A stretch of DNA of 64,000 nucleotides. It comes from a virus. The position numbers were made by a program, and so were the translations under genes. The notes beneath the pieces are model-generated. The model searched no databases, was not told the DNA's origin, and saw only the letters and a list, made by a program, of their open reading frames with translations. Location of the stretch: positions 18,617 to 82,616 of the IMG/VR virus record IMGVR_UViG_3300025141_016306; one strand, given 5' to 3'. Shown in pieces: positions 1-64,000 of this stretch (positions within the stretch are counted from its first letter, which is position 1; every line of letters starts with the position of its first letter).

Positions 1-136
1 TAATGGAGGCGCTCGGTTTTCCCGGCTGTTCGGTGTAAAGATCAGTAAACCCGGGCTGTTTTTGCCCTTCCGACTTGCTGTCCTCTATCAAAACCTTGCT
101 TATGTATGGCTTCGGTACTTGTGTTAATCCTTTCAT
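1..136 (-). CDS. Partial CDS, N-terminal 45 codons, unknown protein
   Basis: This is the start of a minus-strand gene that runs off the left edge. Its ATG shares one base with the TGA stop of the 374-residue gene upstream, so the two are translationally coupled. The visible protein begins MKGLTQVPKPYISKVLIED and continues hydrophilic and rich in proline, glycine and glutamine, with no stop codon before base 1. Nothing visible identifies a family. Its position directly after tail and baseplate genes suggests a virion protein, but that is inference only. Confidence 0.6.
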   Translation of the reverse strand, partial: MKGLTQVPKPYISKVLIEDSKSEGQKQPGFTDLYTEQPGKPSASI

Positions 137-1260
137 CAGCAAACATCCTCTGTGTCGACGGGTTCTAAGTCATAAATGCCGGTATCCGCGGACCCCGGGA
201 GATCCGAGCCGGCGCAATCAAAGACGTCAGTAGTATAAATATTCTTAGTTTTAAGATCTTTTGCTTTATTGATATGAAAACATGCCAGGGACCGGTCGAT
301 TTCAGTGTCAAGTTGGATGTCAAACATATCATCTACTGCATCGGATGTAAGTCCTGTGGTGTCTTCCCCGTTAAACGTCATCTTTTTAAGACCCTGGATA
401 TCGTCAGTTTCAGTTATCTCATAGACTTCCAATAAAAAGTTCTCTTCTTCAAAGTCGACGTTCGCCTCCTCAAAAGACACAAGCAAGTAATCTTTTTCGA
501 TCACTACGGATCCGGTGGGAAGTTCGGCTGTCCACACAAGATCGTCAAACATCTCCATGTTCCCAACCCCATGGGGCGTCTCGATGCCGCCGGTGGTGTC
601 CAGGTCGTCCAATTCGTCTGCGCCGAGCGCTAGCTCTAGCTTTGTTCTTAGAGTTGGCTCCACTTCATATATATCCATCTCCGGCGGGACGCGATAAAGG
701 GTGTCCTTAATCGAGGCGCTTAATTGGGGAATTGGGGCAGCAATACCGTTGTGCTGGTAGGCGCGTGCAGAGCTTGAAATCTGCCCGTTATAGAAGAGCA
801 CATTCCACGCCGGCGCCTTATTATTAAAGTAGCGCTTTTGGCCGAGGAGATTGATTAAAAGCTTCTCATTGTCCGCGAAGTCAGGGTCTAATTTCAATCT
901 TCCGGTTTTATATTCTTCTAGCTCTTTTAAATCTTGCAGGTCTCCGCCCAGATTAAACAAATCAATCATATTTTTTTCAAGGGCATATGAAGAAATATCC
1001 GCCGTGTTAAATATTGTACGTTCGGAGCCGACTTTGGAATTGAGAGTTTCAATTCGGGGGGTTTCTTCCTGAATTCTTTTTTCAACGAGCCACTGCTCTT
1101 CAGTGTGAGTTGATCCTGATACCCAGCGCGTGTCATAAATGATGCCGTCATCAGAGAAAGCATAGAAAACCGGGTTGAACTCGCCGACGGAGAGGAGTTG
1201 GCGGCCATAACGCGTCAGCTTAAGGTTTATAACATCTTGTTTTTTATCAAAAAATTCCAT
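136..1260 (-). CDS. Probable virion structural protein, 374 aa
   Basis: No signal peptide or membrane segment is visible. The protein begins MEFFDKKQDVINLKLTRYG, followed by a segment with the pattern GEFNPVFYAFSDDGIIYD, a type of opening I associate with conserved structural proteins of large myoviruses. The rest is acidic, with many short D/E-rich stretches, and ends in a cysteine. It lies 38 bp downstream of the giant 3,156-residue tail-region gene, and its stop overlaps the next gene start (TGATG). An AGGAG lies about 11 bases before the ATG. The structural role comes from location. Its exact position in the virion is unknown. Confidence 0.65.
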   Translation of the reverse strand: MEFFDKKQDVINLKLTRYGRQLLSVGEFNPVFYAFSDDGIIYDTRWVSGSTHTEEQWLVEKRIQEETPRIETLNSKVGSERTIFNTADISSYALEKNMIDLFNLGGDLQDLKELEEYKTGRLKLDPDFADNEKLLINLLGQKRYFNNKAPAWNVLFYNGQISSSARAYQHNGIAAPIPQLSASIKDTLYRVPPEMDIYEVEPTLRTKLELALGADELDDLDTTGGIETPHGVGNMEMFDDLVWTAELPTGSVVIEKDYLLVSFEEANVDFEEENFLLEVYEITETDDIQGLKKMTFNGEDTTGLTSDAVDDMFDIQLDTEIDRSLACFHINKAKDLKTKNIYTTDVFDCAGSDLPGSADTGIYDLEPVDTEDVC

Positions 1261-1298
1261 TGTCTATGCTGCTCCTACGCTATACCTCCTAGGGTTAT

Positions 1299-4200
1299 TT
1301 AAAGGCCGCCTTTTCCCATCCACTCCGCGAATGCTTTGGAGACACATTGAAGCTGACCCTTCTTGGGCCCGGACTTCGGAATCCAGGCCACTAGGCCGTC
1401 CGGACATGGCGATTGTACCATGCCAGTGGTGTAGTTATTGGCTCCTAATGCCGCGGCAATAGAGCTAACTACGCCGGCTGGCGTGGCCGTTAGGGTTCCT
1501 GCGTCTTCTGCAAGGGCGGCGGCGACGGCAGAAAGATTATTGGGTGCTAAAGCTGCCGCGGCGCCACCTTCCGCGCGCGGGTTAAACACCGTGGTTGCTG
1601 TTGTCTTGCTTAACTCTATCAGCGAGAAAAAGTCATTCGGCCAGTTATAAGAAAAGGCAAAGTCATGGGGGTGAGCCACATCGCTGCGCACATACTCTTT
1701 GCCGTCAATTGACTGTCGTCCCACCACGTTCGCATAATTATTTCGCGCCCGTTTCTTAACCTTAAAGACTGCCCATCTCGTTTTGTCAGGATCGAAGATC
1801 TCTTCAAAATACGGATGCGGGGGGACGCCCTTCTGTGACGCCTCGGGTCCAGTATCTGCTTCTAATGCACGAGTTGGGAGCACATGTGTAATTACATCGC
1901 TGGTAGCTTTTATTGCTTTTCTTGCCATCGTTGGCTCGATGCCCTGCCAGATGTTTTGTAGGTCCTCTGTTCCTAGTTTAACCTCAAACTCCCACATATA
2001 AGCCACAAATGGCTCTACATCCTCAAAATGTAAAAAGTCAAACTGGGGCGGCATCACATATTTTCTCATTAATCTCAATAGGTTATAAATCCCCTGATCA
2101 ACTCCCGCGGGGGCTTCTAGTGGTATCTGTTTTCTGTAGTCCTTAACCAGACCTTGGGTGGCTGCGATGGCTGTGCTCTCCTTGAAGATCGGCTCTTTCA
2201 CAGTGGTATTGGTCGTTGTGGCTTCGCAGTTCTTTGCCGCATCTACCGCGCTCTTGTTCATTTTATAAAGCATTGTGCGGTTAGTGTTATTGAAATATTT
2301 AAAGGGTATCGCCACAATAGCTTCGGAGAGCATGCGCTCTGTGGCCAAGCTCCCAATTTTGGACTCGCGGTTAGATGGGCCAAAGCTTAAAAGACTTGCA
2401 AGAGATTGAGCGTCGGCATCTTCGCCGGCAGCGCGCATATAAAAGCTCGGGTCTTGCACAGCCATGGTGATTCCCTCCGACGCGGAAGGAAGTGCTCCGT
2501 ATTGATGCCACATGCCCACTGGGGCGTTACCGCTCACCGTTTGAGGGGTCGGGGTAAGCGAGGAGGTCGCATGGCTAGAGAAATCCAGGACGGGTGTTTC
2601 AAACTTGGGATGGACGATGAGGCGTTGGTCGGTCTTGTCCCTCTCATTGTAAAAAATCCATTCGCCCGTGGCGGAGTCGCCTTGCAATCCCTTGGGTTGC
2701 CCAAAATTCAAAGATGCGGATATTTGCATGGCGTTTGCTTGCGCGCAAGATCCGCCGCCCCAATTGGCCACGTTTTGGGCGGCGCCGGTGGGGCCTTTTG
2801 CAAAGATAGACATGCCCGGGTTCCAAGTTTTCATTCTATCATATGACTGAGATATCTCAGCCATAAGCTCGCTAACAAGTTTTGAACCTTTATCTAGGCC
2901 CACCATCAAGCGGCAATAACTATAGCCATCATAATATGGAGGAGTGTAAGGCTCAAAAGAGGCAACGTTGCCTAGCCAATTATCAAGACCTCCCGTAGGC
3001 GCGAGACCCGACGGTCCAGCAAACCAAAGTGAAAACGGGCCCGAATTAACTGGTGGGCCGAATGAGGATCCATATGTATGAACGTCTGTTGTATATCCAC
3101 TATTGGCGCGCGAATACATTGTGATACTAGAAGTATTATAAAGAAGACTTGAGCCCCACAGATACGTAGCTGTGCCATATACCCAATTTGATGCATCAGA
3201 GTGAAAAAAGCTGCTCGTTTCATAATATGACTGGTAATCTACCATATTGCGAGAATTTCTCAGCACCACATCGAGATAGTAATTTCCAGAGACAGGAACC
3301 GCGACAGTATCCTGGATTGGGAGAGGCATGCTAGTAATAGAAGACACCGCCCCCTCTTCTAAGAAAAAGTCTACGCTCTCGGCCAAAAAGTTGTTCATTG
3401 CAAATTTATAGGCCGGTGCCACGACGCGGTAGCTAGCTGTCGAATCCAGACGCGCGTCCATCATTCCTTCCATGTCGCGCAGGGCCAAGGCGGGGGCTGG
3501 ATCGTAAATCTGCTCAAAGTTAATCCGCTGATTAAAGTTTCCGCTAATCATTGAATTCGAGCCCCATACGTCCCTATCGCTTCCCACCCAGTCCAAGGTC
3601 GTCGAATCCGCGTTGTGAACCGGGTAGTCCACAGCCAGGCCTGACTTAACACTGTTGTATAAAATGCCGGGGGCGAAGAAGGGCTGCAACAGCGTGCGCA
3701 GCTTCCCGTTGTCCGCAGGTGCGCCCGCGGACTCTAATTTAACGCCTTGCAACGATGAGGAGAAAAGCGTGCCCAATTGAACTGTTCTTTCTGATGGATA
3801 AAAGCCATTATAGGGTAAAAACTTTATGATTGCTTCGCAGCCTAGGCTGAGACGCGGCGTTTTTATTTTGCCAAAAGTTTGGCCGGCGCTGGTATCTCCG
3901 AACCCCTTCTGGAAAAGCTTAAAATGTTCGTAGAAGTCCGAGTATACGTGTCTCTTCAAGAAATCGTCTACTCGATTAGATGAGTCCGTGGCAGCGCCGG
4001 TGAGTGACAACATTCCATTTTTAACGCCAAGACCTGTAGTGTTGGTTAGATTTTTAAAGTACGGGTAAGTGGGCTTCTCTAAACTCCAATTAGATCCCTT
4101 GCGCGCAGCGATAAAGTCTCCCATTTTTTCCGAAATTCTAAACTCTGGAAGAATCGTAGAATCTTGGGCCATGGCCGAAAGACCATCGGCGTAATCATCG

Positions 4201-7200
4201 TAAGTATCATAAAATGGAGCGGTGCCAGCGTTGTTGCTTCCTGTAGCGACCCATTGGCCGTGGCCAACAGACGCCGTGAATTGGATTAAGTAGGCAACCT
4301 CTCGGGCCCGGGCGGTGTCCACAACGCTCCCTTGCCACCCGACGTAGCCTAGGGAACCGGCGTAGCTATACGGAAGTCCAAACGAGGCTGTTCGAGAATA
4401 ACTGCCAGACCAAATTGGAAGCTGGTCGGAAGAGCCAAAATCCGAACTCCACGCAGTCGTCGGAGAAGCGGCGAGGAGCGGGATTCGACGAATATAACTG
4501 CATGCCGGCATAATATTGGAGGCGGTGCCGTAATGGAACAAGCTATATGTATTCTGAAGTTCGCCAACTCCGCTGCCTGTGGGCATTGAAGCAGAATAGG
4601 GGGCGTGCGAACCGTAAGTGATGTAGTCGAGCGCTTGGTCTGCGCCGTATTCGCTTGTTGCGTCCAGCTTCCAAAGGCTGGCTGTCCCGATAAGTTCTCC
4701 CATCGAATTGGGAAGGCCGGTGACGCTAGCCCCGCCTGTTCGGTTTCGATTCGCGCGCGTTGATCTCCAGAAGTCATTAACAAATGTCTCTCTCTTTCGA
4801 CTGCCTGAAAGATATGTAAATTGTTCTTTCGGGTAAATAACCTCTGTGTAGGCGGCTTGTGTGTCTGCCTTCTTCCCGGTTTTCTCCACCAATGTCTTGA
4901 TGGCCAAATACGGGGAATAGGTTTTTGTGAATAGATTTTTATTGTTTGGGTCGTGTTTCGTCAACAGGACATCTAGGGCAGCGCCATCTTGACTGTGGTC
5001 GGTAAATAGCACATTCTGGTTGCCATAAGTCATGACAATCTTAGCGTAATCGTTTTCATTATCGCCTGTCGGTAGATATATCTGCAAGGGCTTATATTTG
5101 CCGCTAGCTACCGGTTCCGTATAGTTAACGATTGTCTTCGAAAATAAACCTGAGAATCCGGGGGTCCCTAGGGGATTCTCTCTGTCTTGGCCAACCATGG
5201 CCGTAACCGCCTCTTCTTTAACGTATCCAATTTCATTATATCTTCTCTGGTATCTTACAATCGGATGTTGATCGCCTCGAATTTGTTTCCAAGAAGGCCA
5301 TCCGTAAGGGCCTTGACGGTGAAGAATTAATCCATTTAAAACTCTTGGGAAACCTCCGCCTGGTAAACTCCCCACAGAAGTGGCCCGAGTAACAAGGCCT
5401 CCTTTATAGGGATATGTAGCCCTGTCGGTGGCGTCCAATGGATTGAGGTTGACCATTCCGCCCGGATATCCCAACATATTCGTACTCGCAGTAAGCGCTT
5501 CCTGAATATTCATGTTTAATCCTGCAAAGTCTACAGGAATAAAGTTTGGAGAGTCGGGTGCCATCCCTGCTATGGCGCCGGCCAACTCCTCACCATAATA
5601 TCGATTCGCGCCGCCCCACGAGCCGACCGTGCTAGCGCTACAAAAAGTAATATCAGTTGACGCCTCATCTCCGCGGGCAAAGTTTCTTTGTTCATATCCC
5701 AATAAGATGTCGCCAGTTTGCAATACGCTGGCCGTGATCCAAGAATATTGAAAGTCTGACTGTGGAATCGGATGCGAAACCATGGCGTTATCGTAATGGG
5801 AGGCAGTAATAATTGTTGCTTGATCTCCCTCGTATTGATTTCCATATTGGACTCTTTTCCGGGCATTTCGATTAACTTTGTGGAAAGAAGCCGTCGCATC
5901 CGTATAGCCAACCATGGCGTAATACGACCCCGCGTTGACGGAACCGCTTGTGCCGGGATAGGCCTGCCCCGCGCGGACATAACTGGCCGAGTTAAAAGCG
6001 TCACTGAAATATCCGAACTGCTTTGAGTGATCCGAAAGAAGCACATCTAAAGGCTGTCGCACTTCAAGGTTTCTGAAGGGAAGCGCATTGTAAACCGAAT
6101 ATTCGGCGGCCTCGATGTCAAGGAATCCTAAACTATTGACCTCTGGGCCGCCGGGAGCAGAGAAGCGATTCACAATCACAAACTGATTGCGTGCGCGCAC
6201 GGGAAGCGTATAATCAACGGTGCCGCTAATCAGGCTCTCCACAGAAGATCCAGTAATACTTCCTGTCTCCACCAAATATATGTTGTTAGCCGTACGGCTA
6301 TTTGTCAACACTACATCATAGTCATTACTATAGTTGCCAATATTGGTAATGTTAGACGCTGTAGTCTGTTGGATATTCTTAATGTTTATGGGGCGCTTAG
6401 CCATTGGCTCGCGGAAAAAGACGGCGCGTGGGAGGTTATTATTTATATTCCCCACAGGATCACCGGGTCGGGATGCCGGATTAAGAAGCGTTATGCCGTT
6501 ATCCGTGAACGCGCCGCCCTCTTGATCAACCGTCCACACTTCACCTCGATTTGTTTGATTGGCGCTGCCAGTGTTTAATTTTTGGTGTCTATGTTGATTA
6601 CCACCCACATATTTTTCTGTAAACAACCCTTGCATGGGGTGTTCATAGTCGGGCCCGTAGACGTCATGGTGGATATTGGTCAGACGCGCGTTGCTGGGCA
6701 AGTCCGCAAGTCCGCTTTGAGGCCCCAGCGAAGAACTGATGATGTTGAATGGTGCCAACAAACTCGCATCGGCGCGATTGTATGTATCGTTGTTGAAAGA
6801 CCAATTTACGGTGCCCGCTGGCAGAATCGTTTTTTGGTTTGACCCTGAGAGCCATGGCTTCTGTGTCCCTTCTATACAGTCGGCGGAACTGCTTAATGTT
6901 GTAACGATGGCAAGATCGGCAGATCCGCCGCCTGCTGCATAGAAGCGCTTCATCGTTTCTTTGTAATAGGTCACTTTTTTATTGCGATGAAAATTGATGC
7001 CGCCTTTATAGTGCTCACTTATATCACCCGCAGTTCGATAAGGTTTGGCGTGCCTTAAGGCATATGTTGAACCAGAATATTGTGTAGACGAGCCGCTATC
7101 ATATAAAGTATAGTTGGGGGCGTTGTTTTCGTTATTAATAGAATCTAATATATCTTGCTTGTTGGTATTGACTCCAGTAACTGCCGAGTAAATAACCGTA

Positions 7201-10200
7201 TTGGTTCGGAGCGCTCTATTCCGCCACCACAAACATTTCTCTTTTTGAGAGCTATTCAGCGGGGCATGCCCAAGCCTCCAATTGTATAGAAGCTCGTTAA
7301 CACCGAGCACTTGCGCATTAAAATCTGGAATTTCTTCGCGGATGACTGGCGCCTTGTGCTGAAATTTATTGCGATCCCCAAGGACAAAGTTTTCCACAAT
7401 GGTGGAAACGCCCTCTTTGAGCACTCCCATCGAAGCTGGGATTAAATTGGCAATATATTGGCTCATTGCATAATCAATAAACTTGAAGTATTCTACATAC
7501 TTATCGAAATCATAGTCATTGTCAACCTTCTCGAAGAACAGGTCTGACATCTTAATAAGTTCTTTATAATTGCCGCGGAAACGATTGACGTTGGCACCGA
7601 TGAGGGTGTTTAAGTACCCGGCCGTGGCGAACATTCCGAGCATTTCTTCGGATACATCTTGAAATAAGTTTTTCTCTATTGAAAGATTATAAGTGGTCGG
7701 TCGCGCGTTGCGCGTATAAAAATCGTCTGATTGGTTCTCCACAATATTAACTAAGTTGGAATCCAGAAGAACTTCTGGTACTTGCTGTTGCAGGGTGCCG
7801 CGAGACAGCTTCTGTACAGGCGCACTGCTCGATATGCTAAAAAAGCTGCCGCTAGCTGTGTGGCGACGGCTGACAAGGCCGCTAAACCAATCAAAACGAT
7901 CATCAGTGGCGCTTCCAGAGGAGGCATCTTCAACTGAAAACTGGCCATACGCGTCCGATCCCGTGACCGAGGCAAAATTCCAGCGCAAAGCAAGCGTTTC
8001 TATTTCTGATACATCGGTGCCCTTAATTGCGTCTTGGTAGAGGAACGCCCTCCTAGAAGGAGACGCCGGGCCGTAGCTGCCAATTTTCATATTGTGCTGG
8101 TCAATAGAGGATGTTGCAATATCGGCATACCATGCTTTAACTTCGCTTATTTTTGTATCTGCGAACTGCAGCACAGCGCCTGTAAAGTTAGTTCTATGCG
8201 CTCCGGCGTAAACTCTTTTATGACTAGCTAAAATTTTGCGCCCTTCTTCAACACTGAGGGAAGCTGTCAATATAAATTCGTTCCGCTTTAAATCGCCAAT
8301 ATGATTAGAACCGTAAAATCGGACCTTGTATCCGTTCAATTCAGAGCCGTCTGGCTCGTTAATCTGAGGATAGGTGTTCGGCTTGACGGTTACAGCAAAT
8401 GTCCAGAGATCATCGTCGTAGACATTCTCAAAAAACGAGGAGGTTAGCTCGGGGGTGATGAAGCCGCCGGCGGATCCCGTTAAGACAAATTTAGCGTTGC
8501 TAGAGAATCTATTGTCTTTGACGGCAAAGACCTGGAAGTTGGCGTAGTCATTTGTTGCCCATGTTAGGTCATTTTCTGTACCATTAGCGGTGTGTAAACC
8601 GAAGAGAGAAGAAGAAACGACGAGAGGATACAGATTCTCATAAGAACTGCTTGTGCCTCGCTTAAGTGTCGCATACTCACCAATTGAAACTCGATTGGGT
8701 AGCACTATATCGCTCTCTAGGGTAAAAGAGAGTCCTGAGCCTTCATAGTCACCATCATAATCGGAGGTGCCAGAGATGAAGGAAGTAGCATTTGAGTCGG
8801 TGCGATACTGGTAGACGCTCGCATCCTGGCTGCCTGTTTTATTGAAATTTATATAATTTGTAACCTTTGTTATTTCGCGCGTGTTGTCTTGGAGTTTGTA
8901 GGCTCCGTTGTTCGCGTAAATATTGAATTTTAAGGCATTGTCTCCTAGCCCGAAACAGCGGAAAAGGTTTCTCATCGCCTTTTCGGTGCCCTTGGCCTTG
9001 TTAATATAAGTGAGATTGTTGTAAATGTTCTGGTAAATGGTGTTTTTAATCTCTTGGAGCGTTTCCTCGAACTTTAAAGTATCACTGCGATTTTCAAATT
9101 GCTCCAAGAGATCTGCGTTTATGAACAAGTCAGAAGCAATCATGCCCCGTGACTCTATAAAGTGCTTATTAAATGGCGGCGGGTTTGTGTCGCCGGCGTA
9201 GTATTTCTCGTGTTTCAGTTCTGGAAGTTTTTGAACAAGAAGCGCTGCTGAGTCAAAATAACTTCCCATAATTTGCAACGCATTTAATAGTTCATTTTTA
9301 TTTAGATTGGACGGATCCGTTTCGTTCTCGCTCAACATCCACTGCGGAACAAACGAATCCATTTTGTTTGCGTTTACATCATCATGGACGCGCCCTTCCA
9401 GTTTTTTCTCGTTCTTGTAGCCCAAAACGGTTGGATGGAAAGAATATAAAATGGGATCCTGGAATTCCGTTGGGCTCGCAGATGAAGAAACAATCGCCGA
9501 TCCCGTGTTACGAGAATAGGTAGCGGAATATCCTGTCCATGCGCCATTGGTGATACGACCGGAATAGTCAAGCACCACCGCATCAATTGAAGCTGTTTGC
9601 GTGATTCCTGCATTAAACTTATAATAAACACCTAGATCGGTGTTGGCAGGGTCGCTATTGGTGCCGCCGCCGACTTGGCCAAACCAATATCGTTGAAGCT
9701 TCTCAGAACTTCTGTATGTCTTCCAATATCGGAGTTCATCCAATGATCCCGATAACTTAGCATAACCGCGGTCTGGTCCATCGTGATAAATATTTCCCGA
9801 GGGAGACTGCCCCAATGCAGCGATGGTGGCGCACAGAGCGCCGCTCACGTAGCCAACGGACGAACCGGTAACAATCCTATCGTTGTGTTCGCCATCTATA
9901 AAGAGATCTGCGACAACCGTGCTGCCCGTATTCTTTAACCTAAAAGCATAATGATGCCACGTGTCATCTGCGACAGTGGCTGCTGTTATGGAGTCACCGA
10001 TGCTTTGCGTTGCAAAACCCGTGGCTCCGGACATATAGGTGAGCAAGAAGGGGCTACCGGTGGCGGCGCCTGTCATCTCAATGCGGAAGCGTCCATAGTC
10101 GACTGAACTGCTTAGGGTACCCGTAACAAAGACGTCAAGAATTACCTCTTTTTCGGTTGCCGCGGCGGAAAAAGCATCTTTGGAAAGCCAAAACTCGACT

Positions 10201-10769
10201 GTGTTTCCGTCGATGCCGCCAATTTTAAGATTGTTTTCACGATTATTGTCTAAATCATATATATTTGCATCTTTCCGATAAACCGCCTTATCCTGTTTAT
10301 AGTCATAGTAAACCTTTAGACCGGTACCGGCGTTGGGTCCGCCTTTGACAAGAATGTATTCATAGGAGGAGGTTCCGGCGGCGCCGTAACCATTGTACAT
10401 GTCGGTGGCAGTTAAACTGGCCGTCGTGAATGTTGCATAGCCAGTAGTGCGGGGATACCCATTTTCAAAAATGTATAAATCTAGGTAGGAGGAACTAATT
10501 TCCCATTGGATCTTTTCTTTTAATGATCCGTCATAAGGATACGTATCATATATTCTCGTGATCGTATCTTCGTAGTATTTTTCAGCGGAACCGAAACGAG
10601 CAAAAGATTTTGGTTCAGAGAAGTGCTCAAGGGGTAGAAAACGCGCGTTGTTTTCCTTGACGGCTCGCATATAATCAAATGATTCTACCTGGCTATCAAT
10701 CTCTTGTTTGGTTAGAGGCTCAGCACCGCTGTTGCCCTTCCCCTCATTAAATAAATCTTTAAGTGACAT
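1299..10769 (-). CDS. Giant tail/baseplate-associated protein with LamG-like domain, 3156 aa
   Basis: This 9.5-kb frame is uninterrupted. After about 180 N-terminal residues comes a stretch (about residues 185-375) that reads like a LamG/concanavalin-type beta sandwich, with the signatures TVEFWLSKDAF, WHHYAFRLKN, LFIDGEHNDR and SGSLDELRYWK. Such domains usually bind carbohydrate or protein surfaces. The remaining roughly 2,700 residues are rich in Ser, Thr, Gly, Asn and Tyr, as in fibrous virion proteins, and I recognise no enzyme motif. The C terminus contains Ala-rich segments. It follows gp6 and the 493-residue gene in the baseplate block with a 3-bp gap. A receptor-binding or long structural role is likely. 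No frameshift or internal stop is seen. Confidence 0.75.
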   Translation of the reverse strand: MSLKDLFNEGKGNSGAEPLTKQEIDSQVESFDYMRAVKENNARFLPLEHFSEPKSFARFGSAEKYYEDTITRIYDTYPYDGSLKEKIQWEISSSYLDLYIFENGYPRTTGYATFTTASLTATDMYNGYGAAGTSSYEYILVKGGPNAGTGLKVYYDYKQDKAVYRKDANIYDLDNNRENNLKIGGIDGNTVEFWLSKDAFSAAATEKEVILDVFVTGTLSSSVDYGRFRIEMTGAATGSPFLLTYMSGATGFATQSIGDSITAATVADDTWHHYAFRLKNTGSTVVADLFIDGEHNDRIVTGSSVGYVSGALCATIAALGQSPSGNIYHDGPDRGYAKLSGSLDELRYWKTYRSSEKLQRYWFGQVGGGTNSDPANTDLGVYYKFNAGITQTASIDAVVLDYSGRITNGAWTGYSATYSRNTGSAIVSSSASPTEFQDPILYSFHPTVLGYKNEKKLEGRVHDDVNANKMDSFVPQWMLSENETDPSNLNKNELLNALQIMGSYFDSAALLVQKLPELKHEKYYAGDTNPPPFNKHFIESRGMIASDLFINADLLEQFENRSDTLKFEETLQEIKNTIYQNIYNNLTYINKAKGTEKAMRNLFRCFGLGDNALKFNIYANNGAYKLQDNTREITKVTNYINFNKTGSQDASVYQYRTDSNATSFISGTSDYDGDYEGSGLSFTLESDIVLPNRVSIGEYATLKRGTSSSYENLYPLVVSSSLFGLHTANGTENDLTWATNDYANFQVFAVKDNRFSSNAKFVLTGSAGGFITPELTSSFFENVYDDDLWTFAVTVKPNTYPQINEPDGSELNGYKVRFYGSNHIGDLKRNEFILTASLSVEEGRKILASHKRVYAGAHRTNFTGAVLQFADTKISEVKAWYADIATSSIDQHNMKIGSYGPASPSRRAFLYQDAIKGTDVSEIETLALRWNFASVTGSDAYGQFSVEDASSGSATDDRFDWFSGLVSRRHTASGSFFSISSSAPVQKLSRGTLQQQVPEVLLDSNLVNIVENQSDDFYTRNARPTTYNLSIEKNLFQDVSEEMLGMFATAGYLNTLIGANVNRFRGNYKELIKMSDLFFEKVDNDYDFDKYVEYFKFIDYAMSQYIANLIPASMGVLKEGVSTIVENFVLGDRNKFQHKAPVIREEIPDFNAQVLGVNELLYNWRLGHAPLNSSQKEKCLWWRNRALRTNTVIYSAVTGVNTNKQDILDSINNENNAPNYTLYDSGSSTQYSGSTYALRHAKPYRTAGDISEHYKGGINFHRNKKVTYYKETMKRFYAAGGGSADLAIVTTLSSSADCIEGTQKPWLSGSNQKTILPAGTVNWSFNNDTYNRADASLLAPFNIISSSLGPQSGLADLPSNARLTNIHHDVYGPDYEHPMQGLFTEKYVGGNQHRHQKLNTGSANQTNRGEVWTVDQEGGAFTDNGITLLNPASRPGDPVGNINNNLPRAVFFREPMAKRPINIKNIQQTTASNITNIGNYSNDYDVVLTNSRTANNIYLVETGSITGSSVESLISGTVDYTLPVRARNQFVIVNRFSAPGGPEVNSLGFLDIEAAEYSVYNALPFRNLEVRQPLDVLLSDHSKQFGYFSDAFNSASYVRAGQAYPGTSGSVNAGSYYAMVGYTDATASFHKVNRNARKRVQYGNQYEGDQATIITASHYDNAMVSHPIPQSDFQYSWITASVLQTGDILLGYEQRNFARGDEASTDITFCSASTVGSWGGANRYYGEELAGAIAGMAPDSPNFIPVDFAGLNMNIQEALTASTNMLGYPGGMVNLNPLDATDRATYPYKGGLVTRATSVGSLPGGGFPRVLNGLILHRQGPYGWPSWKQIRGDQHPIVRYQRRYNEIGYVKEEAVTAMVGQDRENPLGTPGFSGLFSKTIVNYTEPVASGKYKPLQIYLPTGDNENDYAKIVMTYGNQNVLFTDHSQDGAALDVLLTKHDPNNKNLFTKTYSPYLAIKTLVEKTGKKADTQAAYTEVIYPKEQFTYLSGSRKRETFVNDFWRSTRANRNRTGGASVTGLPNSMGELIGTASLWKLDATSEYGADQALDYITYGSHAPYSASMPTGSGVGELQNTYSLFHYGTASNIMPACSYIRRIPLLAASPTTAWSSDFGSSDQLPIWSGSYSRTASFGLPYSYAGSLGYVGWQGSVVDTARAREVAYLIQFTASVGHGQWVATGSNNAGTAPFYDTYDDYADGLSAMAQDSTILPEFRISEKMGDFIAARKGSNWSLEKPTYPYFKNLTNTTGLGVKNGMLSLTGAATDSSNRVDDFLKRHVYSDFYEHFKLFQKGFGDTSAGQTFGKIKTPRLSLGCEAIIKFLPYNGFYPSERTVQLGTLFSSSLQGVKLESAGAPADNGKLRTLLQPFFAPGILYNSVKSGLAVDYPVHNADSTTLDWVGSDRDVWGSNSMISGNFNQRINFEQIYDPAPALALRDMEGMMDARLDSTASYRVVAPAYKFAMNNFLAESVDFFLEEGAVSSITSMPLPIQDTVAVPVSGNYYLDVVLRNSRNMVDYQSYYETSSFFHSDASNWVYGTATYLWGSSLLYNTSSITMYSRANSGYTTDVHTYGSSFGPPVNSGPFSLWFAGPSGLAPTGGLDNWLGNVASFEPYTPPYYDGYSYCRLMVGLDKGSKLVSELMAEISQSYDRMKTWNPGMSIFAKGPTGAAQNVANWGGGSCAQANAMQISASLNFGQPKGLQGDSATGEWIFYNERDKTDQRLIVHPKFETPVLDFSSHATSSLTPTPQTVSGNAPVGMWHQYGALPSASEGITMAVQDPSFYMRAAGEDADAQSLASLLSFGPSNRESKIGSLATERMLSEAIVAIPFKYFNNTNRTMLYKMNKSAVDAAKNCEATTTNTTVKEPIFKESTAIAATQGLVKDYRKQIPLEAPAGVDQGIYNLLRLMRKYVMPPQFDFLHFEDVEPFVAYMWEFEVKLGTEDLQNIWQGIEPTMARKAIKATSDVITHVLPTRALEADTGPEASQKGVPPHPYFEEIFDPDKTRWAVFKVKKRARNNYANVVGRQSIDGKEYVRSDVAHPHDFAFSYNWPNDFFSLIELSKTTATTVFNPRAEGGAAAALAPNNLSAVAAALAEDAGTLTATPAGVVSSIAAALGANNYTTGMVQSPCPDGLVAWIPKSGPKKGQLQCVSKAFAEWMGKGGL

Positions 10770-10772
10770 GTT

Positions 10773-12254
10773 TTATTCTTCAACTCTAAATCTAAACGTT
10801 TCCGGTTGCTCCGCGTATTTGCCATTAATTTTGTAAGCGAGACCAATAGAATAAACCGTATCTGTCTCTAACATCCCCATATCAAAAGTAAAATAGCTGC
10901 CGCTCGCATCGTAAGACATTTTAGTTTGATTTAAACTACCGGTGCCAAAAGGCGCCACTTTAAACTCATCCGACACTCTTTCTATTTGATAATAGGCATT
11001 TTCGATAAGGTAGTTGGGGATGGCTTTGCTAGCCTTCACATAAATATTAGGAGACCAATTCTTTTTGCGCGTATACACCCTAAAGAAGGCATTTCTCTCT
11101 TGCTGGGTATATGAGCTTTTCATATTTGTAATATTTGATACAAACGTTGGATTGGCGTTATAATCTTCTGAATCAAAAGTTTTAAGAGTTATCGCCGAAC
11201 CAGTGTGGTATTCTACCGAAGCACTGTGCCATAGATCAAAAAGCGTCGTGATGCTCGAAGATGCATATGCAAATGATGCGGTGTAGATTCCTGTTTGAGA
11301 CCATCCACCGGTGACATTAACATCTCCGGTTGTCGCGATGCCTCCACCCACCGGGAGAAATAACTGCGAACCGGAAGGTGTGGTGTTTGTAGCTGAGCCC
11401 GAGTAAATGCTTACATTTATAGTCCCGGTGCCTACATCGGGGATATCCGTCAGTTGTCCTTTCACTATATTGTAAAGATATAGGGTCATGAGATTGTCCG
11501 CGGCGGGGAGAAGCGAAGAACTTAGATAGAAATTTCCTCTATTATCGGTCTTAGAGCTGTCCCAGCGAGCCTCGATAATGGGTCTTTTGAAGAAATACTG
11601 CGATTCTCGCGCAAAGAACATTTTGGTATAATAAGAAACCTCTGCGTCCTCTTGGCTAGCTGTGAGGAAAATACCCAAACCGTTATTGGTTTTGCTTCCT
11701 AGAATATTGCCTGCAGTGTCGAGCCATTGTTCAACAAGAGGGGTAATATTTATTTCCATATCCTCAAAACCTGTGTCAAACGTCTGCTGAAAGGATGAGG
11801 AATTATCGGTGAAATAGTCGCCGCCTTGGGTCGACCACTTTACGGTGGGGCCGTCACTTGCAGTAATCCAGTTGGATGCGTCAATGTCCGAATAGTTTTC
11901 CATGTCAAGACCAAGACCTTCCTGCCAAGCCGTAGAAACCGCGGAGGCGGTCAGCGTAAAATCTTTTGGGGTTGGCTGGGAATGTTCCGCGTTAAACATC
12001 CGCAGATAAAAAGAAACGCTACCGCTAGCTGGTACATCGCCCGCTGTGCGGTCTGTGGCAATATCAGTAATTGGAAATTGAACGAGAATTCGGGCGTTCT
12101 CCGAAGAAGATGAGGCGGCCTGCCCATAAATATGGAACACTTCCAAAATGTCGGATTGGCCCATATTTCCAGAAACGCCGCGCGTGGTAAGATTGGCCTT
12201 ATACGCGTTTGTGATCGTGTTATCTTGGTTTGCTGTGTATCTTTTTATAGCCAT
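10773..12254 (-). CDS. Fibre-like/baseplate-attached structural protein, 493 aa
   Basis: The start codon shares one base with the gp6-like stop (TAATG), so the two are coupled. The N-terminal half has the feel of a DNRLRE-type extracellular beta domain: ARILVQFPI, SFYLRMFNAEHS, ITPLVEQWLD, then GLGIFLTASQ and KRPIIEARWDSS. The C-terminal half is Ser/Thr/Gly-rich and likely beta-structured. There is no signal peptide. It sits between gp6 and the giant LamG protein, which suggests a baseplate-to-fibre connector or short fibre. The domain assignment is by eye and should be treated as tentative; the structural role is likely from position and composition. Confidence 0.65.
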   Translation of the reverse strand: MAIKRYTANQDNTITNAYKANLTTRGVSGNMGQSDILEVFHIYGQAASSSSENARILVQFPITDIATDRTAGDVPASGSVSFYLRMFNAEHSQPTPKDFTLTASAVSTAWQEGLGLDMENYSDIDASNWITASDGPTVKWSTQGGDYFTDNSSSFQQTFDTGFEDMEINITPLVEQWLDTAGNILGSKTNNGLGIFLTASQEDAEVSYYTKMFFARESQYFFKRPIIEARWDSSKTDNRGNFYLSSSLLPAADNLMTLYLYNIVKGQLTDIPDVGTGTINVSIYSGSATNTTPSGSQLFLPVGGGIATTGDVNVTGGWSQTGIYTASFAYASSSITTLFDLWHSASVEYHTGSAITLKTFDSEDYNANPTFVSNITNMKSSYTQQERNAFFRVYTRKKNWSPNIYVKASKAIPNYLIENAYYQIERVSDEFKVAPFGTGSLNQTKMSYDASGSYFTFDMGMLETDTVYSIGLAYKINGKYAEQPETFRFRVEE

Positions 12255-14044
12255 TATAATACTTCTCCGTCAATATCGGTAAGGGGAGACTTAATTTCGA
12301 AAATAACATTTGATGGTGCCGACAAAAAGCGGCCGCCGTTGCTTATTAATTGGCTATAGGGAAGGCTAAAAGCCGAATAGGCGCCGCCACTTACGGGCTC
12401 CACTATAACATTTTTTACATCCGCGACCGCAGGAATGTTGTTGAGTAATTTATATACTGTTGTAATCTGGAAAGGTTCCCCAATGTCCAGGTACCGAGTT
12501 CCAAAATATTGAGAGAGCGTGCTCAAGCATGTTTCCAAGACATCGTATTTGTTAACGTTCATATTGGCGATGACGCTAAATTGAATCTTTATGTTTTGGA
12601 TATTGGCGTCTAAGATGTCTATGGTATCGCCCAGCATTTTATATTTACTGATCCAAGTTTTTAGATTCTGTTTAATCGTAGAGTTTGTTTGGGTCAGGAG
12701 TCCTGCCTGATCTGTCGAGATTACATACAAATTAAGGTTCTTTCCGTTAAACGAATCCGTGTCGCGCTCAACTTTAGCCTTTTTAACTTGGCCAAAGTTA
12801 GACGGCATATTATAGATCATGTTAACGTAATCTTGCTTTGTAACTGCACGATTCTGCGTACCGTATGCCCCATAGCCTCTCATTTTTATCTCATCAAGAG
12901 ACATATCCGAAACATCCCCTGTTATTGGTGATTCGTTGGTGACCTCCAAACTAGCTCTCACAGTCGCCATTTTTGTGCCAGTGAGGGTGCCCTCGTTGAG
13001 AAACTTGTAAAGAGGGGTCGCCACTTTGGATAAAGCGCCTACGCCCACATTCACCGTAAGAGCGCTATTTCTTCTATAAAGCACTGTTAGAACTGTATTG
13101 GTGGGGGGGACACCCATCTTATCTGTTTGGACAAGAACTGTTGGATCAAAGGCTTTATCGGTGATATAATTTTTCCCAAATATATCCAGTATCACCTCTG
13201 TGGGATCTAGCTCTCGTTCGATGTTGTTATCTGTGCCCGAGCCAAATTGGAGGGTGGTCTTGGAAAAGGTCTGCTCCATCACAAATCGGCGTGGCACTGC
13301 TACGGGTTTTAAAATGTTTTCTACTGTTTTTTTGTTGGCTTTGGTGTTCAGTACCGGCACATACACTGTATCTTGGGTGAGATAATCTACTTCATAGTAG
13401 TTGTTTCCGTCTGCGTCAAAAACAGATATAACTTCGGTCAAGTTGGGGTCCTCTATTTCGATGCGCAAAAACTTTTGATAGTTGCCCACCTCAAATGTTT
13501 CAGACATTAGCTCTCCGGACATTACGAGACCCTTTAATTTGACAGCGTATCGAGAAGGAGTGGTTCCATCAGTATTGGCCGCTGCCACAACTATATCAGT
13601 GGACTCGCTAAAATCTAAGTCGTTAATTAGGGTAAACATTTGGTTAGCCGTGGTGCTAATAGTCGTTCCGCGTTTTAAAATGGGCGCGTATGTCCAATCA
13701 GGGGCGGTGGCGTCGGCTTGGGAAGGTAGCGAGATAAAAAAGCTCGCCTCTCCATGGGATGCGGCATTAGCGCGAAATTTATAACCCAATGCTTTGGAAA
13801 GTTTAATAACGCTCTCAGTTTCGATAGCTGTATTCAAAAACGACTCGTTGGCCTGGTAGTCAACATAGAAAGAAAGCATGTCACCAATATAAGACACCAT
13901 GTCGACCATCAAAGACCCGAACGAAGATTCATTGAAATCTCGATATGTTTCCGGGTAATACTTTTGAGCGTAGTTGAGAAGATCTTCTTTGATAGAGGCA
14001 AAATCTCTAGAGGTGTAGTTTATTAAAGGTTTTTTAATTTTCAT
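12254..14044 (-). CDS. Baseplate wedge protein, T4 gp6-like (baseplate J family)
   Basis: In T4-type phages gp6 forms the ring-like core of the baseplate wedge around the tail tube. The first 90 residues are diagnostic: NYTSRDFASIKEDLLNYAQ, then DFNESSFGSLMVDMVSYIGD, then a YVDYQANESFL segment followed by a KALGYK helix. The 596-residue length is close to T4 gp6 (about 660). The middle region carries the RAVTKQDYVNMIYNMP pattern seen in baseplate J-like proteins. It lies 15 bp after gp25, the usual wedge gene order, and is coupled to the following structural gene. I am confident of the family; only the local partners are inferred. Confidence 0.9.
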   Translation of the reverse strand: MKIKKPLINYTSRDFASIKEDLLNYAQKYYPETYRDFNESSFGSLMVDMVSYIGDMLSFYVDYQANESFLNTAIETESVIKLSKALGYKFRANAASHGEASFFISLPSQADATAPDWTYAPILKRGTTISTTANQMFTLINDLDFSESTDIVVAAANTDGTTPSRYAVKLKGLVMSGELMSETFEVGNYQKFLRIEIEDPNLTEVISVFDADGNNYYEVDYLTQDTVYVPVLNTKANKKTVENILKPVAVPRRFVMEQTFSKTTLQFGSGTDNNIERELDPTEVILDIFGKNYITDKAFDPTVLVQTDKMGVPPTNTVLTVLYRRNSALTVNVGVGALSKVATPLYKFLNEGTLTGTKMATVRASLEVTNESPITGDVSDMSLDEIKMRGYGAYGTQNRAVTKQDYVNMIYNMPSNFGQVKKAKVERDTDSFNGKNLNLYVISTDQAGLLTQTNSTIKQNLKTWISKYKMLGDTIDILDANIQNIKIQFSVIANMNVNKYDVLETCLSTLSQYFGTRYLDIGEPFQITTVYKLLNNIPAVADVKNVIVEPVSGGAYSAFSLPYSQLISNGGRFLSAPSNVIFEIKSPLTDIDGEVL

Positions 14045-14059
14045 CGTTTAAAAATCTTC

Positions 14060-14464
14060 CTATGCAAATTGTATTTTGGTTACTTCTAATATGTCTGAAA
14101 AATTGAATGCAGGCACTGAATAGTATATCGCCAAATCTAAAGTATACTGTGTCTCCGAAGCCGCATAGTTAGGATTGTGACGCGTAAACTCAATGTTACT
14201 CACTTCAATATAGGGCAAATAGGTTGCGACCTGATTCTCGATTCTGGAAGAGATCTCTGCCTCCACCGTATCATGTTGGTTGCTGAACAAATAGTTTCTC
14301 AGACCCACTCCAAACTCAGGGATCATGACCCTTTCACCGGGAGAGGTCAGCAAGAGATTTTTAAAATTTTGCTTGCTATTGGCGGCGATGGTTTTCGTTA
14401 AAGCGTAATAGCCGTCCTCTTCGCTTCTCTGTAATGGTATAATTGGTGAAAATCCGAAAGCCAA
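14060..14464 (-). CDS. Baseplate wedge protein, T4 gp25-like
   Basis: This is a 134-residue protein of the gp25/GPW family, the wedge component that contacts the sheath and helps trigger its contraction. The family core is clear: LLTSPGERVMIPEFGVGLR, then YLFSNQHDTVEAEISSRI and YLPYIEVSNIEF. The family's lysozyme-like fold is structural, not catalytic. The only in-frame start at the 5' end is a TTG about 8 bases after an AGAGGG ribosome-binding site; no upstream in-frame ATG exists. It is followed immediately by gp6. Confidence 0.92.
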   Translation of the reverse strand: MAFGFSPIIPLQRSEEDGYYALTKTIAANSKQNFKNLLLTSPGERVMIPEFGVGLRNYLFSNQHDTVEAEISSRIENQVATYLPYIEVSNIEFTRHNPNYAASETQYTLDLAIYYSVPAFNFSDILEVTKIQFA

Positions 14465-14546
14465 TGTTCTTTCCCTCTCAAGATATAATTAGGTTTCTTG
14501 CCTAGAAATCACTTCATTTTAAGTAATTGTTATTTTGGGCCTTTCT

Positions 14547-17500
14547 CTACGTTTCCTCCGCGGTTGGCGGTGGCGTTTCGTTCGGCGGTTCTGGGGGCGT
14601 CTCTGTGCTGGGTGGCAGCAGAAGGGGTCCGTACTTGATTTGCTTGGCTTCGCCGGCGACTAAGTGGTCGCACGACGGCGGCTCCACTCTCATATCCTGT
14701 GCTGAAGAAAAGTTTGGGTTATAGCCGTTCAGAAGTTTAGCTGCGACACCAATGGGAGTGAAGGGCCCAGGGCCCCCTTTCCATATCCATGGGGTTTTCC
14801 AGAAGGGATCAACAGTATTGGCCATGGCACCTAAAAATGATTTAAGTATGCCTAGACCGATGGCCCCCAGATCAATATTAAACGCCGGCGACCCATCCCC
14901 CGCGGCGGGGGTTCTTTGGTAATCTCCGGTCGCGACCGCGACTGCTGACAAGAGTGTTTCTGTGGCCGCGGCGGTGGTGCCATCAAAATTGTATTCGACA
15001 GCGGGGTAGTATTTTTCAAGCAAAATTCGGAACATGAGCGTTAAAATTGTTGACTGTTCCTTCACGAAAAAGCTTTGCAGCAGTTTCGTAAAGAATTCTC
15101 TTTTTTCGCAGGGGGCGCCTTCGATCATTTTGCCCATAAACTCTTCGGGTCCTACCTTTTTGTCCGCAAACTTAGCAGTTAATGTATAGATATCTTTTTT
15201 AATTTCATTTTTGTCAAATAATACATCTTTAATATCGGCAATTTGGTCAAAAGCCGGAGCGTTGTATTCGTAAGGATAAACGCGGGTGTTGCCCAGGACA
15301 TCAAGCAGTGTCCCCTCTGCATTCTGGAACCCAAAAAACTCTGCTAGAGTGTTAGACTTCCAGGTCAGGAGGTCGGCGCCCCCGCCTACGTTCGCATCCC
15401 AAGCGTTGCCACCGGTGCCTGTGGTTGACCAGTCGCTCTTTTTAATATATTGCAATTCATTATAAGCAGTGAGCGATGTTACCTCCTCATCGTCGAGGTC
15501 TTTCCAAGTTTCCCATTGAGCCCCTGGTCGTATTTTGGCGCACAGGTCAGCCGAGCCCCAATTAGCTTTGGGGTCTGCAAAGTCGGGGAGCGCGACCTTC
15601 ATCAACTCTTCGCCGAACTCGTTCAGTGACAATTGATAGAGGAAATCTTGCACAACTTTGGCATATACGTGCTGGTGGATTGTGAAATCGTACCCATTAT
15701 AGCCCGTTTGCCCCGGCTCGTTGCCTTCGCCATCACCGGGATACCATGGGGCAATTTTGGCCGCGGATACACCATGAGCGCCGACATGTTCAATCATCGC
15801 TAGCTGTTCGTCTATCCATCCGTTTAAACCGTTAATATTAAGGGTCTGCAGATACGAAATGATCTGCACTGCATGCGGTTTGAGGAAATCGAATGACTCT
15901 TTGCCATAAAGAGTTTTACCTAGCGCAGCTAAATAAGCGGTTTTCATATTCTTAAAAATGGCCTCCTTTTTGGCCGATTTTGAGCCGTCGTATCCAGTCG
16001 CGGCGCCGTTGGCCGATGCCCGGATTACATCGTCATTAAAGAAGCAAAGGTTGTTGAGTTTACCCTCGTCGACAATATGGAGCCAGTGCCTCCACCACCA
16101 TTGCGTAAAACGATGATAACCGCGGTATCCGCCATCATAATGGCCACCCGCGTCGTGAGAGGGGGCCAAGTGGAAGTCCGCAGTACTGCTGGACTTCGCT
16201 GGGCCCCAGCCGCTTGTTTTAGAATACGCTACTTCGCGCCATTTCGTCTTTTCTGCCCACCGCGTAATTTGCCGGCCGCGGGGCCAATCCAACTTGCGAA
16301 TCACATCGCTATACCCATAAGGCCCTCTTCGGGTCACAGAATTTAATATGTCCATATGGACACCGGTGGCGTCGTTGTCTTTGCGTTGATCATGCCACTT
16401 CCATTCCACTCCGAACAGCCATGGCCATTCGAATGACACGTCACCGCGGGGATTTTCTTTGTAATTGGCGGCTGAATAGGTGTCATAGATGTTTTTAAAG
16501 TCTTCGTAGTCGGTCTTTTCGATGCCGATAGATTTCATTTTAGCCTCGGAAAAGAAATCATTCCATGTGGGATGCTTGTAGGTCTCTTGGGCGCTCTGTG
16601 TATTTTTCTTATAAATTTTATAAGCAAAATCAAACCAGTTGGACTGAAAGTCGGGCGCTATTTGGGTTTGCACTGTGTAGACTGGAAACGTCACATAGCG
16701 GTGCGGTTTTCCGCCGTCAATTGTGGTCCGGGAATCGATAAGGTCGACCTTTCCTGTCTTTTCGCGCAAAAGGAACATGGCCAATTCGGCTGAGGATTTT
16801 TCGTCGACTGCACCGGCGAGATCCGCGCCAAGAGCGGATGCATCAAAATTATCTCGGATGTCGGGTCGATCAATTTCGGATACGTATTGAGCAACTCTTG
16901 TAGTGAACTTAATCTCCAAAATATCATTTACCGGTTGAGATAAAAACCATGTAAAAAAGTTCACCCGGGTGTGGTGTTCAAGCCCCGGTATTGATTCGAT
17001 TTTATTTTTCTCTTCGTCTGAAAGATATTTCCACCAGGAGCGGTCCTTGTCCGTCTGCGCGGAATGTAGCGCTTCGTCTCCATACTGCTGGAATAAAAGG
17101 GTGTAGAGCGCCTGGGTCTCGGAGTTGGCGTTAGCTGCAGCGAAGCTGGGGTCGAGAATGTTGGTGCCCATCCCGACGGCGCCGACAATGTCCTGTTTGC
17201 GCGGCAGCAAGCTGCCAATATCGCTTAGCGTAAACCCATTTGCATAAGCGTCGCGGAACTTCCAGGCCGTTGAATGGGTTCTAAACAAGTCCGGAGCGTG
17301 GGCCACTCCAGCGGCGTCCACTCCCTTCCCCGCTCTCCATGGGTAAAGAAATTGACTCACCATGGTCTCGAAATCATTAATATAAATCTTGCCCGTCATC
17401 GCCCATTCCATCTCAGGGTATTGTTTCATAAGAGCTACCTTGTCGTCGTCCGTGAAATCAGGGTCAAAATTATACCGGAACACTTTCCAAAACAATGAAT

Positions 17501-20500
17501 GTTCGCGGAGCGGCTCAAACGCGTTCTCCCATCGTCCTCCCGCCAGTCCTCCCTGGGCATAGTTCCATGCAGACCCTAGTGGGGTATAATAATGCCTGTC
17601 CGACTCGATGCTGCCATTGGTTTCGATTAACGTATAATCTTTATGCAAAAGAGGCCTAATCTGAGGGAAAAGCAGTATTAGCTTCGTTTCATTAAGAAAG
17701 TTTGCCACTTGTTTGCGCGGCAGCGCTTGGTTCGAGACGGCTGCGCTTTCCCACATTGCGAATTCGTTACGTAACAGGTTTCTCTGCTTTTCCGTCAACT
17801 TGGTGAAAAAGTTTTGCCTATAATTCAATTCTACAAGCTTCTCGGTTACAAAGCCCGAATTGACTCCGCCCAACGCCTTTTCTAGATCATTGGTTTTTAT
17901 TGCAGTGGGGGGATTTGCTGAGAAATTGCGCATGGGTTCATGATGGCGTCTTTGGAATGTAAATTGATTGGACGTTTTGGTCTGACCGGCGGTCTCATCT
18001 ATCAGGTCAAAAAAGAGCATCGTTTCTTCGTGGTGCCATGCCGAAAGGCCTACCCCGCCCTCCTCCGTGAGATCTTTCGAGGTGCTGTCGGCGACGGCTT
18101 CCATGGCGTCGCCGATGTCGGCCCAAAGGCCCCCAAACGCGCCTTCATCCAGCACGGTGTCGAGCAGCTCACTCGCTTCCAGCTCGAAGCTGCCTAATTC
18201 TTCGGCATATGGGCTCTTTGTGCCGGTGTGGAGAGCGTACGCTCCGCCATGGCCATCTTCCAAGGGCACCGTGAGATCGATTTCCCATGCGTCTCCCATT
18301 CCGTTGAGATAAGAGGTTAATTGTTCGTTTTGCAAAACCTTTAATTGGTCGGATTTTTCAATCACATCCAACAACTTCAAATGAGTCTCGTTCGCGGTTG
18401 TCCCTGCTTTGGTACCCGGGTCTGTGATTGCCACCTGCTGAACCAATCGTCTATCAAAATATCCGGGAGTGTTGTCAAGTTCTTCAGGCATGCCTTTGAA
18501 AAGCATATTTTTCACATACTGCACCTGCTCATGAATGAGAATGTCCAAGGCCGTTCGAGTGCTCATCGTTTCGTCCATATAGACAATACGGGAAATGTCG
18601 CGAATGAACTCTTCCATAATTTCAGTATAAAAGTCGTCAATACCGCTGCCGGCAACTGTTTTAAACTGTCTTTGCAAGGCTCTCTCAATTTCTTCAAAAA
18701 GATAGACATCAAAGAAGGCCTGACGTTTTAACGGCGAGCCTGCTACGGATTTGGCCATCTCGGTGGCGTATTGACCCTCTGTGTTGGCAAAGCCAAAGAT
18801 AAAAAGACTTTTCATTACCTCTTTAACGACGATGGAGCGCACCACGCAATCCAATGCAATTTTAATATAGGCAAGATTGGTTGCGTTTTTCTGGACCGCC
18901 ATTGGGTTGACGCACTTGAGCGCATCAGTCAAATTTTGAACCTGGGCGTTTAGCACCTTGTGATTGAAAAACCCGAGGAAACATTCCCCTGCGGCGGTTT
19001 GTGGAATTGCCTTTGTTAGCCTCAATTTCTCAAATATTTGAAGATTGAGGTTGATGGGCTGCCCCTGCTGTTGACGCACATCTAAAAATAAACCGTTCCG
19101 GGACGTTGAAGTCAACAAGTCATGAAACATGTCATTTAATGCTGACATATAAAGATCATTGTCTCGAACAAACTTTTCCAAATTTATTGAATGTGTGTTG
19201 GTTGAGTCACTCATACGACGTCCCGCATAAAACGAGCCTGAAACATATTTGCTCTGGAAATGTTCAAGAACAGGCGGTTTTTCTGTGGCGTATGTATACA
19301 CAGACGAGCCCTCGGCGCCTAGAACAGATAAAACCAAATTCGCCTGATTCGACTCTGGGAAGTAAAGATCCAACTCCGCAACAGCGTCTTCCGCTAGCGC
19401 GGCGGCGGATTCGGCGGCAGCTTCTGCTGCAACCTCCGCTTTGGATGGCGCGCCGGGAAGCCAAGATTCCGATTGATTGTGAAGGTAGAGGCAGACAGCG
19501 TTCATTTTTGCCCAGCGCTCTTCTTTAATTTTCTTCCTTCGTATGGCCTCCCACAGAGTGTCGCTGTATGGTGAGCCCATGCCCTCAAAATATTCTATAT
19601 CTAGAGGGCCGGTGTTTATCCAGGCTTTGACCTGATCATAAATCTCCAGCATGACCGGCCAATCCTCGTAGGTAATGCCCGTCACCGCGGTGGAGTCCTC
19701 GGGGTAGAGAACGCTGCCCCATTTGGATGCTGGGTTTACCGCAAGCTTGTTTGCGCATGCTGCGAATTTTTGTTTATATTCTGTTTGCAATGTGGGCAGT
19801 GATTCCTGAAAGTCGCTTATCTGCGTGGCCGTCGGAACATACTCATCCAGCGGGACGTCTACGGTGACGTTATAATACGTCTGTGTCGACTGGTTGAGGG
19901 CCTCCACCTGCTTTTTGGGGTCCAAGTGCATATGCATCGCTTTTCGAATCTTTTCGGTATCAGAAGGGGGGGAGCCAGGAACAGAAGAGGCGTCGACAAT
20001 GAGTTTTGCATTCTCCCAGCGCCTAACGCAGCTGCTGTCCTGGTCCGCGATGCCCATCAGCACGAAATTTTTGCCGTACCAAATCTGGTGTACTGAGGCT
20101 GCTATAGCGAAGCCCCATTTTTGCGCCTCTTCGTCATCCCAGCCCGTCTCCGAATCCAACAGATATTGGAATTGGCTGACCTGTGGGTCTTGAAACACAT
20201 ATGAGCCGACTTGCATCGTCAGGGTCGTCTGCAACAGCGGCGCAATCGCAGGGAAGGGTGTATTCGCGTAGAAAAACTGAATGCGTCTATCGATATCCAT
20301 GCCATCAGGAAGCGCGCTAGGGTCAAAACTGAACATGATGCGTTTGCCGTCGGGAGACGCCGTAAAAAAGGCTGTTTTTGCTGCCGCATCTTCAGGGTTA
20401 AGCATAGAAATAATAGCACTTTGAAGCCTTGAGGCTGCAATGCCTGAATTTCTGCGCTCTGCGGTAGGCAAAAGCGCGATGCGCATCGCCTCGATTTCAT

Positions 20501-23500
20501 CGTCATCCGAGTCCGGGCCGGCAATCCTATTCGCGTTATATGGGGGCACCACGGATATCCCACCTTGTTCCCCGATAAACCCATATAAGTCTCTATATAT
20601 ATCTTTGATGCGACTTATTTCTATCTCAAAAACATTCTCCAAGTTCCCAAAAATAGCGTTGGCCGCCTGGGCGCTGGCAAACTTTTGGGATTCATGGTAT
20701 GGATCAATAGACGGTTTGCTTTCGTCGTTATCATCATCGGAACAAGTCTGAGTGGGCGTCATTGGACCGCCCAAAATGTCCCCAACGTTGTTAAGTGCTT
20801 GATTTAACAGGCTTCTGCGGTTTGCGTCTGCATCCGACATGGCTTTCATAAGCTCTTCTGGGGTCATGTATTTCGACAACTCTAACTTCTTGATGTCTTC
20901 GTTTGTTGCCCCGCAGAGGTTTAAAATTATTTTTCTCTGCCTATCGTATGCGTTTCTAGCTGCAATGAGCAGAGCGGGATCGATGTCTTTGGCAAGCATC
21001 TCAACAAAAGCATATACACCGTTCTCGTTAACATAGTATTCATAAAACTGCGTGCCTTGAAGGTATTGCAAAGATTTCAACAAATCCAACAATTTATAAT
21101 GGAGGCGGTTGGAGCCCGTTTGACGCAGCAATGCCACCATTTCGTTAATGGTAAAAGCAGCCGAGATATCAGCCAATAATTTCTTGTATTCTGCCAAGGT
21201 TAACTTTGTGGCGGCGGAGATCTCAATGAACCCTTTGCTGTTTTTAACGCTGCCGGAGCGGGCGCTAGCGTTCATAAACTCGCTAAGATCTATTTTTCCG
21301 AGGGGAGTTTCAGGTGCATTGGCTTTTTCTGAATCTGAACACGCTGACATTAAACTTCTCATAATATACATGATGCCATTTACGATCAGATCTCGAACCA
21401 AATTCATGGCCAAGTCATAAAGCGCTTCTTTGAACCCCTCCAGGATATCCAGAACAGGGAAATCAGTCTGCAAGAACATCTCCACCCTGCGCTCTGCCGC
21501 TTCCGCAACCTTTTCGGCATCTTCTCCGATCTTTTTGGCAACTTCCTCTGCATTAGAGATTAAGTAATAGAGTGCATAAAGCGCGGCGGGTACAATAGCA
21601 AAAATCGCTGCGCAGATCAAAAGGCCGTCGTCCGGATCGTTAAAGAGATCGTCCAAGACCCCCTCTGCCGCTTGTTTGCCGCCCTTCATTTCAAAGCTTT
21701 TCTTAAAGGTGGCCATGGCACCTGTGTCGATCTTTTCAATATGCGCCAAAATTAGACCGCAAAGAGGGCGCAAATCGTTTTGGAAATGCTTCTGCCGCTC
21801 TTTCTTTTTCAGACCGGTCCAGTAGCCCGTCAATCCCAGTGTCTTTTTTGCGTCGTTGTATTTTGTGAGCACTTCTGGTCCGAAAGTTGTAATTGCGCGA
21901 TGGGATGATGCGCCACCGTCGCCTAATTTTAGAAAACGTTCGATTGCGCCGACTTCGTTGGTTTGGCTCAGCGCAACACCGGGCGGTGCTTCAGAAAAGG
22001 GATTCACTGTGGCCAAAATGGGGATGAACGTGTTGATGAGGAATTCATAGGCGTCGACTTGTTTCTGAATTGCGCCTGACGCTTCTTCTAATTCGTCAAT
22101 CTCCCCTGTTAACTCAGAAAGTTCTGCTTGGTAGGTCTCTAAGAGATGGCGCTCGTTGGGTGGCACTTTATTTTTACCCAGTAATTTCTCTCGTTCCTGC
22201 TGCTCGGTGATTCGAGCTTCGAGCGCTTGCACGCGTTTTGCCTTGCGCGCAATTTTATTATCCAAATTTGGGCTGACAAAAGAGTCGTCGGCTGGTTTGT
22301 CTTGACGCGCGGCTTGTGCCCTTTTCGCGGCCCATTGTTCGTTCAAGTCTACAAGAAAAAGTTCCAAATTCTCTTTCTTTTGCCATGTGGACAGTTGATT
22401 ACCGACAGAGATGGATTCCCCGATTTTCTTCGCGCCCCAAGCTGCTGCGCTAGCGACGCCATCTTGCAGCCCTTTATCCAAAGTTTCCATGGCAGCAGAT
22501 AATTTCGCTGCTATCGCTTGGCCCTGCGGGCCCTGTTTTGCGACAGCGTCGACAATTTCATCCTGATAAGACCGATACTTCATAATGGCGCTGCGGCAAA
22601 ATTGCCTCTTAAGTTCATCAATGCCCAAAAGCTGCATGAGGCATTGCGCCGACATTTTTATCAAGTGTGGGATCGAAATATGATTTAGCACCGACTTATA
22701 AAGATCATCGATGTCATCAATATTCTCAAATTTCCCCATCATAAAATTGTCGCCAAGGACATCGCCAATTTTCTCATATTGCGTGGCGACTTCTGCCCGG
22801 GCATTTTGTTTCGCCATCTCGTTTATGCTAGCCTTCGAGGGGCGCGTCTTTTTATAAAAATCATCATCCAAAAGCCGCACATCCCCAATAAGAAACTCTT
22901 CAATTATCGTTTTGGTTACCGCGGAGTGAGTAAAATAAGGCATCGGATAGATATATTTCCGAAGAAACTTTTCGCAATCTTCCGGCTTTTTAAAAGGAGA
23001 ATTCGCCGTGACAGTGTATTTTGCAAAAATTTCTTTTAAATGTACAATCAGCGCGTTGGTGGTTGGGTTGAGGAAAAGCCGATGGTTGACGAGAGAGTCC
23101 TGTCGCAAGGATTGTGCAAATTCCTCCTCTGATTTCCAGGCGCCGGCGGAAAGGCGTTGCCATTCCCATGTTTTCTTCGAATCTTTGGGCTCAAACACTG
23201 CGATGGGGGCGCCTGGATGTCGATGGCTGCCTACTTTTAGATCAGTTAAACTGAAGCTCATGTCGAATTTAAAGTTTATCATTGTTGAGGGAGGGATCTT
23301 TGGCTTCCCGCTGGCACCTGCTGGGAGCGCGTTTCTCACAACCGTCCCAATATCCGTTTGTAATGCGACTAATCGGTCAATTTGAAGTTGCAAGTTAAGG
23401 GGCTTTTCAAGCTTTATACCATAAGCCCTTATTCTATTATCCAAGTCGGTGAGAACTTTAGTCGCGAGATCTGCGTATGCTTTTAACCCTTGAAGAGAGT

Positions 23501-24245
23501 AATTAACCGAATAGTAGTCATAGACCTCTTTGCCGACTTTCTTAGATATTTTTCTTGAACTTTCCTTTTTCATTGTTACGGTTTGGGGGGGCGCTGTGCT
23601 TTGTATCGTCTTTTTCTGTTTTACCGTATTTGTCCGCGGATCGTCCTTCGCGGCTTTCTGAATCTTTTCTTGTTTTTTCTGGTTGGTGGCAGCCTCTGCA
23701 TATTGACCAGCGTCGGAAGGGTTGTTCTCAAGCAGCGCTTTCTTATTCCAATATCTCATGAAAACGGCTGGTAAAATAGACACTTCGTACATGATATCAG
23801 AAGGCGTGATGCCGGGGTGAACCGGCGCAATCTTTTGAAGATTTAGTATGCTGGAGGCCGCTTTAAGGTCGTTGAATGCGGCGGTTGTGAGTTTCTTTTT
23901 AGATTTGGCTTTCAAATAGTTGCCATCGATCAAATCAAGAATGAATTTTTCCAACACCATTTCGATACGGCCATATTCCCCTTCTGTCGGGCTCGTGTCA
24001 ATTTTTGATGCTTTATCATAATCTTTTTGATCAAATTCAAGGACTCCCAACATAATGAAGGGAGTCGGCTTTTTAAGCCCTCCTGACCAGCCTTTGCCCT
24101 CGGTGTATCCTACGTCATACTCGGATCGCCAAAGTTGCTTATAAAAAGGAAAATTGTGGAACCGATTGTTCTGCGCAAACACCGCGAAAGCCTCAAATTT
24201 GGGCTCGCGGCTGGCTGCATACATTTTTATTACAGGAGGTTTCAT
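14547..24245 (-). CDS. Giant structural protein, 3232 aa, function unknown
   Basis: This is the largest gene in the window, one continuous frame with an AAGGAA site before its ATG. It is mostly alpha-helical in character, unlike the beta-rich 3,156-residue protein. It has charged coiled-coil-like stretches near residues 670-740, and a hydrophobic segment at about residues 877-900 (IFAIVPAALYALYYLI) followed by a charged helix. The C terminus is proline and glutamate-rich (PPSTETPPEPPNETPPP). No enzymatic motif was recognised. It lies between the amidase/spike genes and gp25, so it is probably a baseplate hub, tape-measure-like or injected virion protein. The single membrane-like segment would suit an injected protein, but that is speculation. 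Confidence 0.7.
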   Translation of the reverse strand: MKPPVIKMYAASREPKFEAFAVFAQNNRFHNFPFYKQLWRSEYDVGYTEGKGWSGGLKKPTPFIMLGVLEFDQKDYDKASKIDTSPTEGEYGRIEMVLEKFILDLIDGNYLKAKSKKKLTTAAFNDLKAASSILNLQKIAPVHPGITPSDIMYEVSILPAVFMRYWNKKALLENNPSDAGQYAEAATNQKKQEKIQKAAKDDPRTNTVKQKKTIQSTAPPQTVTMKKESSRKISKKVGKEVYDYYSVNYSLQGLKAYADLATKVLTDLDNRIRAYGIKLEKPLNLQLQIDRLVALQTDIGTVVRNALPAGASGKPKIPPSTMINFKFDMSFSLTDLKVGSHRHPGAPIAVFEPKDSKKTWEWQRLSAGAWKSEEEFAQSLRQDSLVNHRLFLNPTTNALIVHLKEIFAKYTVTANSPFKKPEDCEKFLRKYIYPMPYFTHSAVTKTIIEEFLIGDVRLLDDDFYKKTRPSKASINEMAKQNARAEVATQYEKIGDVLGDNFMMGKFENIDDIDDLYKSVLNHISIPHLIKMSAQCLMQLLGIDELKRQFCRSAIMKYRSYQDEIVDAVAKQGPQGQAIAAKLSAAMETLDKGLQDGVASAAAWGAKKIGESISVGNQLSTWQKKENLELFLVDLNEQWAAKRAQAARQDKPADDSFVSPNLDNKIARKAKRVQALEARITEQQEREKLLGKNKVPPNERHLLETYQAELSELTGEIDELEEASGAIQKQVDAYEFLINTFIPILATVNPFSEAPPGVALSQTNEVGAIERFLKLGDGGASSHRAITTFGPEVLTKYNDAKKTLGLTGYWTGLKKKERQKHFQNDLRPLCGLILAHIEKIDTGAMATFKKSFEMKGGKQAAEGVLDDLFNDPDDGLLICAAIFAIVPAALYALYYLISNAEEVAKKIGEDAEKVAEAAERRVEMFLQTDFPVLDILEGFKEALYDLAMNLVRDLIVNGIMYIMRSLMSACSDSEKANAPETPLGKIDLSEFMNASARSGSVKNSKGFIEISAATKLTLAEYKKLLADISAAFTINEMVALLRQTGSNRLHYKLLDLLKSLQYLQGTQFYEYYVNENGVYAFVEMLAKDIDPALLIAARNAYDRQRKIILNLCGATNEDIKKLELSKYMTPEELMKAMSDADANRRSLLNQALNNVGDILGGPMTPTQTCSDDDNDESKPSIDPYHESQKFASAQAANAIFGNLENVFEIEISRIKDIYRDLYGFIGEQGGISVVPPYNANRIAGPDSDDDEIEAMRIALLPTAERRNSGIAASRLQSAIISMLNPEDAAAKTAFFTASPDGKRIMFSFDPSALPDGMDIDRRIQFFYANTPFPAIAPLLQTTLTMQVGSYVFQDPQVSQFQYLLDSETGWDDEEAQKWGFAIAASVHQIWYGKNFVLMGIADQDSSCVRRWENAKLIVDASSVPGSPPSDTEKIRKAMHMHLDPKKQVEALNQSTQTYYNVTVDVPLDEYVPTATQISDFQESLPTLQTEYKQKFAACANKLAVNPASKWGSVLYPEDSTAVTGITYEDWPVMLEIYDQVKAWINTGPLDIEYFEGMGSPYSDTLWEAIRRKKIKEERWAKMNAVCLYLHNQSESWLPGAPSKAEVAAEAAAESAAALAEDAVAELDLYFPESNQANLVLSVLGAEGSSVYTYATEKPPVLEHFQSKYVSGSFYAGRRMSDSTNTHSINLEKFVRDNDLYMSALNDMFHDLLTSTSRNGLFLDVRQQQGQPINLNLQIFEKLRLTKAIPQTAAGECFLGFFNHKVLNAQVQNLTDALKCVNPMAVQKNATNLAYIKIALDCVVRSIVVKEVMKSLFIFGFANTEGQYATEMAKSVAGSPLKRQAFFDVYLFEEIERALQRQFKTVAGSGIDDFYTEIMEEFIRDISRIVYMDETMSTRTALDILIHEQVQYVKNMLFKGMPEELDNTPGYFDRRLVQQVAITDPGTKAGTTANETHLKLLDVIEKSDQLKVLQNEQLTSYLNGMGDAWEIDLTVPLEDGHGGAYALHTGTKSPYAEELGSFELEASELLDTVLDEGAFGGLWADIGDAMEAVADSTSKDLTEEGGVGLSAWHHEETMLFFDLIDETAGQTKTSNQFTFQRRHHEPMRNFSANPPTAIKTNDLEKALGGVNSGFVTEKLVELNYRQNFFTKLTEKQRNLLRNEFAMWESAAVSNQALPRKQVANFLNETKLILLFPQIRPLLHKDYTLIETNGSIESDRHYYTPLGSAWNYAQGGLAGGRWENAFEPLREHSLFWKVFRYNFDPDFTDDDKVALMKQYPEMEWAMTGKIYINDFETMVSQFLYPWRAGKGVDAAGVAHAPDLFRTHSTAWKFRDAYANGFTLSDIGSLLPRKQDIVGAVGMGTNILDPSFAAANANSETQALYTLLFQQYGDEALHSAQTDKDRSWWKYLSDEEKNKIESIPGLEHHTRVNFFTWFLSQPVNDILEIKFTTRVAQYVSEIDRPDIRDNFDASALGADLAGAVDEKSSAELAMFLLREKTGKVDLIDSRTTIDGGKPHRYVTFPVYTVQTQIAPDFQSNWFDFAYKIYKKNTQSAQETYKHPTWNDFFSEAKMKSIGIEKTDYEDFKNIYDTYSAANYKENPRGDVSFEWPWLFGVEWKWHDQRKDNDATGVHMDILNSVTRRGPYGYSDVIRKLDWPRGRQITRWAEKTKWREVAYSKTSGWGPAKSSSTADFHLAPSHDAGGHYDGGYRGYHRFTQWWWRHWLHIVDEGKLNNLCFFNDDVIRASANGAATGYDGSKSAKKEAIFKNMKTAYLAALGKTLYGKESFDFLKPHAVQIISYLQTLNINGLNGWIDEQLAMIEHVGAHGVSAAKIAPWYPGDGEGNEPGQTGYNGYDFTIHQHVYAKVVQDFLYQLSLNEFGEELMKVALPDFADPKANWGSADLCAKIRPGAQWETWKDLDDEEVTSLTAYNELQYIKKSDWSTTGTGGNAWDANVGGGADLLTWKSNTLAEFFGFQNAEGTLLDVLGNTRVYPYEYNAPAFDQIADIKDVLFDKNEIKKDIYTLTAKFADKKVGPEEFMGKMIEGAPCEKREFFTKLLQSFFVKEQSTILTLMFRILLEKYYPAVEYNFDGTTAAATETLLSAVAVATGDYQRTPAAGDGSPAFNIDLGAIGLGILKSFLGAMANTVDPFWKTPWIWKGGPGPFTPIGVAAKLLNGYNPNFSSAQDMRVEPPSCDHLVAGEAKQIKYGPLLLPPSTETPPEPPNETPPPTAEET

Positions 24246-24261
24246 TTTTTATTCCTTCGAA

Positions 24262-25776
24262 TTAATTGGTTCTATTCTTCTCGCTAAGAATGCTGTAGGC
24301 TCCGATCTTCTCTAGTGCGTTGAAATCATTATTAATTCTATTAAAAGTTTGGCTTATTGCGCCTTGCATTTGCTGTAGACCCTCTAGAAGAACTTTGGCG
24401 CCGCCCATCATCCCGCCTTGAGACGGTAGGTTTTGACCGCCCAAGACGGCCGTTGGGTTGCCAGTGCCCATCGTGCCGAGCAAAATTGTAAAAGGATCAT
24501 AATGGCGGTGCATGGCCATTTGCCCATTAAACACTCCTTGCGCAGTAATATGCTGATATACCACAGACGAGAGATTGTCGACGACCTTGGAGAGGGATTT
24601 TAAATATTGCAGCAAATTATAGCCCTTTACGAGCGGCTGCAAGTCTCTGTCGTTATTGCCGGCGATTAAATCGATGCCGTAGTGCGCAGCAATATCACCT
24701 CCTCTAGAATTTGTAGAGTTTGTTCCGGTGATCAAGCGGATACCGGATTCGCGAGACATCAAAACAACGTCATCGGCTTTGATAGCTGCTAAAGATTGGG
24801 GTCGGCGTTTGCCGGCAACCTTTTTATAAGTGCCACCGGTAACGCCGAGCAGTGTTTTTGAATCTGACTTCTGAGATAGATAAACGTATGCAGCATCTTC
24901 TTTCAAGTTGTTAGGGGTCCGTAAAACAATATCATCTCCGGCTGGTTCGCCGGCTTCTTCGGTTCCGGCATCCGTGCTTTTGCCGGCATAGAGATAACAT
25001 GAACCGCAACTGGTGTGACCTTTAAAGCGATATATTTCGTCGCGACTTACTTGTAGGCCGGCGTTTGCCTCTCCGGATACCAATTTGTCTCCAGGGTAGA
25101 GCATGGGCACAGGAACTTTTTCGATTAAGCGGTCCCCGTTGATTCCGTCGAATTTGGAAGAAACATCGGATGGGAGACCCCCAATTTGGGCTTTTTGACG
25201 CTCCGTTAGATTTTTTTCTTGTACCGCGCGGTTTTTCTTATCACTAGGCTTTGTCGAGGAACGGGCCTGCGCGGCGGGGTTGAAACTGCTCGCTCCGGGA
25301 TCGCTGACGGCGGTGCTTATATCCTCGTCCGCCGCGTCGGCGGGCAATTTTACGAAGCGCTCATTGTATTCTTCCAGCCGTTGTTGGGCCGCGGCCCTTC
25401 TTTGGGCCGCAAAAGCCTTAAAATCTTCTTCCTGTTGTTGGATTATGTCGGCGATGGCCGCGGTGTCATATTTAAATATAGAATCATATTGTGTGTTGAT
25501 TTCCTCAACGTTCGCCAAGCGATAATTCAGACTCAGCGTATAATCCAGGAACTCTTTTTTGAATTCTTTCTTGCCGGCGGCACCGCTAAATCTTGAAGGT
25601 ATGATATCTTCTTCGCGGTTGTAGATCTCGTCGAGCAAGTTAACAAAAGCTGCGCGGTCGTTGGGAAGAAGGAAGTACTTCTTCTCCTGCGATGCAAGGT
25701 CATGATTAATATTAAAAATTATATTTAAATTATTCTGTCCTACTTTTTCTGCTTCGCAGTCTAATATTAAAGTCAT
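24262..25776 (-). CDS. Putative baseplate hub/spike-associated protein, 504 aa
   Basis: The N-terminal 200 residues are charged and helical with Gln/Ala-rich stretches. A central region contains short repeating beta-strand patterns (DDVVLMSRESGIRLITG, then GIDLIAGN), resembling the beta-helical or beta-prism repeats of spike proteins such as T4 gp5 or VgrG. The C-terminal 110 residues return to helix. Two close cysteines (CGSC, about residue 255) stand out. It lies 12 bp downstream of the amidase gene, so the pair could together replace T4 gp5, with the enzyme on one chain and the spike on the other. This role is inferred from motif style and position; no family is firmly recognised. Confidence 0.55.
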   Translation of the reverse strand: MTLILDCEAEKVGQNNLNIIFNINHDLASQEKKYFLLPNDRAAFVNLLDEIYNREEDIIPSRFSGAAGKKEFKKEFLDYTLSLNYRLANVEEINTQYDSIFKYDTAAIADIIQQQEEDFKAFAAQRRAAAQQRLEEYNERFVKLPADAADEDISTAVSDPGASSFNPAAQARSSTKPSDKKNRAVQEKNLTERQKAQIGGLPSDVSSKFDGINGDRLIEKVPVPMLYPGDKLVSGEANAGLQVSRDEIYRFKGHTSCGSCYLYAGKSTDAGTEEAGEPAGDDIVLRTPNNLKEDAAYVYLSQKSDSKTLLGVTGGTYKKVAGKRRPQSLAAIKADDVVLMSRESGIRLITGTNSTNSRGGDIAAHYGIDLIAGNNDRDLQPLVKGYNLLQYLKSLSKVVDNLSSVVYQHITAQGVFNGQMAMHRHYDPFTILLGTMGTGNPTAVLGGQNLPSQGGMMGGAKVLLEGLQQMQGAISQTFNRINNDFNALEKIGAYSILSEKNRTN

Positions 25777-25788
25777 AATGGATTAATC

Positions 25789-27282
25789 CTACAGAAATAC
25801 GCCGTGGCCCGGCTTTGGACCCGTCGATGCAAGACCCAAGAGGATTGGACCACTCGGTATCGTGCGGCTCGGGTATTTACCGGTAGAAACCCATTTGGCG
25901 GCTAATTGATTCATATTGTCCAGCACGCGATTATAGGCTGCGGCGTGGGACAACCCTTTCACCATGCGCAGCCACAGATAATATACCGTTACGCGGCCAT
26001 CAGATTTAGCGGCAAGTTGGCCGTGAGCCACAATGCCGGTAGAATTCGCGGGCGCTTTGCCAAAATACATCCCTCCACTTCTGACACCTGGAAACTTTAG
26101 GGGAATATTTGGCTTGGCTTTTCGGATGGCCTTGACGGTGTTGTATGCAGCTTTCATGGCTATGGCGTTGGGGATAACCAGTTGTTTGCCCCAGCCAAAG
26201 GGAAAAAACGCAACGCGCTGGTTTTTGGGGTCCCTCAATCCGTCGCTCTTTTTTGGCATTGAGGGTGCCTTTTTCATTCCTGGTTTATAGGAGGTCTTCG
26301 TCCATTGGCACCGTACGGCCATATCTATGCCGATTGAGCGCGGATTCCAGTTCCCAGCATGCCAGGTTTGACGATCTATAGAAACATATTGTTTCACATT
26401 CCCATTGGCGCTTATGCTGAGATGCGTTCCTAATCCTCTGTTGTTCAACACCCTCACCATTCCCTCTGCTGTGGACGTGCAAGAATCATGAATAATGATA
26501 AGATCAATGTTCCTTCGTCTTTTAGAACTTCCGAACCTCTTCTCTTTCGTTATCCACGAAGCTAAAACTTCCGGGATTTCGTGCGTTGTTATCTCCGCAA
26601 CTGTTGGGTGGGGCTTTTCTTTGGGGGTTGATGCTGCCTCTCTCTTTGCTTTGGCGGCCGCTTTGGCTTTCTCTTCCGCTGACGGCGCAGGATCTAACTC
26701 TGGGGCGCCCCAGCCGGCTGAAGTAGGAGCGCGGGGACCCTCCCCGTCATTAGCCGCTTTGCTAACATCCGGATCGTCATGAGGATTATCCGGGTTGTCG
26801 GTGCCCGCGGGACTGGGAGTAAGAAGACTTATTATACGTATTAATTTGGGCGCTGAAAAATTGGCACTATCGCCGAAGGACACCTCCACCTCGGAACCGG
26901 CCGGGATAGAATCTAGCGCCGTGTGGGTAAGAGGGTCTTTAAGCACGTCGTCCTCAGACGTAAATGCAGGGTACGACATCATACGTGCAAAGTCGCGCGG
27001 CGATTCTGGTAGCGGCAGAAGGGCATGCAACTCAGGTATTCGGGCTAATACTCGCACCGACGTTTTATCCTCAACCTTGATTGAGGGAAGCTGTGCCAAT
27101 ACGATGGCCGTGTACTTAGTCTGTGACTTTAATTTGTTGGGTTCAAAAGTGTCAATCATCGCCTTGCGAAGTTGATTTATCGAACCCTCCAGTTTGGGAT
27201 CAAAAAGAATGCGCTCCGACTGGAATTTCGCTATATTGTTGTTCACCGTCTGATTATATATGCTTTCTAATTCCTTGGCCAT
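25789..27282 (-). CDS. Baseplate-associated N-acetylmuramoyl-L-alanine amidase, 497 aa
   Basis: Predicted to cut the amide bond between muramic acid and the peptide stem, opening peptidoglycan during tail penetration. Residues about 255-440 match the amidase_2/PGRP fold: IDLIIIHDS, LGTHLSISANGNVKQYV, WHAGNWNPRSIGIDM and GIVAHGQLAAKSDGR supply the zinc-binding His residues and downstream Lys. Residues about 45-160 look like a small OB-type beta domain (VRVLARIPELHALLPLP, AGSEVEVSFGD), as in gp5-type hub proteins. An Ala/Pro-rich linker (about 165-235) joins them. There is no signal peptide, consistent with delivery on the virion. The start overlaps the previous stop by one base (TAATG). Confidence 0.82.
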   Translation of the reverse strand: MAKELESIYNQTVNNNIAKFQSERILFDPKLEGSINQLRKAMIDTFEPNKLKSQTKYTAIVLAQLPSIKVEDKTSVRVLARIPELHALLPLPESPRDFARMMSYPAFTSEDDVLKDPLTHTALDSIPAGSEVEVSFGDSANFSAPKLIRIISLLTPSPAGTDNPDNPHDDPDVSKAANDGEGPRAPTSAGWGAPELDPAPSAEEKAKAAAKAKREAASTPKEKPHPTVAEITTHEIPEVLASWITKEKRFGSSKRRRNIDLIIIHDSCTSTAEGMVRVLNNRGLGTHLSISANGNVKQYVSIDRQTWHAGNWNPRSIGIDMAVRCQWTKTSYKPGMKKAPSMPKKSDGLRDPKNQRVAFFPFGWGKQLVIPNAIAMKAAYNTVKAIRKAKPNIPLKFPGVRSGGMYFGKAPANSTGIVAHGQLAAKSDGRVTVYYLWLRMVKGLSHAAAYNRVLDNMNQLAAKWVSTGKYPSRTIPSGPILLGLASTGPKPGHGVFL

Positions 27283-27587
27283 TACTTCTTATCTCCCTGA
27301 ATCATATCGAGAAGTTTTTCTTTATCGGTCTCGCCTAATGAAGCTGGTTCTGATCGATTTTTATTAATTATAGAGGTGAGCTTGACAAGCTGCTCGTTCG
27401 AGCGCTGAAGGGTCTCCACATATTTCGAGGCAATAAGCCCCAAGTTTTTGTGGGTTTCAATATCGTTATTTTTCTTTAGCTCTTGGAATAAATCCGTCAA
27501 GAGCGCGGAAGTAATTGCGCGGTCGTTGCGAATATTGGAAATCGCTTCACCCACATATTCTTCTAGATCTTTTATATCTCGTCCCAT
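27282..27587 (-). CDS. Small helical protein of unknown function, 101 aa
   Basis: This hydrophilic, mostly helical protein (MGRDIKDLEEYVGEAISNIR) has no cysteines, signal peptide or membrane segment. Its start lies within the last 16 bases of the sigma-factor gene, and its stop shares a base with the amidase start, so it is coupled on both sides. Small helical proteins at this boundary in T4-like phages can be assembly or transcription accessories, but nothing here decides between them. It is a real gene judging by overlap geometry and codon continuity; the function is unknown. Confidence 0.7.
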   Translation of the reverse strand: MGRDIKDLEEYVGEAISNIRNDRAITSALLTDLFQELKKNNDIETHKNLGLIASKYVETLQRSNEQLVKLTSIINKNRSEPASLGETDKEKLLDMIQGDKK

Positions 27588-28264
27588 CCCTTTTTAAACT
27601 CTCTATACCTTTTTCTTATACGATTCAAAGAACTTACAACTTGTTTGGTATTCAAGCCGGTGATCTCGCGTATGTATAGATAAATAGCCTTTTTATTGAA
27701 AATTTCTATTTTTTCAGCGTCATCAAAAAGCACTTGAATTGCCTGTACTGTTTTCTTTTCATTGGGCTTTAGGGGAAGCGTGTGCCATGAGTCGATTTCC
27801 TTCTTTAGATTCAAAAAAAATTCTAATTTAATGCTGTCTTCAATGATTGTATTTTGTTCGACCAAGGACGGATCTGTTTTTTCGTCTCCTGATCTTTTAT
27901 CGATATAGAAGTCTTCCAGCAAAATCTCTTTGCGTGCCTTTTTACTCGTTTTTTTAACCTGGGCGATAAACCAGTTTTTCGTAACCACGCTAAAATATGT
28001 AAAAGCTTTGGAACCCTTGTTGGGGTCATATTTATTTAAAATTGTAATGAGCCAGTTTTTACAGTCATCTCGCAGGGCGTCACAATTGGGTAAAGTGTTG
28101 AACTTATAAGTGAAAACAATTTTATCTACCATCTCGTCAAAGACGGGGCCTATAAACTCTTTATATAGGTCATTTCTAATTTTCGAATCTTCAGTGTTAC
28201 AGTATCCCACAATCGCGTCTTCATGATCTTGTGTGAAATAATAATTTTTGCGGTTACTCGCCAT
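27572..28264 (-). CDS. RNA polymerase sigma factor for late transcription, T4 gp55-like
   Basis: A 230-residue protein of the small late-sigma type, which would direct host RNA polymerase to late promoters. Visible core: DCKNWLITILNKYDPNKGSK, then a region-2-like FTYFSVVTKNWFIAQVKK helix with the aromatic residues sigma factors use for promoter melting. A C-terminal part with KAIYLYIREITGLNTKQVV follows and looks like a helix-turn-helix. I chose the ATG opening MASNRKNYYF because a GAGGAAG site lies upstream; an alternative start 13 codons earlier overlaps the previous gene more. The T4-type TATAAATA box at 59041-59048 is a plausible target. Its place just ahead of baseplate genes suits late-gene control. 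Confidence 0.85.
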   Translation of the reverse strand: MASNRKNYYFTQDHEDAIVGYCNTEDSKIRNDLYKEFIGPVFDEMVDKIVFTYKFNTLPNCDALRDDCKNWLITILNKYDPNKGSKAFTYFSVVTKNWFIAQVKKTSKKARKEILLEDFYIDKRSGDEKTDPSLVEQNTIIEDSIKLEFFLNLKKEIDSWHTLPLKPNEKKTVQAIQVLFDDAEKIEIFNKKAIYLYIREITGLNTKQVVSSLNRIRKRYREFKKGWDEI

Positions 28265-28580
28265 AATTTGTTTCTTCCTCTGGTTCTTCTTCTTGAATCT
28301 CATCGGTTTCAGTCAAATAAAACTCCTTGAAGCTGTCGCATTCGGCGGCGATACCCTTAGAATGCTCTAAAAGATTTCCGAGTGTGGGATCTCCCAAAAA
28401 GTTCTCCATATTATATACGATATCAACATGCTCAGCGTATTCTTGGATTTTATCCATAAAGCCATCTAGCTGGTCTTGGAAATGAAGGAAGCGCTTGAGA
28501 AGTTGTATAATGTACCACATAAGTACAAAATTCAACAGTCCCGACACGACAAGCAATATTGCAGTAACATCTATAATCAT
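28254..28580 (-). CDS. Small membrane-anchored protein, 108 aa
   Basis: One strong N-terminal transmembrane helix (about residues 5-28, TAILLVVSGLLNFVLMWYI) is followed by a charged, probably coiled cytoplasmic or periplasmic domain and a very acidic C terminus (EEEPEEET). There is no lipobox or obvious signal-peptidase site, so the helix is probably an anchor. It overlaps the upstream zinc-ribbon gene by ATGA and the sigma gene start by 11 bases. No family recognised. A role in lysis timing or membrane targeting is possible but not shown. Confidence 0.65.
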   Translation of the reverse strand: MIIDVTAILLVVSGLLNFVLMWYIIQLLKRFLHFQDQLDGFMDKIQEYAEHVDIVYNMENFLGDPTLGNLLEHSKGIAAECDSFKEFYLTETDEIQEEEPEEETNYGE

Positions 28581-28825
28581 CTTTTTTCCTTAAGCTCCTC
28601 GATTTGAGTCTTCAAATCATCTTTGGAGTTCTCAATGAACTCTTTGGTTACGTCCCCTACCTTTGCTGCGGCATGCTTTTGTTTTGAAAGATTGGTGAAG
28701 GTGGAGACCTTTCTCTCTATGGTATTCGAACCGCATAAAGTGCAACATTCACAGGTTTCGGACATACCATGTCGCACTTTGAAGACTTCTTCACAAGTAG
28801 CGCACTCATAGAGATAAATAGGCAT
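28577..28825 (-). CDS. FmdB-like zinc-ribbon protein, 82 aa
   Basis: The N terminus (MPIYLYECATCEEVFKV) is the typical opening of FmdB-type putative regulatory zinc ribbons. Two Cys pairs (C8/C11 and a second CxxC in the segment CECCTLCGS) could hold one zinc ion. A Lys/Glu-rich helical tail follows. The 82-residue length fits the family. The role is unknown; such proteins are suspected regulators or nucleic-acid binders. It abuts the preceding 80-residue gene and overlaps the next by ATGA. Confidence 0.75.
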   Translation of the reverse strand: MPIYLYECATCEEVFKVRHGMSETCECCTLCGSNTIERKVSTFTNLSKQKHAAAKVGDVTKEFIENSKDDLKTQIEELKEKR

Positions 28826-29068
28826 TTAAGCGCTCTCAGATGTTGCATTCTGTTGTGTCGATTCCCCTTCTTCCGTCTCATCCTCAAAATCCACTACTTC
28901 CTCATTATATTTAACCAAAGGTGGGTTTAGAACCACCAAACCTTCGTCCGAAAGTTTAACTCTAAAGCCCTCAAAAACTGGTACAATGTCTGTTTGTTCC
29001 ATTAGGCTCTTTTGTAGTGCCATCATGATGGCCCCAATCGCTTGTTTTGATAAATTCATTTCACTCAT
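28826..29068 (-). CDS. Small acidic protein of unknown function, 80 aa
   Basis: The protein begins MSEMNLSKQAIGAIMMALQ, has a short predicted beta region in the middle, and ends in an acidic, Ser/Gln-rich tail. A good AGGAG site lies 7 bases before the ATG, which decides the start. Helical N terminus plus acidic tail is common among small phage regulators and chaperones, but no family is recognisable. It marks the boundary between the sugar island (upstream) and the transcription/structural block. Confidence 0.6.
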   Translation of the reverse strand: MSEMNLSKQAIGAIMMALQKSLMEQTDIVPVFEGFRVKLSDEGLVVLNPPLVKYNEEVVDFEDETEEGESTQQNATSESA

Positions 29069-29069
29069 T

Positions 29070-29429
29070 TTAATCTCCTTTTATAATTCTATAGCTATCC
29101 GAATCAAAATGTTGAGTAGAAAATTCGAATAACTCAGTGTCTTCTAGTGCGACCATTTGGTGGCGTAAACCGCGGTAAACATGGAAACTGTCGCCTTTTT
29201 CCAATATAAGCTCATTAGCTTCTGCAAGGTCATCATCGTCGGAATATTTAACTACAAGCTTTCCAGACTGAATGTAAAATACCTCGTCTTTGAGCTTGTG
29301 GTGATGCCACGAGCATCGTCGACCCTTCACAAAATATAGCAGCTTTCCGCAATATTCTTCACAGTTGACGATCCACTTTTCAAAGCCCCAGCCCTTGGGA
29401 ACTAACTTAGTTTCTAAAGAAGTCTTCAT
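29070..29429 (-). CDS. Cupin, mannose-6-phosphate isomerase type II-like, 119 aa
   Basis: A single-domain cupin beta barrel. The pattern WGFEKWIV, then SWHHHKLKDEVFYIQSGKL, then GDSFHVYRGLRHQM gives both cupin motifs with metal-binding histidines. The sequence resembles the C-terminal cupin of type II phosphomannose isomerase/GDP-mannose pyrophosphorylase proteins, but it is far too short for the full bifunctional enzyme. A role in isomerising or binding a sugar phosphate in the adjacent pathway is likely. It overlaps the nucleotidyltransferase/HAD gene by 23 bases. The substrate is unknown. Confidence 0.72.
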   Translation of the reverse strand: MKTSLETKLVPKGWGFEKWIVNCEEYCGKLLYFVKGRRCSWHHHKLKDEVFYIQSGKLVVKYSDDDDLAEANELILEKGDSFHVYRGLRHQMVALEDTELFEFSTQHFDSDSYRIIKGD

Positions 29430-30138
29430 GGTTTATTCCCTTGTCGTCGATGTAATGATCTCCGGCTGGTTTGCCTAGGATCAATCGGTGGTGTTTGATG
29501 CCCCATGAGTCGACCTGTTGCAAGGTCATATCAAAAAACATGCGAATGGCTTCTTTGGATTGATTGGCTGTGCGCCCCATTCCGCGAGCAGTAAATAGTA
29601 TTATTGTATGACCTTCATCATATAAGCGATTAACTTTTTTTATGCGCGCTTTATGTGGCGACGCGTTTTCATAATTTCCGTCTGTTAAAGAGCACAAAGT
29701 TCCATCAATATCAAAAACATAGGTTTCACCGGTGCCTTCGAACTTTGAGGGGCTTCTTTTTTGATTTTCTAAAATAGAGGTGGTGGAAAACCCCGTGATA
29801 TAGTTGAAGATTTGCACATCCGCGATGTCATTTCCAACCACTTCGTGGGGCTTATAATCGCCGCCTTTGACAATTAAGTCGGGCTGCAGTTCTTTAATCA
29901 AGGCGTATGGTGTATCTTCGGAAAACACAATCACGTCATCAACGTATTTGCAAGATCGAAGCATGTATTCTCTATCCTCTTGAGGGAAGAAGGGGCGGTT
30001 TTTTCCTTTTAGCTTGCGCACGCTGCTGTCACTATTAAGCCCTACGACGACTCGGCCGAGTGACTTGCAATGTCTTAAAAGTTCAACATGGCCTCGATGA
30101 AGAATGTCAAAGCACCCATTAGTAAAAATTGTTTTCAT
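29407..30138 (-). CDS. Nucleotidyltransferase fused to HAD phosphatase (HldE-C/RfaE2-like)
   Basis: The N-terminal domain (about 1-125) is a cytidylyltransferase-like fold opening TIFTNGCFDILHRGHVEL with the HxGH motif (H14-H17). This is the arrangement of the adenylyltransferase half of HldE, which activates heptose 1-phosphate. The C-terminal domain (about 138-243) is a HAD phosphatase with DIDGT (nucleophile D143), FTARG and the GKPAGDHYIDDK motif. The fusion could combine nucleotide transfer with phosphate removal in one chain. The ATG at 30138 gives a direct family start and overlaps the kinase stop by ATGA; a longer N terminus would sit inside the kinase gene. ADP-heptose is the likeliest product type, not proven. 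Confidence 0.78.
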   Translation of the reverse strand: MKTIFTNGCFDILHRGHVELLRHCKSLGRVVVGLNSDSSVRKLKGKNRPFFPQEDREYMLRSCKYVDDVIVFSEDTPYALIKELQPDLIVKGGDYKPHEVVGNDIADVQIFNYITGFSTTSILENQKRSPSKFEGTGETYVFDIDGTLCSLTDGNYENASPHKARIKKVNRLYDEGHTIILFTARGMGRTANQSKEAIRMFFDMTLQQVDSWGIKHHRLILGKPAGDHYIDDKGINHEDFFRN

Positions 30139-30866
30139 AGAGTGTTGACGCCTCTTCGCTGAACCACATTTGTGGCACAACTATTTGCAAAGGTGATTGC
30201 TTTCTCTATATCTGTGGTCTGAAGGTATTCTACTGCTAGGCCAGCGATGAAGGTGTCGCCCGCCCCTGAGACATCCTTAATTTCTACTGAATTAACGGGA
30301 TAAACTTTTCCCAAGTGTCTGCAACCTTTTTCTCCCAGTGTAACGATTAATTTCGAGCGGATGGTATCTGTTAAATAATCTTCGGATCTTTGGTATTCTC
30401 CATTGTTTATTTTAATATAGGTAACGGTATCGCACCAGGGCCCCAACTGTTTTTTAGTGTCCAAGAATACACACTCGTGATTCTCTCCGATCCAACGAAT
30501 ATCTTCTTGTGCTAAAAATCCTTTACAGTAATCAGAAACAATCACCATATCGTAATCTTTTAAGGGCAAATCCTTTACATCACATCTTTCTATACTATCA
30601 TCATTTTCGTCAATTCTTAAGAACATTTGATTAGTGATTTTATGAATATAGCGTGTTTTAATAATTTTTTCCCAGTTCTTATTGGTAACGATATCGCAGT
30701 CGCATCCGAGCGAAAGTATATTTTGCTGAACGTTCATGGCCATGCCCGGGTTGGTGACAGTATTAAAAGGTACAAAAACTGGTGCGGGAGCTTCGGGAGC
30801 AAGGCGTTCGCTCTTCCCGTAACAAAAGACATCTTTGCATGTTTCACCGATTACTAAAATTTTCAT
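30135..30866 (-). CDS. PfkB-type sugar kinase, HldE kinase-domain-like
   Basis: A 243-residue carbohydrate kinase of the ribokinase/PfkB family, likely phosphorylating a heptose 7-phosphate or related sugar phosphate at C1. It opens KILVIGETCKDVFCYGKSER, much like the kinase half of HldE (RfaE). It ends with the ATP-binding/catalytic motif DVSGAGDTF, catalytic D204, and the NSCATNVVQRRG segment. It is shorter than the usual roughly 310-residue kinase half, with a trimmed middle. In most bacteria this domain is fused to the adenylyltransferase; here the two are separate, overlapping genes. Confidence 0.78.
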   Translation of the reverse strand: MKILVIGETCKDVFCYGKSERLAPEAPAPVFVPFNTVTNPGMAMNVQQNILSLGCDCDIVTNKNWEKIIKTRYIHKITNQMFLRIDENDDSIERCDVKDLPLKDYDMVIVSDYCKGFLAQEDIRWIGENHECVFLDTKKQLGPWCDTVTYIKINNGEYQRSEDYLTDTIRSKLIVTLGEKGCRHLGKVYPVNSVEIKDVSGAGDTFIAGLAVEYLQTTDIEKAITFANSCATNVVQRRGVNTL

Positions 30867-30888
30867 ATATTACTCAATTTGACACAAG

Positions 30889-31896
30889 TCATCGAGACAT
30901 AAAATGATTTTCGTTTTCTACCCTTTTTCTCCAATAGTTTAACAAATCAATCATAGTCTTTTCAAAAGAGATCTGCGGTTCCCATCCTGTATGATGTTTA
31001 AACTTAGACGTATCTGGTACCTGCAAGTCAGCATCTATCGGTCTCAGGCGAGACGGATCCACTTCTACTTTTATTTCCTCAATATTGGCTTGGGAAATAA
31101 GAAAATTTAACATATCTCGTACCGAGCACGTATATTGACCTCCGATATTATAATACTCACCCGCTGTGGGGTTAATTGTAACAAGCATATAATATGCTCT
31201 TACGGCGTCCCGGACATCTGCCCAAGTTCGCAAAGAATCTAAATTTCCTACCTTTATAACTGGGGGCAAAAGGCCCTTTTCTATCATGGCGATTTGTTTA
31301 GCAAAGCTGGACTCCGCAAAAACGTCGCCGCGGCGTGGACCCGTATGGGTGAACATTCGCGTGGTAATCGCTTTAATTCCGTAAGCCTCTCCATAATAAC
31401 GCCCTAGGAGATCCGTTCCTACTTTTGATATAGCATAAGGAGATGCAGGGTGAAATGTGCAATCCTCATCGATGGGAAGCTTATCTTGAGGAACCCTTCC
31501 AAAGACTTCAGAGGAGGCACACACGTGCGCCACTGGGTCGATACCTAAAGTTCTGATAGATTCCAATAGATTGGCTGTGCCGATAATATTAGTTTGTAGG
31601 GTTTCAAGCGGGGCTGAGAAGCTGGTTTTGGGATAGCTTTGCGCGGCTAAATGAAAAATATAATCGGGATTAGCGTCTTTGAGTGCGTGCAGGACCGAGG
31701 CGTAATCGTTTAGATCTCCGTAGGTTAGGTGTATGCGGTCATGATTGTTTATGCGATCAAAAAGATGTTTGATGTTTGAAAAATCATCATTCCATCTACA
31801 AAAACCATAAACGTGCCAATCAGTGTTTTCCAGAAGAAAGTCGGACAAATGTGAACCAACCATCCCCGTAATTCCTGTTATAAAGGCGCTAGTCAT
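30889..31896 (-). CDS. gmd: GDP-mannose 4,6-dehydratase
   Basis: Extended short-chain dehydrogenase converting GDP-D-mannose to GDP-4-keto-6-deoxy-D-mannose. The NAD(P)-binding motif GITGMVGSHL is at the N terminus. The active site has SSE (about 128-130) and Y154-x3-K158 in SPYAISKVGTDLLG. The GMD-specific segments THTGPRRGDVFAESSFAKQ and LRTWADVRDAVRAYY are present. The 335-residue length suits the family. It feeds the downstream-type enzymes of the same island (3-dehydrase, GDP-fucose-synthase-like proteins). The start shares one base with the stop of the dioxygenase gene (TAATG). Confidence 0.88.
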   Translation of the reverse strand: MTSAFITGITGMVGSHLSDFLLENTDWHVYGFCRWNDDFSNIKHLFDRINNHDRIHLTYGDLNDYASVLHALKDANPDYIFHLAAQSYPKTSFSAPLETLQTNIIGTANLLESIRTLGIDPVAHVCASSEVFGRVPQDKLPIDEDCTFHPASPYAISKVGTDLLGRYYGEAYGIKAITTRMFTHTGPRRGDVFAESSFAKQIAMIEKGLLPPVIKVGNLDSLRTWADVRDAVRAYYMLVTINPTAGEYYNIGGQYTCSVRDMLNFLISQANIEEIKVEVDPSRLRPIDADLQVPDTSKFKHHTGWEPQISFEKTMIDLLNYWRKRVENENHFMSR

Positions 31897-32684
31897 TAAG
31901 CAAAATCCTTCGAATCATAACGGCCTAACAACTCTCTTTTGGCCGTCCAGCCGGGCCAAAAGGGCTCACCTTCTCTAATATAGACACTATAAATTGTCCT
32001 TCGCCAGCGCGTCGGGTGAGTGTTTCTATCGGCTTTATGCAACAAAAGGCCGTTAACCACAAGTACGTCTCCGGCCTTATACTCAAGCTGAAGGGTTGGA
32101 AGATCGTCCGACAGGGGGTTTCCGTCGGAATCCGTATAATCGCTCAGTTTGTAAGCGTCTCCGATCGGGGCAATCTGATATCGGTTTCCATCTGCGTCGG
32201 CTGAAAAGTTTGGGGAGGGGGCAAAGGCCAGCATTCCCAACCTATGACTACCAGGAATAACAATAAGAGATCCATTTGTGGAATCGGCGTCGTCGACCAC
32301 CAAGGCCAAATTCAAATAATGGTTCCCGTTGGGGGCCATAGGAGCGAAATTATCTTGATGCCATATCGATCCCAACTCCTTCTCATTGTTAGGTTTGCAA
32401 AAAAATGTGGTGGTTGCGAGTGGAATAGCGCGGCCACCGCAAATGGCGTCCCCTATATCACACATCTTTTTACCTCTATGCGCCTGCTTGATGCTGGCAT
32501 GATGATGCATATCCAGTCGTACAGTAATATTATCGCGGGCATAATGGTCTAAATCTTGGCGGATAATGTCTACTTCATCTTTATTCCACACTCCCGGAAT
32601 TAGTAAGTACCCGTTTTCATTATAAGAGTTTAGCTGTTCTTCAGTAAGAGTGAAGCTGTCCATGTGAGTCTTGAGTTCGGTCAT
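31896..32684 (-). CDS. Phytanoyl-CoA dioxygenase (PhyH) family Fe(II)/2-oxoglutarate oxygenase
   Basis: A 262-residue non-haem iron oxygenase. It opens LTEEQLNSYNENGYLLIPG, the usual PhyH N terminus. The iron ligands are in WHQDNFAPM (HxD) and a distal His in VNGLLLHKADRN, with an Arg after it (WRR) for 2-oxoglutarate. SLIVIPGSHRLG is another PhyH hallmark. The substrate cannot be told from sequence; within this island a sugar or sugar-linked acyl group is plausible. It overlaps the neighbouring epimerase by ATGA and GMD by one base. Confidence 0.82.
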   Translation of the reverse strand: MTELKTHMDSFTLTEEQLNSYNENGYLLIPGVWNKDEVDIIRQDLDHYARDNITVRLDMHHHASIKQAHRGKKMCDIGDAICGGRAIPLATTTFFCKPNNEKELGSIWHQDNFAPMAPNGNHYLNLALVVDDADSTNGSLIVIPGSHRLGMLAFAPSPNFSADADGNRYQIAPIGDAYKLSDYTDSDGNPLSDDLPTLQLEYKAGDVLVVNGLLLHKADRNTHPTRWRRTIYSVYIREGEPFWPGWTAKRELLGRYDSKDFA

Positions 32685-33631
32685 TTAATATTCTCCTTAT
32701 ACCAAGATAATGTATTTTTAATACCACTATCTAAAGAAATTTGAGGGTGCCATTTCAACACCTCTTTTGCCTTCGTGATGTCCACTGCTAATTTAGTTTT
32801 AATAGTTGGTTTGGTTTCGTCATATTTTATTTGCAAATTCTTCCCCGATGCTGTAACAATCGATTGTACAAGATTTGAAATAGATATCGACTCCCCTAGG
32901 CCAACATTTACTAGTTCATACGGGGTTTCTTGTTTCTCAAGAGCGGCTTCTACACACGTAACCAAATCATTAACGTGGAGCAAATCGCGCTCTTCTTCTC
33001 CTGTGCCCCATACAATTACCTCTTTCTCCGCTTCCATCACTTTTACCACTGTGGCGCCAAAAACGTGACCCTTTTTTAAATCATACTTATCGTGAGGGCC
33101 ATAAATGTTAGACTGTCGAAGCACTGTGTGCTTGGTTCTTCCAAAACCTGCGAAAAACTCACACATCTTTTCCAAATAAACTTTTGTGTTTCCAGCACCA
33201 AAATACTTCGGAAGTATGCCAGTAGACTCGTCGAAGTCGGCTTCTCTTACTGGGGAATCGCTCGATTGATACATGATTGTACAACTGGGCATTATAAAAT
33301 GTTCTATCCCTTGCTCGAAAGCCTCTCGCAAAAGTAGAGAGGTCATAACTGCATTATCAGTTACGTGAATATAAGGTTTAGATACAATGTCGGCGGCGCC
33401 TGTGGTAGTTGCTGCGTAATGAAGGATGACATCCACTCCGTCGATGACTCGGGCGACCTCGCTCGCATTTCGCAAATCGGTGACTATCCACTCCACATTT
33501 TCAGGACAGTCACCAGGGTGACAGTTGGTGCGAATTTGATCAACCGCTCTTATGTTATAGGTGGACGCAAAATGCCCCACCAAGTTTCGCCCAATAAAAC
33601 CATTGGCGCCGCATATTAACATCTTTTTCAT
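32681..33631 (-). CDS. NAD-dependent epimerase/reductase, GDP-L-fucose synthase-like, catalytic Tyr not seen
   Basis: A 316-residue extended SDR with the Rossmann motif ICGANGFIGRNL. Similarity to GDP-4-keto-6-deoxymannose epimerase-reductase shows in NIYGPHDKYDL, VIVWGTGEEERDLLHVNDL, LVNVGLGESISI and the C-terminal WHPQISLDSGIKNTLSWY. The usual Y-x3-K motif is not visible: the aligned segment reads KYFGAGNTKVYLEKMCE, where the Lys is present but Gly/Ala fills the place four residues before it. It may therefore be a binding protein, a changed-mechanism enzyme or a 2-epimerase-like activity. Coupled to both neighbours by ATGA overlaps. Confidence 0.7.
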   Translation of the reverse strand: MKKMLICGANGFIGRNLVGHFASTYNIRAVDQIRTNCHPGDCPENVEWIVTDLRNASEVARVIDGVDVILHYAATTTGAADIVSKPYIHVTDNAVMTSLLLREAFEQGIEHFIMPSCTIMYQSSDSPVREADFDESTGILPKYFGAGNTKVYLEKMCEFFAGFGRTKHTVLRQSNIYGPHDKYDLKKGHVFGATVVKVMEAEKEVIVWGTGEEERDLLHVNDLVTCVEAALEKQETPYELVNVGLGESISISNLVQSIVTASGKNLQIKYDETKPTIKTKLAVDITKAKEVLKWHPQISLDSGIKNTLSWYKENIK

Positions 33632-34209
33632 TGAAGTCTCCCATCCAGTATCAATTCGGATTCATTTAGACTATATGCTTTGTAGATCTCATTAACTACC
33701 ATATCAACATCCATTGCATTCTCTCTATCGGGCGTTGTTTTTATATTAGTGGGGTAAACGTCCATGATAGACAACGAAGGGTTTTCTTTTTTTAAACTAT
33801 TAGAAAAACCTCGCAGCCCCCACTTTGTTGCAGAATATAAAGTTCGAGGCTGTTTAACCTCCAAACCGACCATTGAATTTATATTTATTATCCCTTTCAA
33901 GTAGGGTAGCAGATAATGTGTAAGCAATATCGGAGCCTTTAGATTCACTTCTATCATATCACATATTTGCGCAATTGTATAATTATTTAATGTAATATTT
34001 GGACAAACAATGGCAGCGTTATTTACCAATACCTCGACCCCCTCGCTAATAGCTTCAAAGGCCAAATTTTTAACTCCTTGCACTCGGGCTAGATTATGAT
34101 GTTTGTGTCCATTGTGGCGTAAAACAGGATGTCCGCTTTCCTCAAACTTTTTTGCCAAGTGGATACCAAGACCCGATGACGCGCCTGTTATTAAAACCTT
34201 GGGTTTCAT
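33628..34209 (-). CDS. Short-chain dehydrogenase/reductase, 193 aa
   Basis: A classical SDR: cofactor motif VLITGASSGLG, the NNAA motif (VLVNNAAIV), a catalytic Ser in NINSMVG and the active-site YSATK (Tyr-x3-Lys). At 193 residues it is shorter than the usual 230-250, having lost part of the substrate-binding C terminus, but all core motifs are intact. In this island it could reduce a 4-keto sugar nucleotide or a C2 side chain. It lies 10 bp after the glycosyltransferase-like gene and overlaps the next gene by ATGA. Confidence 0.78.
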   Translation of the reverse strand: MKPKVLITGASSGLGIHLAKKFEESGHPVLRHNGHKHHNLARVQGVKNLAFEAISEGVEVLVNNAAIVCPNITLNNYTIAQICDMIEVNLKAPILLTHYLLPYLKGIININSMVGLEVKQPRTLYSATKWGLRGFSNSLKKENPSLSIMDVYPTNIKTTPDRENAMDVDMVVNEIYKAYSLNESELILDGRLQ

Positions 34210-34219
34210 TATAAATTAC

Positions 34220-35104
34220 CTATTGTCCTTTTATGGTAGCCATATGGTGCTCCGGGGCAAACTTGCCAACACCGCGAGGCTCATCCATAATATCTTTGTA
34301 ATGATGAAATATCTGAGTTGCTACTTTTCGTGCTACTGGTTTGATGATAGCAAAATCTTCCTTTCGCGCCCATTGAGCAAAATATTGATCGCGGTTCATA
34401 CCGTTCACTAGGACTTTAACTGTATTATTATCGTTGCTTAGGTCTTTATAGTGTACTCCGGCCTCCATCAGACGTGAATAGCCATAAATGCGACTCAAAA
34501 TATGAGCCAAAGCAGCACAAATAAAGACGTGATCTGGTCCTTTCCAGTTCTCGTCATACAGATCTTTAAGAGCCATTCTCCACTTTTTCGTGCAGATGGG
34601 GAGCATCTCATGATAATGATAGATAAGGAAAGCAGGATCACTCTCAAGGGGTTTTAAGTGGCCATCGAACGGGTGTCGGCCAATGCGAAACTGCGTGGTG
34701 AGGGCATTCAGATTGCGCCCAACAGGGTTAGTTGTGAACAAGGTAAAGAAGCCGTCGTCATAGACTCCCTTTTTACTCAATATTGCAGCGTCCCAGCCTT
34801 TGGCGAGACCCCAGAAATCGTCACACAGGCACCAATTAAAATAATAATTACTCTGCTCGATAAAATCAAACTGCAGTTGGGTGATTCCAGGCGAATTGGG
34901 GCCGCCATGAGCAGGATGCTGGTATATAATGTCGGGATATTTTTCCATCACTTCGCCATATAATTCCAATTGATCGTCGTCTATGATCGCCAATATATCA
35001 AAATTATCTTTGGAATCCGCCGTTGTATAAAGCATGTTAATAGTTTCGTCGAATTTTTCTGGGTTGTCGCGTGTGGGCAACAAAAGTATTAGATCTTTAC
35101 TCAT
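34220..35104 (-). CDS. Glycosyltransferase-like protein (GT-A fold), 294 aa
   Basis: It opens KDLILLLPTRDNPEKFDETI and has an acidic patch LAIIDDDQLELYG where GT-A enzymes place the DxD metal and nucleotide-sugar motif. A second acidic segment (NWCLCDDFWGLAKGWD) follows. The rest is Trp/His-rich and not assignable. There is no membrane segment. It is probably a transferase acting on one of the island's nucleotide sugars, on the basis of motif and context. I would not name donor or acceptor. Flanked by the SDR and a GDP-fucose-synthase-like gene. Confidence 0.6.
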   Translation of the reverse strand: MSKDLILLLPTRDNPEKFDETINMLYTTADSKDNFDILAIIDDDQLELYGEVMEKYPDIIYQHPAHGGPNSPGITQLQFDFIEQSNYYFNWCLCDDFWGLAKGWDAAILSKKGVYDDGFFTLFTTNPVGRNLNALTTQFRIGRHPFDGHLKPLESDPAFLIYHYHEMLPICTKKWRMALKDLYDENWKGPDHVFICAALAHILSRIYGYSRLMEAGVHYKDLSNDNNTVKVLVNGMNRDQYFAQWARKEDFAIIKPVARKVATQIFHHYKDIMDEPRGVGKFAPEHHMATIKGQ

Positions 35105-35105
35105 A

Positions 35106-36083
35106 TTAGATTGCTCCTTTTAGGGCCTTGAAAACGTCCTTAGAGGTGTTGGCCACCTCTTGGTTCTCAAGATACCACTCAATGGTATTTTTAATGCCCT
35201 CTTCTATCGATATTTGGGGTTTAAAGCCCAGTTTATCGGCGCGGGACATGTCGAATACTCGTCTCGCGTCGCCTGTGGGCTTGCTTGTGTCCCACTCGAT
35301 GGGTATATTTGCGGCATGGGCGATGGTTTCCGCGATTCTTTTGATAGAAATTTCGTCCCCAGAACCCAAATTAAGGGGCTCGGTGATTTTATTTTCTACT
35401 ACGAACAGCATTCCGCGAGCGACATCTTTGGCATGGATGAAATCGCGGATGGCAGATCCGTCGCCCCAGACCTCAAGCTTGCCATTGGTGAAAGCTTTGC
35501 GTATCAGAGAGGGAATAACCATGGCGCTGTCGGGATCAAATGTATCATGTGGGCCATAAACGTTGGCTGGTCTTACAATACTGCATTTTCCTTGTCCATA
35601 TTGTCGTTCGTAGGCCTGGCATTGAAGTTCTCCCATGCGTTTGGCCCATCCGCCAAACCAATCGTTTTTTGATGGTTGTGTTTTCCACACATCGTCTTCA
35701 CGAAGGACTTCTGCGGGTTCATATACTCCTACGGTGCTTGTATAGAGGTACCACTCGACATTCTGCTTCATCGCAGCTTCAAGCATATTGGTGTTGAATT
35801 GCAGCATTGGGCCCATAATGCTCGCTGGTTCTTCGATACAGACGCGAGGAGAGCATTTGATGCCCACCAAATTGAAAACAAAGTCAATATTTTCGCACAC
35901 TTGTAGGCACGAATCGTAGCTGCGCAGATCGACCTCGTGAAAAAGAATTTTATCCGACATGCCCGTGGGCTTTTTAATATCTGCCACGTGAACGATGGCG
36001 TTTCTCTCAAGAAGCAACGCTACAAGCTGACGTCCAATCATCCCTGCTCCGCCTGTTACTAACACATTTTTATTTTCAAACAT
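35106..36083 (-). CDS. GDP-L-fucose synthase/ColC-like epimerase-reductase, catalytic Tyr not seen
   Basis: A 325-residue extended SDR closely patterned on GDP-4-keto-6-deoxymannose 3,5-epimerase-reductase: VLVTGGAGMIGRQL, TSTVGVYEPAE, RPANVYGPHDTFDPDSAMV, EVWGDGSAIRDFIHAKDV and the C-terminal WDTSKPTGDARRVFDMSR. In the colitose pathway the ColC homologue acts after the ColD 3-dehydrase, and here a ColD-like gene overlaps it directly by 8 bases. In place of Y-x3-K the segment reads NDWFGGWAKRMGEL: the Lys is kept, the Tyr is not. The activity may therefore differ from the model enzyme. Confidence 0.75.
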   Translation of the reverse strand: MFENKNVLVTGGAGMIGRQLVALLLERNAIVHVADIKKPTGMSDKILFHEVDLRSYDSCLQVCENIDFVFNLVGIKCSPRVCIEEPASIMGPMLQFNTNMLEAAMKQNVEWYLYTSTVGVYEPAEVLREDDVWKTQPSKNDWFGGWAKRMGELQCQAYERQYGQGKCSIVRPANVYGPHDTFDPDSAMVIPSLIRKAFTNGKLEVWGDGSAIRDFIHAKDVARGMLFVVENKITEPLNLGSGDEISIKRIAETIAHAANIPIEWDTSKPTGDARRVFDMSRADKLGFKPQISIEEGIKNTIEWYLENQEVANTSKDVFKALKGAI

Positions 36084-37239
36084 CGTTTAAACCTCTGCAA
36101 AGCGCAACTATTTGCTCTTTGCTTAATTCTGTGTGATTACCAATATATAGACTATTCTCGTGTATATAGTCTGCGTTGGCTAGGTCGTCGGCCTGTCTAA
36201 AAGAATACTTTTTCAAATAAGGCTGGCGCGCCTGGTTTCCTCCGCCGGCGGTACCTAATCTATATTCTACACCTTCTGTCTCCAAAAAGTTGCATATGTT
36301 AGAAAGAGCCATTGCGTCTGGTTTTGCTAAAATCAAAGGGAGGGCGAAATTGCTATTCCCCTTTGTGTCGAAAGCCGTAAAATACTTTTCACTATCCAGA
36401 TTGTCGAGCCAAACAGCCAGATTTTCTTTTCTACAATCGATATTAAAATCAAGCCTGTGCATTTGCTGGAGTCCCAATACTGCATTTAACTCCGTGCTTC
36501 TCATATTATAGCCGGGAACGCCGAAAGTAAACATAGGGTTGAGGCCTTCTTCATAATAATGGTCATGGGTTTCTTGCGACACTTCACGCGTCATACCATG
36601 AGAGCGGAAAAGCTTGGCGAGTTGGTATATCTCGTAATTATCTGTGCATACCATTCCACCTTCGATGGTGGTTATGTGGTGCCCAAAATAAAAGGAGAAG
36701 CAAGACATGTCTCCCCAGCTACCCACGCGGTCTTCCTTGAAGATGGCGCCATGGGACTCACAGCAATCTTCTATAAGCAATAAATTATGAGTTAGCGCAA
36801 GCTGAATTATTTTTTCATTTAACCCATTAAAACCCAAACAATGAACCAGCACGATAGCTTTGGTTTCTTCGGTAATGGCATTTTTAATATTTTCATACGC
36901 AATGGACATATTGCTTTTGTCTACGTCCACGAAAACCGGTGTCAACCCTGTATTGATGACGGACGCTACATCGGATACCCACCCGATGGGGGGTACAATA
37001 ACTTCCCCCTGTTGTCCTTTTAGTTCGCGAGTGATGGCCATTGTTATATAATTTGCGGAGGCACCAGAATTAACAAAGACGCTATGCTTAACGCCCAACC
37101 ATTCAGACCATTTTTTTTCAAATTCTCGAACTCTTTCTCCTTGTGTAAGACGAACATTCGGAATCTTTAAAAAATCAATTAAGGCATTTTTATCTTCGGC
37201 TGTAATGTTATCATTTATTAAAGGCCACTTAAATGTCAT
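36076..37239 (-). CDS. ColD/RfbH-type PLP-dependent sugar 3-dehydrase (DegT family)
   Basis: A 387-residue DegT/DnrJ/EryC1/StrS-fold protein. The PLP-phosphate site (NSGASANYITMAI) and the ring-binding Asp (LLIEDCCES, D158) are present. The Lys that forms the internal aldimine in aminotransferases is replaced: the segment reads FYFGHHITTIEGG, with H188 in its place. That replacement marks the 3-dehydrases ColD and RfbH/E1, which remove the C3 hydroxyl instead of transaminating. The ATG at 37239 gives almost exactly the ColD length (388). With GMD in the same island, GDP-4-keto-6-deoxymannose is the likely substrate and GDP-4-keto-3,6-dideoxymannose the product. Confidence 0.84.
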   Translation of the reverse strand: MTFKWPLINDNITAEDKNALIDFLKIPNVRLTQGERVREFEKKWSEWLGVKHSVFVNSGASANYITMAITRELKGQQGEVIVPPIGWVSDVASVINTGLTPVFVDVDKSNMSIAYENIKNAITEETKAIVLVHCLGFNGLNEKIIQLALTHNLLLIEDCCESHGAIFKEDRVGSWGDMSCFSFYFGHHITTIEGGMVCTDNYEIYQLAKLFRSHGMTREVSQETHDHYYEEGLNPMFTFGVPGYNMRSTELNAVLGLQQMHRLDFNIDCRKENLAVWLDNLDSEKYFTAFDTKGNSNFALPLILAKPDAMALSNICNFLETEGVEYRLGTAGGGNQARQPYLKKYSFRQADDLANADYIHENSLYIGNHTELSKEQIVALCRGLNDV

Positions 37240-37240
37240 A

Positions 37241-37750
37241 TCATTTATCTCTTTTCTGTAGGGTTGGGTTGTCTGTTGGCCAGTCAATGTTTAAATTCTC
37301 ATCATTCCATTTTAAAGTAAACTGGTCTTCAACATCCGGGTATGATCCTTCGTACAACCACTTATAATAAAAAACAGCATCATCGCTCATGACATAAAAA
37401 CCGTTTCCATATCCCGGTGGAACCAACACCATTTTTCTGTTTTTTGATGTCAGCATTGTCCAATCCCAGTGATTGTATGTGGATGAATTTTTTCTATTGT
37501 CAACAACTACAAAATATATTTCTCCATGGAGGCATGTCACTAACTTTGTAGACTTAAAGTCGCCGTGAATTCCTCGAAGAACATGCTTTCTAGAAGTCGA
37601 AACTTTATCATGGTTAAAATTTATTTCTTTGAAAACTTTTCCCTTCTCCCACAGAGTCCACAAGTCTCCCCTATAGTCAGAATAACAATCTGGTGACAGA
37701 ATTTTAACCTCAGAAAATTTCATGCTTTGTATAACATTGCTGGAATTCAT
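37241..37750 (-). CDS. RmlC-like sugar 3,5-epimerase, copy 2
   Basis: A 169-residue cupin-fold protein of the dTDP-4-dehydrorhamnose 3,5-epimerase family. Visible landmarks: DYRGDLWTLWEKG, the His motif LRGIHGDFKSTKLV, VPPGYGNGFYVMSDDAVF and the closing WPTDNPTLQKRDK. It is a clear paralogue of the gene at 42539-43051, sharing the order of motifs nearly throughout. Two copies suggest epimerases for two different sugars. The start shares one base with the radical SAM stop. The natural substrate may be a GDP sugar here, since no RmlA or RmlB is seen in the window. Confidence 0.8.
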   Translation of the reverse strand: MNSSNVIQSMKFSEVKILSPDCYSDYRGDLWTLWEKGKVFKEINFNHDKVSTSRKHVLRGIHGDFKSTKLVTCLHGEIYFVVVDNRKNSSTYNHWDWTMLTSKNRKMVLVPPGYGNGFYVMSDDAVFYYKWLYEGSYPDVEDQFTLKWNDENLNIDWPTDNPTLQKRDK

Positions 37751-39093
37751 TAGCCGTTTTCCTCGTCACTATAACCTACCGGGCCGTATCCATGACTCTT
37801 AACAAGATCTTGAAGCTTTAAATAGTTGTTGATGATTACTTCACTTTTTTCTCCCTTTCCCCAGGGAGTATTTTCATCATATTCAAAGGTCAGTGTGGGT
37901 AGCTCTTCTTCGTATCTACTATACATGTGCATCGTGTTTTCCCATGATGTTTTAACCTCTTTGATTCCGAATTTTTTTGGATTATCATAAACAGGAGTGC
38001 CTGGGCGGACCGTAAAAAGTGATAAATAAACAGCATCCGGACCGGTCTCTTGTATAAAATCCCAAGTTTTATCAACAATGTCAGTAGGTTCTCCAGGTAG
38101 GCCCAGAATCATATAAATTCGTGTTTCAATTCCAGCTTTTTTAAGAAGTTTTATACTTTTCCTTGCTCTCTCAACTTTGATTTTTTTATTAATAATGTCC
38201 AGCGATTGCTGAGAAACACTCTCAACACCCATGCACATTATAATACAGCCGGCGTCTTTAGACAGGCTGGCTATCTCTGGCGTGACCGAATCAACACGAC
38301 ACTGTGCCTTCCAGACCACCCCGGTACTTCCTATCGCCTCTAAGTGAGGTATGGCTTTGCTTTTTTTGAGAGGCATACAAATTTCATCTACCATACTGAT
38401 TCCACACACACCATACTCTCGCTTAAGATACTCAATCTCCTCTTTAATGAGTTCCGGGGATCGAAATCTTATACCCGGACTGAATTGTTTTGATGCCGGC
38501 ATTGCGCAAAATGAACAGCTGTACGGACACCCACGACTAAACATTGTAGTTGTTCCTACGATCTTGTCGTATCCGGGAGTATTCTTTAATGTTAATAATC
38601 CTGGTCTAGCTATTGTTAATTTTGGCAAATATTTTCGAAGAGGATACGGATGATCGTTAATGTTCGTGCTTTTGCTAATATACCTTTTTTTTAACTTTGA
38701 ATCGCGAATATCTTCAATAACCTGGATGATTGATTGTTCTCCATCACCTAACACAATTGCATCAAAAACCTCTAGTGTCTTCTCTTGAAAAGCTGTTGCA
38801 TGCGGACCCCCTGCAATATGAAGTGCTGTCGGGTACCTCTGTTTCAATTGCTCAACAATTGACTCTTGTTCATAGAGGTCTAGGGTATAAAGAGAATGAA
38901 GATAAACATCACATTCTTGAATATGATAAATTGCAAATCTTTTTTTTATGCCCCTTAAATCTATTAAGGATACATCAACCTCAGAACCGAAATGAGATTC
39001 AAGAATTGTGAGTATTTGAAAATGTGTGTGTGGATCTCCCCGGAAGGGATCATGTAAATACTCACTACTTGGAAAAATAAATCCAATTTTCAT
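37750..39093 (-). CDS. B12-binding-domain radical SAM enzyme, 447 aa
   Basis: The N-terminal about 130 residues have a cobalamin-binding-like Rossmann fold ending in the typical HIAGGPHAT and VLGDGEQS. The radical SAM core follows with the [4Fe-4S] motif CPYSCSFC (C189, C193, C196) and a later GMGVES-like segment (CMGVESVSQQ). This architecture is used for methylations and rearrangements on unreactive carbons, including C-methylation of sugars and antibiotics. Its location among sugar-nucleotide genes points to sugar modification. The specific reaction cannot be told. Whether cobalamin is really bound is uncertain, because no DxHxxG is clear. Confidence 0.83.
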   Translation of the reverse strand: MKIGFIFPSSEYLHDPFRGDPHTHFQILTILESHFGSEVDVSLIDLRGIKKRFAIYHIQECDVYLHSLYTLDLYEQESIVEQLKQRYPTALHIAGGPHATAFQEKTLEVFDAIVLGDGEQSIIQVIEDIRDSKLKKRYISKSTNINDHPYPLRKYLPKLTIARPGLLTLKNTPGYDKIVGTTTMFSRGCPYSCSFCAMPASKQFSPGIRFRSPELIKEEIEYLKREYGVCGISMVDEICMPLKKSKAIPHLEAIGSTGVVWKAQCRVDSVTPEIASLSKDAGCIIMCMGVESVSQQSLDIINKKIKVERARKSIKLLKKAGIETRIYMILGLPGEPTDIVDKTWDFIQETGPDAVYLSLFTVRPGTPVYDNPKKFGIKEVKTSWENTMHMYSRYEEELPTLTFEYDENTPWGKGEKSEVIINNYLKLQDLVKSHGYGPVGYSDEENG

Positions 39094-39106
39094 TTTTATT
39101 TCCTCT

Positions 39107-40018
39107 TTATTGTGTCGACGAGCAGCATTCCCTTACTTTCTTTACTATCTCCGACGCAGAAGGTGGCAAGTTATCTACTCTCGGATGAAAGCCGGCTGTT
39201 CGATGTTTCAGTGCCATTGTGTGAATCGGTTTATTAGATTTCAGCATGATGCGATGTGCTATGCTGCTAGCAGCACCTTCCTCATAGTCATCATCTAATA
39301 CAATTCCTCCAAATTTAGAAGATTTTAATGCTGTCAAAGACTCTTCACTCAAGTTAAAGGGCTTGATCCACAAAATATGATCCACATTTACCCTATAACC
39401 CTCTGACTCTAAAGATCTGCAGGCTTCTTCTGCAGCAAACCTAGTAATAGATATCGGAAACAAAGTGATGTCTGATTCTTCATGAAACGTATTCGGTAAT
39501 TCTTCAGTGTTGTCATAGCTCTTTCGGTGTTCTGAGATGTAATAAACACAGTCGTCTTTCATGAAACTGTTATAAACACTTCTGTATTCTTCTGGTGTCA
39601 TTGGAGCTGCTATCTTGACTCCCGGCATTCTTTGATAAATTGAGTGGTGGGAAGAGCCGGCCACCGGGCCGATACCGCCTTCCATGGCGATACTTCTAAC
39701 CATGAGGGGACATGGGCGTTGCCAAATCTCTTGTGATTTCATGGCGTAATTGGCGATAATGGGCGAATTATACCATTGGAATCCTTGATATCTAACGACA
39801 TAAATTGGTCGTTCGCCAGCTAGCGCTAAACCGGTGACAATACCTCCGCCTGCAACATCTGCCATTGAAAGTTCAACCATGCCATCTTCTTCATAGAGTT
39901 CAGGAAGGGTTCCACCAACCCAGCCGACGGCTGTGAGACATTGGCCAAAGCAACGGCTGCCGTTCGCAAGGTGGGTGCGAGTTATTTCTTTTATTGTGTC
40001 TCTAACTGTTTTTGCCAT
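39107..40018 (-). CDS. Thiamine-diphosphate dehydrogenase E1 beta subunit (transketolase-type)
   Basis: A 303-residue protein with the transketolase pyrimidine-binding domain (about 1-170: VELSMADVAGGGIVTGLALAG, IANYAMKSQ, GIGPVAGSSHHSIYQRMPG) and C-terminal domain (about 185-300). In E1 enzymes the beta subunit supplies the catalytic Glu and pairs with an alpha subunit holding the thiamine pyrophosphate. Its start lies inside the last 28 bases of the alpha gene. In this sugar island the pair may add or transfer a two-carbon unit rather than feed the citric acid cycle: no E2 or E3 gene is visible. Confidence 0.82.
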   Translation of the reverse strand: MAKTVRDTIKEITRTHLANGSRCFGQCLTAVGWVGGTLPELYEEDGMVELSMADVAGGGIVTGLALAGERPIYVVRYQGFQWYNSPIIANYAMKSQEIWQRPCPLMVRSIAMEGGIGPVAGSSHHSIYQRMPGVKIAAPMTPEEYRSVYNSFMKDDCVYYISEHRKSYDNTEELPNTFHEESDITLFPISITRFAAEEACRSLESEGYRVNVDHILWIKPFNLSEESLTALKSSKFGGIVLDDDYEEGAASSIAHRIMLKSNKPIHTMALKHRTAGFHPRVDNLPPSASEIVKKVRECCSSTQ

Positions 40019-40830
40019 ATCTCTTCTACTTTTTGCTTCGTTTGTTTATCAATCGCGCTGGCCTCTTCGCCTAAATCATCCATTTCTACCTGATATCTGT
40101 CAAAAATGTTCTCGTCGTCGATTCCCGCACCCGAATGCCAAAATTTTCTATGCGTGTTCACATTCAACAGAACAGGGCCATCAGAGAATGGATTTTTCAG
40201 GAAAGATGCCAACTCCAGCGGATCATCGCTGGTGTCAAAACCTTTCATTTTAAACCCCTTCGCCACGTCGGGCAATTCCCAATTGCGCCGCATCTTCTTT
40301 TCGGTTAAAATGGAAAGATTGTTATCCTCCACCACAAAGATCATTGGAAGATTTTTGGTGGAAGCCCAGCCTAGGGCGCCGAACACGTAGTCTTCTTCGG
40401 CAGATGCGTCTCCCAAATGCACAATAGTGGGGTGTTGGGTACTGTAACAATGGCCAACGGCGATTGGGGCTTGAGAGCCCATGAGGCCGTCATGACCAAA
40501 TATATTTTTTTCTTTGGAGTGAATCGAAGCGGATCCGCCCATCCCGTAAGCGCAGCCTGTAGAGCGCCCAAGCAACTCGTCTACAAGCGCTTCAGGCGGT
40601 GCGTCATAAGATAAATATGTCGAGTGGCCGCGGTGTTGAATAAAGATATTGGGGTTAATTTTTTTCTGGTGTAGCACCTGGGCTATAGTCGCAGAAATAT
40701 ACTCTTGACCCGCAGAGAGGTAGATAGGAAACTTAAACATTTTACTCTGAATTCCGTTAAATACATATTGTTCAAAATTTCGACACAATGACGCCCTTTT
40801 GAAAACGTTTATTCTAAAATCCCTGCTCAT
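39991..40830 (-). CDS. Thiamine-diphosphate dehydrogenase E1 alpha subunit
   Basis: A 279-residue protein with the thiamine pyrophosphate motif: GD at about 140-141 (HLGDASAEEDYVFGAL) followed by NN at about 170-171 (VVEDNNLSI), the classical GD-x(25-30)-N(N) metal and cofactor site. Upstream, QHRGHSTYLS and the YGMGGSASIHSK loop match E1 alpha. It is shorter than the usual roughly 360 residues. It overlaps its beta partner (28 bases) and the preceding HAD gene (ATGA). The substrate is unknown; acetyl or glycolaldehyde transfer to a keto sugar is a hypothesis from context. Confidence 0.85.
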   Translation of the reverse strand: MSRDFRINVFKRASLCRNFEQYVFNGIQSKMFKFPIYLSAGQEYISATIAQVLHQKKINPNIFIQHRGHSTYLSYDAPPEALVDELLGRSTGCAYGMGGSASIHSKEKNIFGHDGLMGSQAPIAVGHCYSTQHPTIVHLGDASAEEDYVFGALGWASTKNLPMIFVVEDNNLSILTEKKMRRNWELPDVAKGFKMKGFDTSDDPLELASFLKNPFSDGPVLLNVNTHRKFWHSGAGIDDENIFDRYQVEMDDLGEEASAIDKQTKQKVEEIWQKQLETQ

Positions 40831-41339
40831 AGAATGCTCTCCCAGCAGTCAAAACTATTGCGATCTATTGCTTTGACGCCCCCTATCGAGGCTGCTTCGG
40901 TCAAATCTTTTTCATTGTCATCGAAAAAAACGTATTCTCCGCAAACATCCGCAATTTCTTTTATATTATACAGCTTTAGGTCTGTTTTGTAAAGTAAAAT
41001 CTTCTTATAATTGAAAAATTCGTATATTCCAAACCTCTTTAACAAGAGGACCGACGGTTGCTTTTCATACTCGACTTCGTATATGCCACCGCGGGAAAGA
41101 AACCCAATGTTTTTACCCAAAGCCTGTAACTTTTCTAGAACAGGACGGATGCCGGCGTGTAGCGAACATGTGGAGAAAACATCATCAATAATAGTATCCG
41201 ACCATTCTCCCTCAATAGTATAAGGTAAGAGCATTTGTTTTGCCCATATGGGCTCCCCGGTTTTGGAATTTGTATCCCAGACGGTGCGATCTAAATCAAA
41301 AATAAAAGTATCATACCGCGCTGCTAGGTCCGCTATCAT
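40827..41339 (-). CDS. HAD-superfamily phosphatase (MDP-1/FkbH-like), 170 aa
   Basis: A small HAD hydrolase with the nucleophile motif FIFDLDRTVWD, a second motif near FLSRGG and a terminal acidic motif VFFDDNEKDL, as in magnesium-dependent phosphatase-1 and HAD-IIIC proteins. DLDRTVWD is closer to MDP-1/FkbH than to GmhB. The start ATG at 41339 follows a GGAG about 7 bases away; a possible TTG 5 codons earlier is less likely. It could remove a phosphate from a sugar intermediate. It overlaps the cupin gene by 29 bases and the E1 alpha gene by ATGA. Confidence 0.75.
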   Translation of the reverse strand: MIADLAARYDTFIFDLDRTVWDTNSKTGEPIWAKQMLLPYTIEGEWSDTIIDDVFSTCSLHAGIRPVLEKLQALGKNIGFLSRGGIYEVEYEKQPSVLLLKRFGIYEFFNYKKILLYKTDLKLYNIKEIADVCGEYVFFDDNEKDLTEAASIGGVKAIDRNSFDCWESIL

Positions 41340-42006
41340 TCTTTTTCTCCACAATCATGGTGACGGTGTCGGTGACCACGTCCTTAAACACAGTCATCAA
41401 CTTCTTAAGAACTGCTCCGGACACAATGTCGCCCGGGCCAGCGACGGTTGTTGCGTAATCTGTGATGAGACCGCCCCTTAGAAAAGTAACATGTGTATCG
41501 TCGGGCAAATCGGCGAAATAAGAGGAGCTATCAACGCTCGTTAAATGAATATTGCAATTTGCAAAATCATAAGTCACGGTCTGTGATGGGGGCGGATCTT
41601 CAAGCCATAAGCAGTCGTCTTTTTTGGGCGCTTCGAAAGTGTTATCCTCATAAGGCTTTCCCTCGCGACCGTAAAAATCTTTGAAACGTACCAAATCATG
41701 TTTATCGACGGGTGTTTCGATCTCCATTACCCATGCGCCTGGTTGGCTCACCGCCTGAGTGGAGTGAAAAAGGCCTTTTCTAATCATCATTTTCCCGCAA
41801 GTTTCGACAAAAAACTTATTACTGAGAAATGATATCTGCACATCCCCGTCAAGCACCATCAGTCCAGTGGTTTTGTTGGGGTGACAGTGCATTGATGTCG
41901 CTTGCTTGTGGGCAATATATAAAAACCAAAGACCTACGTGTTCATTTTCGTAGGCCAGGTATTCATAGCCCCAGGGCTTCTTAACTATGGTGTCTTCATA
42001 GCTCAT
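41311..42006 (-). CDS. Cupin-domain protein, phosphomannose isomerase-like, 231 aa
   Basis: The N-terminal about 110 residues form a cupin: KKPWGYEYLAYENEHVGLW, SMHCHPNKTTGLMVLDGDV and the second His motif in KGLFHSTQAV. The KPWGYE opening is typical of type II phosphomannose isomerase-like cupins. The C-terminal half (about 130-231) has no recognised motif. The protein is likely a sugar-phosphate isomerase or binding protein. Overlaps the PfpI-family gene by ATGA. A second, shorter cupin of the same type lies at 29070-29429. Confidence 0.7.
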   Translation of the reverse strand: MSYEDTIVKKPWGYEYLAYENEHVGLWFLYIAHKQATSMHCHPNKTTGLMVLDGDVQISFLSNKFFVETCGKMMIRKGLFHSTQAVSQPGAWVMEIETPVDKHDLVRFKDFYGREGKPYEDNTFEAPKKDDCLWLEDPPPSQTVTYDFANCNIHLTSVDSSSYFADLPDDTHVTFLRGGLITDYATTVAGPGDIVSGAVLKKLMTVFKDVVTDTVTMIVEKKNDSGPSSAV

Positions 42007-42542
42007 TTCCCTCTTTTCTCTAAAACTTCATATCCAGTTCTCATCCACTCGCCCATAAAGTCATAATGAGGGGAGGAAACTATATTGCTATCAACAACAA
42101 CCGGGCCTCTATGATAAGTTGCCCCAGCGTTGTTGATGTCAGCTTCAATGGCATAATAACCCGACACTGTTTTGCCTCTAAGAACATCTGCCGTAATCAA
42201 TAATTGGGCGCCATTGCATAGAGAGAAAATAGTTTTGTCTAACGCATTCCACTCGCGTACAAATTCAACTACCCCCTCCTCTAATCTTAATTTTTCCAAA
42301 GCCTTAACGCCTCCTGGGACTATCAATAGATCATATTGCAGGTACTTTTCTCTAGTCTCGGAATCATTAAAATCAGACGTCAATACGTCACCAACCATGT
42401 GACATCCTAAAATTCCATAGAATCTTCCCAACTGATTGGCTACAATTGTAACCTCAAAGTTGTTTTCCTTTAAGCTGTGATAAGGGTATATTAACTCGTG
42501 GTCTTGAAAACCGGCATGAGTAAGGATAAGTGCTTTTTTCAT
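42003..42542 (-). CDS. DJ-1/PfpI family protein, 179 aa
   Basis: It opens KKALILTHAGFQDHELIYPY (E16 is the conserved acid) and carries the nucleophile elbow in FSLCNGAQLL (C109), preceded by DLLIVPGGV. These are the defining features of the DJ-1/PfpI superfamily, whose members act as glyoxalase/deglycase, amidase or chaperone. A deglycase/glyoxalase-type activity would suit a locus that handles reactive keto sugars, but this is only a guess. Length is typical. Coupled to both neighbours by ATGA overlaps. Confidence 0.8.
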   Translation of the reverse strand: MKKALILTHAGFQDHELIYPYHSLKENNFEVTIVANQLGRFYGILGCHMVGDVLTSDFNDSETREKYLQYDLLIVPGGVKALEKLRLEEGVVEFVREWNALDKTIFSLCNGAQLLITADVLRGKTVSGYYAIEADINNAGATYHRGPVVVDSNIVSSPHYDFMGEWMRTGYEVLEKRGK

Positions 42543-43051
42543 ATTTTAATTCCTCTTTTGTCTCTGACCTGTAAGATTGGATTCTCAATAGGCCAATTAA
42601 TTCTAAGTGTGGGGTTGTCCCACGATAACGTAAATTGTTCTGACACGTCCGGGTAATCGCCCGGATATGCCCATTTATAGTGAAAGACGGATTGTTCGCT
42701 TAAAACCACAAAGCCGTTGCCCACGCCGGGAGGTATTAAAACCTGTTTGCGAGTGCGATCATCTAATACAATCCAATCCCATTGTCGAAACGTGTCCGAG
42801 TTGGGCCGGTTGTCGGCAACGACGAAATAAAGCTCTCCATATAAGCAGGTTACCAATTTCCAGGACTTAAAATCCCCATGAATCCCCCGGAGAACGTTTT
42901 TCCGCGATGTCGATACTTTATCATGATTGAACTCTAAATTAAAATTGTTTGTGTCTTTGTGCCATAAAGTCCAAAGGTCGCCGCGGTAATCAGTATATAT
43001 ATCCGGGGTGTACACCTGTACATCTTTTATTTTTTCCAACTGATTTTCCAA
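42539..43051 (-). CDS. RmlC-like sugar 3,5-epimerase, copy 1
   Basis: A 170-residue RmlC-fold protein: TDYRGDLWTLWHK, the catalytic His segment LRGIHGDFKSWKLV, IPPGVGNGFVVLSEQSVFHY and WPIENPILQVRDKRG at the C terminus. Compared with copy 2 (37241-37750) the same motifs occur in the same order, with many substitutions between them. This suggests an old duplication or two separate acquisitions. Predicted to epimerise C3 and/or C5 of a 4-keto sugar nucleotide. It overlaps the preceding 138-residue gene by 25 bases. Confidence 0.82.
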   Translation of the reverse strand: MENQLEKIKDVQVYTPDIYTDYRGDLWTLWHKDTNNFNLEFNHDKVSTSRKNVLRGIHGDFKSWKLVTCLYGELYFVVADNRPNSDTFRQWDWIVLDDRTRKQVLIPPGVGNGFVVLSEQSVFHYKWAYPGDYPDVSEQFTLSWDNPTLRINWPIENPILQVRDKRGIKI

Positions 43052-43443
43052 TCTTTAAACTCTGCGGCCAAGCAATCAATTTTATAATCCTTTCGGCCGC
43101 CAACTACCTCTTGTATGCGATTTTTAGCTGTGTTTCGGATCCCATTTAAACCATGGGTAAGTTCAAGATCGTTGCCGTCCTTGATTCCTTTCCGATAGTT
43201 GGATTCGTTGTGCCATATATGCAGATTCATTTGCGATAATACAACCACAGCCCGTAACACTTCTGCGTTCAGTATAGCATCTTTACTGGTTAAAATTAAA
43301 TTGATATCGTGCAGAATAGCGGCTATCTCTTCCGCATATTCTTCTTTGTGTTCCGGTATGAAAACTTCTTTAAGTTGGGCTATGGAGAGTCTGTCAATTA
43401 ACTCTGATAAGGTGGGAAGGTACTTTCTTTCTGCGCTGCTCAT
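43027..43443 (-). CDS. Conserved helical protein of polysaccharide clusters, 138 aa
   Basis: An all-helical, soluble protein with the segment TLSELIDRLSIAQLKEVFIP near its start and a WHNESNYRKGIKDG motif around residue 80. I have the impression this LSELIDRLSIxQLK pattern recurs in small proteins of glycan clusters, but I cannot name a function. There is no signal peptide or catalytic motif. It lies between the methyltransferase and RmlC genes and overlaps the latter, so it is likely co-expressed with them. Confidence 0.6.
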   Translation of the reverse strand: MSSAERKYLPTLSELIDRLSIAQLKEVFIPEHKEEYAEEIAAILHDINLILTSKDAILNAEVLRAVVVLSQMNLHIWHNESNYRKGIKDGNDLELTHGLNGIRNTAKNRIQEVVGGRKDYKIDCLAAEFKDWKISWKK

Positions 43444-43461
43444 TTCTTGCCTCTTATTTGG

Positions 43462-44247
43462 TTACTTGGAACAAAGCAGCACATAATTTTTTATTTCATT
43501 GGTGGGAGGGTTCTCCTCCTCCAGGACCACATTGGAAAATATTTTATTTAACTCGTCGATCATCCACTGCTGTTTGTTCTCGTCTCTAAAGTTTATCAAA
43601 AAATAGCCATAATTGCAAGTTTTAATTACATTATCGATATAAAATTTTATTCCTTTGCGATCCAACTCAGACAAGCACCAGTTAGAAACAACAAGATCGT
43701 ATTCTTTAAGCTCGATGGACTCGGTATCATGGAGAGATACATTGGGATGCTTGTACAGGCTTAAATATTTTTTAGCCAACCCCAAGGTTTGCGCGCGATC
43801 AATCAAGTCCATGGATTTAACCCCATATTTCAAAATAATATTGGCTTGGCCGCCATATCCACTCCCAATCTCGCAAACGCTTTTGCCGTGAGGGTCGACC
43901 AATCGAGTCTTGATGTCCTGAAGAACCGACAAGAAGCATAAAGTGCCGGGACTAATCATTCCAGTTTTTTCATAGTGATAAAACAATGGGTTGCCGACGG
44001 CGTCATTGTTTTTATATTTGTCGATGCTCTCCATTAGTTCTGTGTCTTTAAGGAAATTGTACCATACATCCGCGATATTCTTGTGCCGGATATCATTCCC
44101 AATAACTTTGCAAAAAATATTATTTCTTTTGAAATTCAAAAGCTTTTGTTTATCATGGCAAATATTAACACATTCTTGCAAGAATGCATCCTCCAGGTTA
44201 GCTACGATCCCGGCATGCCACTCGCCGTCAAATTTTAATTGTGTCAT
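43462..44247 (-). CDS. SAM-dependent (putative sugar O-) methyltransferase, 261 aa
   Basis: The class I methyltransferase signature is clear: VCEIGSGYGGQANIIL (SAM-binding motif I), a following acidic residue in MDLIDRA, then YDLVVSNWCLSEL. The architecture resembles putative sugar O-methyltransferases in polysaccharide clusters, with a long N-terminal helical part (about 1-110). Donor is SAM; acceptor is likely a hydroxyl on a sugar. Overlaps the GT10-like gene by ATGA. Confidence 0.75.
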   Translation of the reverse strand: MTQLKFDGEWHAGIVANLEDAFLQECVNICHDKQKLLNFKRNNIFCKVIGNDIRHKNIADVWYNFLKDTELMESIDKYKNNDAVGNPLFYHYEKTGMISPGTLCFLSVLQDIKTRLVDPHGKSVCEIGSGYGGQANIILKYGVKSMDLIDRAQTLGLAKKYLSLYKHPNVSLHDTESIELKEYDLVVSNWCLSELDRKGIKFYIDNVIKTCNYGYFLINFRDENKQQWMIDELNKIFSNVVLEEENPPTNEIKNYVLLCSK

Positions 44248-46028
44248 TTTACTCCCCTTGCTTGTGGATTTAATTTGTCAAAATCAACAACCTTGTGAAT
44301 CAAATCAGCTAGTTGGTCATCGGCTCTCCAATAATTCTTGGCGAGTTCAAAGTTCTTCTTCACTGATTCTAGACGCGAATAATAATCTTCTTCAGTCAAA
44401 TTCGATAAGATTTCATCCAACTCTTCATAAGTGTCAAAAAAGATAACCCCGTTTTCATCAAAATATTTACCAACTTCACGAGTTCCCCAAAAAATAGGGA
44501 TGGTGCCTGTAATTAAAGGATCGATAAAGTCCGTGAAAAAAGTATCCAATTGGCAATTCTGGATTATAATGCTAAACATGTGATCTTTTAGGGCCAATAT
44601 CTTGCCGTGCTGTGGAAAGCGTTTAAACCCGCCGCCCCATAGCTCAATATTGTGCTTTTCAGCCAACTCATCTGCCACGCGATGTCTTAAAATGTGGCCA
44701 GGAGCCCATTTTTTCTCGCTCGCAACCATTGAAACGAGCTTGCTTTTTTCATGGACTCCCCAGTCATCATGGTGTACGCGTAAAAAACAAAACGGGAAGA
44801 GATGGCATTTTTCATATTTGTCCGCGAGTTCTTGGCTGAAAGAGAATAAATAATCTAGTTCTGGTAGCACTTCGGGCACTGCGTCAAAAGCCCATTGATG
44901 GACAACGGGAGGCTCCATAATCCAGCCTATCTTGATGGGGGAATTAACCGCTTTAATAACCCCGGGCCTCAAGAATCGATCCGTAAAAATAGTAATGCCT
45001 GAATATTCGTGAAAGTATCTCTTGCCCTCGACATAGCGCAATTTTTTGCCGCGTGGTGCTTTTTCGCCTTGTGTCGTTATATAGCCGAAATCCGGATGAT
45101 CCTGGGTGTGGATAAAGTTGTTGTCAAAAAGATTAACAGTCAGCAACGGTGATTCGGGATCGTCGTATATACAATTATATTCCTCAAAATGTGTAGGGGA
45201 GGTAGGGTGAAAATCTAGAAAGGAGGGGTGAAATTCATAACCCTCTTTTTCAAAAAACCTCGGGGGATTGTTCGCATGTTGACCCCAAATTAAATCTCTC
45301 TCCTCAAGGAACCCTTCTTTTACAAGCTCCTTGATCGTTTCCGGTTGCAGTCCCAATACATTATATTTGTCGGGGTTAAAGCGCGATACGGCGCCTTTTG
45401 CTGTGGTGCGCAGAGGATATTGGCACAGGTCTCTATCGTAAAAAGCCACCGTCTGGTTGGGCATCTTTTCGATACTAGCTTTTTGGGAACCTTTAATTTC
45501 GAAGTCCCACGGGCTCCAATCATTATCCAGGAATTTAAGAAGAAATTCGCGATTCCAAACCGCGGGTTGCGTAGAAATACGATAGGGCGCATCTGGCTTT
45601 TTATGAACTACCATAAAATTATTAACTTGGCCCATGGGGGCAATATTGCCCTCAATTTGTGTATCAAATGTAAGGTCAAAGCGGCCGATTTTAGAAGTTC
45701 TGTGCATCAACCCTAACGCTGTCTGTATCATTTCCAGATCTGGTGCCCCGCAGAGCAAATAATCATCCAAAGAAAATATTACAAAGTCCTCTGGTATATC
45801 TTTCATAAAGTCGTGGATGTAACGAGTCCACGACGAGGCGCCTCCGACTTGTTCGGGGGCTAAAGAGTGGAAGGTGTGGTTTTCATTGTAAAAATCGAAC
45901 TCGGGTGCGGCAAATCCTAAAAAATGGACTTGGGCCTTTGGCCAAAATTTATTATATAAATAAGAGCTTATTTTAACAATAGGAAGGGAGGCGTCGCAAC
46001 AAGGGATGTATATAGCTGGTGTGTCCAT
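44244..46028 (-). CDS. Two-domain glycosyltransferase with C-terminal GT10 (fucosyltransferase)-like domain, 594 aa
   Basis: The first about 230 residues look like a GT-A or related domain, with an acidic motif in FVIFSLDDYLLCG. The C-terminal half matches the GT10 alpha-1,3-fucosyltransferase nucleotide-binding region: FSIIIQNCQLDTFFTDFI, then PLITGTIPIFWG and a final helical segment. GT10 enzymes use GDP-fucose; a GDP-linked deoxy sugar made by the same island would be a natural donor. No signal peptide or membrane segment, so it acts in the host cytoplasm or on a virion protein. Confidence 0.72.
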   Translation of the reverse strand: MDTPAIYIPCCDASLPIVKISSYLYNKFWPKAQVHFLGFAAPEFDFYNENHTFHSLAPEQVGGASSWTRYIHDFMKDIPEDFVIFSLDDYLLCGAPDLEMIQTALGLMHRTSKIGRFDLTFDTQIEGNIAPMGQVNNFMVVHKKPDAPYRISTQPAVWNREFLLKFLDNDWSPWDFEIKGSQKASIEKMPNQTVAFYDRDLCQYPLRTTAKGAVSRFNPDKYNVLGLQPETIKELVKEGFLEERDLIWGQHANNPPRFFEKEGYEFHPSFLDFHPTSPTHFEEYNCIYDDPESPLLTVNLFDNNFIHTQDHPDFGYITTQGEKAPRGKKLRYVEGKRYFHEYSGITIFTDRFLRPGVIKAVNSPIKIGWIMEPPVVHQWAFDAVPEVLPELDYLFSFSQELADKYEKCHLFPFCFLRVHHDDWGVHEKSKLVSMVASEKKWAPGHILRHRVADELAEKHNIELWGGGFKRFPQHGKILALKDHMFSIIIQNCQLDTFFTDFIDPLITGTIPIFWGTREVGKYFDENGVIFFDTYEELDEILSNLTEEDYYSRLESVKKNFELAKNYWRADDQLADLIHKVVDFDKLNPQARGVK

Positions 46029-46035
46029 CGGATTT

Positions 46036-46902
46036 TTAGATTTTCTCCAATATTTCAGGAATGGTGAAGCGCTCTACTTCGTTTGAATATTTGCCATCAG
46101 CTAAAATCTTTTCATGAAGATTTTCGCCGGGCTGTAGACCAATAGTTTTAATCTTTAATGTTTCGCCGGCAGGTAAATACTTTTCGGCCATGGCTCCTAA
46201 AAGGCTCTTAATGTCCATAGATTTCATGTCGGGCACATACGGCGCAGAACATGTGGCTGTGGCGAGACATTCAAAAATCAAAGCCACTGCTTCGTCGCGC
46301 GTCCAAAAGAATCTTGTAGCTTCTGCGTCTGTGACGACGACTTCTTCGCCCTCTTGGAGCAGTTTTTGCCATTTACATAAAACGGAGCCCGTCGAATAAA
46401 TTACATTCCCATATCTAACAATTCGATATTGGGTTTTAGGGTTTAAAGTCTCATATTGAACAAAAAGGCTCTCCATGAGATATTTGGTGGCGCCATATAC
46501 GCCAGATACTTGTGCCGCTTTATCAGTGCTAATACCCAGCACAAAATCAAACTTGTTGTCGCGCCGCAGAGATTCTTGTAGGATATTCATGGAGGCGATA
46601 ACATTCGACTGAGTGCATTCATAAGAGAACTTTTCTGCTAAGCCTACATGCTTATAAGCAGCCAGGTGATATACACCGTCAATCCCTTGACATGCTTGAT
46701 GCGCAATGAAGGGATCGCACACATCGCCAGTATATATCTCGATAGAAGGGTGCTTCTGTTTAAGTTCGATTAATTTGCCTTCGTTTCTGGCTATAATGCG
46801 CAGACGCAGGCCTTTCGCCAACAGTGCCTCTACTAGTTTTTCCCCGAGGAAGCCGGTACCGCCGGTAATAAGATATTTTTTATTCGTATCAAAATAATTC
46901 AA
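46036..46902 (-). CDS. UDP-sugar 4,6-dehydratase/epimerase, CapD/PseB-like
   Basis: An extended SDR of the polysaccharide-biosynthesis (CapD/FlaA1/PseB) type, 288 residues. Motifs: KYLITGGTGFLGEKL, YHLAAYKHVGLAE, ISTDKAAQVSGVYGATK (active-site Y-x3-K) and RYGNVIYS, then TRFFWT. PseB-type enzymes dehydrate UDP-GlcNAc at C4-C6, often with C5 inversion. The start is a TTG about 5 bases after a strong GGAGGAG site; no ATG fits. It follows the GT2 gene by 2 bases. Confidence 0.82.
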   Translation of the reverse strand: MNYFDTNKKYLITGGTGFLGEKLVEALLAKGLRLRIIARNEGKLIELKQKHPSIEIYTGDVCDPFIAHQACQGIDGVYHLAAYKHVGLAEKFSYECTQSNVIASMNILQESLRRDNKFDFVLGISTDKAAQVSGVYGATKYLMESLFVQYETLNPKTQYRIVRYGNVIYSTGSVLCKWQKLLQEGEEVVVTDAEATRFFWTRDEAVALIFECLATATCSAPYVPDMKSMDIKSLLGAMAEKYLPAGETLKIKTIGLQPGENLHEKILADGKYSNEVERFTIPEILEKI

Positions 46903-46904
46903 TT

Positions 46905-47651
46905 TTACTCCTCCTCCAAAGTCTCGTATACTTTTCCTTGTCGGAGCTTGGCCTCAATCCGAAGCTGCTCCGAATGGTCTATTTTGTCTTCATTTAAAGG
47001 GTTTGCGCGATTATATACATAGACAACATCTTCGACATATTCTATTTTGGGGCCGGCCATTTCTAACATAGGATACATAGCTGCAATGTCTCCAGCCCTT
47101 TTATAGAGTTTTCCATCATCATCACATAAATCTTCTCTATTGATGTTTTTCCACAATTTGTATTTAAAAGTTCTCATGTGGCTTGTCATCCATTCCGATT
47201 CTCTAAACAGTTTCCTCTGGATAATGAACTCGGGGACTTGCTTTGCAAATTTGCCGCGAACTTTCTGCGGATATTCGACGTAGCTACCGTATGTTAAGGA
47301 GCATTTCTTTTCTTCGTAAGTTTTGGCTAGAATTTCCAGGCTTTCCTTGCGCGCAAACCAATCGTCCCCGTCAAGTACAGCAATTACGTCTTCGTCCTCT
47401 ATCATAGCACTGTTAATGGCGAAATTTAAGCTCCCGAGGGGATATCCTCGCTCTTCAGGCTCCAATAAGCGTATTTGGTATGAATCGCCTATTTCGCGCT
47501 TAATGATTTCTCTGGTCAAGTCTGTGGAAAAATCGTCGACCACCAAGCATTCATAGTTTCTATAGGTCTGGGCCTTAATGCTGCGCAAACAAAGTGCTAT
47601 CCATTCTTCCGCGTTATACACGGGCACCACAATTTTAAAATGCGTTTTCAT
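46905..47651 (-). CDS. Glycosyltransferase family 2, 248 aa
   Basis: A textbook GT2 N terminus: FKIVVPVYNAEEWIALCLRS, CLVVDDFSTDLT (first acidic pair) and VIAVLDGDDWFA (DxD-type motif). A later WMTSHMRTFK segment is also typical. No membrane helices, so a soluble inverting transferase. The product linkage is unknown. It is separated by 2 bases from both neighbours, implying one operon. Confidence 0.88.
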   Translation of the reverse strand: MKTHFKIVVPVYNAEEWIALCLRSIKAQTYRNYECLVVDDFSTDLTREIIKREIGDSYQIRLLEPEERGYPLGSLNFAINSAMIEDEDVIAVLDGDDWFARKESLEILAKTYEEKKCSLTYGSYVEYPQKVRGKFAKQVPEFIIQRKLFRESEWMTSHMRTFKYKLWKNINREDLCDDDGKLYKRAGDIAAMYPMLEMAGPKIEYVEDVVYVYNRANPLNEDKIDHSEQLRIEAKLRQGKVYETLEEE

Positions 47652-47653
47652 TG

Positions 47654-48490
47654 TTAGTACGTCTCTACCACTTTTTTCACGATTTCGCCGCGTTTCTCGC
47701 GCATATATTTAATGAGTGGTGCGCCTTTAAGAGAAAACCACTCTTCTTGGGCAGCACCGACATTCCCATTGGTTATGACAGACATTCCCATCATGCGCGC
47801 TTCAACTATAACCCGCGAAAGAGTTTCGGGAGTTTTAGGAAAAAACACAAATGTTTTATTATCACTCAATTGGTCCAAAAATTCCTCGTAAGGGCTCGGG
47901 GGAATTATATGATATTCCATATTGTTGCTTTGACAGTATAATTTCGCACCCTCTGTGTTCTTATGGGGCGTCGCTGAAAACATTATAGAGGCAGCGTCTC
48001 TTTTTTCCTTGGAGGCGAATTCTAGCATTTTATCTAAAGACTTGAGACTCCACAAGTTGCCGCTTAAATTCACGACGTTCTCGATATTGAGATTTTTCTT
48101 AACAATGTTGGAATGAAACGCGCTTTGGCAAAAAACAGCTTTTGCGTTTTTATAGAACTCCACATTAATCAATACCCCTTTAGGAGCTATATAATCCTTA
48201 TATATGGCGGGGTTTCTATTTCGTAAATATTTATGATCATGCTCATAGATAATATATTCACACTCTTTTTGCAAAAATGTTTTGCATTGTGGTGATAAAT
48301 TTACAAAATTTGAAATTATGAAACGATCGTCTTTATGATCTTGGAGAGAGTCTAGGGTAACAAATGGGGAATTGATTTTTTTTATGGCGTCTGATTCGCC
48401 GAGTTCATCGATCAACTCTTCATTATTAAGTTCGCCACCGCCTAAAACCTGATCAACAAAAAAATCGGCAATAAAGAAATATTTACTCAT
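47654..48490 (-). CDS. Glycosyltransferase-like protein, 278 aa
   Basis: Begins MSKYFFIADFFVDQVLGGGE, where the glycine loop is typical of GT-B enzymes. A C-terminal segment (FVFFPKTPETLSRVIVEARM) resembles the GT4 donor-site helix with its E-x7-E pattern shortened. I chose the ATG at 48490, which overlaps the preceding stop in ATGAGTAA; a longer reading would extend inside the upstream gene. It is smaller than typical GT4 enzymes (about 350-400) and may have lost part of the N-terminal domain. Confidence 0.68.
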   Translation of the reverse strand: MSKYFFIADFFVDQVLGGGELNNEELIDELGESDAIKKINSPFVTLDSLQDHKDDRFIISNFVNLSPQCKTFLQKECEYIIYEHDHKYLRNRNPAIYKDYIAPKGVLINVEFYKNAKAVFCQSAFHSNIVKKNLNIENVVNLSGNLWSLKSLDKMLEFASKEKRDAASIMFSATPHKNTEGAKLYCQSNNMEYHIIPPSPYEEFLDQLSDNKTFVFFPKTPETLSRVIVEARMMGMSVITNGNVGAAQEEWFSLKGAPLIKYMREKRGEIVKKVVETY

Positions 48491-49787
48491 ACGCGATGGC
48501 GGTATTTTCCAATTCAGCCACCCATTCATCTAGATCCAACTCGTCGGCGCCGCCAACATTATGCCAAGTAATGTGATCCTTAAAGATGCTAATCATTTTC
48601 TCGCATTGCTGTTCTTTCGAAAAGTTCTCATGAATCCATTTCTGAAGCGCTGTTGCGTCCTTCTGGAAGCGCCCGTGATCTTTATATACCTCTCGCAAGC
48701 GCATTTTATAAGAGCCTTGGTCAGCATATGCCCACATAGACTCCGCTTGTAGCACTCCGTCCCATACCGCATGCGGCTGAATTGGACTTATCTCATAATC
48801 AACGGTTGCAAAGTAGGGCTTTACTTTTGTTTTCCCTTTTTTGTTTGTTTTGGGCATGCACAAGAAATCCAAGTACCCGCTCCATTCAGGTGCGACCACT
48901 GGAAGTCCCGAATAGGCAGCCTCAAAATGCGGCAATCCGAAACCTTCGCCATGAGTTAAAGAGACAAAAGCCTTTATTTGCGAGTCTTTATAGAGAGAAT
49001 GCATCTCTTCTTCTGACATGTCGCCATGGAGCAAATAAACCTTGCATTGTCGATGAGGGTATTTCTCTAAAAGTTGCGTAAGAGTATTTTCGGCGCGGAT
49101 TCTGTCGATGATAGATCCGCCCTTGGCAAATGTTTTTACCACCAAGCCAACATCCGGATTATCAACAAATTCTTCCACAAACCATTGGATTGTTACTTCT
49201 AGGTTTTTGCGGGGGCCCCATTGTGCCACCGTCAAAAAATTAAATTTTGTGTCTAATTCAAACCCTAGATCAACCTCGTCGTAATGTTTCACTGGATAAT
49301 GTATAACTTCAATTGGTGTTTCACACTTTAAAGCTATGCGCTGGCCCGTTTGCTTATGTACGCCTTCGTATACGGTGTTGAGAAAACCAGACTTGGAGTG
49401 TTCGGAAATAGTGAGCACTCTGTCCATCATGTTGACCTTTTCAAGCCAAATGGGCGCCACCTTAGTGGTTTCGATACCTGCCGTGATGCCTATATTAATT
49501 GGAGCGAATTTCTGCCATTCATTGGGAATGCCGACTTGGATACTCAAATCATAATGAGGGTTGCCTTCGGCGCCGTATGCGGCTGTTTTTTCTATTAAGC
49601 CGTCGAGCCATTCGCGCTCCTCATCGTTTTCCCAAATCCATCCGGATTGTCCCCACTGAGTGGGTACTACAAAAATATCCACACCATCAATCATTCTCAG
49701 GGCGCGCAAAACGGAGCGCGCATGTTCCCCGTATCCCGTACGGGTGAGCATTGGACCCCTTACTATAACTTTTGTTGTAAATTCCAT
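48483..49787 (-). CDS. Glycosyltransferase family 4-like, 434 aa
   Basis: A GT-B enzyme: MLTRTGYGEHARSVLRAL in the N-terminal domain, TVAQWGPRKNLEVTIQWF at the domain junction, and the donor-binding segment SLTHGEGFGLPHFEAAYSG (E-x7-E pattern). It retains sugar from a nucleotide donor with net retention, as usual for GT4. Follows another GT4 gene without a gap (1 base apart). Likely works on the same glycan as its neighbours. Confidence 0.83.
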   Translation of the reverse strand: MEFTTKVIVRGPMLTRTGYGEHARSVLRALRMIDGVDIFVVPTQWGQSGWIWENDEEREWLDGLIEKTAAYGAEGNPHYDLSIQVGIPNEWQKFAPINIGITAGIETTKVAPIWLEKVNMMDRVLTISEHSKSGFLNTVYEGVHKQTGQRIALKCETPIEVIHYPVKHYDEVDLGFELDTKFNFLTVAQWGPRKNLEVTIQWFVEEFVDNPDVGLVVKTFAKGGSIIDRIRAENTLTQLLEKYPHRQCKVYLLHGDMSEEEMHSLYKDSQIKAFVSLTHGEGFGLPHFEAAYSGLPVVAPEWSGYLDFLCMPKTNKKGKTKVKPYFATVDYEISPIQPHAVWDGVLQAESMWAYADQGSYKMRLREVYKDHGRFQKDATALQKWIHENFSKEQQCEKMISIFKDHITWHNVGGADELDLDEWVAELENTAIAYE

Positions 49788-51053
49788 CTACGCCACCTCC
49801 TTAATGATCCAACTCTTTGGCGCTTTACGCGTGTCCCAGGAACCCAATCGTTCATGGATATCCGTAAAGATCTCATCCCATCTTTTGCCGAAGTCTTCAA
49901 AATTATAATTTTTTAGTACGTGGCCTCTGCCGGCTGCGCCTAGGGCCTCCCTTTCTTCTTTGGTTTTATTATAGATTTCTGTTAGCGCGCCGACAACGGC
50001 TTCTTCAGAAAGCCTATCTTCATAAATATAAGGAATAGCCTGTGAGCCGATTATTGCCTTAGAAGTGGGTGTAAGCCCTATGCCAAACCAGTTTTCGCCG
50101 TCAGTGACTTGTTCTTGTAATCCGCCCGTCATATTCACAATAATAGGGGTCTCGCATGCCAGGGACTCAAGCGTAGCTAAGCCGAAACCTTCCGCATCAG
50201 AGATATTAATCGTGCAGTCGGCCACATTATACATTAACGCTAAGCGCGCTGGGTCGACCTTTTCTTGGCTAAAATATATTTCACCATTAGTGAGTCCCAG
50301 GTTCTTAACAATAGCATCAAGATTTTGACCGTTAGGATCTTTAATCTCTGTGTGCATAATAAGCGTCGCTTTGTCCTTACCCACTTTGTCTAGAAATTTT
50401 GCAAACCAATGAATTAGCGAGCCGCTCTGCTTTCTCCGCGCATTCCTATTATTCCAGAAAAATATAAGCTTGTCTTTGTCGTACTCATCGCCCAGCACTT
50501 TAGTTTTAAATTCTTCAACATGCTCGGAATCCAACTTTTTGAATATCTCAGTATCGACAGAGTGTGGAACATATTTGCATTCTACTCCCGGTGAAACCGT
50601 CGTTACAACGTCTTCCGTAAGTTTGGATATCGCTAAAATCACGTCATTCGAGTCGTAAAATGGTTTATTGTAATTGGGGTAAGGGTGGTTGTCCCATACA
50701 TGATAATAAACCATAGGAATATGGGGCCGTATCTCGTTTTCCATTTCCCATAACCATCCCCAGAAGCGCGGATCCGTCATAAACCACAATATATCTGGCT
50801 TTTCAGTGCGCAAAAGAGAACGAATCATATCTTGGGTACCATAAGCGTCGACTGGGAGAATCATCCAATCGTCTTTCCACTTCTCGGTGCGAATAGGGTC
50901 GTATTTAGGATGTTTTATTGCGCCGCCTAGACTTATGATCTGATATTTGCCGGTTTCCAGGAGTGCCTCGATCATGTATTTGGTTTGCGTGCCCACTCCG
51001 GATGGAGATAAGGGCATATCGCTAATTGTTAGGATTTTAATTTTTTTGCTCAT
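49788..51053 (-). CDS. Glycosyltransferase family 4, 421 aa
   Basis: A GT-B enzyme beginning KILTISDMPLSPSGVGTQTKY. The donor-site motif is in INISDAEGFGLATLESLACE (E-x7-E), followed by PIIVNMTGGLQE. NRNARRKQSGSLIHWFAKFL provides the Arg/Lys pair that contacts the nucleotide phosphates. Soluble, 421 residues, normal for the family. It is the first glycosyltransferase in the direction of transcription, 7 bases after the nuclease gene, so the sugar island effectively begins here. Confidence 0.87.
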   Translation of the reverse strand: MSKKIKILTISDMPLSPSGVGTQTKYMIEALLETGKYQIISLGGAIKHPKYDPIRTEKWKDDWMILPVDAYGTQDMIRSLLRTEKPDILWFMTDPRFWGWLWEMENEIRPHIPMVYYHVWDNHPYPNYNKPFYDSNDVILAISKLTEDVVTTVSPGVECKYVPHSVDTEIFKKLDSEHVEEFKTKVLGDEYDKDKLIFFWNNRNARRKQSGSLIHWFAKFLDKVGKDKATLIMHTEIKDPNGQNLDAIVKNLGLTNGEIYFSQEKVDPARLALMYNVADCTINISDAEGFGLATLESLACETPIIVNMTGGLQEQVTDGENWFGIGLTPTSKAIIGSQAIPYIYEDRLSEEAVVGALTEIYNKTKEEREALGAAGRGHVLKNYNFEDFGKRWDEIFTDIHERLGSWDTRKAPKSWIIKEVA

Positions 51054-51060
51054 TTACGCC

Positions 51061-51861
51061 TCATGTACAATGTTTGGTTTTATAATATTCGCACTTGCCA
51101 AATTTACCATAACAGGAAAGCTTGTTCTTGATAGAGTTGGACTTCTTAATATTATAGAGGGCTTTGTTTAACAATTTAAGAGCATTTTGAACTTTTTTTG
51201 CACCATTGGATACTTCAAATATTTCTACTAGATTAGATTTTGCAGTTCTCTTTAGCAGCGCAAAGTGGGTTTGGGCCGTGGAAGGGTCAACACCGTGTTT
51301 TTCACACCAAAAATGCTTGTAAAGGGTTAATTGGTAAGTAACAAGCTTATCTGATCTCCGACGGCTGTCCCAACCCCAAGAACAGGTTTTCCAATCAATT
51401 ATATGGGTAATTCCATCCTTTGTCTTAATAACCAGATCAATAAAGCCTTTAAAATTGAGATCAGTTCCTTCGATTGGGTCATAAAGCGCTTCTTCCACCG
51501 ACACCAATTCAAAGGCGCCGAAAGTTTTCTTAAGACCAGGCAAAATATAATCGGTCAAAGTCTCTCCTTGAGTGCGCATGCTCATTATAAGATCACCCCT
51601 ATATTCGATCTCCGGGCTTTCAGCCTTTATTTTTTGGAGGTTTTTTAAGAACTCGTCCTGAAACATTTTCTTAGGCTCAAACGCTGGTGCGGCATCCGTG
51701 CTATGGAACTGAACTAGATTTTCGCACACTGTATGCAGCGCTGTGCCAAAAGCTGTGTACTCATTTCCTTTGAATTCTCTAAGGCCTTCAATATAGTTAA
51801 GTTTATGCTTCCATGGGCAAGTTACCCACTCTTTTAATTCGGAATATGAAATATGTGCCAT
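51061..51861 (-). CDS. PD-(D/E)XK nuclease, RecB/Cas4-like with four Cys
   Basis: A 266-residue nuclease of the RecB/Cas4 group. The N terminus HISYSELKEWVTCPWKHKL, the AFGTALHTVCE helix, FKGFIDLVIKT (catalytic Asp, about residue 140) and HIIDWKTCSW (D-x-K, about 155) followed by the QLTLYKHF motif are diagnostic. C15 plus three C-terminal cysteines (C250, C257, C265) could hold an iron-sulfur cluster as in Cas4 and AddB, though the spacing differs. Likely a DNA exonuclease in replication, recombination or host DNA breakdown. No Cas genes lie nearby. Confidence 0.82.
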   Translation of the reverse strand: MAHISYSELKEWVTCPWKHKLNYIEGLREFKGNEYTAFGTALHTVCENLVQFHSTDAAPAFEPKKMFQDEFLKNLQKIKAESPEIEYRGDLIMSMRTQGETLTDYILPGLKKTFGAFELVSVEEALYDPIEGTDLNFKGFIDLVIKTKDGITHIIDWKTCSWGWDSRRRSDKLVTYQLTLYKHFWCEKHGVDPSTAQTHFALLKRTAKSNLVEIFEVSNGAKKVQNALKLLNKALYNIKKSNSIKNKLSCYGKFGKCEYYKTKHCT

Positions 51862-51872
51862 GCTACAATTCT

Positions 51873-52208
51873 CTAATTATTTTCTTTTTTGTTCTTGGCG
51901 GGTGAAGATGCGCCGTACTTTGGCACCGGTGCCTTTGGTGGTGGTGACTTTACGGGTGGGGCCTTCGGTGGTGACTTTTTAACCGGAAGGGAAAAAATCC
52001 AAGTCCCTGTTCTCTGTTCTTTGAGCGCAGCATTGTGGGCGCTCCCGGCCTGTATAAGATCTAATTTCTTATACTTAGAGTGATTTTGAGCAAGCCATTT
52101 CAAAATATCACCGGTCGTTATTCGCCCCGGGGCGGAATTCTTTGTTGCCGCCCCAATTGTAGCGGTTACAATTAACTTGCCATCGCTTTCCTTTATTTTA
52201 CAATCCAT
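51873..52208 (-). CDS. Small protein with Pro/Lys-rich tail, 111 aa
   Basis: About 70 residues of compact alpha/beta sequence (MDCKIKESDGKLIVTATIG ... ILKWLAQNHSKYKKL) are followed by a low-complexity tail of repeated KxPPxAPP-like units. The start at 52208 has an AAGGAAG site and overlaps the preceding protease stop by 11 bases; a reading nine codons longer lacks a site. The tail may mediate binding or be disordered. No family recognised. Confidence 0.6.
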   Translation of the reverse strand: MDCKIKESDGKLIVTATIGAATKNSAPGRITTGDILKWLAQNHSKYKKLDLIQAGSAHNAALKEQRTGTWIFSLPVKKSPPKAPPVKSPPPKAPVPKYGASSPAKNKKENN

Positions 52209-52893
52209 CTTTTTCTTCCTTCTTATTATCAACAAGAGTTTTAATTTTGTGGTATAATGCGGGACTCAAATCCTTGAGTCTCCCCCTATCTTTTAAAAAA
52301 TAATTTTCAAAACCATTTGCCCAGTATTCCTTAAGCGCGGTGATGGCATAGGGAGAGTAAAACAAATCAGAGGTTAAAGATCTCAATGTTTCATACCCGA
52401 CATCCCTATAAAGATACATATCAAACTGTTCATCATAGCTGGGATTTAAAAAATACACCATATTGGCTCTTTTGTCAAGAGGTAATATATGATGTAAAAA
52501 TTTCCTTTTGCCTAAAAACTCGTTTTCAAGTGTTTGGTCTCCGTAGATCTCTTCGCGATTTCTTTCTTCTAATGAGTGAGCGATCTCATGTATAATATCG
52601 TCCAGCATGTCTTCTTCATTATCTTGTGAGTTGGAGACATATATGGTGCCGTCCTTATATATAGCATTAAAATTCTTTCCGTTACGTGAGAAATCTTCGA
52701 ATGTTCCGATATAAATATTATCAAAATTAGCGGTTAAAGAAGCCGGAACTTTTGATTCGATATCGTGCAACACTTTATCTAAAGAAACCCCAGCAGAGAT
52801 AGGGTTGATTACATATACCGGCTTGTCGAACAGTTTATATTCTTTAAACTCACTTTTATTTTGGGCGCTATTTTCCAGAATGTATTTCTTCAT
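52198..52893 (-). CDS. HExxH zinc metalloprotease, lethal-factor-like fold, 231 aa
   Basis: The zinc motif is in DDIIHEIAHSLEERN (about residues 100-110). About 90 residues on, ALKEYWANGFENYFL has the Glu/Asn/aromatic spacing of the third zinc ligand seen in anthrax lethal-factor-like (ATLF/PPEP) gluzincins. There is no signal peptide, so it would work in the host cytoplasm or be packaged. Targets are unknown; host-protein cleavage or capsid maturation are possibilities. It overlaps the upstream 94-residue gene by 26 bases. Confidence 0.72.
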   Translation of the reverse strand: MKKYILENSAQNKSEFKEYKLFDKPVYVINPISAGVSLDKVLHDIESKVPASLTANFDNIYIGTFEDFSRNGKNFNAIYKDGTIYVSNSQDNEEDMLDDIIHEIAHSLEERNREEIYGDQTLENEFLGKRKFLHHILPLDKRANMVYFLNPSYDEQFDMYLYRDVGYETLRSLTSDLFYSPYAITALKEYWANGFENYFLKDRGRLKDLSPALYHKIKTLVDNKKEEKDGL

Positions 52894-53152
52894 TATATTC
52901 TCTAAAAAGCTTTTCGCCTTCTTCTACATCCGCTAGGCCCTGTTGATAGCCGCGGATGAAGTTCTCCTCGGCGACAGCTAAAAGGAATTCGGGGAATTCT
53001 TCCGCCAGCACCTTAATTATCATTTCAACATTAACTTCATCATCTTCAGGTTGATGTTTCTCGCCAACATAGTTAACGAGCCACTTTTTAAGTTCCGTGT
53101 CTTGCTCCACTTTTTGCAAAAGATCCGGGTTTTCATCACTATTATAGCTCAT
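52868..53152 (-). CDS. Small acidic protein of unknown function, 94 aa
   Basis: The ATG at 53152 is preceded by GGAGG at 5 bases, which decides the start over an in-frame TTG four codons upstream. The protein (MSYNSDENPDLLQKV) is acidic and helical, with an EEFPEFLLAVAEENFIRGY segment that looks like an amphipathic helix. An AATAAATA box, one mismatch from the T4 late consensus, lies 29 bases before the start (53181-53188). No family recognised. Confidence 0.65.
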   Translation of the reverse strand: MSYNSDENPDLLQKVEQDTELKKWLVNYVGEKHQPEDDEVNVEMIIKVLAEEFPEFLLAVAEENFIRGYQQGLADVEEGEKLFREYNEEIHSGK

Positions 53153-53200
53153 ATTTTCCTCCAAGTCAATATAAATATTATATTTATTTCTGATTATTAT

Positions 53201-54514
53201 TTAAAGTATTTTTGCGGCGATGGATGCAACTTTGGAGCGCTCACCCTTTATAAGCGCCACGTGGCCTGATATTTCATAGGATTTGAATTTTTCTACAGCA
53301 TGGGTTAGGCCATTTGAGGTTTCATCTATATAAACATTGTCGATTTGTTCGATGTCCCCGGTTAAAATTATTTTAGTATTTTCACCAACTCGTGTGATGA
53401 TTGTTTTAAGCTCATGAGCGGTAAGATTTTGCGCTTCATCGATTATGATAAAGGCATTAGAAATAGATCTTCCGCGTATATAAGTGAGCGCCTCAACCTC
53501 AATCGTGCCGTTATCCATATACATTCCCAAAGCCGCCTTGTCATTGCCCAGCAAAAATTGAAGATTATCTTGGATCGGGGCGATCCATGGAAGCATTTTT
53601 TCTTCCATTGTGCCCGGAAGGAATCCAATATCTTTCCCCAGTGGTTGAATGGGCCGTGATATTACCAATCTTCGATAGGCTTCTTCTTCCATCACTTGAT
53701 GCAAACCAGCGGCTATAGCTAGCAGTGTCTTTCCTGAACCAGCTTTTCCCACTAAAGTGATCACGTCGATGGATTTGTCGTGAAGAAGATCCAGCGCGAA
53801 CCTTTGTTCTTTATTTCTAGGTTTTACACCCCATAGCGGTTTTTTGTGTTTTCCGTTGATTCTTCTTAATGGTGTAGTATAGTTTATAAAGCGTGCCAGC
53901 CCGGTTTTCTTTTCATTCTGGTTAGAGACCAACATGATAAACTGATTTGGCATCAGGGGCAGTTCATCTTCTTCAATAAAAATTTCTTCCCCAGCGTAAA
54001 ATCTATCAAGTACGGGCTCGTCAACTAAGTGCTCCACAAAACCTGTATATATATGACTTGTGTCTTTAATGACCTGATCGGTGAGGTAATCTTCGGTGGC
54101 TAATCCTAGCGCATCGCACTTAACACGCATGTTAATATCGCGAGTAACCACAATTACCTTGGTCCGGGGGTGCGCTGACTTTTGGTTCAATGCTACCCCT
54201 ATAATCTCGTTATCTGGGATAGATGTGTCTAAATCGCTTGGCAAATCATCGCCGACGCACAACTTAACGTAGAGTTTCCCGCGGCCGGTTCCAAGTTTGA
54301 CGCCCTTGTAGAGGCTTCCAGATTCCCGCAAGTTGTCGAGGCGTCGAATAACCTCGCGAGCATTAACGCCAACGCTATCTTGTCTTTTTTTGTGCCTGTC
54401 AATCTCTTCGAGTACTTTCAAGGGCAGCACAACATCATTTTCGCCGAAAGCCCTAATACTATTGGAATCAGTAAGGCACGCGCTGGTGTCTAAAACATAT
54501 ATATTTTTAGCCAT
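53201..54514 (-). CDS. phoH: PhoH-like ATPase with N-terminal PIN domain
   Basis: Residues 1 to about 150 form a PIN ribonuclease domain (KNIYVLDTSACL, later VIVVTRDINMRVKCDALG with acidic residues for metal binding). From about residue 230 comes the PhoH P-loop ATPase/helicase domain: Walker A GKAGSGKT (about 256), Walker B FIIIDEAQN and the sensor TGDIEQID. This PhoH2-type architecture suggests RNA unwinding coupled to cleavage. PhoH genes are frequent in marine phages. The ATG at 54514 gives the usual family start (MAKNIYVLDTS); one four codons upstream is possible. Divergent to the protease gene. Confidence 0.88.
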   Translation of the reverse strand: MAKNIYVLDTSACLTDSNSIRAFGENDVVLPLKVLEEIDRHKKRQDSVGVNAREVIRRLDNLRESGSLYKGVKLGTGRGKLYVKLCVGDDLPSDLDTSIPDNEIIGVALNQKSAHPRTKVIVVTRDINMRVKCDALGLATEDYLTDQVIKDTSHIYTGFVEHLVDEPVLDRFYAGEEIFIEEDELPLMPNQFIMLVSNQNEKKTGLARFINYTTPLRRINGKHKKPLWGVKPRNKEQRFALDLLHDKSIDVITLVGKAGSGKTLLAIAAGLHQVMEEEAYRRLVISRPIQPLGKDIGFLPGTMEEKMLPWIAPIQDNLQFLLGNDKAALGMYMDNGTIEVEALTYIRGRSISNAFIIIDEAQNLTAHELKTIITRVGENTKIILTGDIEQIDNVYIDETSNGLTHAVEKFKSYEISGHVALIKGERSKVASIAAKIL

Positions 54515-54526
54515 AATCGGTCTCAT

Positions 54527-54606
54527 GAATAAATAGTTTCGGTTTTTTTATATAAAAACAAAACAATTGTTTTTTTTTCTCATAGTTATTATATGAGGGA
54601 CCTTGC
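54527..54606. promoter_or_regulatory. Divergent intergenic region with AT-rich palindromes
   Basis: The only divergent gene boundary in the window, 80 bases and very AT-rich. It holds AAAACAATTGTTTT (54560-54573), a perfect palindrome running into a T tract, and CTCATA-7-TATGAG (54579-54597), a 6-bp inverted repeat just before the GTG of the plus-strand gene. A plus-strand AATAAATA (54528-54535) is one mismatch from the late-promoter consensus. The ribosome-binding site GAGGGA (54595-54600) lies 6 bases before the GTG. Promoters in both directions are likely, but no sigma70-type box is convincing. Confidence 0.5.
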
Positions 54607-55440
54607 GTGATTGGAGGCAAAGCCAAATTCAAAAGCATCAGTTTACTGCTAGCTTTTGTATTGGTTTTCTCCACATCCTGTGCCACGTCTGCTGCGACCT
54701 CTCCCACCATGTTGCAAAAGGCGCGACAGTCTTTTCTGTACCTGCAAAAGAAAGTTGAATTAGAACAATGCGGTGATCATAAATGTCTGACCCATGAGAT
54801 GCGGTCGATGGCGTCCGGATTTATCATTAAAATCGACCAAGGAGGTTCTTATGGCATTACCGCGGCGCACTTTTGCGAAACAGAGGTCCCACCGGTTACG
54901 CCGGCGATAGTCTATAAAAACTTTTTCACCGCAACCAGTTTAGACGGGGATGAATATAAGGCCACAGTGTTGGCATCCGATATCGACAATGATATTTGTT
55001 TAATATATATCAAAGGCCTCGTTGACGTTCCCGCGATTAAAATCTCGCGAGAGGCACCGAAGCCCGGAGAGAAAGTATATAATATTGCTGCACCGCGTGG
55101 AATTTGGCAACCGCACATGGTACCCTTATTTGAGGGAATGTACGATGGAAGCTCGGGAAAATATGCCTTTTATTCTTTGCCCGCAAACCCCGGAAGCAGC
55201 GGGTCAATGATTTTAAACGTGAAAGGTGAATTGATCGGAGTGCTACATTCGGTTTATATTCGCTTCCCTCAAATTGCTCTTTCGTCTCGACATGGCAAAC
55301 TCCTGGATTTTATATATAAAAATATCAAAAAATATGAAACTTATAAAACAGTAATGAAGCTTCTAGAGTTAGAAGACTTATTTTCTCCGATTGAAAAGAA
55401 AACTGATGTGGATGTCGCAGCGACTAGCGAGTCCAAATAG
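54607..55440 (+). CDS. Secreted trypsin-like serine protease, 277 aa
   Basis: The sole plus-strand gene. It opens with a basic stretch and hydrophobic signal segment (KAKFKSISLLLAFVLVFSTSC), so it is exported; C25 could be lipidated, but the lipobox is poor. The chymotrypsin-fold triad is visible: H88 in GITAAHFC, D129 in DIDNDICLIY and S198 in NPGSSGSMIL. The GTG start is supported by GAGGGA 6 bases upstream; no in-frame ATG precedes it. An exported protease in a phage could degrade surface or envelope proteins or affect exclusion. The opposite strand and signal peptide suggest a cargo (moron-like) gene. Its end overlaps the convergent gene by 17 bases. Confidence 0.85.
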   Translation: MIGGKAKFKSISLLLAFVLVFSTSCATSAATSPTMLQKARQSFLYLQKKVELEQCGDHKCLTHEMRSMASGFIIKIDQGGSYGITAAHFCETEVPPVTPAIVYKNFFTATSLDGDEYKATVLASDIDNDICLIYIKGLVDVPAIKISREAPKPGEKVYNIAAPRGIWQPHMVPLFEGMYDGSSGKYAFYSLPANPGSSGSMILNVKGELIGVLHSVYIRFPQIALSSRHGKLLDFIYKNIKKYETYKTVMKLLELEDLFSPIEKKTDVDVAATSESK

Positions 55441-55756
55441 TCACACCGGCTTTGGTGGAGACTGCCTGTATCGTCCTATAAATATATTTTGCTTTTAAAT
55501 AGTCTTTATCCGCCACACTGTTGGCAAAAATCTCCTCAGAAACGGTCCGGAAAAACATATTACAAATTTGAGTGGTAAAGTCGTGCATGTAGCGCTTATC
55601 TGATACAGGCGCGGTGCGAAAATAACGGCTGAAAGCTGGAGCGTTATCAATAAAAAAAGTTATCTTGTTGCCAGCGCGCTGGGGGATATATTCTACCTTG
55701 ATAGATAAATTGCCCGGAGTGCCTACATAATCTTGATTGCGAACATTGCCCCTCAT
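55424..55756 (-). CDS. Protein of unknown function, 110 aa
   Basis: A soluble, basic protein (MRGNVRNQDYVGTPGNLSI) with beta-like N-terminal and helical C-terminal halves, no cysteine motif except one in the middle. The start overlaps the GAPDH-like stop by ATGA. The 3' end runs 17 bases into the end of the plus-strand protease, so the two genes meet tail to tail with no room for a separate terminator. I do not recognise the family. Confidence 0.6.
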   Translation of the reverse strand: MRGNVRNQDYVGTPGNLSIKVEYIPQRAGNKITFFIDNAPAFSRYFRTAPVSDKRYMHDFTTQICNMFFRTVSEEIFANSVADKDYLKAKYIYRTIQAVSTKAGVTIWTR

Positions 55757-56811
55757 ATATTAGTAAATAGATATTTATCAAAGGAGTCCATCATTTTCTT
55801 GTATTTTTTACCGTATGCGGCCCACATCGCTGCAGCACAACTGCTTAGTAAAGAATTTCCATCTTGAGGGGTGAAGCAAAATCCTGAAACAATAGTGGTT
55901 CCTGCGCACTGTTGGAGGTGCAGTGATGGAATTGAGAGGACGGTATGATTAAAGATTCTACCGTAATAGCCATGATCACGGCCGAAGGAAAACACTCTAT
56001 TGGCCGACGTCTTATGGGTAACAGCAGTAAACTTATTCTCTTGGAAACGACGTAGAATGTTTTCTCTTGAGGGAGATCCCTTGATCTTCACGCTAAATCG
56101 AATAATGTGCATATATTGAGTATTCAACTTCATAGCGCTAGAAAACAAATTTAAATGTTCCCCGCGAGTCGCAAACACATCTTGAGCGTCTCTCGCATGG
56201 TGAGTGCCGAAAATCGCATCTGAGTGTTGGCCAACCTCCGGGGAAGGAACAAATGAGCTTTTTTGGCTAATATCGTTGGATCTTCTTATACAAACGAAGT
56301 CGGCGGCAAGCAAGTCTTTCGGTGTGTCTACAAGTGTATTAATTAACGCGCATATATTGTGAGTATTGCAGCTTACCACTTGAATAAAGGGAGGTTTTTT
56401 ATCGAGGACCCCATCGTTGATGCCATGCGCGTAAGGCACTCCAAAATTCTTTTCGCTTCCCTGGGCTATAAAAATCTTGCCCGGGTGTTCGGCATAGTGC
56501 TTCTTTTTATGTTCATTACCAGCGGGGGTGCAATCAATTACAATATCCGCGGCCTTTAAAGCTGTCTGAAAATTATACTGTACCTCGTGACCTAGTTCTC
56601 CAAAAGCTGGAATCATATCTTCATTTGCTGCGAGTCGAGCGCCTCTTTTTATTAGACTGTTGACTTTTGCCACTTCATCTACCAGGGGAGTGCGCTTATG
56701 AAAAATGACATGTCCAAGATTTAACTTTTCTCGGAAATCTGAAAGTATTCCAATTAGTGGCTCGCCAATTGTACCAGTCCCCACTACTAATATATGTTTT
56801 TTAGTTGCCAT
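55753..56811 (-). CDS. Type II (archaeal-type) glyceraldehyde-3-phosphate dehydrogenase homologue
   Basis: A 352-residue Rossmann-fold dehydrogenase. It opens HILVVGTGTIGEPLIG and has the catalytic Cys in QVVSCNTHNICAL (C148), as in the archaeal-type enzymes (VVSCNT). It also has a matched downstream region with IRRSND, SFVPSPEV and THHARDAQDVF. Class I bacterial GAPDH has a different signature (SCTTNCL), which is absent. It may carry out a phosphate-dependent oxidation or have a new role. An AAGGGA site precedes the ATG. Placement beside the tubulin-like gene is unusual; no other glycolytic gene is near. Confidence 0.78.
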   Translation of the reverse strand: MATKKHILVVGTGTIGEPLIGILSDFREKLNLGHVIFHKRTPLVDEVAKVNSLIKRGARLAANEDMIPAFGELGHEVQYNFQTALKAADIVIDCTPAGNEHKKKHYAEHPGKIFIAQGSEKNFGVPYAHGINDGVLDKKPPFIQVVSCNTHNICALINTLVDTPKDLLAADFVCIRRSNDISQKSSFVPSPEVGQHSDAIFGTHHARDAQDVFATRGEHLNLFSSAMKLNTQYMHIIRFSVKIKGSPSRENILRRFQENKFTAVTHKTSANRVFSFGRDHGYYGRIFNHTVLSIPSLHLQQCAGTTIVSGFCFTPQDGNSLLSSCAAAMWAAYGKKYKKMMDSFDKYLFTNI

Positions 56812-56818
56812 GTTTCCC

Positions 56819-57022
56819 TTATTTCTTCTTGGTTTTCTTTTTGTTGGGCTTCGCGGTCGGTTCCGTCCATGTCTTGATCTTGAATTGGTTCCCGCCGGGG
56901 CCAGAACGCCTAATCTTCACCAAATCAAATTTATCTACTATTCCCATTTTTTCTGCGGACGCGTCTTCGTAAGTATCAAAAACGCCATAAGTCTTCCATG
57001 TTTTCTTTGGATTTTCTTCCAT
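56819..57022 (-). CDS. Small basic protein, 67 aa
   Basis: A short protein (MEENPKKTWKTYGVFDTYED) with a charged core including KFDLVKIRRSGPGGNQFKI and a Lys-rich C-terminal tail (KPNKKKTKKK). The ATG at 57022 has an AGAGGT site at 6 bases, preferable to the GTG one codon before. The tail suggests nucleic-acid or polyanion binding. Lies 61 bases after the tubulin-like gene and 7 before the GAPDH-like gene. Function unknown. Confidence 0.6.
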   Translation of the reverse strand: MEENPKKTWKTYGVFDTYEDASAEKMGIVDKFDLVKIRRSGPGGNQFKIKTWTEPTAKPNKKKTKKK

Positions 57023-57083
57023 CACACACCTCTATAGCTTGTTACATAGATTATACAACATGTTTAGATTAAAATTAAGAAAA

Positions 57084-58238
57084 TTACATGCCGCCGAGAA
57101 GCGTCATTGCTACCAATCCAGGGAGAGGCTCTTTTATATAAACCCCTGAAAAAAGTGTTTCGGCTCTTCCGCCAACATATGAAAAAGCAGCTTCTAATTG
57201 GTTGCTGATTATAGGATCATTAGCCATTTCAGGAGTGGTAACCAAGAGCAGCACACCCATTTTGGGGTGCCGCGAAGGTTTAGAGCACGGGGAGGAATTT
57301 AAACATCCTTGAAGAACTGTTGCACCTAGATCTGAAATACGAGGATTACGGACTACAGTGCTTCCTAGAAGTATGCGTCCTGGCGCGTACAAGCACTTTT
57401 CAAGATCTTTTGAGTCAAATGCTTGGATTGGAGAAGCCTCCGTCGCAAGTTTGAGGATCTGCGCGAACAGTTTGGCAAAATTCAAGTTGGCCGCTGGGTA
57501 CATATTAAGCATCCCGACTTTTCCGCGCAGAAGATGGAGTTGTTTTTCGTTATCAATAACAATATGCGGCTCTTTTTTAACATCTTGCAACGCTTTATTT
57601 GAATTTGCTTTAATGGTAGGGTTTAGAAGTTCCTGCGCAGAGGGTTTACTAATAATATAAATGACTCTCCCGGTGGCCTCTATCGAAGACAGATAACGGG
57701 TTAAACACTTATGAAGCTCATAGGATGCGCTACCAGTTCCACCGCCACCTCCGACCAGTACAAACAGCCAGTCAACTTTACCAATTCGAGTCCTTAAGGC
57801 ATCCTCCACTAGTGCGCTATTGTCACCTAGAACTTGCTTTCCAAGTTGGATATCTTTACCAACACCGTCGGCACCCGGGATTAAAAGAAAATTTTCCGGA
57901 TCGATGCCGGGCGGCTGGTCTTTTTCCGTGGTATTGATTAGAAGAGTTTTATGAAACCCTAAATCCAAAAAGGCTTTCGCCATCTTTCCACCACCACCGC
58001 CTAGGCCAAGGAAAGCACATTTAATGGCGCTTGGTGCGGAGTTCTCCGGTAACATTTTTTCGTCAGGAGAGGGGTCGTCGCTGTACGCTTCAGCAAAATC
58101 AAAGTTATCGTAACCTAACGCGTCCTCCGTGGGCATATCCCAGCTACTAGTGGTTGACTCTTCATCTAGTTCTTCCGCGGGGGCCTCTACAGACTCCTCT
58201 TCATATTCTTCGTATTCTTGTTGATCGTCATCGCTCAT
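57084..58238 (-). CDS. Tubulin/FtsZ-like GTPase with acidic N-terminal extension, 384 aa
   Basis: From about residue 72 the fold matches tubulin/FtsZ: FLGLGGGGGKMAKAFLDLGF (N-terminal nucleotide loop) and LFVLVGGGGGTGSASYEL, containing the GGGTGS-type signature loop at about residue 164. The first about 70 residues are strongly acidic (runs of Glu, Asp and Tyr) and likely disordered, while the C terminus (VAMTLLGGM) is short and not acidic. Known phage tubulins (PhuZ) position replicating phage DNA; this one is divergent. The residues of the GTPase T7 loop are not certain by eye. An AGGAG precedes the ATG, 56 bases past the tmRNA 3' end. Confidence 0.8.
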   Translation of the reverse strand: MSDDDQQEYEEYEEESVEAPAEELDEESTTSSWDMPTEDALGYDNFDFAEAYSDDPSPDEKMLPENSAPSAIKCAFLGLGGGGGKMAKAFLDLGFHKTLLINTTEKDQPPGIDPENFLLIPGADGVGKDIQLGKQVLGDNSALVEDALRTRIGKVDWLFVLVGGGGGTGSASYELHKCLTRYLSSIEATGRVIYIISKPSAQELLNPTIKANSNKALQDVKKEPHIVIDNEKQLHLLRGKVGMLNMYPAANLNFAKLFAQILKLATEASPIQAFDSKDLEKCLYAPGRILLGSTVVRNPRISDLGATVLQGCLNSSPCSKPSRHPKMGVLLLVTTPEMANDPIISNQLEAAFSYVGGRAETLFSGVYIKEPLPGLVAMTLLGGM

Positions 58239-58445
58239 ATGAGATCTCCTATATATTTAACATAATTAGTCGCCAGGTAGGTAAAAATTAAATTTGGTGG
58301 AGACGTTGGGAGTCGAACCCAAGTCCAGAAAAGTTAACTGTTAACGTCATTCACAAGAATAGATGCAATCACCGCCGTTGCACCAGCCACCCAACATCCT
58401 ATCGGGGAATCCATTTGCCACTCTTAAAGGTGTTGGCTACCAAAA

Positions 58446-58468
58446 TTATTTAGTTAATAACTAAATAA
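58446..58468 (-). repeat. Inverted repeat within tmRNA (helix of a downstream pseudoknot or arm)
   Basis: An 11-bp perfect inverted repeat around a single central base (TTATTTAGTTA, A, TAACTAAATAA), lying 3' of the tag. It probably forms one of the AU-rich helices in the pseudoknot-bearing arc of the tmRNA. With almost no loop, the helix must open partly at its centre. Confidence 0.6.
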
Positions 58469-58520
58469 AGTTCCCTTTTTTTCTAATTTTTGATATCAAG
58501 GCAGTTAGAAAGCCCCGTGA

Positions 58521-58562
58521 TTAAGCCGCTAGGGCGTAATCAAATTCAACGTTATCGTTGGC
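58521..58562 (-). CDS. tmRNA proteolysis tag ORF: ANDNVEFDYALAA
   Basis: The in-RNA reading frame starts at the resume codon GCC (58560-58562) and encodes A-N-D-N-V-E-F-D-Y-A-L-A-A followed by TAA. The C-terminal ALAA and N-terminal AND are classic tag features recognised by ClpXP-type proteases. There is no start codon; translation enters here from a stalled ribosome. At 13 residues it is longer than the 11-residue E. coli tag. The tag sequence might be matched to a host lineage. Confidence 0.93.
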   Translation of the reverse strand, partial: ANDNVEFDYALAA

Positions 58563-58575
58563 TTTTATAAAGGTT

Positions 58576-58603
58576 GAGTATTTTGGCTGTGTTACTCACA
58601 CAG
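58576..58603 (-). other. tmRNA pseudoknot PK1
   Basis: On the RNA strand CTGTGT (58598-58603) pairs with ACACAG (58587-58592) around the loop GAGTA (58593-58597). The loop in turn pairs with TACTC (58576-58580), giving an H-type pseudoknot about 13 bases upstream of the resume codon. All eleven base pairs are perfect. PK1 is needed in tmRNAs for correct placement of the resume codon, so this supports function. Confidence 0.88.
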
Positions 58604-58612
58604 TCTTGCACG

Positions 58613-59011
58613 CTAGTCAGATCCGTTTTCTGTCGAAACCGTTTCGTCCCCATGTCTTTCCTTTTCAAAAAACGATTCAATATCGAATTTCTTAATTAGT
58701 TTTCTGAAGTCAGTATAGTCGATTCCTAGGAACTTTGCGCTTTCTTTCTTGGAGCGACATACACTAACGGCTGTTTTCAATACAGCGTCCTGAGTAATAT
58801 CCCGCATAGAATGCCACAAAGGTATACCGTAGAACTTACCGCCTAAAAATCTGGTAGAGAGTTCTAATTTAATAGCTATTAAATCTTCCAATGGAATATT
58901 GTTAATAGTATTAAGCGCTTCTTTATTTAAGATGTCTTCTTTAGTTAGTTTGTTTATTATACTATAATTCTTATAAAGACCGTAGTATTTATTTCTTTTA
59001 TTCCAAGACAT
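58613..59011 (-). CDS. Fis-like helix-turn-helix protein, 132 aa; 3' end overlaps tmRNA
   Basis: The C-terminal third (about residues 89-109, KESAKFLGIDYTDFRKLIKKF) is a Fis/NtrC-type helix-turn-helix, suggesting a DNA-binding regulator. The N-terminal part (MSWNKRNKYYGLYK) is basic and aromatic. The last 12 codons (GDETVSTENGSD) and the TAG stop (58613-58615) lie inside the tmRNA 5' region: the codon GGG is also tmRNA bases 1-3. No Shine-Dalgarno is visible before the ATG. A TATAAATA promoter is about 30 bases upstream. This gene and the tmRNA are thus likely on one transcript, with processing of one destroying the other. Confidence 0.75.
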   Translation of the reverse strand: MSWNKRNKYYGLYKNYSIINKLTKEDILNKEALNTINNIPLEDLIAIKLELSTRFLGGKFYGIPLWHSMRDITQDAVLKTAVSVCRSKKESAKFLGIDYTDFRKLIKKFDIESFFEKERHGDETVSTENGSD

Positions 59012-59040
59012 ATAAATTAATATTACTTAATAATAATAAG

Positions 59041-59048
59041 TATTTATA
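59041..59048 (-). promoter_or_regulatory. T4-type late promoter TATAAATA
   Basis: A perfect match to the T4 late promoter box on the minus strand, in the 72-bp gap between two minus-strand genes and 30 bases before the helix-turn-helix gene. Transcription would start a few bases further on and run through that gene into the tmRNA. The gp55-like sigma factor at 27572-28264 is the likely reader. No -35 element is expected for this promoter class. Confidence 0.65.
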
Positions 59049-59083
59049 TAGATTATATCATATTTGAAGGGATAAGTAAAGAA

Positions 59084-59878
59084 CTAAATTGCAAGTTCAT
59101 CAGTTTCTTCGCCTGCAACGTCAAGCGGGGCGCCGGCGCCTTCGTAATCAGGAGAATCTGGTTCATCGCTAGAGACTTGAAGTTCTTCTTCAAATTTATC
59201 GAAATACAGTTTAAGATTGGTAAGTAAATAATCATAGAATAGATCGCGATCTTCAGTATTTGCCAGGCTCTCAAAAGCATCTATAATTTGTTTTTCTACT
59301 TTATTGAAAGTGATGGAAGCAAAATTTCTTCCCGTGAGGTCTTCGCCGGCAATTGTGAAGGTATCTTCGTCTTCCTCTTCTGGTTCTTCGTCTTCCATGT
59401 CAATGTCTCGTACCGGGATGAATTTGTCCTCGACGGCTTCTTCTTCGTCGACATTGATGGTGACATCCTGTTCTTCTAAGGCTTCTGCAGCTTCTTCGGT
59501 ATCTAGATCTGCCACCACTTCAACCGGCTTGAGAGTGTTTTCAATGGCATTTAGAATATGAGATCGAAAAGACGTGCGCTGTTCTGTAGCACTAGTAAGC
59601 GCTTTATAACCTTCTTCGACAATTGGGATAATATTTCTCAGAAGATCTTCCAGCACATTGATGCCTGTGTTTTCATGAGGCTGGGCATCAGGAACGTCGG
59701 TCTTCGCGGCTTCAACAATCAACTTGCGAACAAGAGACCGCAAACGTTCTTCTGCTTTGCCTTCTTGCAGGCTCTGCGCCTTCTTGTTTTCCAAAAAGCG
59801 CTTTAAATCTTTTCGAATGAGTTGGCGCAAGCGCTTTTCTTCTTTTATTTCGTTAATCATTTCATCACGATTGATCAT
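59084..59878 (-). CDS. Acidic coiled-coil protein, 264 aa, unknown
   Basis: The N-terminal 70 residues are basic and helical (EEKRLRQLIRKDLKRFLEN). The middle (about 125-170) is extremely acidic, with runs of Glu and Asp and a DMEDEEPEEEDEDTF stretch, and the C terminus is acidic again. A GAGGG site precedes the ATG. Composition of this type is seen in phage scaffold or core proteins, but no motif proves it. It lies directly after the ligase/nucleotidyltransferase fusion gene. Confidence 0.6.
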   Translation of the reverse strand: MINRDEMINEIKEEKRLRQLIRKDLKRFLENKKAQSLQEGKAEERLRSLVRKLIVEAAKTDVPDAQPHENTGINVLEDLLRNIIPIVEEGYKALTSATEQRTSFRSHILNAIENTLKPVEVVADLDTEEAAEALEEQDVTINVDEEEAVEDKFIPVRDIDMEDEEPEEEDEDTFTIAGEDLTGRNFASITFNKVEKQIIDAFESLANTEDRDLFYDYLLTNLKLYFDKFEEELQVSSDEPDSPDYEGAGAPLDVAGEETDELAI

Positions 59879-59881
59879 ATT

Positions 59882-62026
59882 TTATCCCTCAAGGTTGTTT
59901 AGTAAATAGTTGCAGAATTCATTAACAATTTCATCTTCTTCTAGTTTTTTTCGGCGCGGTCTCCGTCGACTCTGAGACGGGTAATGCGCGGCCCCGGCGG
60001 CATTGGCTGAAATTTCTTCCAAATCTTCTTCTTCTGTCTCGTCGCCGTCGTCATCTCTGTGACCGGAAACACGGTGTTCGCCGCGGCCAACGATACCGAT
60101 AGAGGGCAAGCCAAAGCCTTCCTCTAAAACTTCTTCCATCAACCCACGAAAGATGCCCAGATGATACCGGGCCTCCTCCAAGCTAGTTTGCCCCAGCTTT
60201 CCTTTAATTATATCATATATCTGAGCATCATAAAAGCCCATTATTTTTTCAAACGTTTCTTCATCGGCATTTTCTAAGGCGTTACGCAGATTCGTTCCCG
60301 ACATTTCCCCAACTTCGGGGATATCAATTGAAACATGTGGAGCAATTGCTATATAGCCATGTTCCCCCCAACCCTTTAGATCTTCGCCATTGTGGTATTC
60401 GCGAAAATAGCGGGGAGAGCCGTCCTTCTTAACGCCGCCCAAAGCTGCGAAGCGAGGATCTTCGGCCATATCTTTAGCTCCCACATAATATATAACGGCC
60501 GTAGTCTTGGGATTAAAATCCTCAAGAATTTCTAGTGCCCTATAAGGGTTTTTAGTGTTAACCACCCGAGAAGAGGCAATATCGTGCTGAGACGCAATTA
60601 CTTGTTTATCTGAGAAATCAAAAGGAGAGCGGGGTGGCGAGACTTTGTCCGACGTAGCTATAAAGGCATGGTCGTATCCTCTTTCGTCTTGAATTTTTCG
60701 AAAAACTTCCGCATGGTGACGCCCCATGGGCTGAAATCTTCCAGGGTAAATGCCCACAATGTTTTCTATTCTATCAGTCTGCTCGTTTAGATTCATTGGA
60801 GGCATTTTACCTCTACCGTACTTGAATAAGCCTAATAACTGATTAATAGGGGCGAAGTTGCCGGTAAATTTATACATGGCGCAATCACCGCCTTTGTGGC
60901 AGTATTGAAAGGCAAATCCTTCCACCACAGTGTCGACATTATCATGATGTTTTAATTTTTCTAATTGGCGACGTAATATGTCATGAGCCTCGTCCTTATA
61001 GGGCCCTTGATACTTTTGAATTGCGCGAATCGCGGCTTCAACTTCTGTTTTTAACTTCTCCACTTCATGCTCGTTGTCTAAAACATAAGCGCTGTGCAGG
61101 CCACGCAACAATTCTACGGTAAAATCATGTATTGCTGCCTCAATTGGCCACATTTTTTCCTTAATGATTTCAGGGGCTTTTTCTTTAACGAATAAAGTGA
61201 TTTGATCTTTAATATCTCGACCAAGACCTTTTCCGATTTGAGTTAAACTTAAGTGGCCTTCTCTTTTTAAGATTCGCGCGGCCAGTTGTTGTTGCTTTTC
61301 TGCAGAAAGGTCGGAAATGTGTGATTTGATTTGTCGTAATAGTTCTCTTTCTAGTAAATCGTCGATTGTAATATCGCCAGCCAGGCCGGCCGCCTGGATG
61401 CGCGCCAAAGTATCATCGACAACGCGTTCATCAGTAATTTTATTAAGTTCCAAAAACGCGGTGCGGCGCACATTGAAAGGCTCAGTGGCTAGGACTGCCT
61501 CAAACCTATCGATAAGAGCGTCGAGGGCAGCCGATTCTTTTTCGTTATCGACCACTTCGAGTTGATTGTTGTCATGATTGTATCGTTTATGACCCATCCG
61601 ATGAATATTGATAACATTATCATCATAGTTGATCACATTGGCGGCCAATGGTCCTTGGATTTCAGCGTTATAAAATATTTCGCCGTCTTCCCCGAAAATA
61701 GAAGCAATTTCTTTTTCTGAAAGGGTGTGGGCGGCCTTAGCATACGCATCAAAAGCTTCCACGTATGCACGACGCGCTTTCTCGCCGCCTTGAAACTTTC
61801 GAGCTAGCAGGTCATCAAAAGTCATGCCGCCTTTGGCCATATCACCTTTGTTTCTAGCTGCCCGAGGCTCTCCGTTCACATAGCCCAAAAAGATATTAAA
61901 TCCATCAGTCTTCTCGGTACCTACAAGTTCGCCCGCCGCGGCCTTCATTAGGATGTCAGCGATATCATCATAAGTTAAATCTCTATTGTCATAGAGATGA
62001 TTTAAATGTCCGGAAACGCCGCCCAT
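59882..62026 (-). CDS. Fusion of RNA/DNA ligase-like domain and NMN-adenylyltransferase-like domain, 714 aa
   Basis: The N-terminal half has nucleotidyltransferase-ligase motifs: EKTDGFNI with the KxDG of motif I (K39), YNAEIQGP, VVEGFAFQY (motif IV, about 371) and MYKFTGNFAPINQ (motif V, about 384). A long helical insertion (about 170-340) separates them. The C-terminal part (about 425-620) is a cytidylyltransferase fold: GIYPGRFQPMGRHHAEVF with the HxGH-like pair, and EVGEMSGTNLRNAL in place of ISxTxxR. Such domains make NAD or similar dinucleotides. RNA repair or NAD-linked chemistry is plausible. The last 100 residues are acidic and Arg-rich. An AGAGGGG site precedes the ATG. Confidence 0.75.
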   Translation of the reverse strand: MGGVSGHLNHLYDNRDLTYDDIADILMKAAAGELVGTEKTDGFNIFLGYVNGEPRAARNKGDMAKGGMTFDDLLARKFQGGEKARRAYVEAFDAYAKAAHTLSEKEIASIFGEDGEIFYNAEIQGPLAANVINYDDNVINIHRMGHKRYNHDNNQLEVVDNEKESAALDALIDRFEAVLATEPFNVRRTAFLELNKITDERVVDDTLARIQAAGLAGDITIDDLLERELLRQIKSHISDLSAEKQQQLAARILKREGHLSLTQIGKGLGRDIKDQITLFVKEKAPEIIKEKMWPIEAAIHDFTVELLRGLHSAYVLDNEHEVEKLKTEVEAAIRAIQKYQGPYKDEAHDILRRQLEKLKHHDNVDTVVEGFAFQYCHKGGDCAMYKFTGNFAPINQLLGLFKYGRGKMPPMNLNEQTDRIENIVGIYPGRFQPMGRHHAEVFRKIQDERGYDHAFIATSDKVSPPRSPFDFSDKQVIASQHDIASSRVVNTKNPYRALEILEDFNPKTTAVIYYVGAKDMAEDPRFAALGGVKKDGSPRYFREYHNGEDLKGWGEHGYIAIAPHVSIDIPEVGEMSGTNLRNALENADEETFEKIMGFYDAQIYDIIKGKLGQTSLEEARYHLGIFRGLMEEVLEEGFGLPSIGIVGRGEHRVSGHRDDDGDETEEEDLEEISANAAGAAHYPSQSRRRPRRKKLEEDEIVNEFCNYLLNNLEG

Positions 62027-62287
62027 TTACTTCCCCTCTTCTAATACCTTTACTTGTTCTTCCAAAAGCGTGATTTTTTCTTCCAGCTTGCGGTTTAATT
62101 TTTTTATTTCGTTGAGATGCTGTCGCGCAACGCTTAGTTGACGACTTTCGCGCTGGCTTTTAGGAATAAATTGTTCTAGGATGTTAACAATGGACTCTAC
62201 ATAAGCGCGTACGCTCGGGCGGCTCTTAGCCTCCCCCAATAAGAATCGTTTTGTTAGCTTGTTAAGATCAACCTTCACTTTTTTCAC
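62027..62287 (-). CDS. Small coiled-coil protein, 86 aa
   Basis: A basic, helical protein (MKKVKVDLNKLTKRFLL) whose C-terminal half is a clear coiled coil (heptads in LNRKLEEKITLLEEQVKVLEE). The likely start is GTG, overlapping the metalloprotease gene by 20 bases; an alternative GTG three codons on is possible. The stop is immediately followed by the ATG of the ligase fusion. Possibly a partner or oligomerisation factor for a neighbour; no family recognised. Confidence 0.65.
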   Translation of the reverse strand: MKKVKVDLNKLTKRFLLGEAKSRPSVRAYVESIVNILEQFIPKSQRESRQLSVARQHLNEIKKLNRKLEEKITLLEEQVKVLEEGK

Positions 62288-63047
62288 TCAAGATGTCTTG
62301 AATTACACCAGAAACCATCTCACGCAAAGCGGCCTCTTCGTCTTCTTCTAGATCGCGTATACGCGCTTGAGGGTCAATAGGATGGGGATCAGCTTTAAGT
62401 TGAGCTTCCTCTTCTTCTTCCAAAGCTTCTTCGCTAGGGTATTCTTTCTGAACCCCTTCGTAGTTGTCGATAACATTAACCACCGGTACCACGTCTTCAC
62501 TAAGCTCTTGTTTTTCGGGCGCTTTAAAGCCCCATTTTTCCATCAAGAGTGTGTTGAGTTCTTGATTTTTCCAATCTTTTGTCGACATTGATCGATCTCC
62601 TTTGTTTTTAGTGCTTCTATAAATAGTTTCATAAAGTTGAATATTGCTGCTCTTTAAATTGTCTTCCCAATCGCGAAAAAATAAATTTCCACATTCGTAA
62701 GCTTCTCTTTCCATTTCTCGCAAATGTTCGTTGCTCTGTGCGTAACCTTCTTCAGTGGTGCCATGTTCAGATCCTAAATCTCCGCGGCAATTTTGCATAT
62801 GATGAACCAGTTCATGTGACAACGAGCGCAATATATCTTTAGGATGACGCCCCGTTGTATATACCATTATTTTCATCGTGCCGGGTTCATAGGCCGCAGT
62901 GCGCCCCAATGGGTTCTCACTATTCTGGGCATCTTCTAAAAACTCAACAGCGGGTTTCTCTGTGAGGGTAAATTTATCTATAAAAGAAGCAACCAGATTA
63001 TTAGACAATTTTTGTAAATTTTGCATAGAAACCCTGTATTGTGACAT
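62268..63047 (-). CDS. HExxH metalloprotease-like protein, 259 aa
   Basis: The zinc-binding helix is in LSHELVHHMQNCRGD (about residue 80), with a following Glu-containing helix (REMEREAYECGNLFF) as candidate third ligand. The C-terminal about 100 residues are acidic and Glu-rich. The start ATG at 63047 follows an in-frame TTG; there is no good Shine-Dalgarno. It has no signal peptide. It is unrelated by motif layout to the lethal-factor-like protease at 52198-52893. Possible roles are virion maturation or host attack. Confidence 0.7.
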   Translation of the reverse strand: MSQYRVSMQNLQKLSNNLVASFIDKFTLTEKPAVEFLEDAQNSENPLGRTAAYEPGTMKIMVYTTGRHPKDILRSLSHELVHHMQNCRGDLGSEHGTTEEGYAQSNEHLREMEREAYECGNLFFRDWEDNLKSSNIQLYETIYRSTKNKGDRSMSTKDWKNQELNTLLMEKWGFKAPEKQELSEDVVPVVNVIDNYEGVQKEYPSEEALEEEEEAQLKADPHPIDPQARIRDLEEDEEAALREMVSGVIQDILSEKSEG

Positions 63048-63101
63048 CAATAATTAGTTATATTCTAGGGTTACTGCTCGAAATAAGAAGATTTAAGTAG
63101 A

Positions 63102-63470
63102 TTACCAATGTCCGCTTGTTATCTCACCGATGGCGTTATGAAAACAAATCACTTCATACGCGATACAGGCATGTTTATAGAAAATATACCCGTACGTGAT
63201 CAAACAAACAGCCAATGCATACTTGGCGAGAGGATATTGGCGGATTTTCCACAAGATAATCCCGCTAAGAAAGGTTACCCCCAATTTCACATACATAAAA
63301 AGGCTTAAATCCACATCCATCAGCGCCGCCATCAGGGGGTTGGCTTCACCAGCGTAATGATGATTAACCCAGAGAGCGGACGCAAACGCATCAATTATAC
63401 AAAATCCCATCAAAAAAACCAAAAGGCCCCCGAAGATCTGATCGTAATACTTAGTTTTCACTGTTTTCAC
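63102..63470 (-). CDS. Polytopic membrane protein, DUF5658-like, 122 aa
   Basis: Three transmembrane helices, at about residues 12-30 (LLVFLMGFCIIDAFAS), 55-73 (LFMYVKLGVTFLSGIIL) and 80-100 (LAKYALAVCLITYGYIF), and a loop AGEANPLMAALM. The D-A and E-x-NP-L-M pattern resembles the DUF5658 family. The start I choose is GTG at 63470, 9 bases after an AGGAGG; a longer reading from 63530 lies inside the lipoprotein gene. It overlaps the lipoprotein stop by 20 bases. A role in lysis or envelope modification is possible. Confidence 0.65.
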   Translation of the reverse strand: MKTVKTKYYDQIFGGLLVFLMGFCIIDAFASALWVNHHYAGEANPLMAALMDVDLSLFMYVKLGVTFLSGIILWKIRQYPLAKYALAVCLITYGYIFYKHACIAYEVICFHNAIGEITSGHW

Positions 63471-63696
63471 TGAAAGCGTCCTCCTCGCAGACATGGTTTG
63501 TGTCACCTTCCATTTGTTGAAGGTGTGCAATTAGTTCTAGAAGATCTTCGGTGGTGAGGCACGCGCCCTCTAACCCCTCTAAAGCCTCGGATACAATACT
63601 TTCACACTTGCTGGTTGCATTGTCTATCCTTTTTTCTATACCACACCCTATAAGAAGAAACATCGAAAATAGAACCGCTAAAGTGCCATATTTCAT
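63451..63696 (-). CDS. Small lipoprotein, 81 aa
   Basis: It starts MKYGTLAVLFSMFLLIGCG: a signal peptide with a good lipobox (LIGC), so the mature protein would begin at Cys and be lipid-anchored. The mature about 63 residues are helical and acidic with three more Cys. The ATG overlaps the previous stop by ATGA. Small lipoproteins beside membrane proteins in phages can be outer-membrane spanins, but no inner-membrane partner with a coiled coil is evident, so this is unproven. Confidence 0.7.
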   Translation of the reverse strand: MKYGTLAVLFSMFLLIGCGIEKRIDNATSKCESIVSEALEGLEGACLTTEDLLELIAHLQQMEGDTNHVCEEDAFSENSEN

Positions 63697-64000
63697 GGTG
63701 TCTCTGGTGCCTCCTCTCCGCATGCTGTTTCATTCAATATTTCGGACAGATGATTGTAGATTTCCGTTGTAGATGTGGACAGGGGATACCATTTGCCTTT
63801 ATCACTGGCGATTGAAAGCGCTTCCCACCCCGCATTACCGGTTTTATAATAAGAGGGGGAAAAGGTATATATTGACAGGCGTGGATCTTGAGGGATTAAG
63901 TTCACGAGAATGTTTTGGTTAATGTAACCACCATAGGGCCCTCCGGAATTGGGATTGACAGGTGCCACTACATCAGATGTTAGATAACTTTGCCCCTGCT
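63693..64000 (-). CDS. Partial CDS, C-terminal fragment, unknown
   Basis: The minus-strand frame is open all the way to the right edge, so this is the end of a gene that begins beyond the window. The last about 100 residues include SDVVAPVNPNSGGPYGGYI, a KWYPLSTSTTEIYNHL segment and the end ACGEEAPETP. An internal GTG at 63968 could be mistaken for a start, but codons upstream read sensibly without a stop. No family recognised. Confidence 0.6.
   Translation of the reverse strand, partial: QGQSYLTSDVVAPVNPNSGGPYGGYINQNILVNLIPQDPRLSIYTFSPSYYKTGNAGWEALSIASDKGKWYPLSTSTTEIYNHLSEILNETACGEEAPETP

Follow-up and report, generated by a model that had tools for sequence, protein, structure and literature searches.

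A phage-encoded pair of E1-like subunits as a candidate enzyme for two-carbon branching of a dideoxyheptose

What would a phage do with the two E1 subunits of a 2-oxoacid dehydrogenase, encoded amid a cluster of sugar genes? The question is raised by a window of 64,000 nucleotides, positions 18617–82616 of an 82,616-base virus record (IMGVR_UViG_3300025141_016306), from a phage that also encodes a T4-type baseplate wedge and a PhoH protein. A preliminary description of this DNA recognized E1-alpha and E1-beta as an overlapping pair, and the coordinates, Pfam matches and folds bear this out (Table 1). Either side of the baseplate gene lie two giant ORFs (3156 aa at 1299–10769 and 3232 aa at 14547–24245 of the window) that are likely to encode tail or adhesin proteins; a sub-threshold Pfam match at 52198–52893 to PF07737 (metalloprotease-like, 21.1 of 27.4 bits) is probably meaningless.

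Table 1. Features of the sugar cluster, in coordinates of the window
Feature	Position	Strand	Remarks
HldE C-terminal-like heptose-1-phosphate nucleotidyltransferase fused to EcbF/BcbF-like phosphatase	29407..30180	(-)	
HldE N-terminal-like heptose kinase	30135..30866	(-)	
NDP-heptose 4,6-dehydratase-like SDR	30889..31896	(-)	Best PDB match 7us5
PhyH-like Fe(II)/2-oxoglutarate dioxygenase	31896..32684	(-)	
Second extended SDR	32681..33631	(-)	
Short-chain dehydrogenase, 193 aa	33628..34209	(-)	Candidate ketoreductase for a putative acetyl branch
Fcl-like SDR	35106..36083	(-)	Candidate C4-reductase or side-chain reductase
ColD-type PMP-dependent 3-dehydratase	36076..37239	(-)	ATG 37239, alternative TTG 37287; His replaces the PLP Lys (FYFGHHITTIEGG)
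RmlC-like epimerase	37241..37750	(-)	Best PDB matches are GDP-4-keto-heptose 3,5-epimerases
B12-binding radical SAM protein	37750..39093	(-)	Between E1-beta and RmlC; in some relatives only
E1-beta-like subunit	39107..40018	(-)	303 aa; Pfam Transket_pyr 4.3e-10 and Transketolase_C 6e-6
Overlap of alpha and beta ORFs, 28 bases	39991..40018	(-)	Beta ATG within the alpha 3' end
E1-alpha-like subunit	39991..40830	(-)	279 aa; Pfam E1_dh 1.5e-18
HAD (MDP-1-like) phosphatase	40827..41354	(-)	
Cupin-like protein	41311..42006	(-)	KPWG motif (by eye; no family match)
DJ-1/PfpI family protein	42003..42542	(-)	
Second RmlC-like epimerase	42539..43051	(-)	

Two scans of viral contigs recovered 38 loci, or 35 once three near-identical ones had been dropped, so that, the window's phage aside, 34 or more environmental viral contigs contain the cassette. 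Given this recurrence in 35 non-redundant viral contigs and the dN/dS of 0.04–0.17 in unsaturated pairs, we do not attribute the association of the E1 pair with its neighbors to chance. The most constant partners are the cupin and DJ-1 genes, which occur together with the E1 pair in 35/35 of the non-redundant viral loci. One genome scan found the clade at five loci in bacteria, one in a Pelagibacteraceae cell, one in each of two SAR116 genomes, and the other two on separate contigs of a betaproteobacterial MAG, and a class-wide sample of 385 genomes contributed one further strong match and one weaker split match beyond the genome used as its center. GenBank phages contained no close relative of the E1 pair, and the E1 matches found there are bacterial-type PDH or acetoin genes with 20–29% identity. 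The preliminary description had called the proposed sugar unusual in any virus; this agrees with the lack of a close relative in GenBank phages, but not with the approximately 35 distinct viral contigs that carry the cassette. In pelagimyophages, hypervariable islands are described as holding genes for glycans, rfaE among them, which perhaps alter the host surface (PMC7029224). The betaproteobacterial MAG TMED100 encodes a second, divergent E1-alpha/beta pair approximately 10 kb from the first, with a canonical beta Glu (piece positions 293–1492).

Structure prediction, which the preliminary description had proposed as a check, gave confident models of both subunits (AlphaFold with 35-sequence alignments; pLDDT 89 for E1-alpha and 84 for E1-beta), and both have a 2-oxoacid dehydrogenase E1 fold, the top PDB folds being human PDH E1-alpha and PDH E1-beta, respectively. 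By its Pfam matches and PDB folds, the pair is like the alpha2beta2 PDH E1 in having an E1 fold and separate alpha and beta subunits. E1-beta also has weak matches to the C-terminal halves of transketolases, and a split transketolase is among its structural matches, as might be expected of a split transketolase-like ketol transferase; we consider such an enzyme very improbable given that the alpha subunit is an E1_dh protein and that the best structural matches of both subunits are 2-oxoacid dehydrogenase E1 proteins.

The fold and the best sequence matches would also suit an auxiliary PDH E1 that works with host E2/E3 and raises acetyl-CoA during infection. However, the scores of the pair against the PDH equivalogs TIGR03182 (102.7 bits, cut-off 393.85) and PRK09212 (46.3 bits, cut-off 321) fall far under the cut-offs. 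In an IQ-TREE phylogeny of E1-beta, 39 clade sequences stand apart (support 100/100) from 16 reference sequences, which represent PDH, branched-chain, acetoin dehydrogenase, and other pairs, and the E1-alpha tree concurs in recovering a separate clade (SH-aLRT 100). The preliminary description had named a phylogeny inside PDH as evidence against its reading; we instead find a very divergent clade of viruses and a few marine bacteria outside all of the reference E1-beta sequences, on a branch of approximately 4 to 5 changes per site whose attachment point is therefore unsure. The same description had reported a pair without E2/E3 genes, and searches of the 82.6 kb record and of 33 related virus records for 2-oxoacid_dh (PF00198) and lipoyl (PF00364) domains came up empty, whereas most control genomes were positive; many of these virus records are fragments, so this absence is not proof. 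The pair therefore shares with PDH E1 the fold, the layout of the ThDP site, and the subunit split and differs from it in its separate clade, its shorter chains, the undetected E2/E3, and the replacement of three canonical motif positions. As the pair is moreover always found within sugar clusters, we regard the auxiliary PDH as very improbable. The E1 pair is best explained, judging from sequence and predicted structure, as a putative two-subunit ThDP carboligase dedicated to nucleotide-sugar branching rather than as a dehydrogenase component.

The position of the ThDP-activating Glu, a residue that is highly conserved across ThDP enzymes with glyoxylate carboligase as one cited exception (PMC6270654), is occupied in the window's E1-beta by Asp54 (codon 39857–39859). 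Asp is found at this position in 39/39 aligned clade members and Glu in 18/18 references. In E1-alpha, the ThDP/Mg motif is GDA...DN rather than the canonical GDG...NN, and across the clade Ala or Ser replaces the last Gly of GDG and Asp the leading Asn of NN. Both Mg ligands of E1-alpha (Asp141 and Asn170) are invariant (39/39), as are its active-site residues His69, Arg228, and His232. Replacement of the activating Glu could be taken as the mark of a catalytically dead or merely structural E1 descendant, but the replacement is always Asp, the Mg ligands and the His and Arg residues are kept throughout, and dN/dS is low; we give this explanation the least credence of those considered. We take the pair to be an active enzyme, kept under selection, whose ThDP activation is probably altered; because Asp replaces the activating Glu throughout the clade, the chemistry of the pair could differ from that of known E1 enzymes. 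An alphaproteobacterial E1-beta that is more distant than the clade also has Asp (piece positions 7826–8735); its gene is broken by a TAG codon in frame and by a change of frame, which may reflect decay or sequencing error.

The ColD-like dehydrase of the preliminary description is of the true ColD type: in the PDB it matches E. coli ColD most closely (1.8e-56; 194.9 bits vs. 153.1 bits for the CDP-sugar dehydratase E1/RfbH), with the catalytic His aligned. A ColD-type gene, counted as such when its product was 35% or more identical to that of the window, is present in 32/35 non-redundant viral loci and in 30 of the 31 that have enough downstream sequence, and it directly follows the E1-beta gene in 16 of the 35. 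The His motif (HH) is conserved in 38/39 loci scored, and none has Lys. Four of the five bacterial clade loci include a ColD-like gene, with synteny that is only partial. Beyond the clade, plasmids of Azospirillum thermophilum and A. ramasamyi encode E1-alpha, E1-beta, and a His-type 3-dehydratase consecutively, and Solidesulfovibrio encodes E1-alpha, E1-beta, an Fcl-like SDR, and a His-type 3-dehydratase together. Like the phage, these bacteria combine an E1 pair, a His-type 3-dehydratase, and an SDR, in their case within glycan-type clusters; their pairs differ in having the canonical Glu and GDG, in having no DJ-1 or cupin partners that we could see, and in E1 subunits that are only 24–27% (Azospirillum) and 26–28% (Solidesulfovibrio) identical to those of the window over the aligned part. 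Given that the combination recurs in different surroundings, a functional link between E1 and the 3-dehydratase is supported; the partner of the E1 pair does vary, because that of Azospirillum oryzae is accompanied by Lys-type aminotransferases instead. Streptomyces plasmid E1 pairs were considered for comparison and set aside, as they sit in other contexts, in part unannotated, and one of them is E2-linked. In the Synechococcus phage ACG-2014f (piece positions 5980–7173), a protein annotated as hypothetical is a ColD-type 3-dehydratase (FYFGHHMTTIEGG) whose gene neighbors encode an SDR and a GDP-mannose 4,6-dehydratase, a gene set that suggests synthesis of a colitose-like sugar by deposited cyanophage genomes.

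The preliminary description proposed GDP-4-keto-3,6-dideoxymannose as the acceptor, and a hexose derived from GDP-mannose was likewise our first candidate; we demoted it given that the 4,6-dehydratase and the epimerase are heptose-type. The 4,6-dehydratase, initially taken for a GDP-mannose dehydratase, scores 370.8 bits against 7us5, a GDP-D-glycero-D-manno-heptose 4,6-dehydratase, vs. 160.7 bits against the GDP-mannose dehydratase 1db3, and the epimerase encoded at 37241 scores 172.5 bits against 8db5 vs. 86.7 bits against RmlC. Genes for the heptose kinase and nucleotidyltransferase, which also point to heptose, adjoin the 4,6-dehydratase gene. Based on the heptose type of the dehydratase, epimerase, and kinase/nucleotidyltransferase, the acceptor is more likely to be an NDP-3,6-dideoxy-4-keto-heptose than a hexose. 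Among the viral loci, a heptose-type dehydratase is found in 21 of the 27 with enough flank and an RmlC-like gene in 29/35. With two RmlC-like paralogs, the window's cluster may form two epimeric products. In the Synechococcus phage Bellamy (piece positions 8001–9020), a dehydratase encoded next to a kinase and a nucleotidyl transferase shares 54% identity with the heptose-type enzyme of the window, and some cyanophages may therefore also make heptose sugars.

It is possible, if on balance unlikely, that an enzyme of the same class acts on another acceptor, whether a hexose, another keto sugar, or a sugar already on the glycan. Branching after glycosyl transfer has been proposed for antibiotic pathways, including those of avilamycin and paulomycin (PMC4425429), the several SDRs and two RmlC paralogs of the cluster might yield two or more keto sugars, and some relatives have no detectable heptose-type dehydratase. 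Against other acceptors stand the heptose type of the window's dehydratase and epimerase and the constancy of the ColD-type gene, which is often adjacent and is the most constant neighbor after DJ-1 and the cupin.

A close model for the acceptor is the pathway of Campylobacter jejuni HS:5, in which GDP-heptose is converted by a 4,6-dehydratase and a ColD-family C3-dehydratase to GDP-3,6-dideoxy-4-keto-heptose, which is then epimerized and reduced (PMC10440746). The phage shares with it a heptose-type 4,6-dehydratase, a ColD-family C3-dehydratase, an RmlC-family epimerase, and a reductase; based on these common steps, the window has the genes needed for NDP-3,6-dideoxy-4-keto-heptose plus a ThDP enzyme, whereas no ThDP enzyme is described for the Campylobacter pathway and its product is unbranched. 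The likeness has a second consequence. The ColD, RmlC-like, and Fcl-like enzymes could yield a plain 3,6-dideoxyheptose, Campylobacter using exactly a dehydratase, C3-dehydratase, C5-epimerase, and C4-reductase for this purpose (PMC10440746), with the E1 pair serving separately, for example to supply a C2-derived or acyl building block, and the linkage reflecting inheritance as operon mates. The unfailing company of DJ-1 and the cupin would fit this alternative, and the recurrence of E1 with a His-type 3-dehydratase in distant lineages with differing surroundings argues against it; we consider it distinctly unlikely.

Precedent for branching by E1 pairs comes from antibiotic pathways. E1-like pairs that add a two-carbon unit from pyruvate to keto sugars have been proposed, and partly shown, for avilamycin, paulomycin, everninomicin, aldgamycin, and kibdelomycin (PMC4425429; PMC10338323; PMC4753412; PMC12247030). 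Knockout of pau11 abolishes paulomycins, and knockouts and feeding support the branching steps of aldgamycin and paulomycin (PMC12247030; PMC4425429), while KbDH-alpha/beta couples pyruvate to cyclic ketones in vitro (PMC12247030). The precedent invoked by the preliminary description is thereby upheld for AviB1/B2, Pau11/12, and KbDH (PMC4425429; PMC12247030). Members of this alphaKADH2 group (AviB1/AviB2, Pau11/Pau12, EvdU5/EvdS3, and KbDH-alpha/beta) resemble the phage pair, by gene content and published descriptions, in being split E1 pairs without E2/E3 within deoxy-sugar clusters whose other members supply the keto sugar; the phage pair differs in being virus-borne, in its NDP-3,6-dideoxyheptose context, and possibly in its beta Asp. 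YerE of Yersinia pseudotuberculosis, which acts in yersiniose A synthesis by C2 branching of CDP-3,6-dideoxy-4-keto-glucose, has in common with the phage pair the proposed chemistry, the transfer of the pyruvate two-carbon unit to C4 of a nucleotide-bound 3,6-dideoxy-4-keto sugar. Its architecture is different, in that YerE consists of one chain, a flavoprotein from the decarboxylase superfamily that acts on a CDP-hexose, in contrast to the two E1-type subunits of the phage. The Coxiella O-antigen was also considered as a parallel and rejected, as the paper makes no mention of E1.

Given the non-PDH clade, the kept active-site residues, the ColD-type neighbor, and the distant loci that combine E1 with a 3-dehydratase, two-carbon branching is the best explanation for the phage pair. 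We posit, with a probability of roughly 0.55, that the pair adds a two-carbon branch to NDP-3,6-dideoxy-4-keto-heptose and that the product is a nine-carbon, 4-C-branched sugar. The heptose kinase, nucleotidyltransferase, and phosphatase would make NDP-heptose, which the 4,6-dehydratase would convert to NDP-6-deoxy-4-keto-heptose; the ColD-type enzyme would then take off the C3 hydroxyl to give NDP-3,6-dideoxy-4-keto-heptose, and an RmlC-like enzyme might epimerize C5. E1-alpha/beta with ThDP would decarboxylate pyruvate, or a close 2-oxoacid, and deliver the two-carbon carbanion to the C4 ketone, forming a 4-C-acetyl tertiary alcohol whose acetyl group an SDR could reduce to hydroxyethyl. Glycosyltransferases of the cluster would finally place the nine-carbon sugar on a surface glycan or the virion. 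For this pathway we infer the activity, donor, acceptor, position, order of steps, nucleotide, stereochemistry, and biological role. The B12-binding radical SAM protein could possibly act in C-methylation or dehydration of a sugar.

Several observations sit less easily with branching of a dideoxyheptose. In addition to the Campylobacter-like route to an unbranched product, DJ-1 and the cupin are more constant than the dehydratase and are left unexplained by the model, the nucleotidyltransferase is of the ADP-heptose (adenylyl) type with no obvious fit to a GDP-heptose dehydratase, the heptose-type dehydratase is present in many but not all viral loci, and the activating Glu is Asp clade-wide. 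As to the branched dideoxy sugar put forward in the preliminary description, a non-PDH pair tightly conserved with a ColD-type enzyme stands, the hexose acceptor is less likely than a heptose, and the catalysis is deduced.

More tentatively, we hypothesize that viruses encode a subfamily of ThDP carboligases, characterized by Asp in place of the activating Glu, whose product is a nucleotide sugar of nine carbons: 3,6-dideoxyheptose that bears a two-carbon branch on C4. The literature that we searched yielded no report of such a C4 two-carbon-branched 3,6-dideoxyheptose from cells or viruses. Phage genes named "GDP-mannose 4,6-dehydratase" may be heptose enzymes. If the hypothesis is true, phages would encode the means to build a branched higher-carbon sugar de novo, going beyond the sugars derived from GDP-mannose that are commonly noted for phage sugar clusters, and the cassette would provide both a gene set that is self-contained and can be expressed to produce a new monosaccharide and a natural test of the role of Asp at the position of the ThDP-activating Glu. 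It would also be a marker of glycan remodeling by marine and other environmental viruses.

Follow-up and report, generated by a model that had tools for sequence, protein, structure and literature searches.

The locus

The features of the window, by which we mean the whole stretch of 64,000 nucleotides analysed here, all lie on its minus strand where they are described below. A gene of 132 codons (58613..59011, ATG at 59011, TAG at 58613-58615) encodes an HTH protein that we call Fis-like, and the end of this gene runs into a one-piece tmRNA (ssrA) gene with an encoded CCA (58295..58651). ARAGORN and Rfam agree on the tmRNA, 58651-58295 (-); its match to RF00023 scores 94.4 bits (E 1.7e-35, cut-off 47 bits) and covers the model completely (1-374), and the tag reading frame ANDNVEFDYALAA-stop is placed by ARAGORN at tmRNA nt 90-131 (58521..58562). 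As the initial annotation had claimed, the Fis-like gene shares its end with the tmRNA: codons 121-132, its last 12, together with the stop codon coincide with the first 39 bases of the tmRNA (58613..58651). Codon 121 starts at tmRNA nt 1, so that the junction falls exactly on a codon boundary, and with ARAGORN, Rfam and the reading frame in agreement the overlap is confirmed as real and exact.

This is the only tmRNA in the 82.6-kb virus record from which the window is taken. Directly downstream of it lies a conserved gene for a tubulin/FtsZ (PhuZ)-like GTPase (57084..58238; Pfam Tubulin E 1.5e-4, PHROG PhuZ E 0.017), and upstream of the Fis-like gene is an open reading frame (59084..59878) for which family searches returned no match; the gaps flanking the locus are 72 and 56 nt. 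Relatives of the PhuZ-like gene in IMG/VR number at least 92, and many of them also adjoin a tmRNA.

The Fis-like protein

The AlphaFold model of the protein has pLDDT values mostly above 70, which drop below 50 only for residues 1-5 and for residues 121-132, the part encoded within the tmRNA. The top Foldseek matches are nearly all to Fis, led by those of E. coli and Pseudomonas; their TM scores, taken on the target, are 0.5-0.65, and the probability reaches 0.97, but E is about 0.8. Neither Pfam HTH_8 nor HTH_29 matches the window protein; among 12 relatives HTH_8 weakly matches two (best E 0.011) and HTH_29 six (E 5.8e-4), and a match to the Fis family (HTH_8) profile above cut-off was reached neither by the window protein nor by the 12 relatives. 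We are moderately confident in the initial annotation's term Fis-like, which we keep rather than call the protein a member of Fis, as its modelled fold resembles Fis and the profile match is weak.

As residues 121-132 are predicted to be disordered, cleavage at the tmRNA 5′ end would take off only the tail and the stop codon, and the 120-codon message 5′ of the cut would encode the whole folded domain. Charged residues stand at the C terminus of the full-length protein. For the tail there is no database match, the codon-position counts of the tmRNA-encoded part give no clear coding signature, and no selection on the tail at the codon level was seen beyond the conservation of the tmRNA itself. 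Before the tmRNA, variation is rich in third-position changes (0.45 vs 0.22 and 0.14). No clear Shine-Dalgarno sequence precedes the Fis-like gene; we considered this as a sign of tuned-down translation and rejected the idea, since the tmRNA-less relatives are also without one.

Relatives and history of the overlap

Relatives were sought in IMG/VR by protein, tag sequence, PhuZ-like neighbour and tmRNA pattern, and they form a large, uncultured and seemingly marine phage group. The Fis-like, PhuZ-like and WKVYK proteins (the last described below) have no relative among the isolated phages of the phage collection, and in a host search of 84,980 genomes neither the tag pattern nor the Fis-like family found a match. 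The overlap is present in the same frame in 15 distinct phages, down to about 45-50% protein identity, and all 15 place a codon boundary at tmRNA nt 1. A same-strand RNA gene thus lies in the end of an open reading frame and is kept there in relatives, as in overlaps of the selB/selC type. That the reading frame arose by chance or through misassembly might be suggested by the missing Shine-Dalgarno sequence and the matchless tail, and is nevertheless very improbable: the identical overlap recurs in 15 distinct contigs, the protein family is conserved with third-position-rich variation before the tmRNA, and only 1 of 20,000 first-order Markov sequences, simulated with the composition of the real upstream region, gave an open reading frame of at least 120 codons entering the tmRNA.

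Across the Fis family, 17 distinct loci show the overlap (15 of these in one clade), 50 have a tmRNA downstream at a gap of at least 35 nt, 81 have no tmRNA found near the gene, some of them at contig ends, and a single locus has a gap shorter than 35 nt, of 10 nt. Each overlap contig that was checked holds one tmRNA, and ten relatives of the tmRNA-less group lack a tmRNA over the entire contig. In an IQ-TREE analysis of 61 family members, from which the tmRNA-encoded tail was left out, the 15 overlap members fall within one supported clade of 36 (99/95), the rest of which consists of a 20-member tmRNA-less clade and L147, with a gap of 35 nt. Three changes of state suffice on this tree and are read most simply as one gain and two losses. 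Two distant Fis-like genes in a larger quick tree, L262 and L285, have frames that end at tmRNA nt 27; their placement is weak, and they may represent one or two further gains. Conservation, by which the initial annotation had proposed that the overlap be judged, favours its reading within the clade, where 15 phages keep the overlap and L147 has lost it. Outside the clade, in its sister clades, the coding frame stops short of the tmRNA, an outcome that the same annotation had named as a refutation. Given about 50 Fis-family loci with gaps of at least 35 nt, 20 close relatives that are tmRNA-less and the loss in L147, the overlap is not essential.

This history bears on the possibility that the arrangement is a by-product of packing, in which loss of the spacer put the tmRNA behind the gene and the first in-frame stop within the tmRNA came into use; processing would still occur, enough protein would be made before cleavage, and the nonstop fragment would have no selected role. 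We regard this as a serious contender, at somewhat less than even odds. The overlap was lost at least twice, and the tmRNA-encoded tail is predicted to be disordered, with its sequence set by the tmRNA, both as packing would have it. Against it, short gaps are nearly absent from the Fis-like loci, which apart from the 10-nt locus either overlap or are spaced by at least 35 nt, and the window locus, with its flanking gaps of 72 and 56 nt, is not tightly packed elsewhere. Furthermore, HTH and tmRNA are spaced by 8, 9, 10 or 11 codons in the main clade and the frame is never broken, which means at least three length changes that preserved the frame; chance would keep the frame about 1 time in 27 in this small sample, assuming that length changes are free with respect to frame.

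Integrity of the tmRNA within the overlap

The tmRNA of the window has an acceptor stem GGGGACG/CGUCUCC with a G3.U70 pair of the alanine-accepting type, and its tag ends in YALAA, a degradation tag of the ALAA type. Acceptor stems are paired at 7/7 positions in all 15 of the overlap members, in the variants GGGGACG/CGUCUCC, GGGGGCG/CGCCUCC, GGGGAUG/CAUCUCC and GGGGGUG/CACCUCC, with compensatory changes at stem pairs 5 and 6. These changes also alter the protein (GDE vs GGE), and as pairing is kept despite them, the ends of the tmRNA appear to stay functional and the tmRNA to dictate the tail of the protein. Overlap members and other tmRNAs share a preference for U at the position preceding the predicted cut (12/15 and 24/32, respectively). 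An in-frame stop within the tmRNA is a weak sign of selection, since a stop in frame 0 is reached by about nt 39 in 41/48 other tmRNAs as well.

The CCA, encoded in the window and in other tmRNAs, is unencoded at the tmRNA 3′ end in L003/L008, L010, L021, L026, L030, L134 and L137 (CTCCACT or CTCCATC), so that CCA addition by the host would be required there. For L137, pairing is predicted between the acceptor 5′ strand and the coding sequence immediately 5′ of the tmRNA (..TCTCCTTAT, followed by GGGGGTG.., with P about 0.98); a general pairing switch was rejected, as such pairing is predicted in no other member.

Other loci of the family have a gap of 200-290 nt from the Fis-like stop to the tmRNA (L036, L041, L043, L046/L061, L059 and L029), and a conserved leader lies directly 5′ of the tmRNA in these: ..CAATGACTCTCTTGAAGG..AAAAGGAGTCTAGC.TTGTTGGTGTGAAGAACCAACACCC..TTCTTTTAAAATAT and then the tmRNA. 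Scanning five of these loci gave no match of the leader to an Rfam family, and by analogy with the glutamine riboswitch of the Melnitz phage (see below) it is possibly a riboswitch-like element or small RNA that controls the phage tmRNA.

A second gene family that overlaps the tmRNA

A survey of other phage tmRNAs identified a protein family unrelated to the Fis-like family, of about 69 aa and beginning MWKVYK, that is encoded directly 5′ of the tmRNA. It has no Pfam, PHROG or isolate match and is represented by 68 distinct loci (L168, L200, L202, L204, L218, L220, L253, L274, L279, L286, L317 and L337-L414). The WKVYK gene overlaps the tmRNA 5′ end in 46 of the 68 loci (46/59 where both lie close together), with stops at tmRNA nt 8 (29 loci), 10 (5), 13 (2), 27 (6), 40 (3) and 41 (1), that is, in all three frames, and the stop is often the TGA of GGGGATGA. 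Of the other loci, 10 abut the tmRNA (gap 0-10 nt), 3 are more distant and 9 have no tmRNA nearby. That a second, unrelated family also overlaps the tmRNA makes the overlap of gene and tmRNA a recurrent design in these phages. This evidence cuts both ways: the arrangement is readily and repeatedly reached and kept, yet the use of all three frames and the 10 abutting loci are to be expected of tight packing with shared transcription, even if nonstop formation is under no selection.

Promoters and the origin of the tmRNA transcript

A sigma-70-like promoter, TTTACT-17-TATAAT with TG before the -10 element, is predicted at 59052..59080 (-), 40 nt 5′ of the Fis-like ATG. The octamer TATAAATA, which we take to resemble a T4 late promoter, also lies upstream of the gene, at 59041..59048 (-). 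From the Fis-like start codon to the tmRNA no promoter-like or terminator-like site was found on the minus strand of the window. In tandem relatives with 42-54 nt spacers between gene and tmRNA, by comparison, TTGACA-17-TATAAT-like promoters often lie in the spacer (L040, L018, L052 and L019). The promoter scores of the overlap members are like those of shuffled sequence (median p 0.52), and the difference between all overlap and all tandem loci is only suggestive (Mann-Whitney p 0.07). With a recognisable promoter only before the Fis-like gene, the tmRNA of the overlap members is most likely cut from the Fis-like transcript, as far as sequence can indicate, though phage promoters of another type are possible.

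The competing view, that the tmRNA comes mostly from a promoter inside the Fis-like gene and that the overlap of frames seldom matters to the regulator message, seems unlikely to us. A borderline internal site, TTCAAA-16-TATACT, is seen 60 nt before the tmRNA in L009 (p 0.02), and a scan for sigma-70 sites would miss phage-specific promoters, of which the T4-late-like octamer upstream of the gene might be a hint. On the other side, nothing scores at the homologous positions of the window or of L008, the overlap loci as a group look random, and the window itself is free of promoter-like sites in this interval.

A motif WTATCAYA is conserved about 20-45 nt 5′ of many Fis-like start codons (e.g. 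L021, L024, L013 and L029), sometimes 16 nt after TTGCCA, and may be a promoter -10 element or an operator for the Fis-like protein.

A model for production of the regulator and the tmRNA

We propose a model, to which we assign a probability of roughly 0.55, in which a fusion has placed the start of the tmRNA gene within the final part of the Fis-like gene, whose transcript is the source of the tmRNA, and RNase P cleavage would leave a nonstop message and a tagged protein of 120 residues. RNase P is known to generate the 5′ ends of tmRNAs (PMC3985003), and from this processing and the tmRNA 5′ end the cut is predicted at 58651..58652 (-), between 58652, the third base of codon 120 (U at -1), and 58651, which is G1 of the tmRNA. 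Cleavage at tmRNA nt 1, which separates codon 120 of the regulator from codon 121, would free the tmRNA and leave the upstream message without its last 12 codons and stop codon. Folding of the tmRNA must wait for transcription of its 3′ half, since the acceptor stem includes the tmRNA 3′ end, and the leading ribosomes could therefore finish first; any that pass ahead of folding would make the full protein of 132 residues. A ribosome terminating at tmRNA nt 39 would cover the 5′ strand of the acceptor stem or hold it unfolded, which would make translation and tmRNA folding mutually exclusive at any moment. Ribosomes that translate after cleavage would reach the 3′ end of the message and stall, and ribosomes stalled on a nonstop message are standard substrates of tmRNA-SmpB. 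Rescue would then tag the 120-residue protein for proteolysis, the product being this protein followed by a tag that ends in YALAA. The SmpB would be supplied by the host, and a search of the 82.6-kb phage record, possibly a fragment, gave no match to SmpB. Regulator would thereby be made from each transcript in one limited burst, to be followed by a tmRNA. The initial annotation's wording, by which intact regulator and tmRNA are alternative products of a transcript, is too strict: a ribosome that follows the polymerase closely can complete translation while the tmRNA 3′ end has yet to be made, and one transcript could yield both products in sequence.

Co-transcription, RNase P cleavage within the overlap, nonstop tagging and any regulatory benefit are what we infer; that release of the tmRNA by RNase P would produce a nonstop message is expected from known tmRNA processing. 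The anatomy that such a circuit needs is present and conserved, namely a single tmRNA with no recognisable promoter of its own, a junction at a codon boundary, a compensated acceptor stem and a predicted disordered tail, and the circuit is to this extent partly supported. The overlap is well supported as an architecture and plausible as a putative circuit. A further step, that this is a selected feedback circuit, in which excision of the tmRNA makes the regulator message a substrate of that same tmRNA, the regulator reports tmRNA/SmpB capacity and unrelated genes have been recruited likewise, is more doubtful, and we put it forward tentatively. If it is true, truncated but fully folded regulator would accumulate when rescue is saturated.

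Comparison with known systems

One of the two closest precedents, the other being ArfA, is selC, the gene for tRNA-Sec, which is nested in or overlaps the selB open reading frame in bacteria, and for which a nonstop mRNA formed by RNA processing, with protein and RNA as alternative products, was proposed on bioinformatic grounds; overlap can also be partial, the stop codon then lying within the tRNA, and the trait is conserved and not essential (Mukai 2021, PMC8124441). Both systems embed an RNase P substrate in the 3′ part of an open reading frame. There, however, tRNA-Sec is combined with its partner protein SelB, whereas here the RNA is a tmRNA, which itself acts on nonstop messages, and the gene is phage-borne with two unrelated protein families involved. 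In E. coli the nonstop message of ArfA (YhdL) is made by RNase III, and its product is tagged and repressed by tmRNA (PMC3989581). As with ArfA, the Fis-like gene would be cut in its coding region to leave a nearly complete protein on a nonstop message, and output would rise when tmRNA is scarce; the enzyme would be RNase P rather than RNase III, the 3′ piece cut from ArfA is not a tmRNA, and the ArfA protein serves in rescue rather than as a DNA-binding protein. OppZ and CarZ belong to a known class of small RNAs that derive from the 3′ ends of mRNAs; RNase E releases them, and they work through base pairing (PMC7398697). They share with our model a functional RNA derived from an mRNA 3′ end, its output tied to transcription of the gene, and differ in being RNase E-released, base-pairing and not tRNA-like. 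Finally, the Methylophilales phage Melnitz has a two-piece tmRNA under a glutamine riboswitch, upstream of a coactivator gene (PMC9004378). Here too a marine phage tmRNA sits beside a transcription regulator gene in one operon; unlike ours, the Melnitz tmRNA is two-piece and riboswitch-controlled, with no reported overlap of a reading frame. Our literature search, which covered few subscription papers, found no description of a tmRNA cut from a coding region.

The tmRNA is known as a housekeeping RNA that acts on the broken messages of other genes and frees the ribosomes stalled there. In the model proposed here its own birth would create a broken message and so tie a regulator and the rescue RNA together in one transcript, which would extend the rare selB/selC type of overlap to an excised RNA that acts on its own leftover. 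The locus would also provide a natural test of an RNase P site lying within a translated region, and it may offer a reason for the carriage of tmRNA by phages.
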